Part shown: piece by piece, positions 1 through 64,000 of the stretch
Layout of the letters: each line of letters starts with the position of its first letter
Numbering within the stretch: position 1 is the stretch's first letter
From: Ectocarpus siliculosus
Lineage: Eukaryota > Sar > Phaeophyceae > Ectocarpales > Ectocarpaceae
NCBI GenBank assembly: GCA_000310025.1
Contig: FN648382.1
Span: 9,292 to 73,291 of the forward strand
Length of the DNA: 64,000 nt
Direction of reading: 5' to 3'
Program-made: the position numbers and the translations under genes
The notes under the pieces: generated by a model
The model's database searches: none
Told to the model about the DNA's origin: nothing
What the model saw: only the letters and a program-made list of their open reading frames with translations

Positions 1-310
1 ACATGGTCTTGCGAGTCACCAAGGCGCACATTGCGTCGACACGTCAGGACCTATCCGAGAGGCAACTGCTGGAAGAGGATCGGCTACACGAGGACTTCGT
101 GGCGCAGGTGATAATTTGATTCCATCTGATTTGCCCTCAACGACTGGTGTCCCCCCGTGACTTATTTTCATTTTCACACCTATATTCACGATCGCAGTTC
201 AAACCCATCGCTTGTTCCGCGTCCCCACGAGACGAAGTCGTGTATTAGCACATGTGAGGAAATACAGAGATTCGCCCTCCTGATGTTGTGAGAGAACACT
301 CCAGCGCGCA
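1..310. other. No gene recognised
   Basis: I see no convincing exon, RNA or repeat structure on either strand in this stretch before the ACCGCC-rich block. Confidence 0.4.
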
Positions 311-314
311 GCAG

Positions 315-532
315 GAAAATATTAATACCGCCGTGGTGGGCGGTACCGGTATACGTCTTACCGCCGTTTCTCGATTGTACCGCCACCGCCAAAGTCGATA
401 CCGCCGAAAAACGCAATACCGCCGACCGCCAAAACTGTTACCGCCTTATGACAATATCGCCGAAAAAATACCGCCATAGTCTATGGCAATACCGCCGAAA
501 AATTACCGCCCATAGGTGCATTACCGCCTACC
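315..532. repeat. ACCGCC-rich satellite, block 1
   Basis: The hexamer ACCGCC recurs every few to about 20 bases, separated by A-rich spacers such as GAAAAACGC. A longer unit of about 37 bp, made of two adjacent ACCGCC copies, AAAGTCGAT and then ACCGCCGAAAAACGC, starts near 378. The same unit returns three times in block 2 (1000-1372). Open frames crossing it look like products of the repeat and not genes. Confidence 0.8.
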
Positions 533-612
533 AACGGGTGAGTGGGTAGAGACCTTGTCTCATCCAAAGTACAGTCAAAGCGAATGTCAAGCATTCGAGT
601 GTGTTTTATGTT

Positions 613-860
613 GTGAATGCCAGCCTGTCGTAGATTGTCACGCCAGATGACCTGTCGGAGATCTACCTTAGGGGTGTTGCCACAGATAGAGTCAGCGTAT
701 GCTGGACGCTGAACCTGCTGCAGTAGGCTCAATTCCCCCCTGACTCAGAACACAACTATCCGTGCTCTTCAGCCTCTCCACCAGAGGTTGAACCGGTGTG
801 TACCCACACCACACATCCCAAGGGTAACTTGTCCACACGTTAACCTGGAGACATCCGTCT
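613..860 (+). repeat. Dispersed repeat family 1, copy A
   Basis: This segment matches 36565-36782 in the same orientation over about 220-250 bp with several indels (roughly 80% identity by eye). Shared landmarks are a GATGACCTGT block, GGAGATCTACCTT, GTTGCCACAGATAGAGTCAG, CCACCAGAGGTTGAAC and a GTGTGTAC/TCCACACC near-palindrome. It sits between the two ACCGCC blocks, as if inserted into the satellite. No coding potential and no terminal repeats were identified, so the class is unknown (MITE, SINE or solo-LTR fragment). Confidence 0.75.
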
Positions 861-999
861 CATGTTTTTTGTTGAAATGTGAAAGTCACCGGTGAAAACG
901 ACAAAACCATGGAAGAACGTGGTCAATCTTCGGAAAAGACGGTTGCCGTCTGTTCGGGCGCCGTTGTTTGGTGTCGCTTGAAGTTGTGACCATTTGCAA

Positions 1000-1372
1000 T
1001 CATTGCCGCCGTCAAAATACCGCCGTGGTGGGCGCCGTTTTACCGCCGTTTTTTGGGTTTACCGCCACCGCCAAAGTCGATACCGCCGAAAAACGCGAAT
1101 ACCGCCAACCGCCAACACGACACCGCCGTATGGCATTACCGCCGAATTAATACCGCCGTTTTATTGTTTTACCGCCACCGCCAAAGTCGATACCGCCGAA
1201 AAACGCATCACCGCCGACCGCTAAAACAGGTACCGCCAGCAAAACAGCCGAAAAAATGCCGCCGATTTTTTTCGTACCGCCACCGCCAAAGCCGATACCG
1301 CCAAAACATATACCGCCAAATAGCAATACCGCCGAAAACGTGTCCGCCTAAAAAACACGTACCGAGTAAACC
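1000..1372. repeat. ACCGCC-rich satellite, block 2
   Basis: Continuation of the ACCGCC array. Three further copies of the ~37-bp unit lie at about 1060-1096, 1170-1206 and 1275-1311, the last with internal changes. The block ends near 1372 in A-rich sequence. Confidence 0.8.
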
Positions 1373-1552
1373 CTTGAAAATATTGAGACGATAAGAATAT
1401 ACGAACGCCGGAGCATGTACACAACATTTCGATTGCCGGTAGGAAGCAGCAACACGGTACACGCACTGCACCGCTTCACATGTCTCCACATGCACACGTT
1501 CAGCAGCACCTTTTTCTCCCCCGCTGCCTGCTGACGTCATGTTGTACGCCAG

Positions 1553-2725
1553 GTCGTCACGTCGGCTCTACTGCACACCGCGAACAACATCGCCGCCCAC
1601 CCGGTCAACGAGGTTGGCAAACACGAGAGTATCGTGTGCAAGTGCACGAGGAAGGCGAGGGCGTGTGGCAGGCTTTGCAACGGTGGATTCAGCACCACCA
1701 ACGCCAGGGCATATTCCAAGAGAGGTGAGCTTTCCGGAACCGACCTTTCCACAACCTCAACTGCAAGAAGGGGGAGTATGTCTCCTCGTGAGCTACATGG
1801 CGGGCGGTTCCTGCTGTTTCCAAATTGGACACGTGGTGGAATGAGCTTTTTCTCTCCGGTTGAGCATAAGTCAAGCACAGCGTACTCGCTGTTTGCTGGT
1901 CGTCGTTGCCGAATCTGGGTGTGGTTTTCTCCATTGCGTTGTCGCACGGTTGTTCCCGGTTTTAACTAGCGATCGTTTGGAGTTGTCAACGATTTCGTGC
2001 ACGTCGAGAGCCGGCGGTCCTGCTGGTTTGAAGGAGCAGGTAAGGTATGCGTGACATCACGCATGCAGTGACTGCCCCCCGTCCCTCTTGATCTGTTTAC
2101 TCCAAAGTATCGCTTCGTGCAGATGCAGTTTCGGCCAGACGTGTTCCGTTTTCTTCTGTACGTTTCGGAATTCCCCGATTAGAGTCGTCCCGGGGGTGAT
2201 ATTTTCATTTTTTCAGACCCCCCCCCCCACCTCCTACTCTTGCGCTGTTACCAACACAATCGTTCACCTCCATGTTGTACGTCACGGAATAAAACAGTAA
2301 TATTCTCATGCTCTTTATGCTCGTCGCGCATTTTGCTTGTCACCCCACCTAATCGAGTTTACGCCCGCTCTGGAATCAAACGTGAACTTTTTGTTTCATG
2401 TCGTTGCGCATCCATGCCTTCCCTTTCCCTACGTGCTTTGGAACAGTTTCTGGTACTCCATGCTGCAGTTCATAACGGGCCCGCGTCGCATAGCCTCCGG
2501 ACTCCTGACCATCGCCAAGTCGCACTGCGGCAACCCCAAGATCATGCGCTTCCTGTCCCCGTGCGCCTGCGGGGACGACAATCGCATCGTGGAAGACACC
2601 CCGGCCGCAAACGTGCACGTCGACGATGCCGAGCTCGGCGCATTTCTCGACGAGATGGACGGATCAGCACTCAACATCCGCCTGGGTCGCGAAATTGCTG
2701 GCAGTGTTCTCGGCCTTAGCGCTTG
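1553..2725 (+). CDS. Possible partial gene of unknown function
   Basis: Two stretches read like exons. The first, 1553-1724, follows a pyrimidine-rich AG acceptor, ends in a GTGAGC donor and encodes a Cys-rich peptide (CKCTRKARACGRLC). The second, 2447-2725, follows a GAACAG acceptor, ends at GTATGG and encodes a peptide with FLSPCACGDDNR and an acidic segment (DDAELGAFLDEMDG). Their phases do not join directly, so at least one exon between them is missing from the model, or one of the two is spurious. No family was recognised. The frame of the second stretch is also open to 2792, so it could instead be a terminal exon. Confidence 0.25.
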
Positions 2726-2792
2726 GTATGGTGTTTGGTGGGAGTGGGAGGGAGCAGGTTGCTTGTACATAGCGTTCGGCAATAGTCTATAG

Positions 2793-3415
2793 GCAGTCTA
2801 TATCGTGAACCGGTGAAACTTTTATTTTGTCACGTGTGTTATCGAGGCACGCGTCATACGCCTGCATTTTGACAAGTGCGTGCGTACCTTGGACGTGATA
2901 CACACAACGCAGAGGTTATTTTGCGTGTCGCCGGGGGGAGGGGCACCCAAGTATGGCGGTGCTACGGGCATGGGGCAAGTAGGTTTGGTCGGACCTTTAT
3001 TTCGTTGAGTTGAGTCTCCGTATGCACAAGAATGTGGGCTTGAGCGGGTACATGCAAGTTGCGTGAACCTGAAGGCAAGGGGTGCGATTTTTCGGTAGTG
3101 AAGGAATGGGTTGATACATTTTGTTTTGGATTTTTTATTGTATTTATGTTAATAAATTGTGTGGTTCACGATGCGTCCTGAGTTGGTTGATGCACGTCGT
3201 GACTACGTTTTGCAATGTCGAAAGTGGTCGTCGAAGTTTGGGTTTTGGGATGCATTCTACTGTAAATGGCGTGGATGAGCTTGAGCGTTGCTGTACGTGT
3301 AGGAACACCAAATGCTGCTGCGAGGGACGCGACAAGAAAATAACCAAACAAATATCGAAAGGAAAGGAAAATCTCCATTTTTTCGGCCCCGTTAGTACCA
3401 CTGACTGACACGATC
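2793..3415. other. No gene recognised
   Basis: Intergenic-looking sequence with an AT-rich patch near 3115-3160. I see no supported gene or repeat. Confidence 0.4.
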
Positions 3416-3419
3416 TCTA

Positions 3420-3600
3420 CAGGGTTTTCCCAGGGTGTGCACCCCGCCAGGGTCCCTGAGTGGCAGGGTACGTACAGGGTGTGGGATCAGTACCCTGGCA
3501 GGGTACCCACCCTGCGTCACCCTGCGTTTGGGTCAAGTCTACAGCGTAGTTCCGGTGTGACCTTGACAGGGTGAAATTTCCCCACCCTGGCAGGGTAGCC
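3420..3600. repeat. CAGGGT/ACCCTG motif cluster
   Basis: About 180 bp in which CAGGGT and its reverse complement ACCCTG occur more than ten times in both orientations, often as CAGGGTA, so adjacent copies can pair as short hairpins. It directly abuts the 5' side of the Copia relic. It may be a degenerate minisatellite. Confidence 0.7.
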
Positions 3601-3623
3601 GAATGGCTACAGGTGGTCTGTGG

Positions 3624-5146
3624 ATACCAATCAATGGAAAGCAGCTATGGACAAGTAGATGAGAAGCCTGAAAGATCATGATGTGGCGGATCTAGTTCCA
3701 ATTCAGAGTCTACCTCCTGGAGCTAAACCCATTGGATCGAGATGGTTATACAAGATGAAAGCAACCGGAGTTATGAAGGCAAGACTTATCGTCCAAGGCT
3801 GGGGACAACGGCATGCAATCGACTGTGGAGGAACCTACGCACCTGTGAGTAGATTTAGCTCACAGCTGGTCTTAATGGCAATTGCAGCGGAAAGAGGATA
3901 CGTTGTGGAAACGATGGACGTGGTGACTGCATTTCTCCAGAGCAAAGTGGAAGAAGAAGTGTATGTTCGTCAAGCTAAAGGATACGAAATAATGGATGAA
4001 GTGACGGGACTACCGCTGGTGATGAAGCTCAAGAAAAGCTTATACGGATTGAAGCAGAGCCCTCGGAACTTCGGCAACGCATTTGCCAAAGGAATAAAAG
4101 AAATCGGTTTTTACTGCTCTACTGAGCGACCCGTGCGTATATGTGTACGGTGCTGGACCTACATACGCGATACTATGTGTGTACGTGGACGACTGCACAC
4201 TAGCTGGAAAGACACCGAGCGTGGTTCAAGATTTGAAGAAACAACTATCGGACAAATTCAAGATGACGGACGGAGGACCAGCGGAACTACTACTAGGGAT
4301 GGAGATTTCTCAGAGCGACGGAGAAATCGCAGTGAGCCAACAACAAATATGTGATGAACATACTGGACAAGTATCAAATGAAGGACTGCAAATCAGCGGC
4401 GACTCCAGGATGCGGGCATGAAATTGAACAAGAGCCGGAGAATGCTATATATTTAAGTGACGAGGACAAGAAACTCTACCAGGGAATAGTCGGAAGTCTC
4501 CTCTTCTTGACTAACACGACGAGATGGGAGATTGGATATGCCGTCATGATCCTGTGCAGAGGGATGAACAAGCCTACCAATCAACATATGATCGGAGCAG
4601 AGAGAGTGCTGCGATACCTTCGAGGATGCCCGGATATGCCACTAAAGTTCAGGAGAGGACAATGGGACCTGAAGTGCTACTGTGACGCGAACTTCGCTAG
4701 ATCGGGCGAGAGACTTCAGAAGTTCTTCTACTGGATATATCTGCATACTGGCGGGAGGCGTCATCAGTGCAGCATCAACTCTGCAGAAGCTAACAGCACA
4801 ATCAAGTGTACATGCGGAGATCATCGCGATGGCTACAGCAGCGAGGGAAGCAATTTATCTGCAAGGTGTACTATCGGAACTTGGATTTCCATGCGGCAAC
4901 ATCCCGCTTCATTCGGATTCAACGGGAGCGCTGAGCATAGCAGGAAACTCCATGTTTCGAGGCCGCAGCAAGTTCATCAGCACGAGATACTGGCTACTTC
5001 GCCAGAACGTCAACCAGGGAAATATTGTGCTAAAGTTCGTGAGGAGTGAGGAGCAGCTTCCGGACATATTGACCAAGCATCTGGAACGTGTCCAATTCGT
5101 CAAACTGCGGACATTGGTTCAAGAACAAGAAGGATCTACGAAATAG
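3624..5146 (+). pseudogene. Decayed Ty1/Copia pol relic (RT-RNase H)
   Basis: This is the C-terminal half of a Copia polyprotein in several frames. After an in-frame TAG at 3657-3659, a 231-codon frame carries the RT fingers and palm with ARLIVQGWGQ and the MDVVTAFLQ motif. A frameshift near 4130 moves the YVDD catalytic motif to the frame starting at 4143. Another shift leads to the connection domain (4351 onward), and one more near 4700 leads to RNase H, with the SSVHAEIIAMATAAREAIYL region and the terminal DILTKHLERV segment, ending at the TAA at 5144-5146. Gag, protease and integrase are absent upstream. It is a non-functional truncated copy, much older than the Copia element at 31.35 kb. 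Confidence 0.9.
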
Positions 5147-5377
5147 GAGATTTCATGCGGCGGAACTGGAGATGTGACAATTTCAGATGTACAGCAGTAT
5201 AATAAGGACAACACGAGAAGGCTGGTGCGACGACTACACACCAACCACTACCGAGAAGGTCAAGGCTAAGACAATCTGGATAACAACGACAAGGAAAGAC
5301 ATCACAAACAAGACAGAACTACCTGGAAAACAACGACATACAAGACCGACAAGACCAAGGAGGCGTACTTCCTGGAC

Positions 5378-5403
5378 GACAACAACAACAACAACAACAA
5401 CAG
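5378..5403. repeat. (AAC)n microsatellite
   Basis: A short run of AAC trinucleotides inside AC-rich sequence just downstream of the Copia RNase H region. Confidence 0.85.
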
Positions 5404-5409
5404 CGTCAT

Positions 5410-6150
5410 CATCGAAGACGTCTGGAGACACAACAACGGCATAATTGCTACACTGGAGAAGGAGACGGGATGAGAAGGAGAGTCATGCCGTATGAAATAG
5501 TTATACCGAACATCAGTAACGTAGAGAAGAGTGAATTTTGTAAAAAATAAAGTGAATCCCGGGCATGGACATCACAGACATGATGTTTGCTGCAGGGTCA
5601 TTCTGTCTACATAGAAGAATGAACGGTTTTACGAATCGGTGTATGTGATACTTCGTATGAGGTGTGATTCTGGTAAGGTAACATAATTGGCCAGATGAAA
5701 GAGAAATGCTGTGATAGAGGCATGTGTTTACGTACATGCTAAGAGCGTTGAGATACAGTAGTATTTGTATGCGACGAAGGAAAGGTTTACTATGGCCATT
5801 CAACTGTAGTCAACGTATTTCACTATTATTATTGTGAAACGGTTAAACGCAGTTTTTTGTGTTGAGCAAACTTGGGGACAAAATTAATATATTTGTTCAC
5901 TGAATGCGGGAGAGAATAAGAGTGGAGTGACATTGAAGTAAAATATAAGGACAATTAATTTCGGAGAAGGATAGCAGCTGAACAGGCAGTTGTTGAAGCA
6001 TGAGTAACGCGCGTACCGTTATACAAATTATGGGGGCGTGTATAATGTAAGAGTACTGAATTGAAGTAGGTGCGTAAAAGACTTGCAGGATTTATGCAGT
6101 AGATTTAGAACAACACTGGGGTTGTTGAAGCGCACGTAACATTGCATCCG
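5410..6150. other. AT-rich 3' flank of the Copia relic, no gene
   Basis: AT-rich noncoding sequence. A GTTGTTGAAGC ... ATGGGGGCGTGT pattern at about 5989-6047 recurs in altered form at 6120-6165, suggesting a short internal duplication in the 3' untranslated part of the element. Confidence 0.4.
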
Positions 6151-6151
6151 T

Positions 6152-6400
6152 CATGGGGGCGTGTTGAAATACAGCGCATTGCTGCTGTAGGATGTGTGTA
6201 GTAGAATAGATGCAGCTGTATGATTGCTGTATGCAATGATACGTACATGCGGTATGATATGTGACGTTTGGTCAAACGTAACATGTGTGACGAGTTCTAG
6301 CGAGGAGCTCACGAATGAATTGATGGTTGAGCAGAGGATTGTAATTGTAGCGAGATCACGAGGTGTTGCGAGCCCCACCGGGTTCACTCCCTAACTATCC
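6152..6400 (+). repeat. Candidate polypurine tract and 3' LTR start of the Copia relic
   Basis: ATGGGGGCG at 6153-6161 is followed immediately by TGTTGAAATACAG at 6162. Copia 3' LTRs typically begin this way, with a G-rich tract and then TGTTGA/GA. No second LTR copy exists in the window, so the right end is not defined and the call rests on this motif and its position about 1 kb after RNase H. Confidence 0.3.
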
Positions 6401-7130
6401 CTCAACATCTCACCTCTGCAACTGAGCTAGGCTCCGGTGCCACCGGCAGGCAATAATGAAAGTCCCATTGAGGCAACAATGATACCAACTTCAGTCTCGA
6501 CGACTACACACAGGCTTAACCACCTGCAGACACGACCCTTGGGTAAAGGGCACCTCGACACGACACATTTCTACAGTATGTGTACCCTCCCGTGGTATGG
6601 GGTTGGTTTGAATCAGCGGTAGGCAGTAGATTGGATCTGGACGGAAAGGGCATATTGTTGGGATGTAGAGCTCGAGGCTCTAACCTGTTGGGATGTAGCC
6701 TTTGTGATAGGTGTATCCCTGGATGTGGCACTGTGTAATAACAGTGTGCAGAGGCTCACAGAGTGACTGTAAAGTACACTTGTGTTGTAGACTAGATTGA
6801 TGGTTTGAATTGGCGCTTATGTGGCCGAAAGGTAAGGAAGAGAAGAGGAGTCCTGGGACTCGCAAGAGTCCCGAAGGACTTGGAAGAGGCGGCCAAGGGC
6901 CTTGGAAGAAGAGAGAAAGGAAGGAGAGTGATCGAGAGGGGGCAAGCACCACAGGAGGCGAGCCTCCAAGCTATCACGGAAAGATGCACGCATACGGACT
7001 ATTGCAACGTACCGGTCACGGTAACAGTCGGTTAATCCGACCTATAGAACCAATCCAAGAATATCCTACTGGACAATGGTCCGATGTACCATACTCCTAT
7101 GGTTCAACATATAACCCGTAGTATTGTTTT
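6401..7130. other. No gene recognised
   Basis: Several overlapping open frames are present on both strands, but none shows a recognisable domain or consistent splice structure. Confidence 0.4.
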
Positions 7131-7135
7131 GTAGA

Positions 7136-7340
7136 TGGATCTCCTTGACGCGCGCTGGCAATAACCGCCCGGCTGCTGCTGCCCTTGTGTTCCAAATGCT
7201 TTCCCTGGATCTCCTTGGCACGCGCAGGCAAAAACCGCCCTGCAGCTGCTGCCCTTGTATTCCAAACCCTGTTCCCTGGATCTCCTTGACGAGCGCGAGC
7301 AAAAACCGCCCTGCTGCTGTCCTTGTATTCCGGTGCCTAC
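7136..7340. repeat. Three-copy tandem repeat of about 70 bp
   Basis: Copies at 7136-7205, 7206-7276 and 7277-about 7340. Each begins TGGATCTCCTTG, continues through a CGCG patch, AACCGCCC and GCTGCTG, and ends CCTTGTRTTCC. Copies differ by scattered substitutions and one or two indels; the third is shortened. Confidence 0.9.
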
Positions 7341-8201
7341 CTCCCGAACCTTTCGCTACCGACGTCAGCTGACTCCACGATATCGTGTTTGGGGTGTCGG
7401 CGCGTGTACTATGTTATCACGCTCTCTGGCTCTTGTCGAGAGCGTGTTGCACAAAGGAGTGACTCAAGTTCCTTGATTATTAGAGAGAGATTAACGAGTG
7501 ACAGACGTGAGCAAGAAGAGGCAAAGCCTGCTGCACCAAGTCTGTCTATCATACCCATATCTATCTCATCTGCGTATCCCCCTCGGAGATCTCGGAGAAT
7601 TGTATCCTGCCGTGTACACACACAAACAGACTTCGAACGTGGGGTGCAATTTCCTCTCTTCGTACCTTCCTCGTCGGCCTTCTCCATCGTCATGTACATA
7701 ATGTACACCTCGATTTTTCGACTTTTCGATCCAATAGACAAGACTACGGACTGACATGTATGTCCCTTTCACCTCCGACGGGACCGCGCGCTCGTCGAGT
7801 GTCGAGATTCTTCACCACTTCCTTGCCTCTCCCAACACCGTCCCTTCTTCCCGCCGCTACAAATCCTTTTCCCCTCCTTCTTCTTCTTCCCTTCCTCCCG
7901 GACACTCACCACCATCGGTCCTGGATGTTGGCCCCCAGCCCCATTGGGGGGCGGGGGGCCAATCCTTAACCCTAGTTCCATATACTCAAGCCCTTACAGT
8001 TCCCACATCGGAACGATCTGGCCGCACCCGTCCGGGCCGTACTCGACCAGGCCCGGGCAGTCGGTCTCGTCGCGCGCGGTATTTGCTGGGCCGTTTCCCT
8101 CTACCCACGAAATAAACTAAAACACAAAAGGTTCAGTATCAAAAGGTTGATGGGCCCCGTGGCTCCCTCTGCTTGTTCGCGCATTGCTCTCTGTATTGGA
8201 A
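7341..8201. other. No gene recognised
   Basis: Pyrimidine-rich between about 7780 and 7920. A strong G/C palindrome lies near 7930-7960 (GGCCCCCAGCCCC ... GGGGCGGGGGGCC), and GC-rich inverted motifs near 8030-8070. No exon supported. Confidence 0.35.
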
Positions 8202-11200
8202 CTAGCATGGCCTAGCCGGAAGGCCACCCGCGGGATCAACAGGGGGCTGTGAGTTTGGGGAGCCGATCAGCCCACCGCCGTCGTTCGCCTCGACAACCTC
8301 GGCGTCCTTGTCCGCACTTTTGCTGTTGATCAGATATTTCCATTGGACCACCTGCAGGGCATTAGCCGACATTGACATTCAAAGTCCGGAGCATTCACAA
8401 TAATGTGTTGCGTTCGCCTGAAATGAACTTGACGGCAATCTGCGTGCTGGCGTCGATGTCTGCGCTGAACCATGTGGCAGATGGCCTCTTGTCTTCGTTT
8501 TCGTAGTTTAGCAGGCCTTTTACTTCCCAGTTTACCGGCACATATTCCCAACAATAGCAACGCCAACGACGAACAACCACAAAGCACAAGCACAGATCGC
8601 ACCAGGACGAGGAGCAGGACGGCGAGCAAGCAGCATGACACCCAATAGTTCAGCAGCCCCTCCGGCACGTCATCGCAAATCTCTTCGAATACGACCCTTT
8701 GATAAAAGCCGTTGATGTTCTCGCATGACGTCAGCTCCGCGGCTTCCTCAAGAGTTGTCCACAGAGCCTGAAACGAGGTCTCAAGCGACTGCGTAAACGG
8801 CAGCAACTCCTCGCACACATTCGTGGAGGTCTACCTTTCGCCCAATCAGACGGAGAACATCACAAACAAACGTCGGAGCGGGATGAGTGCGACGCTATCG
8901 TAGTCCTCGCTAGCAAGTACAATCAGGGAATCTGACAGGCTAGTTCTATTGTACACCTGCGTTTTACTTTCACTAACTTGCTCCGCTTCTGGCACACTGC
9001 TGTGGATTGAATCAGGTGTCTATAGCCCCTGCCTGGTTGAGTGGTCATTTACCCCAAGATTGCAAAACACCGAACACGCCCCGATACAGACGGAATTAAG
9101 AAACCAGGCGGGGCCACCGCGTTTCACCGCCAACGGGTCCAAGTCGTGTGGGGCTGCTGGGCTACAAAATTGGCACTGCTGTTGGTACAGACGGACATAG
9201 ACCGCTCCATAATGCTTTCTCTTTCGAAAGATATCTCGGTGGACGGAGAACAAAAACGCGCAAGACTTTATATAGCACGCCGTTCTTGTCCTTGTCGGAA
9301 CCTCGAGAGTCAATCCGCTCGCTGACAACAGTGCGCGAAAGAAGGGATGAAAACAATGGCGGTGCTACGATGCCTTTTAGCTTCGACGTGGAAACACAAA
9401 AATATCGTTGTGAATACACTTGTTAGGACGTGCAGTAGATTGTCCCCTAGGCATCGAAAATAGGCGGATATGTGGAGCAAATAACGCCCGCCCCCGCCCC
9501 CAGATGAGTGCACGCCGCCTCACAACACCGGGTGATCACGCCTCGTAGTGGGCACTGCCTGTGTACGACCTAGAACATGCCACGCACCTGGAGCGTTTTG
9601 TTGTGATTTCGCACGAGAGGTAACGAACAAAGCCATGAACCCTTCAGCGGCAAAGACTCGGAGCAAATTTCGAAGAGCTTTCTCGACCAATGGGCTGATC
9701 GCCGAGTGCGACCCCCCCGCGTGTGCTGCCCACCCCTCGTCCCCACTCACGTCATAGAGAGAGGTGAGAGTCAACTGAATGAACACTCTGGCGAATTCTT
9801 GCGCGAGGATGACGGCATCAAAGGGAACTGATTCCTCGCTTTGGCAATCGGTGGTGTACCAGGTGACGATGTCGACGATACCTTTGCGAAAAAAAGGGAA
9901 CAGCGTGTTAGGCGGCCGGCCTTCACGTAAACTGCCATAAGCTTGGTATCACAAGCGTGCTAGGTATGTTACTTCAGTAGCTTGAGTACCAGGCGAAGCG
10001 TGATATATCGTGCCGCGATACGCACCATCTCATCCTCCTAAGCAACATTGACCTCCGCTTCACTTTTCAAGTGTCAATGTTGATGGTAAAAAAAAAACTC
10101 CTTGGAGAAACACCACCCTTCATGGTTTGTGTTCCCAGATTCAAAACTATCATCCTGTGGGGTGGTATCATCTGGCAAATCTCGGTGTATCCCACAACAT
10201 GGAAAGATGGCGTTAAGATCCTAAACGTGTGGATCACTTCCGCGCCCTTGAATGAGGATTCACAAAACAAGTGAGCAACATAAACCGTAATCTTGCCCAC
10301 CCTCATCTTCGATGGCTGAGGCGAGGAGCCTTTCGGTGTTCCCGTTCGGGTCGATGCAGTAATCTCCTGTCAAGGCTGCAAGAAAGCGGGCAAAGGTAAA
10401 GCAAAGTGCGTGCGGAAGGTCTTACTTCGAGAATGTACAGCAGTGAGCACTACTATGGCTCTACCGTCATTGCAGCAAGAGTGTGTAGAATGCCCACCGT
10501 CAAACCGCACAACGTGGCTAGATGAGAATGACCTCAGGGGTTTCGAGCAACGGTCTGTTGCCCCTTTGCTTCCTTGGTTTGATGCAAAGAAGGTGATCGA
10601 GTAGAAGTCAGTGGCGATATTTCACTAGACTATCAGTATGGGCGATTGGACCAGTTGCCGAATGGACTGGCAGCCAGCCGGTGTCAAGGAGGCGCCACGC
10701 CAAGCCACGAGGGGCTTGAAGTAGAGACCTTTGAAGACATTGCAGCGATAACAAAAGTCGCTCGACAAGCCAAGCCACTGCTCGGCGGACGGGTGTGGCA
10801 ATTAAATAGGACAGCGCGATGGTGAGCACGTACAGGGGGATCTCACCGCTAAGTGATATCACCGACGCCGCACACAGATAGACCACGACAGCGAGGAAAA
10901 CAACGAACGGTGCAAATCCACCAGTACACGGCGCTCGGCAGCTGGGTCGGGCACATGCCACCGCCTCGTACGTGGTGCAGGATATCAGGATGAACAAGGC
11001 GACGAAAACCAATGCCAAGATGATAGTCGGCCACACAATCGTCCTCCGCAAGACCTTGGTGGTATACATGGCGTCCGATATGTCTTGCACCTTCACAAAA
11101 CACGTTTATGTTGTTGGTTAGGATGGGGGTATCAGGAGAGGGTGTGAGCAGCAGCAAGGGGGGAGCGGCGAGAGGCCAACCCGCATTGCCGAGCACGCTC

Positions 11201-14200
11201 TTGCTGGGTTGTTGTCCGTTTATTCACAAATATTTGTCCTCAACAATTCACCGTTAGTGTATATGCACTGGACAATCGCGACGGCGTGCGGCATGCAGCA
11301 GAAACGCTATGTGTAGCAGCCTCTGCGTGGGGTTTGTGAGAGCTCTTAACTTCGGTTCGGGCTTATGAGAGCAGTACAACGGAACTCGGAATTTAACGTG
11401 TTGTGAGAGGGACTGCAATACTGTAGATCGAGGGACAGCACTGCCTGCGGCCCCACTGGGGCCGCCTTTCGGCAACCCCTCTACTGTGTACACGTAGTAG
11501 AGAAACCTTTTGTGAAGATCAGCATGACAGAAATACTCAAGACAAACGAGTAGTGGGGAATAGCGTGGCGTGGGTGTAGAGAGACACGTCGATTCTGCAG
11601 GTTTCGAGCTGCCGCACACACGTACTCATGGAAATGGCGAGCTCGGTCATGGTGTGCGGGCCAGGTCGATGTTTGCGGGTTCGAAAGAATGTGGTGTCCC
11701 ACCTTCCTGACACCAATACCCGTTAAAAAGGCTAAGGTGAACAAATCCAACAAATCCCAAGGACAAGGACTACATACAGTAGGAGCCGCAGCTCTTTTTA
11801 CAAGCGCCGTTGAGATTGCCTGGGCCCTACGAACCCAGACCGATCATCGCGAAATGCCCCCTACTAACTCGTCTTCACCTCCACTCCTTTCAAGCGAATT
11901 GATCCGCCTACCTCTGTCCTGGGCCATCCACTCAACACGAGAAACGAGATAGTGCACACACGCTGCACATTTTCAGTTTGGTTGAGAATTTTCTCGCACA
12001 TGATCGTCCCAGCTCCGAACAGCGGGTTGGCCGAGAGTTCTCTACCACAAGGCAAAACCCCACCTGTTTGGCGATATCTGCCAGACTCGTCCGATCGATT
12101 TCGTCGATTGCGGTTTGCACTTCGCTCGCGAGGGACCCGAAGTCAAGGCCGGCCACAATTGCTTGCGCAATGTCAGGGTTCTCGCAATCGCCGACGCTGG
12201 CTTCGAGTACGTCGTAGGAGTCCGAGACTAATCCTAGGCCGACCGCCGTGTCCGCCGGCAGGCCAATGATCTTCGCACGCACACGCGAGGGGGGGAGGTG
12301 TGTGGGTATTTCTCTGAAAGTATCGGCCGCGCTGACTGGTTGACCAATGAAACTACATCATCAGTCTTCCGGGTAAAAAAACCCAGATATGTGTGTAGAA
12401 AAACATTAAAAAAAGGAAGATATACCTGTATGTAGGGCGATGCAAATGCCGGGAACAACGAGGCAACCGCGGTTTCGACGCCGTTCGTGCAATGTAGCAG
12501 CAGTTTGCACACGAGCCTTGAGTTAACGCCGTCCTTACCACTGTTGTCATCACTGTGTTCGTGCGCGATGGGCTTCCTGCCCAAAGGACACCACTATTAG
12601 CATGTCGAACAATTCCACGGCCAAGGCGTGACGCGATTCAAACTATCGAAACGCACGCTCGATCACGAAAGTACCGTTCAGATGCACGACACCCAGAAGC
12701 CCCTTTTGCCTTTTCCAGGTAGTTCCAACAAAACTAAGAAACCTTGAAATACAGCAAACAAAGAAAGAAACACATTATAGTCACCTCGCTGCGTTCCGAA
12801 ACCTATCGAGTCCATTGCATGGCCGGGTTAAAACCACCTGCCGCCGAGGTGATGTCTGCAAGAATTCCTTACTCGCCTCTAAGACGTCTTTGGCGATGGC
12901 TTCTGTGCGGTCTTCAATAACGAGCATGCCAGAGTCCGCCTTTTCCAACCCCGCAATCGCGCTCGAGCAACACGCAAGGGCCGCCCAGCTGACGAGTACC
13001 ATTAGAAGGCCTCCTGCGCAGTGGCGGTGCGGGCCGTTCTCGAGCCTGGCACGCACCAAACACAGCGGCAGGGGCCGGTGCAGGATTGACGCAATGTAGA
13101 CTTCTCCACGGTGTGCTTGATGTGTTGTGGCAGCTTTTGGAGTAACATGTCTTCGACCGTTAGCAATCGCAATCAAGGGGGGCCTTGATGGGTTCGTTGA
13201 CGACGGCTTTGTTACTGAGGTCAGAACTTCGAGGGAGAGATCACCTCTGAGGATCACGCACGATGACTTCAGTAGGGCGGAGTCGGCGGAGATGAAGCGT
13301 TGGCGCGAACGCACGGACACCCACCGCAGTCCAGTATTTTTTGGTGGTGCGCATGAAATGAAAACAAATATTTCACGATCAACTACTATTCAATTCAACA
13401 CACTGAAAAAACAACAAAAAGTAGCTGATTTGCCAGGGGCAGGTCTCCACGCCACACCCACGAGGCGTTTCACATTAGACCCCGATTTATGGGAACAAAA
13501 TCTTGTCGATAAATCTTGATCTTGGCCAAGATCTGCCAGTTTCACGATTTATGGGAGAGAAATCTTCCGATATACCTTGGCCAAGATTTCTCGAGGCCCG
13601 AAATCTGCCCTTTCGAACAAATCTTGACCCAAGATCTGTCGAAACGAGCCTTCCGGCAAACCTTGAGGCGGCGTAACAAATCTTGCCTGGGTGCGGCGCG
13701 ATCACCGAAGGTCAGTCAATCTAATCGCCCATAACGCCATGAAATCTGCACGTGGCACACTCGCAAGGGTCTCTAACGCACCCTGGCGTCACTGTGTCGG
13801 CGCCACGGGCGCCGACAGTGAACGAAAACAACCAAGGCGGTCGAAAAAAATGCGTATTTGCCCTGGTTCGTTCCACGTGCGTCATCACCAGTCTGTCGAG
13901 GGACCGTTCAAAGAGTACTTTATTGTGAAATAGAAAAATAGAGCAGGAGGAACGTTTTGCCAACACTGCTCTGTCGTGTGCGACGCTTCTATCTCTTCAT
14001 CGAATCACCACACACCAAACCCGTTTGCACCCGAGCCAAATCCGTGGGTGCAGATGACAGCGCCGGAGGTTTGACCTCGGTACGCCTGCTACATAGTAGT
14101 GAGATACGTGCATGGGTGTCATCGGCCTCGGGTTGATGCACTTTGTTGTCAGTTGGACAGCAATGGAACAATTTTGTTTCTCCGCTTGACATGAGCTCGT

Positions 14201-15251
14201 GGGCAACGGCCTCAATTTTGCACCCCAGGTAGCCGCCCACCGCTGGTATCCACCCACAGTGTTGAGGCAATACAGCTGGGGGAGGGACGCCCCTTCTACA
14301 ACTGCGTCATGCTCACTTTTCGCCAGACCTCGGCATTTTCTGTGGACCAAGTGGCCGTTGTGCCTTTATCAACTTCAAGCAGAAGAGAGGAACAACACGC
14401 CGCTTTTTTAACATTCAAGATATTTCCCCCATAAATCGCGATACTGCAAATCTTCGCGGAGATATATTGTGAGCTAATCTTGGGTCAAAATGACAAGATA
14501 TATTTGCAAGATTCTGTTTCCATAAAGAAGGGTCTTACCAACAACGTGGAAGGTGTTACCGGATAAATATCGAAATCATACGGAGTCAGCAAATAAATCT
14601 GACCTTGGCAACATTTACAAGTTGTCGCAGGTGTCTTCTACCATCATCATCGCGAATCATGTTTCAGGCCGTCAGAAATACAACTTTTGACCAAGTGCTT
14701 AGGTGGGACCTGCAGTATTCAATGGCATCGAAGCAGCAGTCACTAAGGGCGCATTTCAATCGGAAACAAATCATCCGATCAAAGACCTTGGCAACATGTG
14801 AAAGTTGTCGCCTCACGGTATCTTTTGCGACCGCGGACCATGCTTCGGGCCGTAAGGAATTCCAATATTGACCCAGGCAGCAAGTTCACAAGTGGGACCT
14901 GCAATATTTTTGCATTCATGCAGCAGTCACTCTGGGCGAATACTACTACACCTCATAAAACTGACGGTACGCAAGGCGCAGGACAGGCACGGAGACGCAC
15001 CAGGCGAGCAAGAGAGTATTCCGACAAAAAATCACACTCCGATGTAAACAACAGAACAAACGAACGGTACTTGGGATTTTTAGAAATGGATGCAGCGGAA
15101 AGCCAGACTCAGCAAAACAAAGAAAATGCGCACCTTGTCACAAGGTGGGCCTGCCTTGACTTCCTGAAGCAGCAGTACAAGCAGGGGAGTACAGCACACG
15201 CCAGGAGCCCGGCGGCGACGAAAATCGACGCCAGCGTGAGGAGGCCGAGGA
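8202..15251 (-). CDS. Prominin/tweety-like five-TM membrane protein (9 exons found)
   Basis: Exons on the minus strand, in order: 15251-15134, 13045-12838, 12533-12426, 12270-12064, 11090-10847, 10375-10301, 9881-9751, 8830-8603, 8351-8202 (stop TAG). Every junction uses GT...AG and all phases match, giving about 489 residues. Topology: TM1 (exon 1) followed by a Cys-rich cytosolic turn (CLYCCFRK), TM2 (exon 2), a large helical ectodomain (exons 2-4), TM3 and TM4 (exon 5), a second ectodomain with GDYCIDPNGN (exon 6) and CENINGFYQRV...EEIC (exon 8), TM5 (end of exon 8 into exon 9) and a short acidic/Pro tail. Five TMs with two large Cys-containing outer loops is the layout of prominins and tweety homologues, which act in membrane curvature or as anion-channel-like proteins. 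That family link is by topology and motif style, not a search. The 5' end is uncertain: the first acceptor is inferred and an upstream signal-peptide exon probably exists. Intron 1 (13046-15133) hosts a transposon. Confidence 0.65.
13478..14534. mobile_element. Harbinger-like foldback/MITE element with TTA duplication
   Basis: The ends are inverted repeats. The left end starts GACCCCGATTTATGGGAACA at 13478, and the reverse complement of the right end starts GACCCTTCTTTATGGAAACA at 14534. About 32 of the first 41 positions match. Both ends are flanked by TTA (13475-13477 and 14535-14537), the target size and sequence typical of PIF/Harbinger elements. Subterminal CGATTTATGGG...AAATCTT motifs recur inside both ends (for example 13547 and 14427-14440), and TTGGCCAAGAT palindromes cluster at 13520-13640. 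The middle has minus-strand open frames (13989-14350) without a recognisable DDE transposase, so it is probably non-autonomous. It lies in intron 1 of the prominin-like gene. Confidence 0.8.
14601..14940. repeat. Imperfect direct duplication, period about 183 bp
   Basis: GACCTTGGCAACAT starts both copies (14601 and 14784). Shared landmarks follow in order: AAGTTGTCGC, CATGYTTCRGGCCGT, AATTGACC-like, GTGGGACCTGCA and GCAGCAGTCACT. The copies are diverged by substitutions and small indels, and both lie in intron 1 of the prominin-like gene just beyond the foldback element. Confidence 0.75.
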
Positions 15252-16531
15252 CTTCGCCACCAAACAGGTCAAAGTTTAGAGGAAGTTAACTTTCAGAACA
15301 TTTAACTGAGGACTGAGGAATGCATAAGATCGATGGGCACATCCTCCGACTCTCCGTAGATGGGCACGCGCGTGGCAGCACGTGTGTTAACCACTTGCCC
15401 TCCACCAACATATATATTCAGTACGTCCAAACTTCATCAACAAGTAATTCAGTACATTGTGATGGTATCCGGGGGTGTCAACCAATACATATATATACTA
15501 CCAACTACTGGTAGGTGCTGAGTTACAGTTGTCTAACACAGTTGCAGGTCCTCCAAGGTCTCCTCTCCATTTTGATCTTCGTATTAGTTCCTCCACACAC
15601 GGGTCTCGAGGCAGGAAGCTCGGGACTGAAATCCAATCTGGTGCGGGTCTCCGCAGTCAGGAACAAAGCATACCTAGGGGTATCCAAATCCTTCATACGC
15701 CCGAATTCTTGGTTACCTTCAATTCCATAACAACATCCAAACTTCGAGACAATAATTTCGTCGCGCACAGTAGTGAGGGAGCCTTCCTGCCCAGCCAAAA
15801 GGAAAGAAAGGTTTTCCCGCTTGTTTTTAAGAGCGACAATTTTAACAGTACAGTTAGCGCCCGCAATTAAGAAATAGGAGTATTGTTTTAAGAAATAGAA
15901 GCTCACTTTCCCACGAAAGACAAGAAAACAGGGCTCAGTCTGGGTCACACACCAAGAAATGTCTCAATAAGAAACAGCGGCGAGCGCTGCCCTACTACAT
16001 ATGAAATGAGGGGTTACGGGGGGGAAGTGTGTCGAATAAGAAACACCCCACAGCCAGCTCCTCCTATCTCTCGCTCTGTCCCCCCTCTCCCACTACCCCC
16101 CCCCCCCCTCCCATAGTGCATTATTAGTTGTACGAAGAGGGGGGAGTGTGTTTGTTTTGCGGCGCTTCCTCCGGCCCCCTGCCGGCTCTGGCCAACTCTG
16201 GCGCTCTCTGGCGCTCCGGCTCTGGGACAGCACACCAGACAGACAGACAGGCTGCGAACCACGATATGCTGTCTGCTGTACGGTTTTGATGGTGCTCTCC
16301 ACCAGCTATCGTGAGGGCAAATCATTTGTTTAATTTGAACGTTGTGTAATGTACTAAGCAAGCAGAAGAAAGTAAGAAATTGCCGATTTAAGAAATTCAG
16401 CAGTATTTGGCGGCACGAAAAAATAAGAAACTCGACATAAGAAATTGAACGACATACGCTGAGTATATAGCCCGCAATAAGAATTCGAGGCTGGACCTGA
16501 AATAAGCGTTTCTTAATTGCGGGCGCTAACT
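15252..16531. other. Upstream region of the prominin-like gene, no exon defined
   Basis: A minus-strand promoter or 5' exon is expected here but none could be fixed. A pyrimidine-rich tract with a C-run lies near 16077-16111 and CTGGCGCTCT repeats near 16196-16220. Confidence 0.35.
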
Positions 16532-16799
16532 TGTTATAGGATTCAGATGTGTAGACGGAACATAGAAGAGCTTGGTTCCTTCTAGGAGGCGCGGAGAGAT
16601 GTAACTCTCCGCGGAAGGATAAAAAGCAGGGGACAGGATCTAGTAGCCCCGGCTTGTGCAGAGGATCCTGTGCCCCTTGGTGTCATTCCTACCGATACCC
16701 AAGGCAACAGCTACTGCTGCTGCTGTTCTACAAGAGTAACAACAAGTGAGTTCGTCTTCACGGGTCAACCAGACTTCATCACGCGTGCATACCACTACA
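16532..16799 (+). repeat. 5' LTR of the Gypsy element
   Basis: 268 bp, TGTTATAGG...CACTACA. It contains an 8-bp perfect hairpin and an A-rich TATA-like patch (see separate entry). Six substitutions separate it from the 3' LTR. Confidence 0.97.
16591..16627 (+). promoter_or_regulatory. LTR hairpin plus TATA-like patch
   Basis: GCGGAGAG (16591-16598) and CTCTCCGC (16605-16612) form an 8-bp perfect stem with a 6-nt loop, followed by GGATAAAAAGCAGGGG. The same structure is intact in the 3' LTR (29565-29586) while neighbouring bases differ. Position inside the LTR suggests a core-promoter or RNA structure role; this is inference. Confidence 0.5.
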
Positions 16800-16801
16800 C
16801 T

Positions 16802-16814
16802 TGGCGTTGTCGGC
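16802..16814 (+). other. Candidate primer binding site
   Basis: TGGCGTTGTCGG lies two bases after the 5' LTR and begins with TGG, as expected for a site complementary to a tRNA 3'-CCA end. The tRNA was not identified. Confidence 0.4.
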
Positions 16815-16934
16815 TTATTCGTACGGTGTTGTCTGGGTTGGTTGTGTCTTGGCGCGGTTTGGTGCTTTAGGCTGCTGCTGCAGTTTTTTGCGCTTTCGTC
16901 CCAACCACAGCTTAGCTTTGCCTCGCTTATCGGT

Positions 16935-18479
16935 ATGTCTCAATCTAGCGTCGGCTCATCGGACTCCGCTTCGGCGAGTCCTGAGCATTCTGAACGTTCG
17001 CGTTCGCCGGTGTCACCGCCTCGCGTAGCGACCTTCGGGTCCCCGGCAGCTGGTCGTCAGGCCACACAGCTGCTGCTGTCTTCGGACGGTGCTCGTGCCG
17101 CTGACCCTGTTGCCGATGCCGCTCGTTTGTCAGAGCTTCGCGCTCAACGCATTCGGGAGAGGTTCGCCTCGCCGGCTTCGGCCGACGCTAACCCCGTGGG
17201 TGCTGTCCTCAAACCGCCAGCACCCACACCTGGAACTTCGGTTTCTGCCTCTGTGCCTTTGGGTGTAAAACAGCAGTCCGTCTCGACGGCTGCTGGTGAT
17301 GAGCTTTCTGAATTCCCGCGTGAACCACATGTCGACTCGGATTTTCCTCTCGCCCCATCCACCGTTGAGCACTCTGCTCTTGGGACCGACATCGGTTTCG
17401 ACCGTGTTGCTGGCCCTGTAGTACCACGCTTGTCCAGTCGCTCGGCTTCTCGCAGCACGTTGCAATTTGACTATACAGTGCCGGCGATTCCCCTTTTTTC
17501 TTCTCGCAGCGATCGTGTACAAGCAGCGGCTCGCGCTCAACGGCTTCGTGACCGTCGTGTATCTGCTTCAGTGACATCACCGCTTGCAGATTCCGCCGCA
17601 TCACCACCCACTGTTCCAGTAGTTTCGACTGCACGGGCGATTTCGATTGCCTCTGGTACACTCCCCACAGTAGCCTCGTCTACCACAGCTCTTTCGGTTG
17701 ATTCTACTGCATTTGATCCCGTGGTTTCGCCCACACAGGCCATTTCGTTTGCCTCCGATGCTTTAGCTTCAGTAGTTTCGACTACACGTGCAGTTTCGGC
17801 TGCTACTGTGCCTGTTCCTGCGGTCTCGACTGCTGTAGGTGTGTTTGCCTCCATCCCTTTAGCTCCGCCGCTACCCACAGTTTCGACTGTTCGCGGTGCT
17901 GCCGCCTTAGCCGCCCCACCTTTGCGTACCGTTTCGACGCCGCGCACTGCTGTGACGTCTGCCCCCCCACATGCCTATCATGTTCCCTTTACTGGTGCAC
18001 CTGTCTCTGCGGTTTCGACTGCTGCACGTGTACTTTTGCCCATTCCATTAGCTCCGCCCCTGCCCACAGTTTCGACTGCTGGCGATGCTATTATTCCAGC
18101 AGCTCCGCCTCTTCGTACCGTTTCGACCCTGCGTACAGTGTCGTCTGCCCCTTTCCCCGCCCACACTACTTCCACACAGAACCCTGTGTCAGCGGCTTCG
18201 GCTGCTGTAAACACCGCTGTTTCTATGCCAGTAGATACGCCTCTGCCCGCATTTTCCACAGATTCACGTGTTCACACGGCGGGTTTCGATCCTACCGTTT
18301 CGACCGACTCTGCCATGCTAGCTTCTGCTTCGGCACCCCTAGCTGCGACTTCGGTTGTTTCCGCAGTGCCCTCTGCCGCTGCACCTCTTAATTTTCGAAC
18401 ATGGTGCCCCCACCCCCCCCCATGCTTTCCTCATCGCATGAACGTGCTGCTGATGCCTTGTTCCATCTTGAAATCGTAA
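16935..18479 (+). CDS. Gag N-terminal region, low-complexity Ser/Ala/Pro-rich
   Basis: An open frame of about 514 codons from ATG at 16935 (the frame is also open upstream into the LTR). The product begins MSQSSVGSSDSAS and is almost entirely Ser, Ala, Thr, Val and Pro, so it is predicted to be disordered. It contains many PTVST/VSTA repeats, including a duplicated block encoded at about 17850-17965 and 18025-18140. No known capsid fold is seen here; the recognisable capsid and nucleocapsid are encoded further on. The same frame (0) is used by the frames at 18825 and 20229, suggesting one ancestral gag broken by indels around 18400-18890. Confidence 0.6.
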   Translation: MSQSSVGSSDSASASPEHSERSRSPVSPPRVATFGSPAAGRQATQLLLSSDGARAADPVADAARLSELRAQRIRERFASPASADANPVGAVLKPPAPTPGTSVSASVPLGVKQQSVSTAAGDELSEFPREPHVDSDFPLAPSTVEHSALGTDIGFDRVAGPVVPRLSSRSASRSTLQFDYTVPAIPLFSSRSDRVQAAARAQRLRDRRVSASVTSPLADSAASPPTVPVVSTARAISIASGTLPTVASSTTALSVDSTAFDPVVSPTQAISFASDALASVVSTTRAVSAATVPVPAVSTAVGVFASIPLAPPLPTVSTVRGAAALAAPPLRTVSTPRTAVTSAPPHAYHVPFTGAPVSAVSTAARVLLPIPLAPPLPTVSTAGDAIIPAAPPLRTVSTLRTVSSAPFPAHTTSTQNPVSAASAAVNTAVSMPVDTPLPAFSTDSRVHTAGFDPTVSTDSAMLASASAPLAATSVVSAVPSAAAPLNFRTWCPHPPPCFPHRMNVLLMPCSILKS

Positions 18480-18670
18480 AGCGCCGTAACCGTCATCTCT
18501 ACGACATCCTTCGCCGTACGACGATGGTGGCCACCCCCCCTGCCGTCAAGCCCGAGGCGGCGTCTTCTGCTGGGATATCGACTCCAGAGCTTCGGGATTC
18601 CACCACCGGTGGCGGAACAAGGTCTTCAGTCACCGGCCGGCCGGCCGAGCCTGTCTAGATGATCCTACCC

Positions 18671-18787
18671 CCCTCGGCTTCGGCCACCACCGCTGCTTCG
18701 GCGGCACCCTCGGCTTCGGCCACCACCGCTGCTTCGGCGGCGCCCTCGGCTTCGGCCGCCACCCCTTCTTCGGCAGTACCCCCGGCT
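18671..18787. repeat. Three-copy 39-bp tandem repeat in gag
   Basis: Units TCGGCTTCGGCCACCACCGC... at 18671, 18710 and 18749. The translated frame is an Ala/Ser repeat; copy 3 is diverged. Confidence 0.85.
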
Positions 18788-18824
18788 TCGGCCACGGCTT
18801 CGGCCGCGGCTGCAACTTCCGGAC

Positions 18825-19700
18825 TTGGCCACGGAAGTGGCCATCGCGTTGCCGGCGGCCGCCACCATACAGGACGCGGTGGATGTGGCTAACGCCTCCC
18901 GTCCGGATCTTCGGGATCTGGCCGGCCGTTTCCTCGCTCGGATGCGGACGGCCAACACCCGCGCCACTGCTCCCGTGGTGTACCCTGGCTGCAGCGGCCC
19001 GTCTTCAGAGGCCTCCTATGGGTTCCAGCAGCCGCCGCCGGGTCGTGTCAAGCAGGCGCAACCGAGTCGGGAGAGTGGTCCTGGTAGCTCGGGAGAGGAG
19101 TCGGGCTGGAGCTCGGCCGGAGCATCGCGTCGACCCCCGGCGCCTTCGTCCTCTTCGGTGGGTGGTAGCCGGGAGAGAAAGGTGGCCAAGCGTGGCGGGG
19201 ATGGCGCTCGTGGCTCCAAGAACAAGAGCGGGACCGGGTCGGGCTCGGACACCAGCTTGTCCCGCAAGTCGGGCCGCCAAAGGCAAGTAGTTCCGTCTCT
19301 TATGGACGCGACTTCGGGTGCTCGTTTCTTTTTGCGTGATGATTTTGTTCCTCCGGCTTCGCCCCCCCCCGTTTCTTCGGAAACTCGTGTTGCGTTTTCG
19401 AACCTTCCGGCTTCGACCCCCCCCGTTTCTTCGGAAACTCGTGTTGCGTTTTCGAACATGCCACAGGCTTCGGCCCCCCCCGTTTCTTCGGAAACTCGTG
19501 TTGCGTTTTCGAACATGCCACAGGCTTCGCCCCCCCCCGTTTCTTCGGAAACTGTTGCACCTCCTGTTTTTTCTACCGCTGATTATGCTGTAGGCTCAGG
19601 AATCGCACACAACCCCGGGTTCTCAAACCCCACCCCCCCTTCCCCCCCCGGTGTTTGCCATCGGGGTTTGGGTTTTCGTCGCTTGGCAACGACGTTGTAA
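18825..19700 (+). CDS. Gag middle region with basic and repeated segments
   Basis: About 291 codons in the same frame as the N-terminal gag. It starts with a short helical segment (DAVDVANASRPDLRDLAGRF), then a Ser/Gly/Arg/Lys-rich basic stretch that could bind nucleic acid, then four near-identical PPVSSETRVAFSN repeats. It ends at a stop at the second TTGTAAAAC-containing repeat. No enzyme domain was seen. Because it begins inside a region where the frame changes, the true protein start is unknown. Confidence 0.5.
   Translation: MATEVAIALPAAATIQDAVDVANASRPDLRDLAGRFLARMRTANTRATAPVVYPGCSGPSSEASYGFQQPPPGRVKQAQPSRESGPGSSGEESGWSSAGASRRPPAPSSSSVGGSRERKVAKRGGDGARGSKNKSGTGSGSDTSLSRKSGRQRQVVPSLMDATSGARFFLRDDFVPPASPPPVSSETRVAFSNLPASTPPVSSETRVAFSNMPQASAPPVSSETRVAFSNMPQASPPPVSSETVAPPVFSTADYAVGSGIAHNPGFSNPTPPSPPGVCHRGLGFRRLATTL
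19355..19553. repeat. Four-copy tandem repeat of 53-59 bp in gag
   Basis: Each copy is GGCTTCG, a C-run, GTTTCTTCGGAAAC and TCGTGTTGCGTTTTCGAAC. The copies are nearly identical, suggesting recent expansion or gene conversion. Confidence 0.9.
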
Positions 19701-19773
19701 AACAAGCCCCCCACTCGGTGTTTGCCATCGGGGGTGGGTTTTCGTCGCTTGGCAGCGACGTTGTAAAACAAGC
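19649..19773. repeat. Two-copy 60-66 bp repeat with internal palindrome
   Basis: CGGTGTTTGCCATCGGGG, GGGTTTTCGTCGCTTGGC and CGACGTTGTAAAACAAGCC occur twice. Each copy contains the palindrome CGTCGCTTGGCxxCGACG. Confidence 0.85.
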
Positions 19774-19800
19774 CAATTCACTTCGTGAACTCGGCAACCA

Positions 19801-19848
19801 GGTTACCGTTTTTTTTTTTTTACCTTGGTTTTTTTTTTTGCGGTAACC
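19801..19848. other. Stem-loop with two T-runs between gag frames
   Basis: GGTTACCG (19801-19808) and CGGTAACC (19841-19848) pair perfectly over 8 bp. The loop consists of two T-runs separated by ACCTTGG. It sits in the gap (19701-20228) between open gag frames, where no protein was recognised. Confidence 0.6.
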
Positions 19849-20228
19849 ATAATGTTGGTCGAGTAGATCATGTTGTGCGGGGTGGAGAACCCTCACTCCG
19901 CGCAACGGGGGATGATCGCACCACGTTGTGTTAAAATGGTCAAGCTTCCTCGAGGCAGTTACACAGTGAATACAACTGTCTCTGGAAGTGAAAGCACCAG
20001 AAAATAAATTAAGTCATACGTAGCTGTCATCCGTACGCAAGGAAGTAAGCACAAGATGCCGAACACCCTTAGCAGGATGCAGCTCACCCTTCATGCGACT
20101 CGCCAAATACCTCACGGCGCTTCGCGCTTGGTGATGTGAGAGCCTGGTCCGGTGAGAACCCGGCGTGCTCCGTCCCGGCTTTGTAGGGATGCGAGGTCAA
20201 TGGTCAAACGACTACGGCATGCACGACT

Positions 20229-21953
20229 ATGAGTACCCCCCCCCCCCCCCCCCTTCGACTTTTGTGCCCGTACAAGATGTTCATCATGTTGTACCGTCTT
20301 GGGATCGTGTTCCGCCTGCTGCTCCTTCGGTTGCAGCTGCTGCACCCCCTCTCGTTTCGGATGATAGTGTCTTGCCACTTTTCTTCCAACATTGCACATG
20401 CTCGTCAAGCCACAGTAGATGCGGCTGCTTCGGCAGTTCGCAAGGCTCACGTAGTCACTGTCCAACGGGCGTACATCACTCTGAACTTGAAAAAAGTTGG
20501 AAATGTCACTACCATGCCCTTCCCTTCAACTTTGTTGCCTGGGGACGGCTACCAACAGCTCATCCGCACAACACGAACGGCCTTGTCCGACATATTGTTG
20601 CTGTGTGATGACCAAAGCGAAGGGTTGGACAGTACTGATTACGTGCCTGGATGGGAACGGCCTCTCGAAAAGAAACTTTCGGGTGCGATCACCCCTGACA
20701 AGCCCTCTACTGCCGATCTTGTCCTTTCCATCGCTGATTACTTTCAGCAGGTGAAGAGAAGCTTGGACGGCGGCGCCACCGGACCAGAAGCTTTTCAATT
20801 GCTGTTGCGTCATCTTGCGGAGCAATTTGATGTCGGCGACCGTCAAGAGTCATTTTTGAGGCTACAACAATTTGGAGTAGCAGATGGTACTTCTTTCGCA
20901 GATTACCTTCGTGCTTTTCGTTTGTTGGTTTCGTCTGTGACTGGCTCTGAGCGTACTTTGGCCCCTAGCGTATCCATGGTTTTAGAAATAGTGCGGCATT
21001 CGGTCTGCAAGCAATTTCCGAGTTTGTCTCCGATTTTGTACCCGGGTGCTCTGGCCACGGCCGTCACTCCTTTTGCATCGATTGCGGATATGTGGGAGGC
21101 GTTCGCGCCTCTAACGACAAATAAAACCCCGGCCATCGGTGGTTCATCCTATGTTTCTTTGTCTTCCACACGTGGCTCTTCGCAGCCTCGGCGGTCTCAC
21201 CACCGCGCCCCCGTGCCTTTGGGCCAGTGGGCACCAGGTTCAGCTCAGAACCCTGTAGTTTTGCCGGTACAATCGCACGATGCTGACCCTTTCACACGCA
21301 ACTATAATTCTTGGCCTGCTTCGCAAGCCGATTGGTCTGATGTATACGCTCTCACTTCTAGCTTTCGTAACACGGAGGATCCTTTTTTGTGGACTCCTTT
21401 GTTGACACAAGAGGCTCGCTCGCAAGCCTTCCGCGAAAACAGGAATCGCTGTCTGAACTGCTCGGGTGAAGACCATTCCATGAAGCAATGCGTTGCACCG
21501 TTCACGAATTCTAGTGGGTTGTTGAACCCCGAGTTGGGTCTCCTCAATGACGATTCTGCTGCTTTTAGACGTTGGCAAGGCCGTATGCGGTCTTTTCGAC
21601 GAAAAAGTGCGGACAACCGCCAAAACAATCAGGGTAGACGCCACCAGCGCTCTTCCTCTTCGTCCTCTCAGCGTCGAAACCACGCTGGGAACCGCCGTTC
21701 CGACGGTGGTAGTTCCCCTCACACTCATCAGACACAATCGCACAACAGTGGGTATGCCCCAGGGAATTCTGCGGGTAACTCTCACCCTCAGCAACACCCT
21801 TCGATCAACGCCAACCACACTGGTGCTCTGTCCCTCTATCAACCACAAACACATGCACACACCGGTCCTTCATCTGGCATCATGGTTTCGACCAATCACA
21901 ATGCCCGTCAACCTGGCAACTTCCAAAATGGTGGCCGTTCTCGCAGCGGATGA
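20229..21953 (+). CDS. Gag capsid and nucleocapsid (zinc knuckle)
   Basis: 574 codons. A predicted helical capsid-like region of about 250 residues (including DYLRAFRLLVSSV) is followed by a single CCHC zinc knuckle, CLNCSGEDHSMKQC (C-X2-C-X4-H-X4-C), and a Ser/Arg/His-rich basic tail. This is the packaging and RNA-binding part of Gag. The equivalent zinc knuckle is present in the second Gypsy element (63356-63397). The frame ends at TGA 21951-21953 but continues open in the same frame to 22394, so this stop may be a nonsense mutation compatible with CGA to TGA. A long C-run at about 20235-20252 just at the 5' end of this frame is prone to indels. Confidence 0.8.
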   Translation: MSTPPPPPLRLLCPYKMFIMLYRLGIVFRLLLLRLQLLHPLSFRMIVSCHFSSNIAHARQATVDAAASAVRKAHVVTVQRAYITLNLKKVGNVTTMPFPSTLLPGDGYQQLIRTTRTALSDILLLCDDQSEGLDSTDYVPGWERPLEKKLSGAITPDKPSTADLVLSIADYFQQVKRSLDGGATGPEAFQLLLRHLAEQFDVGDRQESFLRLQQFGVADGTSFADYLRAFRLLVSSVTGSERTLAPSVSMVLEIVRHSVCKQFPSLSPILYPGALATAVTPFASIADMWEAFAPLTTNKTPAIGGSSYVSLSSTRGSSQPRRSHHRAPVPLGQWAPGSAQNPVVLPVQSHDADPFTRNYNSWPASQADWSDVYALTSSFRNTEDPFLWTPLLTQEARSQAFRENRNRCLNCSGEDHSMKQCVAPFTNSSGLLNPELGLLNDDSAAFRRWQGRMRSFRRKSADNRQNNQGRRHQRSSSSSSQRRNHAGNRRSDGGSSPHTHQTQSHNSGYAPGNSAGNSHPQQHPSINANHTGALSLYQPQTHAHTGPSSGIMVSTNHNARQPGNFQNGGRSRSG

Positions 21954-22357
21954 CTCATCGGTGGTGGTTCGCCTACTTCCCCCGGACCGCCCTCAGCATC
22001 TTCGGGGACTTCGTCTTGTTCATCACAAGACGCTCGTTCACGCTCTGTTGCCCCTAATACTTCGGTATTATGCAACAACGACAATACTTCGGTATCTGTC
22101 GCGCCGTCACACACTGTTGCCTCTAGCACTTCGGTCCTACGCAACGATAACCACACTCTGGTGAATGTTATCCCTTCTGGTACTTCGGTGCCGCACAATA
22201 ACAACCATACTTCGGTTGAATGCGAAAGCAACCTGTTGAATGACACCTTACGAGGCGTTCCTTCAGGTTTAGAATTGGGGCCCGCACCCAGCGCCATGTC
22301 GCTGGCCCAATTATTGCGACCAATCCGGCTCCGGCCGCTTCTTCGCCGGTCTCTGGC

Positions 22358-23428
22358 ATGTCCGAGACCGTCCCCATGGACGTTCACGCCGTAAACTACA
22401 ATGCGGGCGTTTCGGCTGCCTCCGCTTCGACTACATCAGCTTCGGCTGCAACCTCAGCTTCGGCTGACCGCACTCCAGGTGTTTCGACTCCTGCAGTTCC
22501 CGCTGTCTTCGACCCGTCTAACGAGTATTGTACTTCTGACATGGTCTTCTTTTGGCAGCCTCCCTCTCCTTTTTCCCAGTGGACACCGTCGACTTTTGTG
22601 GTCGATGGAGTGGTATACTCGTGTGCTGAGCAGTTTTTCGCTGCGGAAAAAGCTCGTCTTTTCGAAGACCATTGCGCTTTACAAAACATCATGCGCGTGT
22701 CCGATCCTGCCTTACACAAGAAGTTTGGCCGCGGTGTCCGTGGTTTCGACCCATCTCTTTGGGAACACGAGCGCGAAAATATTGTGCTCACTGGCTCTTA
22801 CGCAAAATTTAGTCAAAACTCCGAGTTGCGCGAGCATGTTCTCGGATCTGGCGACAAAATCCTTGCCGAAGCTAGTCCCTACGACCGTATTTGGGGCATT
22901 GGCCTTCAAGCCGATGATCCTGACGCTCTATCCACCTCTCGATGGCGTGGCCTCAATTTGTTGGGCAACGCCCTTCAACGAGTACGCAGTCTTTACGATG
23001 CAACGCCCCGCCACCCGAGCGCAGCGCTTGTTTGCTGCCCCCCAACGACAACGTTTCGACGTCGTCTCAACATAACGCGGTCTATGAAGTTAGCCCTTCT
23101 ACACACCAGCGTCTTCGGATGGCCTCAAGCCCTCCGTCGACTGAACGATTCGCGTCGTTTTCACAATACGCTGCGAATGTTCCATCGGATCATGACACCG
23201 CTGTTTGGGCCGTGTCTTCCGGGTGCACCCCGCCATCCTCTTCCTCTTCTTTGCTTCCTGAGCAAGGTCCGGATTTGGTTGATGGTGTTGTTACCATCGA
23301 TGATGACTCTTTCACCACCCAAATCCTCACTCACAGTGGTTCGGTTTCTGTTCAGTTTGGATGTGTTGCGCTTTTGGACACGGGTTCCCCGCAGTCTTTT
23401 ATTAGTGCATCTGCGTGGGAATCCATGA
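22358..23428 (+). CDS. NADAR/YbiA-like domain carried by the Gypsy element
   Basis: After about 60 disordered residues, residues 62-210 (22541-22987) show the whole NADAR/YbiA pattern. In order: FSQWTPSTFVVDG, then CAEQFFAAEKARLF, GRGVRGF, AKFSQN, then EASPYDRIWGIGL and a final GLNLLGNALQRVR. Members of this fold (DUF1768) act on ADP-ribosyl or glycosidic bonds, and some remove ADP-ribose from guanine in nucleic acid. The Glu of the AEQ motif and the WGIG motif are present, so the domain may be catalytically intact here. It lies between gag and the aspartic protease and is in a different frame from both (gag frame 0, NADAR frame 2, protease frame 1). In the second element NADAR and protease-RT share one polyprotein once a single-base shift is ignored, so the shift here is probably decay. 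Residues after 210 are out of frame. Confidence 0.85.
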   Translation: MSETVPMDVHAVNYNAGVSAASASTTSASAATSASADRTPGVSTPAVPAVFDPSNEYCTSDMVFFWQPPSPFSQWTPSTFVVDGVVYSCAEQFFAAEKARLFEDHCALQNIMRVSDPALHKKFGRGVRGFDPSLWEHERENIVLTGSYAKFSQNSELREHVLGSGDKILAEASPYDRIWGIGLQADDPDALSTSRWRGLNLLGNALQRVRSLYDATPRHPSAALVCCPPTTTFRRRLNITRSMKLALLHTSVFGWPQALRRLNDSRRFHNTLRMFHRIMTPLFGPCLPGAPRHPLPLLCFLSKVRIWLMVLLPSMMTLSPPKSSLTVVRFLFSLDVLRFWTRVPRSLLLVHLRGNP

Positions 23429-24594
23429 AAGCCGCTTCGGCCGCTTCGTCGTTGTCTGAGAAACAAACCCAACCTCGCTGTTGGGGAGGTTTCGGCAAAT
23501 CTGCTCCGCTTCAAACTTCGACTATTGTCCGTTTGAGCGTGCAGTTTCTTCGCAAGCGCCTTCCTACTTCCTCTCTCGCTGTTTGGGCATACGTTGTTCC
23601 CGATGGTGTTATGCATCATGACGTGCTCCTTGGGAGAGACAGTTGGATGCGGTTTAGCGACCGCTCTTACCGCACTTTGCGTGCCAAACGCCCTGGTGAC
23701 CGTGTTTTTGGTGAGCTTACCCTGGCTCAGCATAGCAGTTGCGGTGCCACCGCATTTGCTCACAATTTGTCCTCCACAGATGGTAACTACCAACTTCGCT
23801 ATGCTGGGAAACATTCCGTCCAACTTCACCCTGAACATAGCCTTGTTCCGGTTAATTTGGTACGCAGTGATGGCTCTCCAGCCCTCGTGGGTAACTATCT
23901 CGTGGATATGCTTCCACAATGTGCTATGTTTTCTTCCGAGGAACATTTTGTGCAAAATGGTTGCCAAAGACTCCCGCTCGCGGGTATCTCTTCACTCGAA
24001 CCAGGCGACATTCTGGGTACAGCTTCGGCTCCCCTTCTTCGCGTGCCTCTCAGTGCTGTGTCTCGCCACAGTTTGAGCGATGGTCTTCAACCTGCGGCTC
24101 AAGATCCCACCATTGCTTCGGGCAACTGGGTTCCGGGTCCTGTTTCGACAGGTGGCATTGATTCGTCTGCCGAACGTCGCATTGATGACCCCTTCGTGTA
24201 TAATTTGCATGAGCGACCCACGCCGTCGCCACGCGGCAAAGAGGACCCTGGTTCTGCCAGTGCTTCTCTTTCGTCGCCTCCGCCTGCTCTTCTCGAGCGG
24301 TTGACGTCTGAACAACGTCAGAGTTTTTCCCGCGTGTGGGATAAGCTCCCCTGCCATCTCCGTGAGATTTCTTTTGATCTCCATGGTCCGGGTTGGACTC
24401 CGGATGTCATCACTCAGCTTGGTAACGTCCTGTGCGACTATCATGATGTCTTTTCGAGTTCCCCCACCGACTTTGGATCTTGTTCGCTTTTTCCTTTCAA
24501 GCTTACAGTTCCTCCGGGCAGTGCACCCGTCACGTCTCGTCCATACCGCGTTAACCCCTCGGTGGCGAAACAAGTTGACGCGATCCTTGATTAA
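22942..24594 (+). pseudogene. Gypsy pol: aspartic protease and RT start
   Basis: 550 codons ending in a premature TAA (24592-24594). The aspartic protease active site is LLDTGSPQSF (Asp at 23377-23379). A linker follows, and then the conserved pre-RT segment ending VDAILD. At the TAA the second Gypsy element has Gln in the sequence VDAILDQYLAAGL, so the stop most likely arose by CAA to TAA. The frame continues open beyond it into RT. Confidence 0.85.
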
Positions 24595-25430
24595 TATCTT
24601 GCGGCTGGTCTGATCCAACATTCGACCTCGCCCTACTCGAGTCCTTTGGTAGTCATACCGAAGAAATCTGGTGGTGTTGGCATCACTGTCAATTATTGCA
24701 AGCTCAACAAGCTTTGTGCTTTGAGCCAGCTTCCGATTCCTCGACTTGATGATACTTTGGACAAGTTGTTGAAAGGGCGAATTTATTCCCTTTTCGATAT
24801 GAAGTCTTCGTTCCACCAAATCACGGTTCACCGTGACACAATCCCTTTGACGGCATTCGTGACGTCTTCCGGGCTTTTTGAGTGGTTGAAGATGCCTCAA
24901 GGCAGTTCTGCTGCCCCTGGGTGGTTTTGCAAGGTGGTCAACGAAGTCATCAAAAATCTCCACGGTGTTGCATCGTACTTGGATGATTTGATCGTTTTCG
25001 ACGACAACCCTGCTTCTCATGTTGATACCATGCGCGCTCTGTTTGAACGCTTACGCACACACAACTTGAAACTCACCCCACCGAAGGCCACCATTGGCGC
25101 TACCGAAGCGGATTTCCTCGGCCACACCATCTCCCCCGACGGTGTTCGGCCTAACGGGGCCAAGGTTGCAGCCCTCACCAAAATGCCCATGCCCAAGGAT
25201 GTTAAACAACTTCGCTGTCTTCTTGGCGGCCTCAGCTACTACCGCAAGTTCCTTCCCAACATGGCTACGCGAATTCGACCTCTGACCACTCTTCTCAAGA
25301 AGCAGGCGACGTTCGTCTTCACCCCTGCCATGGAGCAAGCTGTTCCCGTCCTGCTGTCTGAGTTGGCCAACCCTCCTGTCTTGGTTTATCCAGATTGGGA
25401 TGCCGTTACGGACGGCTCGCGACCTTTTCG
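24595..25430 (+). pseudogene. Gypsy pol: reverse transcriptase
   Basis: Continues in the same frame after the TAA. It has the LVVIPKKSGG segment, the SLFDMKSSFHQI catalytic Asp motif, the FEWLKMPQGSSAAP motif and YLDD (24976-24987). The connection region reads LGGLSYYRKFLP. A one-base loss near 25427, next to DGSRPFR, moves the RNase H domain to another frame; the second element continues DGSRPLRLCCDA at this point. Confidence 0.9.
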
Positions 25431-26441
25431 CTCTGTGATGCTAGTCGCGATGGGTTCGGCGGGACTCTCGAACAAGAACAGCCGGATGGCTCCATCCGGC
25501 CCATCGTTTTCATCAGCCGAGCTACTTTGGATTCCGAACGTCATTGGACTCCTCTCGACCTTGAGGCGGGTAGCATCGTATGGTGCATCAAACGACTTCG
25601 CGGTTATTTGTGGGGCACGAAATTTCGCTTTTTTACCGACCACAAATCTCTTGAGCATTTTGCCAAGGTGGGGGAGAACAATGCCCGCGTTCAGCGTTGG
25701 CTCGAATTTCTTACCTCCTACAATTACACTCTCGAGTACCGCAAGGGTTCCGCAAATGGCAACGCTGATTTCCTCTCTCGCCTTCCGATCGATGCGGCGG
25801 AATGTGACCGATCTGGTCGCAGCCGCTTGACACTGGATGACGATGAGGAGAGCGTATTCTTCATCCGTTCTTGTGGCCTTACGCCTTCTGGCCATCGCGC
25901 CGTGGGTGTTGGCTTGGGTGGGCTCGTCCCCACTTACCCGACTCCGGTCTTGGGTGGGCTGGCCCCCTCTACAGATGATTTTGTCGACTTCCGTCGGCAT
26001 GGTCCACGTCTCTCGCCGTCAGGCCTTTCGTCTCCGCCTGGCGTCTGGAACATCGCACCCTGGCCGTCCAACAACTCCCGCGGGTTGTCTCCTTCGCTAC
26101 GATGCCTGTGTGACAGGACCCTCGATTGGTCTGGCTCCTTACATTCTTCGGTAGAGGACATTTTGGCTCTCGAGCCCGAGTCTTCGCCGGCCGTCTCGCC
26201 GACTACCCCATCACGACGGACTCTCGACCCTACTCAACTGATTTCCACGCGAACTCGCCGTCGCACGGCGGTTGTGGCAGGCACGCCCCTCCCGCCCGTG
26301 GATTATGGTTTCTCCGAGGACCCGCCTGCTCCTACTCGGATTTCCGCTTCGCCCCGATCGTTTCGACGTTCTTCGCCCGCGTCTTCAGCATCGACTACGC
26401 CCCCCGTTTTGACCAGGTTGGTTTCGGCTCCTGGTGCTTGA
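25395..26441 (+). pseudogene. Gypsy pol: RNase H and long linker
   Basis: RNase H follows after the shift: CDASRDGFGGTLEQEQ, then LDLEAGSIVWCIKRL and FFTDHKSLEHF, with the NADFLSRLP end motif. This carries the acidic catalytic residues of Ty3-type RNase H. A Pro/Ser/Arg-rich linker of about 190 residues then separates it from the integrase. The frame shifts again near 26430 into the integrase frame. Confidence 0.88.
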
Positions 26442-28950
26442 CACTTCGATCCCAGACCTTCATACGCCTCTGGCTCGTGGAAGGGATCTTGCGTCTTCGA
26501 CGCATCCTGCAACTTCGGTTGCTCCTGCCCAGCAGTCTTCTGCTGCCCCCGATTCTTCGGAATCTTCGACGCGTTCGGTTTCGACCACTCGTACACCTTC
26601 GTCTTCGGTTGCCGATGCTACTCTGCCTTCGGGTGGATTGCGGCCGGAGCCTCAGGAATCGGCTCCCTCTTCTATCGAGGCGGCTTTACATTCCTCGGCA
26701 GATTTAGCCTTCCGGGCGTCTGCCGCACGTTTCTCGCATGCTGATCGGGCTCGCGAGCAACGTAACGAACCTGTTTGTGATGCAGCTATTCGTTTCATCC
26801 TTCTGGGTCGGCCTTCGGCTCTCCCTTCGGATTTCCTGGATCATCTTCCGATCGCTCGTCGACCTCCTCTGTCGGAGATTCGTGACCTGTCTAACAAAGG
26901 CCGGTTACAGGTTGACGATGATGGTTTGGTCTTGCTTGTTCGCAAGCAAACAGCGCCCCCGTCGTCTACGACCACACGTCCTGGCGGGCGTGCTGCTCGC
27001 CTTCTCAACGACGAACCCATTCGGATTTATGTTCCCATGCTCATGCGTCCGTGGATCATGCAAGCCTGTCACGCTGATGCATCCTGCCACCTCGGTGCCG
27101 CTCGCACGCTTAGCATGCTGGAACGTTTTTATTGGTGGGTTGGCATGAGTGTTTGCACGAAGTGGTGGGTAAGGCATTGTTTGCGATGCCAAGCTCGCAA
27201 GTCATCTCGTCAAACGCCTCAATGGCCTACTTTGTGCCTTCCGCTGCCTTCGGGCCCTGGTGTGTCGGTGAGCGTCGATTATTTCGGTCCCCTCCCGTTG
27301 ACACCGCGCGGAAACACATATATTCTGCTTTTCACTGATCGTTTCAGCCGCCGTGCTGACATGTACGCGGTTACGGCTGCAGAATTCACCGCCGAAGGAA
27401 CCGCTGACGTACTTGTCAATCGGTATATCCCTTTATGGGGTTGCCCTTTGAGTCTCTTGTCTGATAATGGCTCTCAGTTTTGTCCTAAACTGTCGCAGGC
27501 TGTATACGCCCGTCTGGCTATCCGCAAAGGGCTACCAGCTCTTACCATCCCAACGGCAATGGGGGTGTGGAGCGCGTAAATCACACTATGGCTCAGATGT
27601 TGGCTATTGTCGTCAATGAGAGGCAAGATGATTGGGACATTCATCTGCCGCACATTGAGTTCGCCTACAACAATTCGGTTAGTGCCCCTACTGGTTTGGC
27701 GCCCAACGAGGTGCATATGAACCGCCTGCCACGCATGCCGATGACGGTTTTTGAGCATCCATATGCTCGAAGCCACCAAAGCTTGCATCGCGATCAACTT
27801 GAGTATTGCGATCTTGCTGCTGATCGCCAACGTCGTTCTTACGATTTAGTTCGTGCACAATCTATCCGTTTCGCGGATTGAGCGGCGTAACTCCGCTCTG
27901 TCGGATGCTTTGCGCAAGGTTCCCTCATACACCGTCGGTGGATGGGTTTGGGTGTACAACACCGAATCTACCATTCGCCAAGGTGTTAGTTCAGGCACGG
28001 ATGACAAGGTCCTCAAGGCTAAGTTGTCTTTCCTTTGGACTGGTCCGTTCAAGATCTTGGCCGTGGGTCCGTGTTCTGACGCCCCCGACGGTTGTCCTCT
28101 GGCATCCAAGTTACTGTATTTGGATCTTCCATCGGATCTGCCGGGTCTGGACTCGAAAAACCGTGTGTCGGTTGCGCGTTGCAAGCCTTGCGCTAACCCG
28201 CATGACACTGAAGACTTGCCTCGGTTCCTGCCTGCCGGCCTTACACCGTATGTGCTCAACTCCCATGCGAATAAATCTCCTCCCTACCATGTTACGGAAG
28301 ACGACGTGTCGACTCCGGTCGAACGTCTCGAGGTTGACCGCATTAGTGGCCATCAGTCTGTTCGTGGCCGTGGTGGCACCATCGCTGTTTTATACCAAAC
28401 GCATTGGAAAGGTCTTCTTCGTCCTTCTTGGGGACGTGAGATGGACCTCCAGCATTCCAAGACCCACATTCTCCGGCACTGGACGGGTTCGCCTGATCAA
28501 CACCGCCAAACGAATCGCCGCTATCGGGCGATGCGTATTGGTGCGGCCACCCGCGAGATGGCGCGCGCTAAAGGGGAGCGAGCCTTGCCTTCGGGTTATT
28601 CGCTCGTCTCTCGTTCAACTTGGGACCGTCGCTTCGCCAATACTCCGCTACCTGCAGGCGCCTTCTTCTGGTACAAAGCTCGCGATGGATTCTGGTGGTT
28701 GGGCAAGATTACTGGACCGCCTCTACCGTCCGACTTCTACGTCGTCCGCTTCTTGGACGATCCTGGCCCTGTCAAGCTCGCCCTTCCTGATGTTCGCTAC
28801 TCCACCGCTGAAACCGCCGTCTCCGGATCCTGGTGCCTCCAAGTTCACAGCGGCAGCGCCCTTTCTAAGGGGATCCTTCGCAACGTCGACATGTCGCGTG
28901 GTGACCCCGGGACTGATTCGTTGCCTGATAACGTTGCGCGCCCCCATTAA
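26434..28950 (+). pseudogene. Gypsy integrase with GPY/F, chromodomain-like and Tudor-like modules
   Basis: Frame 26434-27579 has the HHCC zinc-binding region (HLGAARTLSMLERFYWW ... CLRCQARK) and the first Asp (VDYFGPLPLTPRG) and second Asp (LLSDNGSQF) of the DDE core. A shift near 27535 moves the catalytic Glu (ERVNHTMAQ) to 27567-27881. A second shift near 27860 moves the C-terminus to 27853-28950. That last frame has a GPY/F module (WTGPFKILAV), a chromodomain-like stretch at 28318-28488 (YQTHWKGLLRPSWGREMDL) and a Tudor-like stretch at 28648-28812 (FWYKARDGFWWLGKITG ... FYVVRFLDDPG). Such readers usually steer integration to marked chromatin. The full tail is conserved in the second element, supporting functional selection before decay. 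Confidence 0.85.
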
Positions 28951-29505
28951 GACGACATGCTAGTTGTCTTGGCTTTCTGTTGTTTTCAGCGTTGTTTGGG
29001 TTGCTTTTTAGCCTTGGTTGGTTTTCGCTTTCTCCTCGCTTTATTTTGTGCCTTCAGCGTTTGGTCATGACCTGTAGGTGTTTCGCGCCCATTGTTGCCC
29101 CTTCTACACTGCCGTGGCGACTGCGTAAATGACGTATCTTATCGTTTTCTTACGATACCGGTCTTGTTGTGGTTCCTACAGTGATCCTTTTTTTTTGTCG
29201 TTTTGACGACCTTTGTTTTTCTTTTCTGTTTTTCTTCCTTTCTTTGTGTTCTCCTTTCTTTGGTTCCGACCTTCTTCCGGTCGTCGTAGGCTTTTCTTAG
29301 CCCCGTCAGTTCCTTCCTGTGTCTTTTTGTCGTTTTAAGAGTCAAACGATAGTCTTGCGACTCATCGAGTGAGAGGTGTGGGAGGGTGAATTGTGCTGTT
29401 TTGGAGCTCCACATCCTCAATACGTTCATTTAAGGACTCGACAATTTCTTGCCAAGCCTCGAGGTTTTACAGTATCTGCGTATGAGATTCTCCAGGGTGG
29501 GCTAG
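28951..29505 (+). other. 3' noncoding part of the Gypsy element with polypurine tract
   Basis: T-rich sequence (29180-29330) with no gene. The CCAGGGTGGGCTAG just before the 3' LTR (29492-29505) matches CCAGGGTAGGCTAA before the LTR of the second element and is the likely polypurine tract and LTR boundary signal. Confidence 0.6.
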
Positions 29506-29773
29506 TGTTATAGGATTCAGATGTGTAGACGGAACATAGACGAGCTTAGTTCCTTCTAGAAGGCGCGGAGAGATGTAACTCTCCGCGGAAGGATAAAAAG
29601 CAGGGGACAGGATCTAGTAGCCCCTGCTTGTGCAGAGGATCCTGTGCCCCTTGGTGTCATTCCTACCGATACCCAAGGCAACAGCTACTGCTGCTGCTGT
29701 TCCACAAGAGTAACAACAAGTGAGTTCTTCTTCACGGGTCAACCAGACTTCATCACGCGTGCATACCACTACA
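29506..29773 (+). repeat. 3' LTR of the Gypsy element
   Basis: 268 bp, same length as the 5' LTR with six substitutions. It is followed by AACT, the target duplication. Confidence 0.97.
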
Positions 29774-29777
29774 AACT

Positions 29778-30619
29778 GTACTATATCCGTCTTTTCAGTG
29801 ATGACCTAAGAAATCGCTCACACAGATATACATACTTCGAAATGCTGACTTCACTCTAGGCTTGCTTTTGATTTTCGTCTCGAGCGCAAGAATATTGCCT
29901 ACTGCTGTAGGCTGGTGTCCTCTGCCAGAATCTCGTTGAAACGCCACTCGAAGTGCGAATCATATTTCGTCTCCAGGGCAAGATCATCATTTAATTTGTT
30001 GTTTCGTTAACGGGGGCGTAACGTGGCGACAAGAAAGGGCGAACGTCTAACCCCCGATAGACAAAACAAAATACTACTCCTTACATACCAAAAAAACATT
30101 TGACATTAGCTAGACTCCTAGGGTGTTTCACTGTTGCACATCATTGGGATGCTGCCGCGGCACACCACGACGCGCGCCGTCGCACGCAACCAGACAAATC
30201 TGTACCGTTGCGGAATAAGGCCACGACGCCCGTCATGGCGTGTCGTGCCAGGTGCCATGGCGTGCTCCAAATGCACGTGCCACTGCTCGCCACGGCACGC
30301 CGCGGCGCGGCGCAGCCGCGGCGTAGGCTGACCACGAAACAGCAACCTAGCACCGTACTGAGAACGACCTAGGTCTTCTACCAGGCTCAAACGTAGGCCT
30401 AACCAGGTCCGACCTAGGCCTATGTAAGCTTTCCGCGGCGGCGTAACCGCGGCCGGCCTAGGTTGACCACAAAACAACAACCTGCCACCTTACTTACCAA
30501 TGGGTTATGAGTTAGGGTTACAGTAGGAGTTGTAGGGTTTGAGGGGAAACAACGTGTATCGAAACGCCACCGCGCACTCCGATTTTGTCTAGTCATTTCG
30601 TGCGGTGGATTTTTATCCC
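29778..30619. other. Intergenic, GC palindromes, no gene
   Basis: From about 30300 to 30490 there are two diverged copies of a CCGCGGC ... CTAGGYTGACCACRAAACARCAACCT segment (near 30313 and 30447) and several CCTAGG palindromes. No exon supported. Confidence 0.5.
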
Positions 30620-30731
30620 GTGCCGTTCGTCCGTACGGTACATCACATGTTGCCTACAGCGCTGAGGCGGACTGAAGTGACATGTTCCGTACACCTTTCG
30701 TTATCCGCACATCGTTTCTCGCGTGTCGTAC
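30620..30731 (+). repeat. Dispersed repeat family 2, copy 1
   Basis: Matches 36163-36272 in direct orientation. Shared landmarks are CGTACGGTA, GCGGACTGAAGTGACATG and TTCCGTACAC. The copies lie on either side of the young Copia insertion. Confidence 0.75.
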
Positions 30732-31236
30732 ACTGCGAAAGAGTAGATGGTGTCTTGGCCGTGCAAGAGGAAGCACAAGAGGACCAGACCTTCGTCCCAC
30801 TACTGCGTCAAATCCATGCTATACAGCACATCGTGTGCTGTACTCGTAATCACCATTCGTCGTCGTTCGTCTATGCAGCGCCTCTCATTTGCGTGATCGC
30901 ATGAAAAGGTCGTATCGTTAGCTCTCCATGAGCTGTGCACATATGTTCGTTCGTTGTTGCCGCTGCATATCGTTTGAGCAACGTTTTCCCAGCAGGTCGA
31001 CCCACGTCATTTGTCATTCGACACTTGTGATTTAAACCTTGCAAGCGATCGTTTTTCACAGGTGCAATGCCAAAATATTTTTCGTTTCTGGATGTTCGTT
31101 ACGTGCAACTACAAAATACGAGTGATGTACTGTTGTAGACTTCGTTCCACCTCCATGATTTTTACAATATTATTCCTAGTATGTGTAATAAACCAGCAAG
31201 CTGTCAATAGACACTGCGCCGTGTCCCCTGTGAAGG

Positions 31237-31332
31237 TTACATTTTACAATACACGACACAACGGAAGGATTCTCCCCGATATTTTGTCGTTGACCCAGTA
31301 GAGAACTACAGGGGATGTATTGTAAAATGTAA
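31237..31332. repeat. 17-bp perfect inverted repeat
   Basis: TTACATTTTACAATACA (31237-31253) is repeated in reverse complement at 31316-31332 with a 62-bp spacer. It ends only 19 bp before the 5' LTR of the Copia element. Confidence 0.85.
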
Positions 31333-31351
31333 GTTACCTATACATATGTTT

Positions 31352-31605
31352 TGTTCGTGGGTCTACGGACATGGTTTGGATATGTTAGCCGTACGTACAA
31401 GTGTGACGCAGATGGTGTAGAACCTTTTAGGTAGGGGTACGGTGATGATGCACCGGGGCCCCCTTTTGTTGTGTGCAGCAGCCCTGCTGCCACTCCTCCT
31501 TTCTGAGCACGACAGCGCCCTGGGTACGGGCGTTGCCTCACCGTCTGAAGTTAATACACTACACAAACAATACCCGATAAGTACGCGGAGTACGGCCGAC
31601 AAACA
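31352..31605 (+). repeat. 5' LTR of the young Copia element
   Basis: 254 bp starting TGTTCGTGGG and ending GACAAACA, preceded by TGTTT. Confidence 0.97.
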
Positions 31606-33166
31606 CTCTAGAGTTCTTTGGCCCTCGAGGGATAGCCGCATCGGGAGATGGCTGTGTCGGACAGCGGTTCGGTCGAAGGGCTGGGGGAAGAGACCTCAGT
31701 CGCAGGGATCCAAACAAGCCCTGATGAAAGAGATGTTCCGCTTCTCGATCCCGGCACACAGCAGCAGCAATCCAATCGAGCACCTAAGCAAGCTCGAGCA
31801 GATATACATGCGCCTACGCGAAAAGGGGCTCAACGCTGACACATCATTCGTCCTCGCACACTTCGTCGACTCGCTTCCACCCGAGTACCAACAAGCGAAG
31901 TTCCTGTTGGAGACGGCGACAAAGCTGGACAGGGGCGAGATCGTCAGGATCGTAAGCACGGTGCACGCGAGCCTCCCGGAGGGGAGGAAGGCCCCGAAGG
32001 GCCAGCACAAGGCGGAGCATGCTTTCCTCGCGAGCGACGGTAACAGCAGGGCTCGAGCGCCCGGCCGCAGCAGCGGCGGCCGCAACAAGGGTGGCGGCGG
32101 CGGTGGTGGCGGCCAGAAGGGGAAAGGGGGTGGCAGCAAGGGCGGTGGGGGCGGTGGTGGTGGCAACAGCGGCGGAGGCGGCGGCGGCGGTGCAAGTAGC
32201 ATGCACGGCCGCTGCTTCCGGTGCGGAGAAAAGGGTCACCAGGCGGCCGCCTGTACCAAGCCCGAGCCCCTGCGATGCGAGAAGTGCCTGGGCTACGGAC
32301 ACGACAAGAGCACGTGCTCGTCCGAGCAGGCGGTGCTCGCGGTGGAGCTGCCGGTCTTGGACGCCACCGCACTGGACGTGGCAGAGGAGGCGCTAGTGGT
32401 CCGCGACTTCACAGGCGAGTGGAACAGAGTCGTTGATCGAGGGGGTGTAGAGCAGGCCAGGCAGGAAAGGTTTGTGGCCGATACCGGCGCAACCAACCAC
32501 ATGTTCCCGAGCGCTAACGCGTTCGACAACTACCATGAGTGCGATCGACGTTTGAGTGTCGCCGCAGGGAAGCAAGCCTTCGCCATCGTAGGGTATGGCG
32601 ACGTGAGGGTGACCATCGGTTCTCGCGTTGGGACCACAGACCTGTTGTTGAAACGGGTCGCTCATGTGCCGGAGCTCAACTACAACCTCGTGTCCCTCAC
32701 AGCCCTCTTGAAACAAACCAAGGGCCGCTTAGCCGCAGACGAGCACGAGTTGGAGGTGTTCGTTGGTGGGGGGGAGTCGGTGTACTTCCCTCTATGGGGG
32801 GACCTGTTCGTTCAGACTGGTCACCGCATAGAGTCGGGTAGGGAACTAGCCTGTGCCATAATTGCTCCTGGTAACGCGAAAGCGAACCGCACCCCCGTTG
32901 ACGTCAACGACTTCCACTGCGCGCACGGCCACTCCCACGGGATGCTGCTGAAGAACACGGCGAAGCAGCAAGGGGTGACGCTGGTGGGCCAGCTCCGGGA
33001 GTGCATGGGGTGCTCGACGGCAAAGGGGCTATCCAAGCCCATCCCCAACAGGACGTCAACCCGAGCAGTTAAGAAACTACAGAGAGTTTTCGTGGATTTG
33101 AGTGGGAAGGCAAGGGTGCAGAGCTTGGGGGGGAAGTGGTACACTCTCATTGTAAGGGATGACTGA
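31606..33166 (+). pseudogene. Copia gag, protease and integrase N-terminus
   Basis: Open frame with its first internal ATG at 31724. Gag helices (including FVDSLPPEYQQAKFLLE) are followed by a Gly-rich basic stretch and two CCHC zinc knuckles in tandem (CFRCGEKGHQAAAC and CEKCLGYGHDKSTC). The protease motif is VADTGATNHMF. The integrase zinc-binding region has FHCAHGHSH and CMGCSTAKG, and the frame stops at TGA 33164-33166 just after the VRDD segment that normally leads into the integrase core. The TGA sits in the same frame as the next segment. Confidence 0.88.
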
Positions 33167-33610
33167 ACGAGGTGGAACCGCGTCTACTTCTTGAAAAACA
33201 AGTCAGACGCTGCAGAGGCATTCGGGAGATATCTAGCGGAAAACAGGGCAGACGGAGCCCCATCCGAGGTCATGGTCGTGCGGTCTGACAACGGAGGAGA
33301 GTTTTTCGAGGGAGAGTTCGGAAAGCTGTGCCGCAAGTATTGCATCAAGCAGGAGTTCACCCCCGCATACAGCCCAGAATACAACGGTGTAGCTGAGAGA
33401 GCACTGGGACTGATAAAGGATGCAGCACTAGCCGCCCGCATACAAGCGCCGATTCTTTACCCCGAAGCACCAAGCTACCCCTCCCTTTGGGCCGAAGCCA
33501 CAGCTTGGGCATGCAACGCCCTGAACTGCACCTCTACCACATCCAACCCGGACAAGAAATCGCCGTACGAAATGTGGCACGGGCACCCACCTCCCCCAGA
33601 GGCGACGTAA
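33167..33610 (+). pseudogene. Copia integrase core
   Basis: Same frame after TGA. It shows RSDNGGEFF (catalytic Asp), then FTPAYSPEYNGVAERALG (catalytic Glu) and a KKSPYEMWHG segment. It stops at TAA 33608-33610, after which the same frame stays open. Both stops are compatible with single C-to-T changes from CGA and CAA. Confidence 0.88.
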
Positions 33611-35296
33611 CCGTTCCTCAAACCCGCCGTATACAAGGTCAAGCGCACGCACAAGTCAGAGCCGAAAGCAAAAAAGTGTTTTTACCTCGGCCCTGGCATC
33701 AACACAAACCGTGATTGCGTGCGCATCCTGAACGAAAAACGCCAAGCGATCACCACTCGCAACTTCACCTGGCAATCTGTGCCCGCCGCCCCGACCGCGC
33801 ACCCCCAGCCGCTGCCTCCCATTGCAGAGGAGGACGAGGAGCTCACGACTGGGGAGCACGAGGGCGGGGGGGGTGCGTCATGCCACGGTGGAGGGAGGGC
33901 GGAGGGAGAACCTGAGGATGGAGGTTTCCACCTTGACACGACGGCAAACCCGGGGCCCGCGGAGCCGCCTGCGCGCGATGCGCCGGCGGCACCGCCGGCC
34001 GCGCCCCAGGAGTCGGGCGCGGGCGACGCTGGCGATGGCGCCCCCTCGAGCAGGGAGGGCGCGAGCGTCGCCCCATCTACCACGTCGACCGGGATGGCCG
34101 ATGTGGGCGGCGGCGAGGACGACCGCAGCAGCAGCAGCAGCAGCGGTGGCGGCAGCGACAGCGGCAGCGACACGGATATTCCGGCGCTCCGCGGGCCCGA
34201 GGAACGGAGGCTCGCCCGCTTTGGCGAGCCGGCCGAACTCACCAGCCGCCGACTCAGGGAGAACCCTCGCCGGAACACGAGGTACGAGTCGTCAACGAGT
34301 GCCGAAGGTCTGCTCGCCCGCCATGCATCGGCGGCCGGGCTGCCCACCCTGCCCATCAACAGCACGGAGGAGTACACCCACTGGATGCTCGCGTGTGTGG
34401 TCGACGTGGTGGAAGGGCTAGAGGCGAGGGCGATGCAAGCGCTGCTGTGCGAGCGCGCGGAGGAGGCCAACATCGCGCGCCAAGAGGCCGAGGACTTCCT
34501 GCTGGGAGCGGAGGACCTCGTGCTCAACTCTCCATACGCCTTCGTGAGGGCCCTGGCGTCGACCGAGCTGAGTACAGAATCCCCCATAGGGCCGAAGCTA
34601 GATGACGAAAGTGCAGGGGAGTGGCCGGTGAGGGAGGCCATCGGCAGCATGATGTGGGTGTCGACGTTCTCGCGCCCGGACATCTCGTTCGCTGTGCGTG
34701 CGGTAGCGCGCCACGCCCATGCCCCTGCCGAGAGGCACTGGAAGGCGATACGGAAGATCCTCGCCTACCTCAAAGAGACGAGGGACCTCGGGATCACCTA
34801 TAAACGGGGATCGGGGCTGGGGCTGGCGGTGTACGTGGACGCTAGCTACGCCGACGCTGAGGATAGACGTTCGGTGTCAGGGCTGGCAACAACGGTTGGA
34901 GGAACCGTCATCAGCCACGGTAGCAAGACGCAAGCTATCGTATCTTTGTCGTCTACGGAGGCAGAGTACATTGCTGCCGGAGAGGGTGTGAAAGAAGCTT
35001 TGTTTGTGCGTGCAGTGCTCTCGTTTATTGCCCCAGAGACCAGTGGCGGTAGCATTCAGGTCCTTGAGGACAATCAGGGGGCCATGGCCTTGGTGCAGAA
35101 CCCCCTTAGCTCAGCGCGTAGCAAGCACATCGACGTGCGGTACCACTTCATTCGTGGATTGTTTAGGTCGGGTGACATCTCGATCAAGTTTGTGTCGACG
35201 TCGGAGCAACATGCAGACATGCTCACCAAGGCTCTTAGCAAGAGCAACCTGCAGTACCACCGGAAAAAGCTGATGAATTTGCCGGAGCTTCTGTAG
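33611..35296 (+). pseudogene. Copia integrase tail joined to RNase H, RT core deleted
   Basis: The frame runs from the integrase C-terminus (KKCFYLGPG) through a Gly/Ser/Asp-rich linker and a pre-RT segment. It then passes directly to the connection and RNase H region (VREAIGSMMWVSTFSRPD, VYVDASYADAEDRRSVSG, SLSSTEAEYIAAGEG, SKHIDVRYHFIRG). The RT segments with RWxxKxK, ARLVARGF-like and YVDD motifs are absent; the deletion junction is near 34559-34580 and preserves the reading frame. The frame ends at TAG 35294-35296. Confidence 0.88.
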
Positions 35297-35607
35297 GATT
35301 TTTTAGCGCTTGGGGAAGGTCATGTATACCATGCGGGGAAAGATGCATTACTGTCGCGGGCTGTGTCCCATTGGCAGGAGTAGGAGGCTTGCCTCGCATT
35401 CTTGTCTTCGCCTTGGCCTTCCTGATAAGTGCGGCCGTTGTGATCCGCCGTGATTGCAATGGTTTGTGTTGGATGTGGTTTATTTTCGAGGGGTTTTGCC
35501 CGGGCGCCGGGTTTTCCCCTCGACCACCGTATTGGCATTTTATTGATGTATGCGGGGTGTTTTTGCCCCACTGATGGTTAGTCACTTGCGTGAAGAACCA
35601 GGGAGGG

Positions 35608-35861
35608 TGTTCGTGGGTCTACGGACATGGTTTGGATATGTTAGCCGTACGTACAAGTGTGACGCAGATGGTGTAGAACCTTTTAGGTAGGGGTACGGTG
35701 ATGACGCACCGGGGCCCCCTTTTGTTGTGTGCAGCAGCCCTGCTGCCACTCCTCCTTTCTGAGCACGACAGTGCCCTGGGTACGGGCGTTGCCTCACCGT
35801 CTGAAGTTAATACACTACACAAACAATACCCGATAAGTACGCGGAGTACGGCCGACAAACA
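35608..35861 (+). repeat. 3' LTR of the young Copia element
   Basis: 254 bp; differs from the 5' LTR only at two transition sites. Followed by the TGTTT duplication. Confidence 0.97.
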
Positions 35862-35866
35862 TGTTT

Positions 35867-36162
35867 TTGTACTTGGCACCAGCTGGCATCACTGCTATAA
35901 ATCATCAGTCAGTGTATAGACTTAAAAATACTCGAAATAAGTCCAGTACCCAGCCGGTTTCCCTCCACTCACTGAAAAGACTCCACCACATCCCGTTCGA
36001 CTGTGGATATATCTCGAATGGGTAGTCTTTCTGTGTGTTTTTTTATTATTCCTTAATTAAAATAGTTCACGGCGTTGTCTCAAGGTACTACTTGTACAGT
36101 TTTTTACACTATCGGGCAAGACGCGCACCGAAGTTGACCGAAGTGATGTTTTTTTCTGTACA
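35867..36162. other. No gene recognised
   Basis: AT-rich flank of the Copia insertion; nothing supported. Confidence 0.4.
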
Positions 36163-36272
36163 CACGTCGTTCGTTCGTACGGTAGATCACGTGTTACCTA
36201 CAGCGCCGGGGCGGACTGAAGTGACATGTTCCGTACACTTTTCGTCATCTGTGTACTTATTCGTTCGTCGTA
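36163..36272 (+). repeat. Dispersed repeat family 2, copy 2
   Basis: Direct match to 30620-30731, roughly 80% identical by eye. Confidence 0.75.
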
Positions 36273-36564
36273 CGGGAATAGTTGCCAAAATTCCTGAATT
36301 GCTCTCGTGCAAGCTGTGGTTATGACTGCACTATGTACGATTGAGGCTCGGATGAGCTATTTTGGTGACACGTTCCAAGTTTATAACTACAAAACACAAA
36401 GCATTCGTTGAATGATGGCAGTTGCCGTACGTTACGGCCGAAGTCATTTAACTCGTGTTGTTCATCAGTACTTCACAATTTCATACAACACTCTGGAGTA
36501 TTTATGTCATTCTTGTATCTTTCAATCCGGATTCAGGTCCCGAGATTGAAGATAGGGGGGTCCT

Positions 36565-36782
36565 GTGAATGCCACCTCAGACTGTCGTAGATTGTGATGT
36601 CAGATGACCTGTTGGAGATCTACCTTCGGGGTGTTGCCACAGATAGAGTCAGTGTAGGATTGCTTCAACACAAGGCCGTACTCGTCAGCCTCTTCTCCAC
36701 CAGAGGTTGAACTGGTGTGTATCCACACCACACATCACAACAAAGGGAACTTGCTCACACGCGAACCTGGAGACAACCGTCT
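36565..36782 (+). repeat. Dispersed repeat family 1, copy B
   Basis: Direct match to 613-860, 36 kb away. The match ends near CTGGAGACAACCGTCT; the sequence then turns A-rich (AATAAAAACG), which would fit an element 3' end. Confidence 0.75.
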
Positions 36783-37226
36783 AATAAAAACGGCAGTTCG
36801 AAAGAAAAACAATAAATAAAGCAGCTGACTTTTTGGGGGAAACGTCGAGTCTAGATCTATGTAGCGCTACTTGCCCCTAGGGTCGAAGTGTATCCATGTA
36901 TGTGTTGTATATGTTGTGAGCAATGCTGTCTGTCGTGATGGTGGGATCAAATCAACAACTTGTTATGCTCATGAATCTGGAGTTATTATTATTATTTGAG
37001 TCGTGGACCCCCACGACTTCATCACGTCACCCGGGCGTACCCCACGCCAAATCTTGCCCGGGTTCCTCATCCATACACCACACACAGACGTAAACCTAGG
37101 CAGGCTGTCACACCTCATCTCGCTACCCCTTCACGAAAACCCGGGAGGGAGGGCGGGAGGGTTTTCCGGCCAATCACCTAGCCGAAGCCCACTCCCGACC
37201 TTTACCTAACACACACGCGATGACCT
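36783..37226. other. No gene recognised
   Basis: Holds a short ATT repeat near 36982-36996. No exon or RNA supported. Confidence 0.4.
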
Positions 37227-37800
37227 CTACGGCAGATCGTCCCTTCGTCTCACAGGAGCGGCTGCAGTGTGCACTCTTCTTATTGCTTCTTGCTGCAGCT
37301 GCTCAACGTTGTACTCCAATACGTCATCACCACCATGCTCATCCAATCTCCCGATGAAACTTCTTGCCTACCTTGCCACTGTACGATTCAGTCCCGCGCC
37401 ACAAACCCCAGATTTCCTTCGTTCAATCTTACACATCAACAAAAAATCAACGAAGCACGAGGGAGCATTACAATAGGAGGGTGTGTCTTTCGCATCGCCA
37501 ATCTGACCCTACCTTGACGCCGGTGCATGCGGGAAGCTTCCAGGAATGAAATATGGCTCGTAAAGAGACTGCGGCCCCAAGCAGCCCACAGAATCAAAGA
37601 ACAATAGGGTATTCTATCCTGTCGAGGAGCCCACCTTATGACTTACCATAATTGAGGTCTCTTATGTCGAAGTCTTGCTCTCGAAACGCACGGAGTAGGG
37701 CGTGGTTGGCCTCCACGCTCTCGCCCGGGGTGAAGGTGGCCGGCACGAAGTCACTTTCGAACAATTCGATCTCTTGCCACCAGGCATCTTCCGCGGACAT
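37227..37800 (-). CDS. Small three-exon gene of unknown function
   Basis: Exons on the minus strand: 37800-37647 (ATG, donor GTAAGT), 37568-37513 (acceptor GCCGCAG, donor GTAGGG), 37367-37227 (acceptor GGTAG, stop TAG). Phases match, giving 116 residues beginning MSAEDAWWQEIELF and ending in a basic/acidic tail (APVRRRDDLP). No domain was recognised. The first exon is the most convincing, with a strong ATG context and consensus donor. Exon 3 has a weak pyrimidine tract. It is divergently oriented with the gene at 38083 across 282 bp. Confidence 0.5.
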
Positions 37801-38082
37801 CGCGCACCCACCAGAGAGAGAAAGAAGAGAAGGAGAGAGAGAGAAGAGAGACTGAATCTGCTCGGACAGTTGAAAGACTGAGCCTGCTCGGGTAGCTTAC
37901 AGAATATGGCTGGATCATACTTCAACACGAAAAAGCTGCATGGCACATACATGCATCTGGCAGCGTGGCGGCTGTTCGGCAGCTGGCATTGGTCTGTTCG
38001 CATCCGCCCACCCCAGTGAACTTTTTTTTTTCTCATGAGAACTTTTCGACCACACCCACCCAACGGCAAGGGAGAAAGGAAG
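37801..38082. promoter_or_regulatory. Candidate bidirectional promoter region with GA-rich tract
   Basis: A 282-bp gap between two divergent start codons. A purine tract of GAGA repeats at about 37811-37855 lies just upstream of the minus-strand start (pyrimidine-rich on that strand). Function is inferred from position only. Confidence 0.3.
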
Positions 38083-41000
38083 ATGGAGCAGAAGGTTTCC
38101 ACTGATGAGACAAGTGTCGAAGTGCAGAGTCAGGGCACCAACTTTCTGGTACGAGCACAAACGCGCATGCCCCCTGACTATTTCGAGAAGGTGTTTATGG
38201 AACAGCAGCGTCGCAACCATTTTGTGCGTGATGTCGGTTGCTTGTTATACATGTAATAGCTCACATAGTCTACATGTATCGAAGGCACAAATCCAAGCTC
38301 CCTTCGCTAACTACAAAGCATGCACCTCACCAAACTTGAACCCAAACCCTTACCCTGAGTCACCGCTGCAAAGGCGGGTTTGCTGTCAGCGGTTGGAAGA
38401 TTCAGTGGAGACGGCTTCATCCAAAGACAATTTAGCCGGTCGCCCCGGTGGTCTAGTTGGTATCCTCGAACCCTTCCAGAGGTAGGTCAGGTGATAGGGG
38501 TTCGAATCCCGGCGTAAGCGAGCTTTTCTCGCAAAGTGAGTTTTTCTCTCGCTTCCGCTCCTGGCCTAGTGGATAGCGCTAGTTCGTGTGTACACAGAAG
38601 GAAGAGAGTGCTGAACTCTTCTCGAATTAAAAATCGAAGGCAAAGTACCGCAGGAGGGGAGGGTAGAGAGGGGCTCCTCTGTGTGACCACGGGTTGGAGT
38701 ATATAAACGGCACTATTGCTGTGAGCGCTGATTTGAAGTGAAGAAGACAAAAAAAAAAAAGGGGGGCGCAAACTAGACTACATACACAGAGGAGGCCGGA
38801 TATGTTCTGTTGCCAAACCTCACACCCTTATACTTGCGGACCTCACGATATTGGAGACAATGAGCAAGCACACAAGGGTACAGAGGAAGCACCGTGAGAA
38901 ATGCCGCCGGCAACAACAACCTCTGCTACAGAGTGTTGTCGGGTGCAAGCACGCATCTAGCTACGCTGTGGTTTTCCCCGCCCGGAGGTGATCGGAAAAC
39001 TTGAGCCCAAAAAAATTAACCGAGTTTTGGTCCTGGTGGTTCAGAGTTGGACAAGTTGGCGCGCCGAGCTGGTCCGTAGCATGCCGCGCAACTCCCCAAA
39101 CCCCAAACTCATCTACTGTTGTAGCGAGCTACACTTTGACGGCATACAGATCGGAGCAGGTGGTTGTTGTGTGCGGCCTTGCGCGTGTGCATGTGTTGAT
39201 GATGTTTATCGGCTTTTCGCCCCGGGCGTTTTACTTTCGATGGAAAGATCCCATCCCTCTCGAGAAGATAGATGTAGTTCAGTACCTTTGAGAAATGTCC
39301 GATTCTCCCGCGGGTGCATTCTCGAAAGGGCATGCAGCGTACCTACTGCTGTATAGGTATTGAGGCACAGCAGCCTGCAGAATTTGTATGTATATACGCA
39401 CGCTGTTCCGCGTATGCTCACTTGTTTTGTTGACTACAACCAGCCTGAGGCTGCGCGTTTTCATTTCCCGAGTTTTTGGCCGTCTGCTTCTTGGGTCACG
39501 TGGCAGCTATATGTAGGTACAACTTCCGTCTCTTCGGTTTGCCGCATCACGTTCTGCTCTTTATGCGGAGCCAGTTCTGGACAACTCGTCTTTGAGTCGT
39601 ACAGTGCCAGTAGTTGTCCCGCCGGTTTCAGTTGACCGGCCATAACTTTTGACTCGGGGGTCCAATGAAAAAAAAAAATCATCCCCATGACGCCCATGAG
39701 ATCGCGCACAAGATTGGATCTGTTGGGGTCGGAAACGAGACTGTGAACGGGACTGTGTAGAAGACAGTGTAGAATTTATTTGATCTATACAAACTCAAGT
39801 GAATCAGTAATTTCCGAGTTTGGGCAGACGATACAGACGATATACTTGTTTTTGGTCGGAAAAAAATACAAGTACATTTTTCAAGTGAAAAAAAAGTGAC
39901 GGGAAAAAAAGCGACGACACCTAGACTTGAACCCTTAATTTGGGGGGGGGTGACATTATTGGGTCACGCCGTGAACATGTTCATGAAGCACCATGGAGCA
40001 CCATGGAGCACTTGAATTGTTAAATTTTCTTTTAGTTATTTTCATGGAGCACCATGGAGCACCATGGACAAAGACGTGGGCATGATCATGGGAATGTTCA
40101 TGGTGCACCATGGACAAAAGTTTGGGTGCTCCATGGAGCACCATGGACTACCATGAAAATGTTTTCATGGTGCACCATGGAGCACCATGAAGACAGCAAA
40201 AAGACAAGACCCAATAGTGTTATCCACTCTAATTTGGGGTCTGGACTGGGCACATCCTTTGTCCACTCGTCCGTGAACAAGACGTTAAATGTGATTGGGA
40301 AATATGACTTCCATAGAGCGAGAGCGTACGAGCATTTCACCGATGTTGTTTCGAGAATCGGCGAAGCACACGTTGAGTTATCTCAATTACACGATCGATC
40401 GCCATTTTTTTTTAGCTATGCTGTTGGGGGTTATTATTATTTTTTTTCCAGAATACGGGGTGCAATTTTTCTTTTTTTTTTCTTAATATGACACCACGAA
40501 ACCATCATTGTCAAAAAGGTTCGGAAATGGAACCGAAGCCATAAAATAGTACCGAGAGAGAGCTTCAATTATCTGCATTTTTGTTTGGGGGGTTCGCCGT
40601 AGTTGTCGAGATATGGAGGATTTAGTAGGGTGAAGTACCTTCGGTGGCGGTGGTAATAGGCCCATAACTTTTATCCAGAGCGAGCCCCCTCATTTTGAAA
40701 GGCTTATTCGAACGCTGCTGGCTAGAGCTTTCCAATTTGTTTGTCGTCCAATTCTTTTGACAATCCTTTTTTTATTATTACCCTGCCCCAAAAAATGTGG
40801 GACAACTACTGGCACTGTACCTGTGTGTTCTCCCTTGCCTCCTACGATGTATCCGGGTGTTTGTCATCTGTACTGCTTACTTCCTAGGATACAAGCGCCC
40901 ACCGTGGCGATTGGGAATACTACAAGCGGCGCGCCCTTGAGCAGGAGAACGTCATAACCGAGCAAAAAGGTGTAATCGGGCGGTTGGCAGATGTGCTCAA

Positions 41001-41840
41001 GACCCACGGCTACCATCTCCCCACGGTAACTGCGTTAGTGTGAGATAGACGTTCTTGTGGTTGTTGCCATGCTGTGGAAAGCTTTGTTTTTAGTGCTCTG
41101 TCTGTCCCTCTCGCCCAAAGCTCGTTGTCAGTGAGGTAGGTCTCTCGCACAAGAACGTGGTCTTAGCTAGAAGGTCTGCTACAAGTACGAAGATTAAGTT
41201 TCACATTGCTGCATCTCTACCAACTTGCGCGTGTTATGGCTCCGATACACAAGCCTTCGTCCATAGGCGCCAGTATTGAGGTTTCCCAACTTTTCTGCTG
41301 CTGTTGTAGTTTCGATACATGCATGTGCCCAGGACATGCAAGGTATGAACTGAAACCCCTCTAATTGTTCGGGCAAGGTTCATCCCTGGGAATTTCTTTA
41401 GGTAGTACCGGTACATTGCTCCTGTGTCTTTCTGGAACACGGCTAGGGCCGAAACTGAATACTCGTGAACGGCAAGAGACTTCCCTCGACTCGGAGTGCT
41501 GTCTTTCGATCTCATTGACTTTACTCAATCGACCCGTAGATCAGCAGCAGTAGTAGTACCCACCGATCCCGTGTCTCCTTGGTTTCCTCGCCATATACAA
41601 ACAAATTCGATCGACCAGGATTCGGCATCGCTGAAGGTTGCTCTTTCGGACCAGGTCGACCCCGAGGCGCCGGGGACTGCTAGCGTGCAGGGCCTCGAGG
41701 AAGAAGTGAAGGAGGGCGGCATGCCTTCCACCTCTTTCCAAGCGGCAGGAATCCTCGCGCAAGGAAGCAACTTCATCTCGGGCACGTCGGCCTCGAGCAA
41801 GGTGGGGCGCAGACAGTCATCTAGAAAACAATCCAAGTAG
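38083..41840 (+). CDS. Small gene of unknown function, or N-terminus of the downstream transporter
   Basis: Candidate exons: 38083-38223 (ATG; an in-frame ATG also exists at 38035), 40888-41025 (acceptor TTCCTAG, donor GTAACT) and about 41619-41840 (stop TAG). All junctions are phase 0. The product, about 166 residues, has MPPDYFEKVFMEQQRRNHF, a charged helical stretch (DWEYYKRRALEQENV) that could form a coiled coil, and a basic end (GRRQSSRKQSK). Alternatively the third exon may splice at 41801 (GTGGGG) into the transporter exon at 42173, also phase 0, making these exons its N-terminus. The sequence alone does not decide. Intron 1 holds a SINE and a foldback element. Confidence 0.4.
38438..38760 (+). 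mobile_element. tRNA-derived SINE, possibly dimeric
   Basis: A pol III A box TGGTCTAGTTGG (38449-38460) and a perfect B box GGTTCGAATCC (38499-38509) are spaced as in a tRNA, but the acceptor, T and anticodon stems do not fold canonically. A second A-box-like TGGCCTAGTGG at 38564-38574 suggests a second tRNA-like unit. The 3' end is an A-run at about 38749-38760. Target duplication was not identified, so the 5' limit is approximate. Confidence 0.6.
38771..39949. other. Intron-like sequence, nothing recognised
   Basis: No exon, RNA or repeat structure supported between the SINE and the foldback element. Confidence 0.4.
39950..40222. repeat. CCATGG-rich foldback element
   Basis: GAGCACCATGGAGCACCATGG-type units and the palindrome CCATGG recur about ten times in both orientations between 39988 and 40195. 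The outer ends are imperfect inverted repeats: TGACATTATTGGGTC near 39951 and the reverse complement of GACCCAATAGTGTTA ending near 40222. TAATTTGGGG occurs just outside both ends. This fits a MITE-like foldback of about 270 bp. Confidence 0.65.
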
Positions 41841-42172
41841 GCTGCCGTGCCATCTATAAACGGCGTACAGCCCTTGTCGAGCGCGTGTGGATTCCTCTAC
41901 AGTACGACAGCGCCGCGTGCCTTTGTCGTATGGCATATTTGAACGAAAAAGGCTGGAGCGTTTAGAAGGCTCGACGACGTTGTGAACGGCACGATAGTGC
42001 CGAACGAGTTGCCGTTCTGAACACGAAGATGCCCACAAGAATTTGCGGGTGTTGTTCATCTGTTGCAGGAGCCTCACCACGTTGCGTATGTAAATAAGTG
42101 CACACAAACGGGCCGTCCATTTTATCAAGGCCTGCATGTCGTCTCTTCTCTTCCCTCCCTTCTCCGTTGCAG

Positions 42173-44551
42173 GAGAAGTTCGAACAGATCGCGGAGGAGC
42201 TACCCTATTCTGTAGGCGTGGGGTGCGAAGTACGAGTAAAGGGCCTGAGCTTCAGCGTCCAGCGGGAAAAGGGCACGACCGATGAGCCCACCGTTGGCGA
42301 CGAAATAATGGCCTGCGGAAAGTGCCTCGTATGCATCCCCTGCTACCAAACATACATGCTCGGGAAGGTATGCATGGACACATGACCTGCTCATCCGCAT
42401 GTTTGACCTTCAGATTGCCCATGACTCTTCCTCTTGCCCTCGATCGACGCATAAAACACCAAATGTTCATATATTTTCCACGCTTTCCCTCACTTCTAAA
42501 TGCGTCAAAGTAGCTCGAATACAAAAATCTGCTTTAGTAACGTCTTTCGTTCTTACAGGGTCCACGATGTTGATGATTCGTCATTGCTGACAACAACTCC
42601 TTCGAACCTCATTCTCAAGCCCCAAAGCCATATCAACCGATTGAAAGAAAATCCCCAGTTCCTTGGCGCCAAGATGTTTTTTCACCACGCACAACCGCAT
42701 CATGTGTGGGTCAGCAACGACAGATGACGGTACTTGGGCAGAGAGATGGGAACCGTTTTTAATGTGACGACACCAACAACCTGTGCCGAACCCGAGATAT
42801 TGTGAACGCGTGTCTGCCTTGCTTGGCACAGGAAATGGAGGCCAAGACCATCCTGGATGATGTCAATGCCGTGTTCAAACCTTCATCAACAACGCTAGTT
42901 CTCGGCCCCCCGGGCTGTGGCAAGGTGAGCAGACAGACACACCACACCACCGAGGTAGTTAAGCCAGCATCGGCACCCTCCCGGGTGGTATCCCTCACTT
43001 TTTTTTATATATGTGGGGTGGTTTGGGATCCTCGTCGGAAGGTTTGTACCTTATCGGTGACCTCACGATGAGGCAATTCAGTGATTTCAAGACCGTTTGT
43101 GCCGGCTTTCGAGTGCACTCTGAGCCATAGCCCCTCAAGTATTTTCGCAGCCCGTTGTAGGCGTCGTCGAGGTCGCGGCGATCGACGGCAGCTTGCAGTC
43201 ACTTTCGGGTATCATTTACACTATTTGCCCAAAAGCATAGGAGGTCCCATGAGACCTCCCATGAGTGTCATAGGCTCTCATGGGCTCTCGCGACCTCTCA
43301 CGACGACATCTCATGGCCTCTCGCAACCTATCAAGACATGTCGTGGGCACTCGTGACTCTCGGGACCTCTCACGGGCGCTCTTGACTTCTCATGACATCT
43401 CAATAGCTCTCATAAGCTCTCGTGATACCACATGACATCTCGTGGGCTCTCATAAGCTCATAAGCGCTTGTAATCTCTCACAGGCGTTCTTGACCTCTCA
43501 TGGGCTCTCATGACATCTCATGAGGTCCTATAGGCTCTCGTGATATCTTATGCTATTTGATGGGCTCTCGTGGGCTCTCATAAGCCCTTGTGACGTCTGA
43601 CGGGCGCTGGGTGACCTCTCATGACCTCTCATGGGCCTCTCGTGGCTTCTGACGACATGTGATACGCGCTCGTGAGTGCCTTTGAGCTCTCGTCTCACGC
43701 CTCCTATGGGAGGTCTCGTGAGAGGTCCCATATATTGCCCATATACGTATACGACCCACTGTCGGCACCGACGACAGTAGCTCTACAGGAAAGCCGTGGT
43801 AGTGAGTACAGGTACATGTACCCCCGGATCAGATGGTGGCGTTCGACACAGATAGTGACATGTTGTACATTTTGGTTCATACAACCGGGTCGGATCGCCG
43901 CGGCATGTGGACTGGGGTCGTGGGCTTGTGCTGTTGTTGCCTTTCCGAGAGCCGCAACTTGTCCGTATCAAACGTTTTTTCAAGAAGTTTTGTGGCGAAG
44001 CAACGCACGGGCGCGAGAGCAAAAAAACGTAAACGGATGTGTGATCTCTTTCGCTGACAGCTCGTATCCTTCCGTCTAACCGCAACTGTCGGGATCAAAG
44101 CAGTCGACTCTCCTCAAGGCGGTGGCGGGCCTTCTAAAGGAGGACAAAGGACACGTTGTCGAGGGTCGCATGACCTACAATGGTGACACAAAGGACAGTG
44201 GAAACTTTTCTCTTCCTAAGGTGGCGCACTTCGCGGAACAGGTGCCTGGGTTAGGGTTGTTGTTGTTGCTGCAAGCTGAAAAAATTCGTCTTGCGCGGGT
44301 AGACGAGCGAAACGCCGTGGCCACACGACGGCATTTAGAGCTAGTGTTGATTGTTCTGGGATAGGTTTTCAACGAGCTCGACACGAAACTGGGTTAGTCT
44401 TTCACGAAAATTAACATTTTGCTTTGCATGAGAACATGTATTTTGTCTGATGGCAAGAGTACAAATTTGTAGGAATTGAGGACCAGAACGGTGAAATTTG
44501 ACCTCGTTTGTCCCGGGTATGTCCCTTTTTTCTTTTCTTTTTCTCTCTCTC

Positions 44552-44615
<64 letters not shown>

Positions 44616-47600
44616 TCTCAGGCCGACCGTCATATCCCTACCATGACCGTAAACGAGACCTTCACGTTCGCCTTCAACAGCATGGCTGGCGCGAGTCACG
44701 GGCTGAATTTTCCGGAGGGTTCCACCGCCACTGAAGAACAAAAATCGTTGTTCGCTTGGATGGACGAGAACAACTTCAAGGTGCAGTACGGGAATGGACT
44801 GCTGGAGGTACTGCATCTGCTTCTAAAACGGGCGCCTGCTTGCCTGTTTCTCACCCTCTCCTTTCCGCATTTGTCCGAGTCTCGATAAAAGTCCGTCACT
44901 GCGTGCCTCTGTCTCGTGCAAGCTTCTAGCGATGGCGTTCTGTCGTTTGTTGCACCCCCTCTATGTCCCCAGGTGGAGATGGTCTTGAGGAACCTGGGGC
45001 TCTACAACGCAAAGGACACGATCGTCGGCAACAACAGCGTCCGTGGCGTGAGCGGCGGAGAGCGTAGGCGTGTCACCATGGGTGAGCGAACGACAGCAGT
45101 GGTAGTCCAACGATTTTGTTTTGTGCAGGTAGTCGCTGGTCAGTCGATTCTCTTGGACCTCAGAAATATTAACGTATGAGCAGAAAAAACGCTATCCTCC
45201 GCGATATATCGCGTATCTATGTGCTGATTGTGCTGAAGTGGTTCCTCGTCGTTGTGTGTATCTTGCATTTTGCTGTCGTTTCGAAGTGTACAACTTTCTC
45301 GAGTGCTCTGGAACTACTGTAGGCAATGATGCCGTCGTTCATATTGTTCCCGCGTGTTGGCGTTGGTATTAACGCCGCTCGGGCACGCCCGTTCGCCAGG
45401 CGAGATGATATGTGGACCTCAGGCGGTGTTTCTCCTGGACAGCATCTCCACCGGCCTCGACAGCAGCACCACTTTCGACATCATGACTTCGCTCAAGGTG
45501 TAGATCTATAGAATCACAGCCAACCACCGACGTGTGTTGTTGATTTGTATCTCGAGGTTTCGAGTCCGGTTTTAGGAATGACGTCCACCATTTTATCGTT
45601 ATTTCCGTCGGTGCACTGGTTCCCGTGCGTTATCATTTGCCAGCTTGAAGGTGGTGTCCTGGTCAAGTCACTTGGTTCACTCGAGAGGTCGTCCAAGATA
45701 TGAGAGCGTCGCATAATCAAGTGTCACGAACATTTGGACCTCGTACACTCCTGCGTTCATGAGTGCAAATTGTTCTTTGTTGTGGTTGCCGATCTCCGAG
45801 TCAGGATTATTGTTTGCATAGGGTTTCCTGACTGGCTGTCACGATGATATATTTCGTCCGTCGGACACCCATTTCGAGTACTGCAGGTACCATCGCTCGA
45901 GCGACACTAAAGACCTGCAAAAGCGTCAAAGGTGTCAAAAACCTCGACAGCACAGGTGTTCACCAGATTGCTTCCGTCGCCACGAGTATTGAAAATGCTT
46001 GCACATATTTCTTCACGCACCCTTCATTGCTTTATTTACCCTTTTTTTGCATTTTCCTGTCCGCTCATCGCGTTGGTGGTCGTCGCTCTGATTGGTTCGT
46101 CGCTTCACTTTACCGCCCCTCACGCAACACCCACGACACCGTCCGCACCTGTGCCCGCCGCAGTCATCGGCGCGCACCTTTCACAACACCGCGGTTGTCG
46201 CTCTGCTGCAGCCGCCGCCCGAGGTAAGGTGCCCCCCGCCCCCCCGCTTGTCTCAAAAATACATGAAAAGTTGGAAACCTGTGTGGCATGCAAGGGAATC
46301 GGATGACGTGGTACGTGTTCAGATGCTTGTGACTCCCGGCAAAATTCGGGATCCGTTGCTCAGTCGGAAATATCATACCCGCGCTTTGTTATTTTAAGAA
46401 CAAGTTATAGAGGTCGTCGTCGCAGGCAGGTTCCTCTTCTTCTTTCCTCCTCCCACGATTTTGGCATGAATTTAAGTAGGTCTTCGGTACGGGCACGGAC
46501 AACGCCTTGGAGAGAGCCAGAAGCTGCTGCCCAGGGTCAACACCCCCCCTCCAACCCCCCCCCCCCCGGCGCGTGGTCTCTCTGCAAGACACCAAGATCC
46601 GCGCGACACCAAGAAGAGCACAAATTAAACAGCTTACCGTTGATCGGCTGACTGACACAAGCGATACAGGAACCACATCGATTGTTGGCCATCTACTTTT
46701 TCGCTCGCTAAGCAAAACCCGCCCACGCGGCAGCACCCGGCTGCTGCTTCTGTTGTGTTAATGTGGTGATGCTCACGTTAAGCATCTTTTGTACTAACAA
46801 CTTACACCTTCTGTGTAGGCCTCTGCTTTTGTCGAAAAGGCTGAAACCACTGTGCGAAACTATGCCTACAGTAGTTCCGTTGTCACAGTTTAGCCTGATG
46901 GGCTAGGCGCATTCTGAAGCGCACTGGCCGTTTTGTGCTTGCTGTTGTTCTGTCCGCAAACCCCCGCCGCGTGGGTCCTCAGACGTACGAGCTGTTCGAC
47001 AACATCATCCTCATGGCGGAGGGGAAGATCATCTACCACGGCCCGCGTGAGGATGTCGTGCCATACTTTAACAACCTTGGGTGAGGGATAAACGCATGTC
47101 GTCCGGGCTGCACATGGTTCCGACGACCGGTGCACGCGCGTGATGCTATTGTGAATGAGGAGAACCTACCTTGCCCTATCTCACAACCGCGTCTCCCGCC
47201 CTTCCCACCCGTCCTATGAAACTCTCCACTGGCTCGCTTACGTCAAGAAGCAAAAGGGGATGAAATGATTCTCATACGGAGTACAACGCAAACCTTGGGG
47301 GTGTTATTCGCTTTCTCCAAGGAAGCCGCACACATTATTATCACGCTTCCGTCCATACTTATCACTTCTACACGTGCCCGCCCCTTGCACCATACGCGAT
47401 TAAAACTCGGTCGCCCAACGCACATCGAATCGGACCGCCTTAGGATCACCTGCCCCGCCCGCAAGGACACGGCCGACTGGCTCGTCGAGCTGACCGGGGA
47501 AGCGGGGGCCAGCTACCGTTCAGCCGACGTTGAGACTGGAGAGCCTTCTCCTGTCACTCCCAAGGAGTTCAGCGCCAAATGGCGGGCGAGTGCAGCAGGG

Positions 47601-50600
47601 AAGGCCATCGATCAGGCGAGAAAAGCAATGGGCGACGCTTGTTGTTTCACCTTGGAAGTACCCCGACTCCCCAAGTGATCGCGTGTCGTCGAAACGATAG
47701 TCGTGACGGGGGAAGTCAATTTGCCTTCAGTGGCCCGGTGAACACACCACGCGTACTTCTTGTACTAAAACTGCTGCCACCGCACTGCGCACGTTTCCCC
47801 CCGGAGCTTAGACCAGTGTTTTTCTTGAGCCGTCAGAGAGGCCGGTGACGAGCCAATCAATCGGCCATTCTGTATCTGCAGAACATACGATAGTAAGGAT
47901 CGCCAAGGACCAACCCTCTCGAGAAAGTCGGAGTGGTTTTAAGCGGTGGAGATGTTGCGGCGTCCATGCCGGCGGGGCGTAGTATAGTACCATCATGCAT
48001 TAGAAGAAAATATATGCGCGCAACCCCGCCTCCCCCCGTCCTGCCCGCCAGCGCACCTTAGCTGCTTGCTAAGTTTTTTGTCGTCGTGAAAGAAAACACG
48101 TTGTTGCGTTATTTGACGCGCACCACTGCGTTGGTCGACTATTGTGCATTCAGCTGAATTTTCGGGTGTCGAGTTGAAGTGAAAGCCGTTCTTTCTTCCA
48201 CACCCTAGTTTTTTCTCCCAGCGAACGAGAGAAGGATGCGATTACGGGATGGAGTAGCATGTCGTGCGTGTGTCGCCGAGAACATGGCTCGCGTGATTAA
48301 GTGGAAGAATAATTTACAACCAAACTCACAATCACTAGGCGGTGGACACGCCGGGAGAGAACGACAGCTCCGAGTGGCCGACGGTGTACAAGAGCGAGTA
48401 CCCGGGATCTTTCTTGTACCACCAGAAGGTGTGCTTCAAAAGGGCGGCGATGCTGATGCTGAAAGACAAGGGGAACATCAAGACCCAGCTCATGAGCGGA
48501 CCTCTCATAGGTACGTGAGGCCGGTCGCGTTGATAGCCGTGCGAGGCCGTGACTTGGAATAATATAGAGTCTGTAACTCAGGGCTGTGGTTCTGCTGCTG
48601 CAAGTCCCACCTCTCTGTGGGCGGAGATGTCTCTGACAGATTGATATGACGAGAGATTTAGAAGGTGAGGTGCGATGGAAGAAACTTCCGGCCTGACGAG
48701 ACCGGCTTCATGACGTTTCTTCCTTGTTTTCCTTGCAGTTGTCACGTCGTCCAAATTCCACGCAGGCTGCTGGCCACTGCGGATGCTCCCCCACCGCTCG
48801 GGGTGTCTTTGATTGGTCACGCTTTGGGGCCTGGCCCCCAACGCTGGGCATCACTCGATTTGTTTTATTAGTCTCTTTCGTTGGCGGTTATGTCCCTGAC
48901 TTTTTCGAAACCAGATGGATGCTGCTTCTCGATTTGTCGATTTGTCGATTTTTTCTGTGATGCCAGGAGCGAGTCAATTTTTCCTGTCACAGCTGACACC
49001 TCTTGTTTTTCGAAGAAACTTCACGCCGACCAGAGTGAGTTACTGACTGCTGCTGACTTGTACGCGGTTCGCTCTAACCACAACCACACCGAAATCGGCT
49101 CGGAAGCAAAGACGGATAACCGGCTGACCCGGAAGTGGGTGCGGTATCCTATGGGGTTCTGCGTACGACATACCTTGCTTCGTTTTTGAAATGGGTGCCG
49201 TTCTTGCGTCCCGCAGGAGCTGTCGTTGGGTCGATTTTCTTCCAGCTTGACCTCGACGACGCCAACGCCAAGTTCGGTCTCATCTTCTTCTCCCTGCTCT
49301 ACCTCTCAACCAACGGGATGAATCAGGTTTGTCACTTCGGGCTGATTCGAGCGCGGTTTGGATTTGTGGCTGGTGGTGTCTTGCACAGCCTAGAGCTTTG
49401 TGTTTGCCCGGCGTGCCTTGTCTTGCCGGCTGGGCGCGCTTGTTCATCTCTTTGTACGAGTGCGTGTCTCTCCTCTCGCCGTATCCGTTCAGGATTTGAT
49501 GCCTTGCTTGTGTAATGATGGTTCGACTCATCGGTTTGTTCTGTTGCAACACGGCGTCGCCTCCGCCCCAGATCACCCCCGCCATCATGCAGAGGGGGAT
49601 TTTCTACAAGCAAAAGGCAGCTGGCTTCTACCCCACGTCGTGCGTGGTTATCGCGGAGACGACGGTCAACACGAGTTTGACCGTGAGTGCAGATTGGTGT
49701 TGGCTGCTGCTGTTGTTCATGTTTCTGTTGCTTTGAGGTCGACCCCGTTTGGGCGATCAAATCATGCGGCACGTCACTGCCAGTCCTGATTCGAATTTCG
49801 TCGAAAACGCGCCGTTCGTGGCCGCAAGCTATCCTAAAGAACAGCAAACGTTCGCCTGAACCCGCACACACCGAAGCTTGCGGCCAAGAACCCGCACGGA
49901 TGCAGAGGACTGCTCTGTGCAAACACGGTCGTGCATGCCCGACGGCGTTCGTCGTCTTTGTTCATGTTCGTGTTCGGCCACGCCGCCTACATGGTATTTA
50001 GCTGGATACACGATGCGCCGCTCTCGTTCAGGGCGCATGCCCGCCCGCAAAAGATGCCACACGGAGTGGAGCGTAGACTTCGAAAGTCGACATTTTCTTA
50101 AATCGTGTAACGTCGAGGATGAGACTGTTTGTGATAGCTTAGAATTGGTATTTTGTACAACACTATACTGCAAATGATTTTGCGTGGTCAGTGGTCTCAA
50201 GACTACAAGCGATGAGTATGGTAAGGGCGGTTGTCGCGGCCCCGCTGCTATATCCTATTACCCCCCGCGATGAGTTCTTGCGATCCGAGTTCGCCCATCT
50301 CAGCCAACAGTGGCCACCCCGCCCCGGTGCCTGCCCTGCCGCATCAACCAACCTGGCAACGGTCACTTTACGTGTTCTCGCAGATCGCCTGCTCCATCCT
50401 GTTTGCCCCCGTAGTGTACTTCCTTGCCGGGTTCAGCTCATCCAACAGCGGCTGGAATTTCTTCACCTTCATGGTTATAGGTATTGGTTGGCGATCGTAC
50501 TGATAGCACAGCTTATCTCCCGTGTGGTGCGTTCGATTTATAGGGTGATTTGGCCCCTCTACTCTCCATGCGCGGGTCTTGTCGGACCAGCACAGAAGAT

Positions 50601-53531
50601 TGAGAGGATGGTTCGCTATGCCAAGATTACTCCAACAGCAACGATCACTTCCATTTCCCGTAGGCTTCTGTGAGATCTTCGCCAGTCCCCTGACTGCTGC
50701 CTTCCCTCCTTCCCCCCTCCCGCTCGCCCGCGGTCGGCGCAACGTACGCGCACGAACGCTATTCCGAGATGCGTCCACATCGTCTACGGAACCGACGAAA
50801 ACATATTCAATTTAAGTGGTCATGGCGAACGTGAATATGAGCCAGTACTTCCGGCTTCTGGCCGCCTGTATGCCGGACGACACCGTTGCAGGGGTAAGAC
50901 CGATCGCCCTGTTGCTTTGTTGAGTGTTCGTGAGCACCCGTAGCGTTCGTGAGCACCTGTGGTCTTGCGGATGTACGTATAGCACTTGTCCAAGGTAGGT
51001 GTAGGTCAGGACAGCTGGATGGCGCGAGTGTTCAAACGCCCTTTCTGGCAATACGCACTGAGAACGCGAGGCAAACGCTGCCTGCTCGCCCGCCGCGTCC
51101 GTCCGTTGACTTCTCTCTCTCTCTCTCTCTGTTCTCTCTCCAGGGCGTTTCTGGGCTGAGCCTCCTGCTGTGCGTGCTTTTCTGTGGCTTCTTGATCCCG
51201 GCGGACAACATTCCGGGTTGGTGGATCTGGGTAAGAAATCATTTTGCCCTACACAGCGATCACCGTGCGGTTCTCTCATGGATAGAGTCCTATTTTGCAG
51301 CCATGCTTATGTGTTTTTCTCGTTTTCTCGCCAGCTCAGCCCCCTTTCGTGAGCTCTGCCTGGGCTGACTGCGACGTGATTGTTCTTCCTTTTTTCCATG
51401 GCTGCGACCCGATTGTCTTGAGCACCGCATTTTGTCACAGCATAGTCTAGCTATAAGTCGCAAGTGTGCCACTCCAACTTGGACTTCGCCCCCATTCGCC
51501 GCACCTCTTTCCAAAAACACATTTTGTACGTGTCTGCGTGCAGCTCTTCCACGCCAACCCTCTCACGTGGGCTTTCCGAGCGGCCGTGCTGAACGAGTTC
51601 CAAACCCCCGAGTATGAAGTCTGTGTCGGGGATGCTGAAAGCTGTGACCTGGGACTCGGAGAGGTGCGCAGGCGCGTTCGTGTTTGGCCTCGGCAGTTGC
51701 GGCTAGGCGGACGCATCAGAGTTTCTTGCTTGCCTCTTTTTTTCAGGAGGCGCGGGTTGTACTCGGTCGGTATCATGAATGGCAGCGCAATGTATGCTAC
51801 CTCAACCGAACGGAGCGCACGGTTATTGTCGTTTTCTGTAAGCCGACCCGGAGAGATCGAGCTACATATCGTTCTTCCCTTTGAAATATTCCTTGAAGTC
51901 AAACCAGCAGACTCACTCAAGGGACCGAGATATTTCTGTCTCTCGCCTCGGCGTCTGTTTCCCTGCAGCCCCACCTGTGCGGGGCGGCTGATCCTCACTT
52001 ATACTTCGTAGTTGTTTCCCTTAAAATGCTGCAGATAACAATTTTTCTCTTGACTGAATTGTTTGTAATGATATCGACAAGCTGTACGTGTTTGGAAACG
52101 GCACCCCTTTCTCTCCGGCGCGCAGGAGCAAAATGAGAACACCTATATGAACGCATGTGTGGCTCCGCGAACTTGCAACACGCCTCGAAACACCATTTAT
52201 CATCCCCGTTCGCTCAGAAGTTTCTCTTTGCTTCTGCAGACCTTAATCAAGGCCTACGGCTTCGCGCGCGACCCGCTGTACGTGTGGGGCGGTATCGCGT
52301 TTCTGGTGGTGGAGTTCTTGCTGTGTGTCATGTGAGTGAGGCTGTCGTTTTTTCGGAGCCGTGCTCTCTTGTCGGTCATTCCACTCTCTCTTGTGTTGTT
52401 GCTCTTGACAAGGGTGGTGTTTGCTGCCGTATTCGTTGGTGTTATTTGCTTCGTGTCATACGAAATCTTTGATCACGTTGGGACGCGAGGGGCGATTGTT
52501 CTGCTGTTGCCGCATCTGTGTGTCTTGCTGCCTACCTGCGTGATTTTTTCACGACCCGTGTGCTTGTGTGTGATTACTTTAACAGGGTGACCTCGCTGGC
52601 CTACCACTACATACACTTCGACAGTTCGGACAGCGCGCCTATCGTCCCAACCGCAACCGGGGAGGATCAGGAAACAGACAGGCTGTCGGCAGGTGCATCA
52701 GGAAGAAAATAACGAACAAAGTCGATTTCTTTCAATGCTGTACGTTGTTGGACGACAACTTTTGCTCGGTCGTGCCCTGTCCTGACCTTTTCATGACCTG
52801 CAATAATTTGGTCGGTCATGACCGGCCATTTTTGCTTGCTTGTCGATGACCTGTCATGACCGAGGTCAAAACATCGCCCAAAAATGTACAACCCATTTCT
52901 TCTTTCTTTGTGTGAGCGCGCGGAACCGCTGTCGTGTAACAGCTTTTTGGTACTGCAGAACAGTACGGTAAGACTATTGTCCGACGACTTGCGGGTAAGA
53001 TTCTCATGGATAAAGCATTCAAGTCATCTCATTATAGCACAATCGTATGATATGCCAGACACACAAAACCACACGGTTCGTCCATCATGTGTGCGCACTC
53101 ACAACTCAATCACAGACTAACCAACACTTTAGTTCTAGCAATTTACGACATTGACACCTTTTTACGATGCTTTAAACTTGCTCGAACAACACCTCTTGAG
53201 TAGAAACCATAAAGGCCACAAATGCTCGTATCCCCTTCCAGTGCGTGTGTGGTGTTGTCTTCCTGTCGTTCTTTGTCTTCGCCTGCCTGCCGCAACAAAC
53301 ACCATGTTTTTGCTCTCGCGTTGCCGGTTATTCGCTCCCGAGAGGGCATTTTTTCGTCCTCAACTGACGATCAACTGATTGCAACCGATGATAACTTTTT
53401 TCTTGTCCTGGCTACTGCCAAACAAAAGCAGAGGACGCCAAGGCGTTCAACGCACCGGTTGCCCAGATGAAGCGGCAGAACAGCCAGCTTCTCGCCGACC
53501 TCCCCTTCGACCCCGTGACGTTAACTTTCAG
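42173..53531 (+). CDS. PDR-type ABCG transporter, N-terminal half (NBD1-TMD1-linker)
   Basis: Nineteen phase-matched exons: 42173-42367, 42832-42924, 44104-44241, 44622-44807, 44973-45081, 45400-45497, 46164-46223, 46983-47080, 47444-47657, 48339-48510, 49217-49326, 49572-49682, 50384-50480, 50817-50893, 51144-51230, 51544-51663, 52240-52331, 52586-52692, 53432-53531, about 754 residues. NBD1 has Walker A GPPGCGK|ST split by an intron, the Q-loop region (HFAEQ), signature [11 protein letters not shown], Walker [13 protein letters not shown] and an H-loop LLQPPPE with Gln in place of His. TMD1 follows, with [31 protein letters not shown] and [15 protein letters not shown], then an extracellular Cys-containing loop. 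The last exon ([13 protein letters not shown]) is the usual linker into NBD2 of full-size PDR pumps, which export lipids, xenobiotics or secondary metabolites from the plasma membrane. NBD2-TMD2 is not in the window. Start exon is uncertain. If the donor at 52692 is not used, a short form would end at TAA 52710-52712. Confidence 0.88.
43225..43735. repeat. Degenerate 11-12 bp minisatellite in a transporter intron
   Basis: About 500 bp built from variants of CTCTCATGGGCTCTCGTGAC and CTCTCATGACATCT. It starts and ends with GGTCCCATGAGACC-like palindromes. It lies in the intron between the two halves of the Walker A motif. Confidence 0.9.
44538..44621. repeat. (CT)n tract acting as a 3' splice-site pyrimidine tract
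   Basis: Nearly pure CT dinucleotides for about 80 bp, ending in CAG directly before the exon at 44622. Confidence 0.9.
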
Positions 53532-55276
53532 GTATGGACTGCTTTTTGTGTGATACCACCGTTCGTTGTTATTGTTTCTCACGTTATCTCTGTATCTCTA
53601 TGGTCTATATCTAGTTCAGACGAATAGTATCTGGTTGGCACGGGGCTTATGTTGTGAGCATATTCTGCATATTGTCAGATATTTATGGGATCCGAAACAC
53701 GGAAGAAGCTTGAGACCCAACGTCAGAATACATACCACATATGATGTCGATCTTGCACCTGGTCAACATTGCGGGGTAAAAACAGAGGGCTTGCTTAGGA
53801 CGCACAATTCCATTTAATTTTAGTTGCGGCTTGAATTTATTTGTGGTGACGCAACCCCAGCTAGTGCGGTCAAATCATGTTATATATACAAGGGCTCCGG
53901 ACTTCGGGCGCAGAGGCGCCCTCGTCCTCAGTAGTAGGCTTAAAGGGAAGGTGTGAAGGCTGTGCACTGCATACCAAGAGCATGAAGCCGCAGGGTGGCC
54001 GAATGAGCGGTGTGAAGATGTTCGCGTTGTATTTGAGAAATGTGCCGTTCCCGGTGTAACATGAAGCCAAAAGAGTCGCGTGTACGTGAATTTTTGTCTA
54101 GCTTCGCCCGGTGCGAACGAAAAAGAGATGTAAGCTACGGTCGCCTCTCTTTTATTGCGCCGGTAAGAACGAAGCCGTGGAGCATTAGCATCGGAAACTG
54201 AAGAGTTTCGTACGCTGCACTCCACAGGGGCAGGAACCTAGGCTTGTCGTCAGGACTGTCACGTGGATGAGTTACTACAGCAACGTGATCCGCTGTTTTC
54301 CTGAACTGATGTGAAGACTAAAGCTGCAATTTCCGGTGCTGAAACTTTTCACCTACAACGGGTCCGTCGTTTGTTCGGCTTACTTCAGCGAACTCAATGT
54401 ACGCAGGGTCCGCGGGTTCAGCGCTGTGGGCGTTAGGTTGATTAATAATGCTATGTACAGCAGATCGGTATTGTTGTGCCCACGGAATGTTGTTGTGCAC
54501 ATGCGTTCGTAAAGTTGTCGCGATGTTTGCGTCTAATTTAAGGGATGAAATGTTCTGTGTGAATTCAGAATCGTATATGTAAAACCTCGACTCTTTTCGA
54601 CACGGAATAGTTCTCATAATGAATGTTGATGGAGGTCGAATATGCGGTGGTAAGCACGTCCATGCAAGGTGAGCATTGAAGGGGCTGGCGGTTCAGTCCA
54701 TGTCTTTTTTTGAATACCACCTGCGCCTAATGCATACAGTAAATCCGAAAAACCCGTTGTACCTTATTTGAGCAGAAATGAATTTAGTAGTTTCAAACAG
54801 CGCCATAAGATGGTGGGGGATAGATTTGAGAGGATGAATATACGACTTGCCTTTGTGACAACGATTTAATCTTTTTTCTTTTTTCCAAAGTTGAGCATTG
54901 CAGTGAGAACATGTGATATTTTGTGGATCATCCAATTCCGTGTGTTTTAGCTCGAAAGGCGTGCCGATTGCGAGTCAATGTCTTGCACTCGAAGGCGTAT
55001 TTGGTTATTAGAATCACCGCGATGGCTGTCTAGACTCGGTGCCGGTAACCTTGATGCACGATTCCTCATTTGGCTAAAATGTTGACGTATCATATCGAGT
55101 TCAGGGTCTGAGTCGTGTGGTGTGTTATTGTTTGCATTGCGACGTCGACGTTTCGTTAAGATTCCAGCACGTCTTCGTCTGCGAGATCTTGCTAGTTCTG
55201 CGTGTTGCGCGTTATCCGTATACTTTACAGACTAAATTCTGACTAACTTGGAGGAAATTCGGAACATTCGACGAAA
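53532..55276. other. Intron or 3' flank of the transporter, no exon found
   Basis: I looked for the second nucleotide-binding domain (Walker A, signature) on the plus strand and found none. No other gene is supported here. Confidence 0.45.
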
Positions 55277-55576
55277 TGTGTTATGGAGGAACAGAGAAAT
55301 AAAAGAGGGAAGGGAGCAAGTTCGTTGCTCCTGGCTTCGGGTACTCACAGTTGTTGTTTGATCTCTTGTTTTAGCCTTCTTAGACCAGGTCCGCTCAGCG
55401 CCCACTCGGAGAGTGAGGGAGCGGGGCTGGGATTTTGATCTTCCTTCAAGCTACTTCAATACCCCTCAACGTCGCCAAATATCCATATCCAAAGAAAATT
55501 TAAAATATCCAATAAGCGCTCATACAACGTTCATGAAACGCTCGTACAATGCAAATACACTAGTTGCTTCATTACA
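55277..55576 (-). repeat. Candidate 3' LTR of the second Gypsy element
   Basis: On the minus strand, CCAGGGTAGGCTAA (55577-55590) is followed by TGTAATGAAGC at 55576. This matches the CCAGGGTGGGCTAG-TGTTATAGG boundary of the first element. Further in, CAAACAACAACTGTGAGT resembles the AACAACAAGTGAGT of the first LTR. The low end (CA at about 55277) is only an estimate because no partner LTR is in the window. Confidence 0.5.
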
Positions 55577-56089
55577 TTAGCCTACCCTGGGAAGTCGTAG
55601 ATGCAGATACTTTATCTTCAATCCAATACTCAACCTCACATAAAGATCGAAGATGCGGCTTTCCAAATCAGACAAAATAAGATAAAATAAAAGCAACTAG
55701 GGTCGGAGGAACTAGTTCATCCCCGACAACTACTCCAAACCATCCCCACACCACAGTGATGACTACTGAGAATCACATCGCCAACGACGTAACCAATCTG
55801 AATCAAAGTGGGATTCGGTCGCGTTGGGCACGCAAAGGTCGGGGTGGCTATTGCAACAATAGAAGAAGCTCACACCACCCAAACACGCGCTAGCGTACCA
55901 CTGCGTACGATGTAATTTAGAACAAAACATAAAAAACATGTAGCGGCCCGTAGGCGGCATGAAATCAAAGCACAGATCCAGATGGGGCAACAGCCAGCTG
56001 TGCCACAACGCCTGGCGTTCGCGACGTAACGCCATCATCCGTGGAAGGGTTGGTCAAACCACGACGAGTACGGTGTTTTTGCAAGCACC

Positions 56090-58067
56090 AAGAACCACAA
56101 GGAGCATCCAAAACCGTGGAGTAACTATTGTATACTCCGGGAGAGAAAGCTTCCGAGGGCCGGGGGTGTCCAAAGATCGAACAATGTACTGGCCTGTCAC
56201 GAAACTACTATCTGCCCAAGCCACCAAAGTCCATCCAAAGCTTTGTACCAAATGTGGGCTCCGACAGGCAAAACAGAAACAGAGAAGCGAACCAACCAAG
56301 TGTCACGCGAAACCAACTCGTACCCGGGAGCAATGAAACGTTCGGCCTGATTCCGAGCAAGTTCTCGGTCGGCCGAAGCTATCCGAGCATTTCGATAAGC
56401 TCGGTTTCCTTGTACGCGCTGACTAGCGTTACCAGACCAGTAAAGCAGAATATGTTTTCTGTATTCCTGCAAATCAGACTCCCTTTCCCACGACGGGGTC
56501 AACAAACCAATCCAATGAGTCAGGTACAAGACAGCTACCACGCCACCGCTTCCACGTACAATTTGGTGTCCTGAAATATTCTCAACATCCAGACGACTAG
56601 ACCCCGCTAAAATATCATCGGCAGTCAAATTATACGGGGGAGACTTGTTACTATACGAGTGCAAAACATATTTCGACAGATTGGCCGGCATATACTAAGC
56701 AGGTCATCCGTGTCGTATGGGTTGGTACACGGTTTGCACCGCAAGACTGAGACACGGTTGCGAGATTCTGGTCCCAGCATGTCTGACGGCAAGTCCAAGT
56801 AGAGAAGTTTGCGCTCCACAGGTTTTCCATCCGGTGAATCCTCCGCTTTGGCCGGGCCAACAGCAAGGATTTTATACGGTCCGGTGTAGTTGAGCGAAAG
56901 CTTCGCTTTGAGCACCTAATCATCGGTGTGTTTCCGCACACCCTGCCGAATAGTAGCGGCAGAGTTGTAGACCCAAGCCCAACCACCAACTTCGTACTTC
57001 GGGATCTGACGCAGACCGTCCAACAGTGCAGAGTTACGACGTTCGACACGCGACACCGTAATCGCATGTTGTTCCCGCACCAACGCGTAAGCTCTTCTCT
57101 GGCGTTCCACCGCAAGATTGCAGAACGCGAGCTGGTCTCGATCCAAACTTTGATGGCCACCCACGCTAGGGTGGTCCAAAACAGAAAGCGGGAGACGGGG
57201 CAACCGTCCAATATGCACTTCATTTGGCGCCAAACCTGTGGCGGTGTTTACCGAGTTGTTGTATGCAAACTCGACATGGGGAAGATGGACGTCCCAATCG
57301 TCCTGACGCTCATTGACCACAACAGCAAGCATTTGAGCCATGGTGTGGTTAACACGCTCGGCCCCACCGTTAGTTTGGGGGTGGTACGAACTGGTGGTGA
57401 CTTTCTTGATCTTCATCAGCTCGTAAATAGCCATGGACAACTTGGAACAAAATTGCATACCGTTATCCGAAAGAAGAGTCACAGGACAACCCCACAACGC
57501 CATGTAGCGGTTGACGAAAATGTTAGCCGTTCCCTTAGCTGTAAATTCCGCCTTGGTAGTGGCATACATATCCGCCCGTCGACTGAAACGGTCCGTAAAC
57601 AAAAGTATATATGCATTCCCACGGGACGTGACCGGCAATGGCCCAAAAAAATCGACGCTCACTACAATACCCGGCCCGTTCGGGAGGGGCAGAGTGAGCG
57701 TAGGCCAGCGGTACGTTTGCCGGGAAGTCTTGCGCGCTTGGCAAGTTAAACAATGCCGAAGCCACCAACGAACGGACAAGTCCATTCCAATCCACCAGAA
57801 AAATCGCTCCAACATACGTACAGTCCGAGCGGTGCCCAGGTGAAAAGACGCGGTGGCGTGACATGCTTGTAGGACCCAAGGTCGCAATAGCATAGGCACG
57901 TATATGCGCGGAGTCTTCGAAGGCGGGAGGCGAGTGATACGCCCGCCCGAACTACCGAGAGGCAGTGGGGCAGAATTTCGCACCAACAATCGCGTACCAT
58001 CGTCTGGTGTGTAGGCATGTTTTAGATGCGAGGGCGACAACATCAGACAACGCCGGCCGCCGCGCAC
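56090..58067 (-). pseudogene. Integrase with chromodomain-like and Tudor-like modules, second Gypsy
   Basis: Frame 58067-56916: zinc-binding region (HLGTARTVRMLERFFWW ... CLTCQARK), DDE core with VDFFGPLPVTSRG, LLSDNGMQF and GGAERVNHTMAQ, followed by a C-terminal linker. A TAG at 56916-56918 interrupts it where the first element has Lys. The frame continues to 56625 with GPY/F (YTGPYKILAV). A shift near 56695 leads to 56691-56197 with the chromodomain-like stretch (LYLTHWIGLLTPSWERESDL) and the start of the Tudor-like module (HIWYKALDGLWWLGQI). A further shift near 56220 completes that module. Degradation here is heavier than in the first element. Confidence 0.85.
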
Positions 58068-58393
58068 AGGGCAAGCAATCCCAGAATGTATCCGGCAAAA
58101 CCGCCGGGGATCCCAAAGACGAAAAATGTATAGCCGCTACACACTCACTTTCGGACAGCTGTTCTCGGGCCCAATCGGCATGTGAGAATGTATGCACACA
58201 GTCGCGGAGGTGAGCTTCCTCAGCGGCCGTGGGCGGCACCACGGAAGTCGCAGGGCTAGTACCCGCGGGCGACAACACTGGCGGTATGAGCGCTGCGGGC
58301 GGCGGTGGCGCCGGGGTGGCGGCAGCAGGCGCGGGCGGCGGCGGCGGCGGCAATTCAGCCGGCGCCGAAGAAGGCAGCGGGCCAGAAGTAGGG

Positions 58394-59432
58394 CTACCCA
58401 CGGTTCTCGTAGACCGCGCAGTACCTGTCGACGGGGCCGGCGTTCGAGGAGGCCGCGGCGTTCTGGGCACCACAACGGCCCGTGGTTGTTTCGGAAAATA
58501 ATTGGGACGGCTGTGAAGCCATGCCCGAGGCCGAATTCGTTCTCGCCCTGGTACGAGAAGAAATCAGGCCACGCGAAAGCGACAGGATAGCTGAGGAGGT
58601 TCCGACGGTGGACGAGGGAGCGACGTCTGGCTCCGCAGAAACGGAAGCCGGAGGAGGTCCATCGGGCACAGAACTCTCGGGGGCTGTATCGCAAACGACA
58701 GCGAAAACACCAGGCGGCGAAGATTTCGACGAGTCAACTACGGAGGAGGGCGACGGAGCCGGCAGGACCATTTGTGGCCCAAAACGGCGGAAGTCCCCAA
58801 AGTCATCCTCCGTCAGAGGCGCGTGTGCCAACGCGTCTCGTTGATCGTCAATGTCAAGCCCACCCAAGCCGATGTTCGGCGTCGAACTAGAGTGATAACT
58901 CCGTCCGCACGCACGAATGAGATACACGCCCGCGGCGTCATCGACTGCGATACTGGTGTCACCGTGTCTATCCGCGTCGGTTGCCGGCAAGGGCAACCGC
59001 GAAAGAAAATCCGCATTGGCGTTGGCAGTGCCTTTGCGGTAGACAAGGGTGTAATTGAACGAGGAAAGGAACTCGAGCCAACGTTGGACGCGGGCGTTGT
59101 GTTCACCCACCTTGACGATGCTCTCCAAAGCCTTGTGATCCGAATAAATCAGAAAGTGCGTAGACCAAAAAATTCCGCGTAAGCGTTTAAATTGCCCACA
59201 CGATACTTCCAGCTTCCAAGTCGAGCACTGTCCAATTGCGCTCGGATTCGAGCGTAGCGCGGCTAACGAACAGAATGGGACGGATTGAACCATCGGCCTG
59301 TTCCTGTTCAAGGGCCGCACCAAAACCATCGATACAGGCGTCACAGCAAAGCCGGAGAGGGCGGCTGCCATCTGCGACAGCGTCCCAATCCGGGAAAGCC
59401 AAAACCGGAGGTTCGGACAGTTTCGCCAAGAG
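58394..59432 (-). pseudogene. RNase H and linker, second Gypsy
   Basis: After TAA 59433-59435 the RT frame continues through the connection and the first RNase H motif (CDACIDGFGAALEQEQ). A frameshift near 59190 moves to the frame 59371-58394 with YSDHKALESIVKVGEHNAR and NADFLSRLP. A Pro/Ser-rich linker of about 200 residues then leads towards the integrase. Confidence 0.85.
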
Positions 59433-61964
59433 TTATTGGACAGTATCCGCCATAGCGGGCGTAAAACAAAACTTCGCGTCCTTACGCAAAAGGTCTGTGA
59501 GTGGTTTCACGCGCATGGCCAAACCCTTGATGAATTTGCGGTAATACGAAAGCCCACCCAGCAAGGAACGCAGGTTTTTGACGTTGTTAGGCAGCGGCAT
59601 TTTTGTGAGGGCTTCGACCTTATCGGCACGAGGACTAACACCCGCAGGGGAGATTGTGTGGCCTAAATAAACAGCCTCCTTAGCGCCGACGCGACTCTTG
59701 GAAGGAGAAAGCTTGAGGTTGTACTTGCGCAAACGCTCCAAAAACAACCGTATGTTGGCGACATGGTGGATGGGGTCGGCGTCAAACACAATCACATCGT
59801 CCAGGTATGCAAGCACCTGGTCCAGACCTTTAACCACTTCGTTGATGACCATGGTGAACCACAACGGTGCCACGGAGCTTCCCTGAGGCATACAGAGCCA
59901 CTCGAAAAGTTGCGTGGGCGTACAAAACGCCGTAAGCTGAACCGTGCCCTCTTCGACGGTGATTTGGTGGAAAGCGGAGTTAAGATCGAAAATGGAAAAC
60001 ACCTTGCCCTTGTGCAGGGAATCGATGATGTGGTCAACTCGCGGCTGCGGTTGTTGACCAAGGCTGCACAATTTGTTAAGCTTTTTGTAGTTCACGGTCA
60101 AACGCAGATTGCCGTCCTTTTTAGGCATGACAACCAGAGGGCTCGCCCACGGCGATTGCGAGTGCTGAATAAGACCGGCAGCAAGGTATTGATCGAGAAT
60201 TGCATCGACCTTGTTCTCCACCAGAGGGTTGAGTCTATAGGGACGCGAGGCCAACGGTTTCGTGCCCGGGGGCACTTCCAAACGAAACGGTTTCACGGAA
60301 CAGCAACCGAAATCGGACGGTGACCGCGAAAACATATCCGAAAAGTCACACAGCACATCCGCCAGGCTGTCGATGGCTTCCGTGGTCCAACCCGAGTCAT
60401 GTAAATCAATTGTGACATCGTGCAAATGTGCAGGCAAACGTTGCCACAACTCGCGAAAACTCACTCGCTGCGCTTCTGAGAGGCGTTCCAACAAATCCGG
60501 TGGCGGCGGTTTCGGCGGCAGTGAGGCCGCGGGAGAATCCGAGATCTCCGGATCCGCAACCGGGATGATTGAATGCAAAGAATTCACGCGACACGGCGGC
60601 CCATCCGCGGAACGGGCTGGCGGCGGAGGGTCACTCAACCCAACGCCCTCGGCCGTCTGCGGTGTAGGATCAATCGACGCAAGGGGGATCTGCACAAGTG
60701 GGGCAGTCGCCACTCCAAGCACCTCACCTGGCTCCAACTCGGCGCACCCTGTCAATGGGATGTGTTGAGGCCCGTCCGAAACAAACGCGTCCGACGCCGA
60801 GAGGGCGCCGAGTTTCGGTAAAAACGTGACAAGATAGTTGCCGGTGAGAGCGGGGGTGACAGAGTTGCGAACGAGGTTCACCCTCGTCAAAGTGGGTTTA
60901 TCGGAAAGGGAGACACCCTTCCTGCCGGCGTACCGCAGGAAGTAAGATGCCCCGGGGGCGGAGGGTCCAGCGACATACGCGGAAGCTCCCGCCGCAAAAT
61001 CCGATGACAGAGAAAGTTTCTCCATAATGCGTCCACTTGCCGACCGCGTGGGCAAAGTAGTGGACAAACGAGAGTTAAAACGCATCCAACTATCACGTCC
61101 AAGAAGGAGGGCGTGACCCATGGCGGCAGCTGGGACAACATACACCCACACCGCTAACGAAGCGGTGGCACTATCACCACAAAAAAATTGAACGTACATC
61201 CGCACGGATGAGGTGGTTTCAAGAGCATTGCCAGAGCCAAAACCACCCCACTGGCGAACGGGCACCGAACGACGACTGTGGACAGATGCAGCTCCTGACG
61301 CCTCCATGGCTTCAAGGAAAGCATCACTAATGAAAGATGAAGGTGAGCCCGAGTCCAAAAGGGCTACACCAGGCGCTGTACACACGGCTCCGGTACCACT
61401 ATGCACGCGGACTCGCGTCGTAGAGGTATCGCAATCTACTAAAACATCACCGCTCACCAAATCTGGGCCGTGTTCCGCCAATAGCGGCGGTGGGGAAGCG
61501 GCGGCTTCGCGAAAAGCAGTCGAGGCAATATGCAGCACCTGTTTCGAGTGGTCCGCGGGCGTGTTGGCTGGCACGTCCAGTGGGCCACGCGCGTCCTCGG
61601 GCGAGGAATCATTGGCCGAAGAGTCCTCACCCGGGGGCGCAATTTCGTGGATAGTGGGGCACACGGGGGCAGGTTGCCCCGAGTGTTCAGGGCGTAAAGG
61701 CTTATTGGGTTCGACCGGGCGCACACGCAGAAGCGTGCGCGTCGCAACAAGCGCTTTGCCCAAAAGGTTTTCACCAGTCCACTTGGAGGGCAACGCCGCA
61801 CGCGGGTCGAAGGCATCAACACCAATGCCCCACAATCCGTCATAAGGACTGGCCTCCGCTATCTGTCTATCACCCGTAGCCAACAAACGTTCACGCGCGT
61901 CAGCATTTTGGGCGAATTTGCATACAAAAGCGAAAAGACAGCATCCTCGCGCCGGAGCTCCCAT
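59433..61964 (-). pseudogene. NADAR C-terminal half, aspartic protease and RT, second Gypsy
   Basis: An 843-codon frame. Its N-terminal part is the second half of the NADAR domain (EASPYDGLWGIG and GENLLGKALVATR, to about 61737). A Pro-rich linker, the protease site LLDSGSPSSF, and RT follow, the last with LVVMPKKDGN, SIFDLNSAFHQI, FEWLCMPQGSSVAP and YLDD. NADAR is thus physically fused to protease-RT in one frame here. The protease motif has Ser (DSGS) in place of the Thr in DTGS, which occurs in many active retroelement proteases. Confidence 0.88.
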
Positions 61965-62590
61965 AGAGCATGGTCAAAACCGCGTACCTTGCGACCAAGG
62001 GACTTGTATTCTCTCGGGTCGGAGGTAGCCATGATTTTGGCATTTTCGGCATCATCGTCGAAAATGCGGGCTTTCTCCGCCATCATGAACTGTTCGCCGC
62101 ACACGTAGCGAATGCCATGAACCGAGAACTCACAGGGCGTCCAGTTAGACAGAAAGGACGGCGGTTTCCAAAAGAGGAAAACCTCATCGTTATAGTATTC
62201 CTGACAACCGTCAAAAACAGGGGCCTGCCGCGCGGGTGCGCTTACCTTCCCCGAAGAATCATCAAGAGAAATGGCACCGGCAACCGGCAGGACAATCTGG
62301 GTGCCGCCCGAAGGCGGGCCGGATTGTGGGTTACGAGGAGAGGCAGGCAAGAGCGGTGAACCAGCCGCAGAAGCGTGCGAAACCAAGCGGTCTACGCGGG
62401 CGTTTTCGCGCAAAACGTCGGCGTAGGCCCGTTCATTAAAAGCGGCCTTCATCGCGGGCGCTCGACCAACATGGTCAGCGGCCGCGGGAGGCTCGGGACC
62501 GCTATTTTGTGACAAAGAACATGAACCGTCCGATTTGGGGAAACCGTTACTTGCGCTCGGCAACGGCGGTGCAGTCAGCACCGTGCGACG
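61859..62590 (-). pseudogene. NADAR N-terminal half with upstream linker, second Gypsy
   Basis: A disordered linker of about 130 residues is followed by the first half of NADAR (from about 62190): FLSNWTPCEFSVHG, CGEQFMMAEKARIF and GRKVRGFDHALWE. A one-base deletion in an A-run near 61917-61919 breaks the domain exactly at the AKF motif; the remainder continues in the frame starting at 61964. Upstream, this frame is the same as that of gag, interrupted by TAA 62591-62593. Confidence 0.85.
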
Positions 62591-62593
62591 TTA

Positions 62594-63973
62594 GTGCTCC
62601 GTAGAGGAACGTCGCGAGGGGTCCGGAGGGGGCGCGGTGGGTACAAGCGTACTCGAGCCACCGCGGCGGGCCTGCGGTTGTCCCGAAGGTTCCTGTGCTC
62701 CAGCGTGGTTGACGAGACCACCCGGAGCCGCCGAAACGGTGGGAGAAGCCGGAGCCATGCCTCCGGGGGGCGTAGACATCGGGGCGAGCGTCCGTGAGAC
62801 ACCCGAAGTCTGGTCGGCCCCTCGCCCACACCACAAGACTGTATTCGGCGCCGACGAGTCACGTCGGTCATCCAAAACAGGCTGTGATGAGGCGTGAGGC
62901 GACATCTGAGAAATAAAAGGTTGGGAAACTAACATAGGCGAACCCGAAGGCGTCTGTGTGATACGAACATCTTGGGAACTAGTCGTACAGCGCACACCCG
63001 GTGCTGTTGACGGCGATGTGTGCAAAAGGCCGTCACCGGCGTGTCAGTTACCCCGCGAGTGCGGGGTTCCGGAACTTCGAACGTACGGAGTTCCAGGTAC
63101 GGCGGCGGGCGCCGGGGTCGCGGCGGCGCCTACGGCCGGCGCCGGGGGTGGTGCGTGTGTAGTTGAGTTACGTTTCCCAGAGCGGCGGCCGTCGCCCTGT
63201 GTATGGCCGCTGCTCTTACCCGGGCCATTTTTATTGTGTACACGCGGGCGGTGCGACTTCATGCGGCTTTGCCAACGTTGAAAAACCTGAACGCTATCAG
63301 CATGCGAAGCAATGGCCAGGTTTAAGAGGCCGGTGTAATTGGTGAAAGCATACGGGCAAGTTTTGAGGCTGTGGCCCGCCTGCCCACAGTTGAGACATTG
63401 GCCAGAAAATCAACGCAGAGCTTGCGCTCGGTCGACAGGGGTCAACAGCGGTGTAAACAAAGGGGGGTCCATCTTAGCCATACTTGCCACAACGCTGTAC
63501 ACAAAGCCGTAGTGACCACGCAACGGCCAGCAGTCGTAGTCCTGCTCGAATGGACATGTGTTATCGGACGGCACAGGGTCGATAGCCATCACCCCGGCGT
63601 GAAATTGTGTTCCCGGCGACCACGCGGACGGCTGCAGCGGCGGCGGCGGTGGCGGCCGCTGCTGCCCCACGGTCGCAGTCATGGCTCGTGTGGGCGCCGA
63701 TGAAAACCCAGAGGTGACAGTGGTAAAATAACGGTCGCCGTTGCAGGCGGGCGAGTGTTTTAGTGCTTCCTCCGACGACAAAGCATCCCAAAGCTCATCC
63801 TGATCACTAAACACCACGTTGTGGAGAATCTTCCCTTTCAACGGCAAAGACGAGAGAACATTCGGGTACTGCTCCAACAAAGCGTCCCGAAGCGCACGCT
63901 GTACCATGCGCAGATCCGGCGCGAAAGCCCTATGCGAGGCCAACTCCGACATTGCTAACGCCTTAAACTTCAT
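62594..63973 (-). pseudogene. Gag capsid end, zinc knuckle and linker, second Gypsy
   Basis: One frame with stops at 63410-63412 (TGA), 63044-63046 (TGA) and 62591-62593 (TAA). The 5' part is the capsid C-terminus and a Pro-rich linker (FTPLLTPVDRAQAL matches the first element's TPLLTQEARSQAF). The zinc knuckle CLNCGQAGHSLKTC is at 63356-63397, with a basic tail afterwards. The capsid N-terminus lies beyond 64000. Confidence 0.8.
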
Positions 63974-64000
63974 AACGAATTTGCTGTACGGCGTGCCGTT

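What the first reader, a model, noticed from the sequence alone, without database searches (positions are those of the whole stretch)
22541..22987. NADAR/YbiA-like enzyme domain embedded in a Gypsy retrotransposon between gag and protease
Seen: all hallmark motifs of the NADAR fold, from FSQW...VDG through AEQ..AAEKA, GRxVRGFD, AKFSQN and EASPYDxIWGIG to NLLG...R, lie between a CCHC zinc knuckle and a DTGS protease inside an LTR-bounded element. Known: NADAR proteins hydrolyse ADP-ribosyl/N-glycosidic bonds, and some reverse guanine ADP-ribosylation on nucleic acid, a modification used in antiviral and toxin systems. Inference: the element may carry a counter-defence against ADP-ribosylation of its RNA or cDNA, or salvage an NAD-derived metabolite. 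I do not know of a standard Gypsy family with this cargo, though similar fusions may already be noted in domain surveys.
Basis: partly seen in the sequence, partly recalled or inferred. Interest (0 to 1): 0.95.

Follow-up and report, generated by a model that had tools for sequence, protein, structure and literature searches.

The report
Retrotransposon carrying an ADP-ribose-removing enzyme domain
A family of jumping genes in what is probably a brown-alga genome carries, inside its own replication polyprotein, an enzyme domain that in other organisms strips ADP-ribose off nucleic acids; the fusion was reported in 2025, and here it looks captured from a host gene and kept working by selection.

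Summary
A full-length NADAR domain (PF08719, E 3.3e-44; 22547-22990) lies between a CCHC knuckle and a DTGS protease in a 13.2-kb LTR element (16532-29773; LTRs 97.8% identical, TSD AACT). It is no insertion artefact: all 20 further copies fetched (chosen for long frames) hold NADAR-PR-RT in order, gag upstream in 19, and 131 of 150 listed related RT places have a NADAR 1.1-3.1 kb upstream. The fusion is published: Dinatale et al. 2025 (PMC12477816) report it in one Ectocarpus Gypsy lineage, role unknown, possible bacterial transfer.

Added here: nine of eleven named pocket residues are identical in 29 of 29 copies; NADAR is under purifying selection like RT (pN/pS 0.27, 0.25); the RT tree fits one gain with some losses; the sister is a stand-alone, intron-bearing brown-algal NADAR gene, favouring host capture; gag and pol are split by one in-frame UGA-C in 15 of 19 mapped copies, suggesting readthrough.

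Most likely it is a packaged guanine-ADP-ribose hydrolase acting on the element's RNA or cDNA. Substrate and counter-defence role are inference; no host guanine ADP-ribosyltransferase was identified.

The parts
16532..29773 (+). Whole LTR retrotransposon (Ty3/Gypsy type) that carries the NADAR domain
   Evidence: LTR pair, TG..CA ends, AACT at 16528-16531 and 29774-29777 (letters read by eye); domain order
16532..16799 (+). 5' LTR (268 nt); TGGCGTTGTCGGC from 16802 looks like a primer-binding site (by eye; not tested against tRNAs)
29506..29773 (+). 3' LTR, 97.8% identical to the 5' LTR
20187..21953 (+). gag open frame (stop to stop), ending in TGA followed by C (21951-21953)
   Evidence: no Pfam hit
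21450..21491 (+). CCHC zinc knuckle of Gag
   Evidence: read by eye
22547..22990 (+). NADAR (YbiA-type) domain, towards the N-terminus of Pol
   Evidence: Pfam E 3.3e-44; AlphaFold2 mean pLDDT 96.6; Foldseek 8bau E 5.1e-13, TMq 0.90; catalytic E codon at 22628, K at 22649, E at 22868
23323..23790 (+). Aspartic protease region with DTGS at 23377-23388
   Evidence: read by eye; collinear tblastn hits in related copies; no Pfam hit
24655..25131 (+). Reverse transcriptase (RVT_1)
   Evidence: E 8.4e-23; in-frame TAA at 24592-24594 lies just before it in this copy
25434..25721 (+). RNase H (RT_RNaseH)
   Evidence: E 2.3e-27
27031..27525 (+). Integrase (H2C2 zinc finger 27031-27207, rve core 27253-27525)
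   Evidence: E 1.2e-13; rve E 2e-7, 31.6 bits against a cut-off of 32.6
28150..28947 (+). C-terminal extension after integrase; weak chromodomain match in two relatives, none in this copy
   Evidence: Chromo 13.0 bits in L010 and 18.6 bits in L022, both under the cut-off of 25.1; 0 families in the window copy
59436..62590 (-). NADAR-to-RT part of a second, more decayed NADAR-bearing Gypsy copy (NADAR split by a frame change)
   Evidence: NADAR halves at 68.0 and 68.3 bits, RVT_1 2.4e-31

Best explanation
The NADAR domain is a resident, selectively maintained, probably catalytic part of Pol in a Ty3/Gypsy lineage found in Ectocarpus and in genomes that the databases do not name. Shown by computation: position, linkage, conserved active site, purifying selection, one main NADAR-bearing clade on the RT tree, sister relation to the host NADAR gene. 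Inferred: an ancestral element captured the coding sequence of an ochrophyte NADAR gene, most simply from spliced RNA, since the host gene matches in separate exons and the element's domain is uninterrupted. Pol, with NADAR towards its N-terminus, is made as a Gag-Pol extension by readthrough of an in-frame UGA, so that NADAR enters the virus-like particle at enzyme dose next to the RNA and the nascent cDNA. There it hydrolyses ADP-ribose off guanine bases (or a similar N-glycosidic adduct), keeping the template readable for RT. This would counter either host ADP-ribosylation directed at the element or incidental damage.
For: Pfam, fold and structure. Linkage: 20 of 20 fetched copies, 131 of 150 listed RT places. 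Of eleven pocket residues named for the P. nicotianae enzyme (PMC11543638 section 12), E43, K50, K75, R79, W89, R93, E125, D130 and W133 are identical in 29 of 29 copies, Y84 is F in 29 of 29, D86 is not kept; over the domain 58 of 156 columns are invariant. Within three families NADAR has 32 synonymous and 30 nonsynonymous changes, pN/pS 0.27, p 5e-7 against neutrality; RT 0.25, PR 0.28. Between families dN/dS is about 0.06-0.07 with dS near saturation. RT tree: the clade with all NADAR-bearing rows has 99/97; outside it P0173, P0215 and other Gypsy rows show no NADAR. NADAR tree with YbiA as outgroup: elements one clade 96/92, host genes their sister 97/87. UGA-C. NADARs reverse guanine ADP-ribosylation on DNA and RNA in vitro (PMC11543638, PMC11833690; passages).
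Against: No enzyme that ADP-ribosylates guanine was identified in this genome; the six-frame search is weak for split genes. NADARs outside DarT operons hydrolyse guanine-ADPr but protect poorly against DarT1 (PMC11125620, passages), so activity need not mean this role. The RNA after the UGA shows no significant fold (z from -1.5 to +0.8), and in family B an ATG lies 13 codons after the stop. The RT tree needs five changes of the NADAR label, not one: rows inside the clade without a complete NADAR are P0139, P0148 (39 residues kept), P0185 and P0230 (which has only 183 residues before its protease, so its NADAR may be cut off). NADAR and RT trees disagree on deep groups. In family B NADAR has 2 synonymous and 8 nonsynonymous changes, and L021, L022 and L028 each carry a change at a position invariant in 50 aligned NADARs; L001 has a stop in the domain. 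The 20 copies were picked for open frames, which favours intact ones.
Confidence: 0.5

Rival explanations
1. The domain acts on soluble ADP-ribose or NAD-derived molecules (immune signal, cyclic ADPr product, riboflavin intermediates) rather than on nucleic acid.
For: Posited for viral NADARs in general and phage ones in particular, and N-glycosidase activity on riboflavin intermediates is known (PMC9503650, passages). The ADP-ribose pocket is what is conserved.
Against: Placement within Gag-Pol would put the enzyme inside a particle with nucleic acid; the same paper also argues for macromolecular targets of NADARs in polyproteins of eukaryotic RNA viruses.
Confidence: 0.2
2. NADAR serves in processing or repair of the element's own RNA (5' end, template damage), without any host attack; the role suggested by Dinatale et al.
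For: PMC12477816; two unnamed, giant-virus-like proteins fuse NADAR to mRNA capping domains (P0134, P0137).
Against: NADARs were inactive on phosphate-end ADP-ribosylation (PMC11833690, passages); no specific substrate is known.
Confidence: 0.25
3. The domain was acquired straight from bacteria (suggested in PMC12477816) and is unrelated to the algal NADAR gene.
For: Dinatale et al. report almost only bacterial blastp hits outside Ectocarpus; here four named bacterial proteins (P0014, P0021, P0022, P0024) reach 56-58% identity over 93-97% of the query, as high as the algal gene P0008 at 56% over 96%.
Against: Brown-algal stand-alone genes group with all element NADARs: 99/91 for a joint clade, 97/83, 97/87.
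Confidence: 0.15
4. The NADAR is now a nucleic-acid-binding or structural module without catalysis.
For: Polyprotein domains are sometimes reused as binders (general knowledge).
Against: The three catalytic residues and six further pocket residues are kept in 29 of 29 copies.
Confidence: 0.08
5. A host NADAR gene into which an element inserted (artefact).
For: The genome does have a separate NADAR gene, on contig C24.
Against: That gene is elsewhere, matches in four separate pieces and is clearly distinct; NADAR recurs at the same place in all 20 copies inspected.
Confidence: 0.01

Closest known systems
Ectocarpus Gypsy lineage with NADAR (e.g. Gypsy-12_Ec32), Dinatale et al. 2025, PMC12477816
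   Different: Their consensus sequences could not be compared here. Not seen in the parts of that paper that I read or searched: UGA gag-pol junction, active-site tally, selection test, or the host NADAR gene as sister (its supplements were not available)
Stand-alone YbiA-type NADAR of brown algae (Ectocarpus sp. 13 P0008; own genome C24)
   Same: Same domain, P0008 56% identical to the window NADAR over 96% of it, sister clade
   Different: Separate host gene in several exons with its own N-terminal part; one locus found, 150 of 266 candidates scored
Phytophthora nicotianae NADAR (PDB 8bau), a guanine-ADPr hydrolase
   Same: Fold (TMq 0.90), catalytic E/K/E and most named pocket residues
   Different: 30% identity in the structural alignment; D86 and Y84 differ; not part of a retroelement
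NADAR in Tx1 LINE ORF1 of Crassostrea gigas (PMC12477816) and in polyproteins of nidoviruses and picornaviruses (PMC9503650)
   Same: NADAR built into a protein of an RNA-intermediate element or RNA virus
   Different: Other replication systems; relation to the present domain not tested here
DarT1-NADAR (DarTG1, BC4488 subfamily)
   Same: NADAR hydrolase of guanine-ADPr
   Different: Has Asp in place of the third catalytic Glu and a partner toxin; here Glu and no DarT found

Membership tests
NADAR superfamily (PF08719) | Profile match over the curated cut-off across the whole domain | tested here: met
   151.5 bits against 35.1, profile positions 1-160 of 163
NADAR superfamily (PF08719) | YbiA fold | tested here: met
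   AlphaFold2 mean pLDDT 96.6; 8bau E 5.1e-13 and YbiA 2b3w E 9.2e-8 are the only PDB matches at E up to 0.001
YbiA subfamily of NADARs | Glutamate at the position of P. nicotianae E125 (Asp in BC4488, His in phage NADARs) | tested here: met
   Glu in 29 of 29 copies, window codon at 22868; definition from PMC11543638 and PMC11125620
Guanine-ADP-ribose hydrolase | Catalytic E43, K50, E125 equivalents | tested here: met
   29 of 29 copies for each
Guanine-ADP-ribose hydrolase | Hydrolysis of guanine-linked ADP-ribose | not testable with these tools
   needs an assay
Ty3/Gypsy LTR retrotransposon (Metaviridae) | LTRs with TG..CA ends and short target-site duplication | tested here: met
Ty3/Gypsy LTR retrotransposon (Metaviridae) | Order PR-RT-RH-INT | tested here: met
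NADAR-Gypsy lineage of Dinatale et al. [quoted passage not shown]
NADAR-Gypsy lineage of Dinatale et al. 2025 | C-terminal chromodomain | tested here: inconclusive
   Chromo 13.0 and 18.6 bits in two relatives, under the cut-off 25.1; none in the window copy
NADAR-Gypsy lineage of Dinatale et al. 2025 | Sequence match to the Ec32 family consensus | not tested
   the supplementary library was not available
DarTG1 toxin-antitoxin system | Catalytic Asp (BC4488) and a DarT partner | tested here: not met
   Glu in its place; DarT 0 matches in the genome

The most novel reading that the evidence does not exclude
A retrotransposon lineage captured its host's own ADP-ribose hydrolase gene and carries it in its particles as a counter-defence, which implies that brown algae restrict retroelements by ADP-ribosylating guanines in their RNA or cDNA, a eukaryotic anti-transposon mechanism that I did not meet in the paper searches.
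Probability: 0.22. Interest if true: 0.92.

Novelty: already known. Interest (0 to 1): 0.6.

Why it matters
The fusion itself is in print, but its function is open. The evidence here turns it into a testable question: a catalytic pocket kept over families whose NADARs are 53-67% identical to the window's, a host gene as probable donor, and a genetic layout that would place the enzyme in the particle. If the domain removes ADP-ribose from the element's nucleic acid, the modification it removes, and the host enzyme that adds it, would be a new layer of genome defence in an organism that, by the abstract of Dinatale et al., lacks an epigenetic silencing machinery comparable to that of animals or plants. 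It also points to a different source of the domain (host capture rather than bacterial transfer).

Tried and rejected
Rejected: artefact or interrupted host gene. Not found: a NADAR-free intact sister family within the genome. Of 19 RT places without a listed NADAR upstream I looked at three (L040-L042): one keeps PR but upstream of it no NADAR or gag is recognised and stops abound, two lack even PR. The other 16 were not inspected; two of these (C396:1402, C14:2318, plus strand) lie close to the contig start. Rejected: NADAR replaced by a divergent one in the copies at C89:161521 and C46:327197; the low scores look like frame changes inside the domain. Led nowhere: RNA structure after the gag UGA; viral contigs: 80 loci kept of 471 that encode a relative, best 51% identity, none of the 80 with my GAG, PR, RT, RH, INT or C-terminal pieces; host DarT, Tpt1, PARP and macrodomain searches as a pointer to the substrate. 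Paper searches: five for NADAR or DUF1768 with transposon, Gypsy or stramenopile terms, one for YbiA, one for the enzymology. Searches found 104, 47 and 440 papers, of which I saw 20 each as listings; among all listings PMC12477816 is the only paper I recognised as reporting such a fusion. I also searched PMC6338049 (accessory domains in retrotransposon polyproteins) for NADAR, YbiA, ADP-rib and DUF1768: 0 occurrences. The library lacks most subscription papers and holds no bioRxiv preprints. Rows dropped: P0124 and P0135 (domain too short) from the first NADAR tree; twelve names (nine long branches, three near-duplicates) were listed for removal between, 89 rows against 78; searches use chosen subsets of 67 and 63 rows; P0222 was left out as too short; the RT tree uses 52 of 91 usable rows (86 proteins plus 5 copies). 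The RT protein search itself scored only the 7,992 best candidates and lists 120 of 322; the NADAR search lists 120 of 3,963.

Full report
What is there. The window holds a 13.2-kb LTR retrotransposon at 16532-29773: two 268-nt LTRs, 97.8% identical, beginning TG and ending CA, flanked by AACT on both sides. Between them come a gag frame with a CCHC knuckle (21450-21491), a NADAR domain (22547-22990), a DTGS protease (23377-23388), RT, RNase H, integrase and a C-terminal extension. NADAR scores 151.5 bits against a cut-off of 35.1. The window copy is defective (frame change after NADAR, a TAA before RT) but its NADAR stretch is uninterrupted. A second, more decayed copy with a split NADAR lies on the minus strand, NADAR to RT at 59436-62590.

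Is it part of the element? Yes. In the window's own genome (unnamed, 189 Mb) all 150 scored NADAR places pass the Pfam cut-off, out of 230 candidates. I fetched 7.3-9.9 kb around 20 of them, chosen for long open frames. All 20 show NADAR, PR and RT in order; gag lies upstream in 19, the exception being a stretch cut at the contig end (L019). In all 20 the NADAR frame runs on into PR and RT, 2,014-2,580 aa. A search with the window's RT scored 150 of 459 candidates; of the 150 places listed (a few are two pieces of one RT), 131 have a NADAR 1,054-3,086 nt upstream on the same strand by listed coordinates, median 2,097, taking the 150 NADAR places plus nine more. Of the 19 without one, three were inspected and are truncated or disrupted upstream. 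Conversely 26 of the 150 NADAR places have no listed RT downstream, which the cap on scored RTs may explain.

Host. The stand-alone NADAR gene that I found (C24:2125206-2127066, minus strand, matching in four pieces) is 83%, 90% and 95% identical to Ectocarpus sp. 13 in three pieces and 62% in one whose alignment runs into what looks like intron; Scytosiphon and Pylaiella are less alike. The RT of the window is 98% identical to a protein of Ectocarpus sp. CCAP 1310/34, P0155. I infer an Ectocarpus or close ally.

Prior art. Dinatale et al. [quoted passage not shown] I saw the abstract, passages found by term search, part 1 of section 5 and section 15; the terms readthrough, read-through, frameshift, stop codon and domesticat- do not occur in its main text. 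The architecture is therefore known.

Active site. Residues that line the ADP-ribose pocket of the P. nicotianae enzyme are named in PMC11543638 (section 12; K75 lies near but makes no direct contact by that text). Mapped through the alignment, nine of the eleven that I took (E43, K50, K75, R79, W89, R93, E125, D130, W133) are identical in 29 of 29 element copies, including the three catalytic ones; Y84 is F in all 29; D86 is not conserved. Of 156 domain columns 58 are invariant. Single copies carry changes at positions invariant in 50 aligned NADARs (L021, L022, L028) and L001 a stop, as expected of old insertions. The model has mean pLDDT 96.6 and matches 8bau (TMq 0.90) and YbiA (0.77) alone among PDB chains at E up to 0.001. 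Glu at the E125 position places it in the YbiA subfamily.

Selection. Within three families (25 NADAR sequences) there are 32 synonymous and 30 nonsynonymous changes, pN/pS 0.27, p 5e-7 against a site-proportional expectation that ignores transition bias; RT gives 0.25, PR 0.28, integrase 0.19, gag 0.20. Family B alone shows 2 synonymous and 8 nonsynonymous changes in NADAR, against the trend. Between L012 or L013 and L025, NADAR dN/dS is about 0.06-0.07 with dS of 2.7-3.1, so only an order of magnitude; with the window copy itself dS could not be computed. The domain is thus kept about as strictly as the protease.

Origin. An RT-based search (322 proteins, 120 listed) and tree (52 rows) place all NADAR-bearing rows in one clade (99/97). 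The next lineages (P0173; P0215 with P0208) and other Gypsy rows show no NADAR; P0173 and P0215 have 288 and 312 residues before the protease, P0208 only 45. The tree needs five changes of the label; one gain and four losses or faulty models fits. The four rows inside the clade are P0139, P0148 (39 residues left), P0185 and P0230 (possibly cut off). The NADAR trees put the element domains together (83/93; 96/92 with YbiA as outgroup) with six stand-alone rows as sister (97/83 and 97/87): four named brown-algal proteins, one eukprot protein without organism name, and the gene of this genome. In the first, sparser tree the host genes fell inside the element clade without resolution (99/91 for the joint clade). 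The group that I labelled bacterial holds few named bacteria and many unnamed metagenome proteins, plus Chrysoparadoxa and one MMETSP protist. The two trees conflict on a group of unnamed long contigs (P0165 and kin): with the L009 group in NADAR (95/93), outside the other two in RT (100/99); P0157 and P0158 also shift, with weaker support. I read this as capture from an ochrophyte gene with possible later exchange; the published bacterial-transfer idea is less likely but not excluded.

Expression. In 17 of 20 copies with gag (the window and 19 fetched) the first in-frame stop after gag is UGA followed by C; the exceptions are L014 and L018 (TAG earlier) and L025 (frame change within gag). A search with the three contexts taken found the same site in L014 and L018 too, 19 in all; as the contexts include UGA-C, this second count is not independent. 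In 13 of these 19 the pol frame begins directly after that UGA, and in L014 and L018 the coordinates say the same, 15 of 19. The exceptions, the window copy, L013, L016 and L028, have a frame change or an extra stop. In family C the first ATG of pol is 220 codons after the stop in most copies (117 in L017) and NADAR begins near codon 291; in L012 of family A the first ATG is at 380 and NADAR at 433. This fits stop-codon readthrough. In family B an ATG lies 13 codons after the stop, so separate initiation is possible there. No significant RNA fold follows the stop. Readthrough is an inference.

Mechanism. NADARs hydrolyse guanine-linked ADP-ribose on DNA (PMC11543638) and RNA (PMC11833690) and were inactive on phosphate-end adducts (passages). 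A NADAR inside Gag-Pol would sit beside the RNA and cDNA. I hold this most likely, at about one half. Counter-defence proper needs a host enzyme that modifies guanine; I found none: DarT 0, Tpt1 0, PARP four weak exon-sized hits, macrodomain one, with a method that handles split genes poorly.

Verdict. Observation confirmed; architecture already published; added here are the host-gene affinity, the one-clade picture, the in-frame UGA, and the site and selection evidence that make a catalytic role likely.

Noticed in passing
window 21951-21953; L009-L028: Gag ends in UGA-C and pol follows in the same frame in 15 of 19 mapped copies of three divergent families: a likely readthrough junction, not seen in the parts of the Ectocarpus paper that I read or searched.
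   Followed up: partly
G000:C24:2125206-2127066 (L039): Stand-alone NADAR gene matching in four pieces, with an N-terminal Cys-rich stretch (CKLPGCSRPC...YCGVTH); sister to the element NADARs.
   Followed up: partly
P0134 (1,151 aa) and P0137 (1,165 aa): Unnamed proteins, giant-virus-like by my reading, that join mRNA capping domains (PF03919, PF03291) to a NADAR; hints at an RNA-related role of NADAR.
   Followed up: no
L037 and L038 (copies at C89 and C46), window 61862-61973: Apparent frame changes inside the NADAR coding stretch in three copies; in L037 and L038 the long frame stays open, so they look intact by ORF length although the domain is scrambled.
   Followed up: partly
window 16800-20186: About 3.4 kb between the 5' LTR and the gag frame, with a 579-aa Ser/Ala/Val/Thr-rich frame (16740-18479) and short tandem repeats; no Pfam family over its cut-off.
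   Followed up: no
window 31352-35861: A second LTR element, by eye with a zinc knuckle and Copia-like frames; 254-nt LTRs 99% identical (31352-31605 and 35608-35861). No domain search was run on it.
   Followed up: no
G000:C3:3913787 and C489:435177: NADAR places within very long open frames (10,887 and 6,365 aa by the tool's count), not examined.
   Followed up: no
   Followed up: partly
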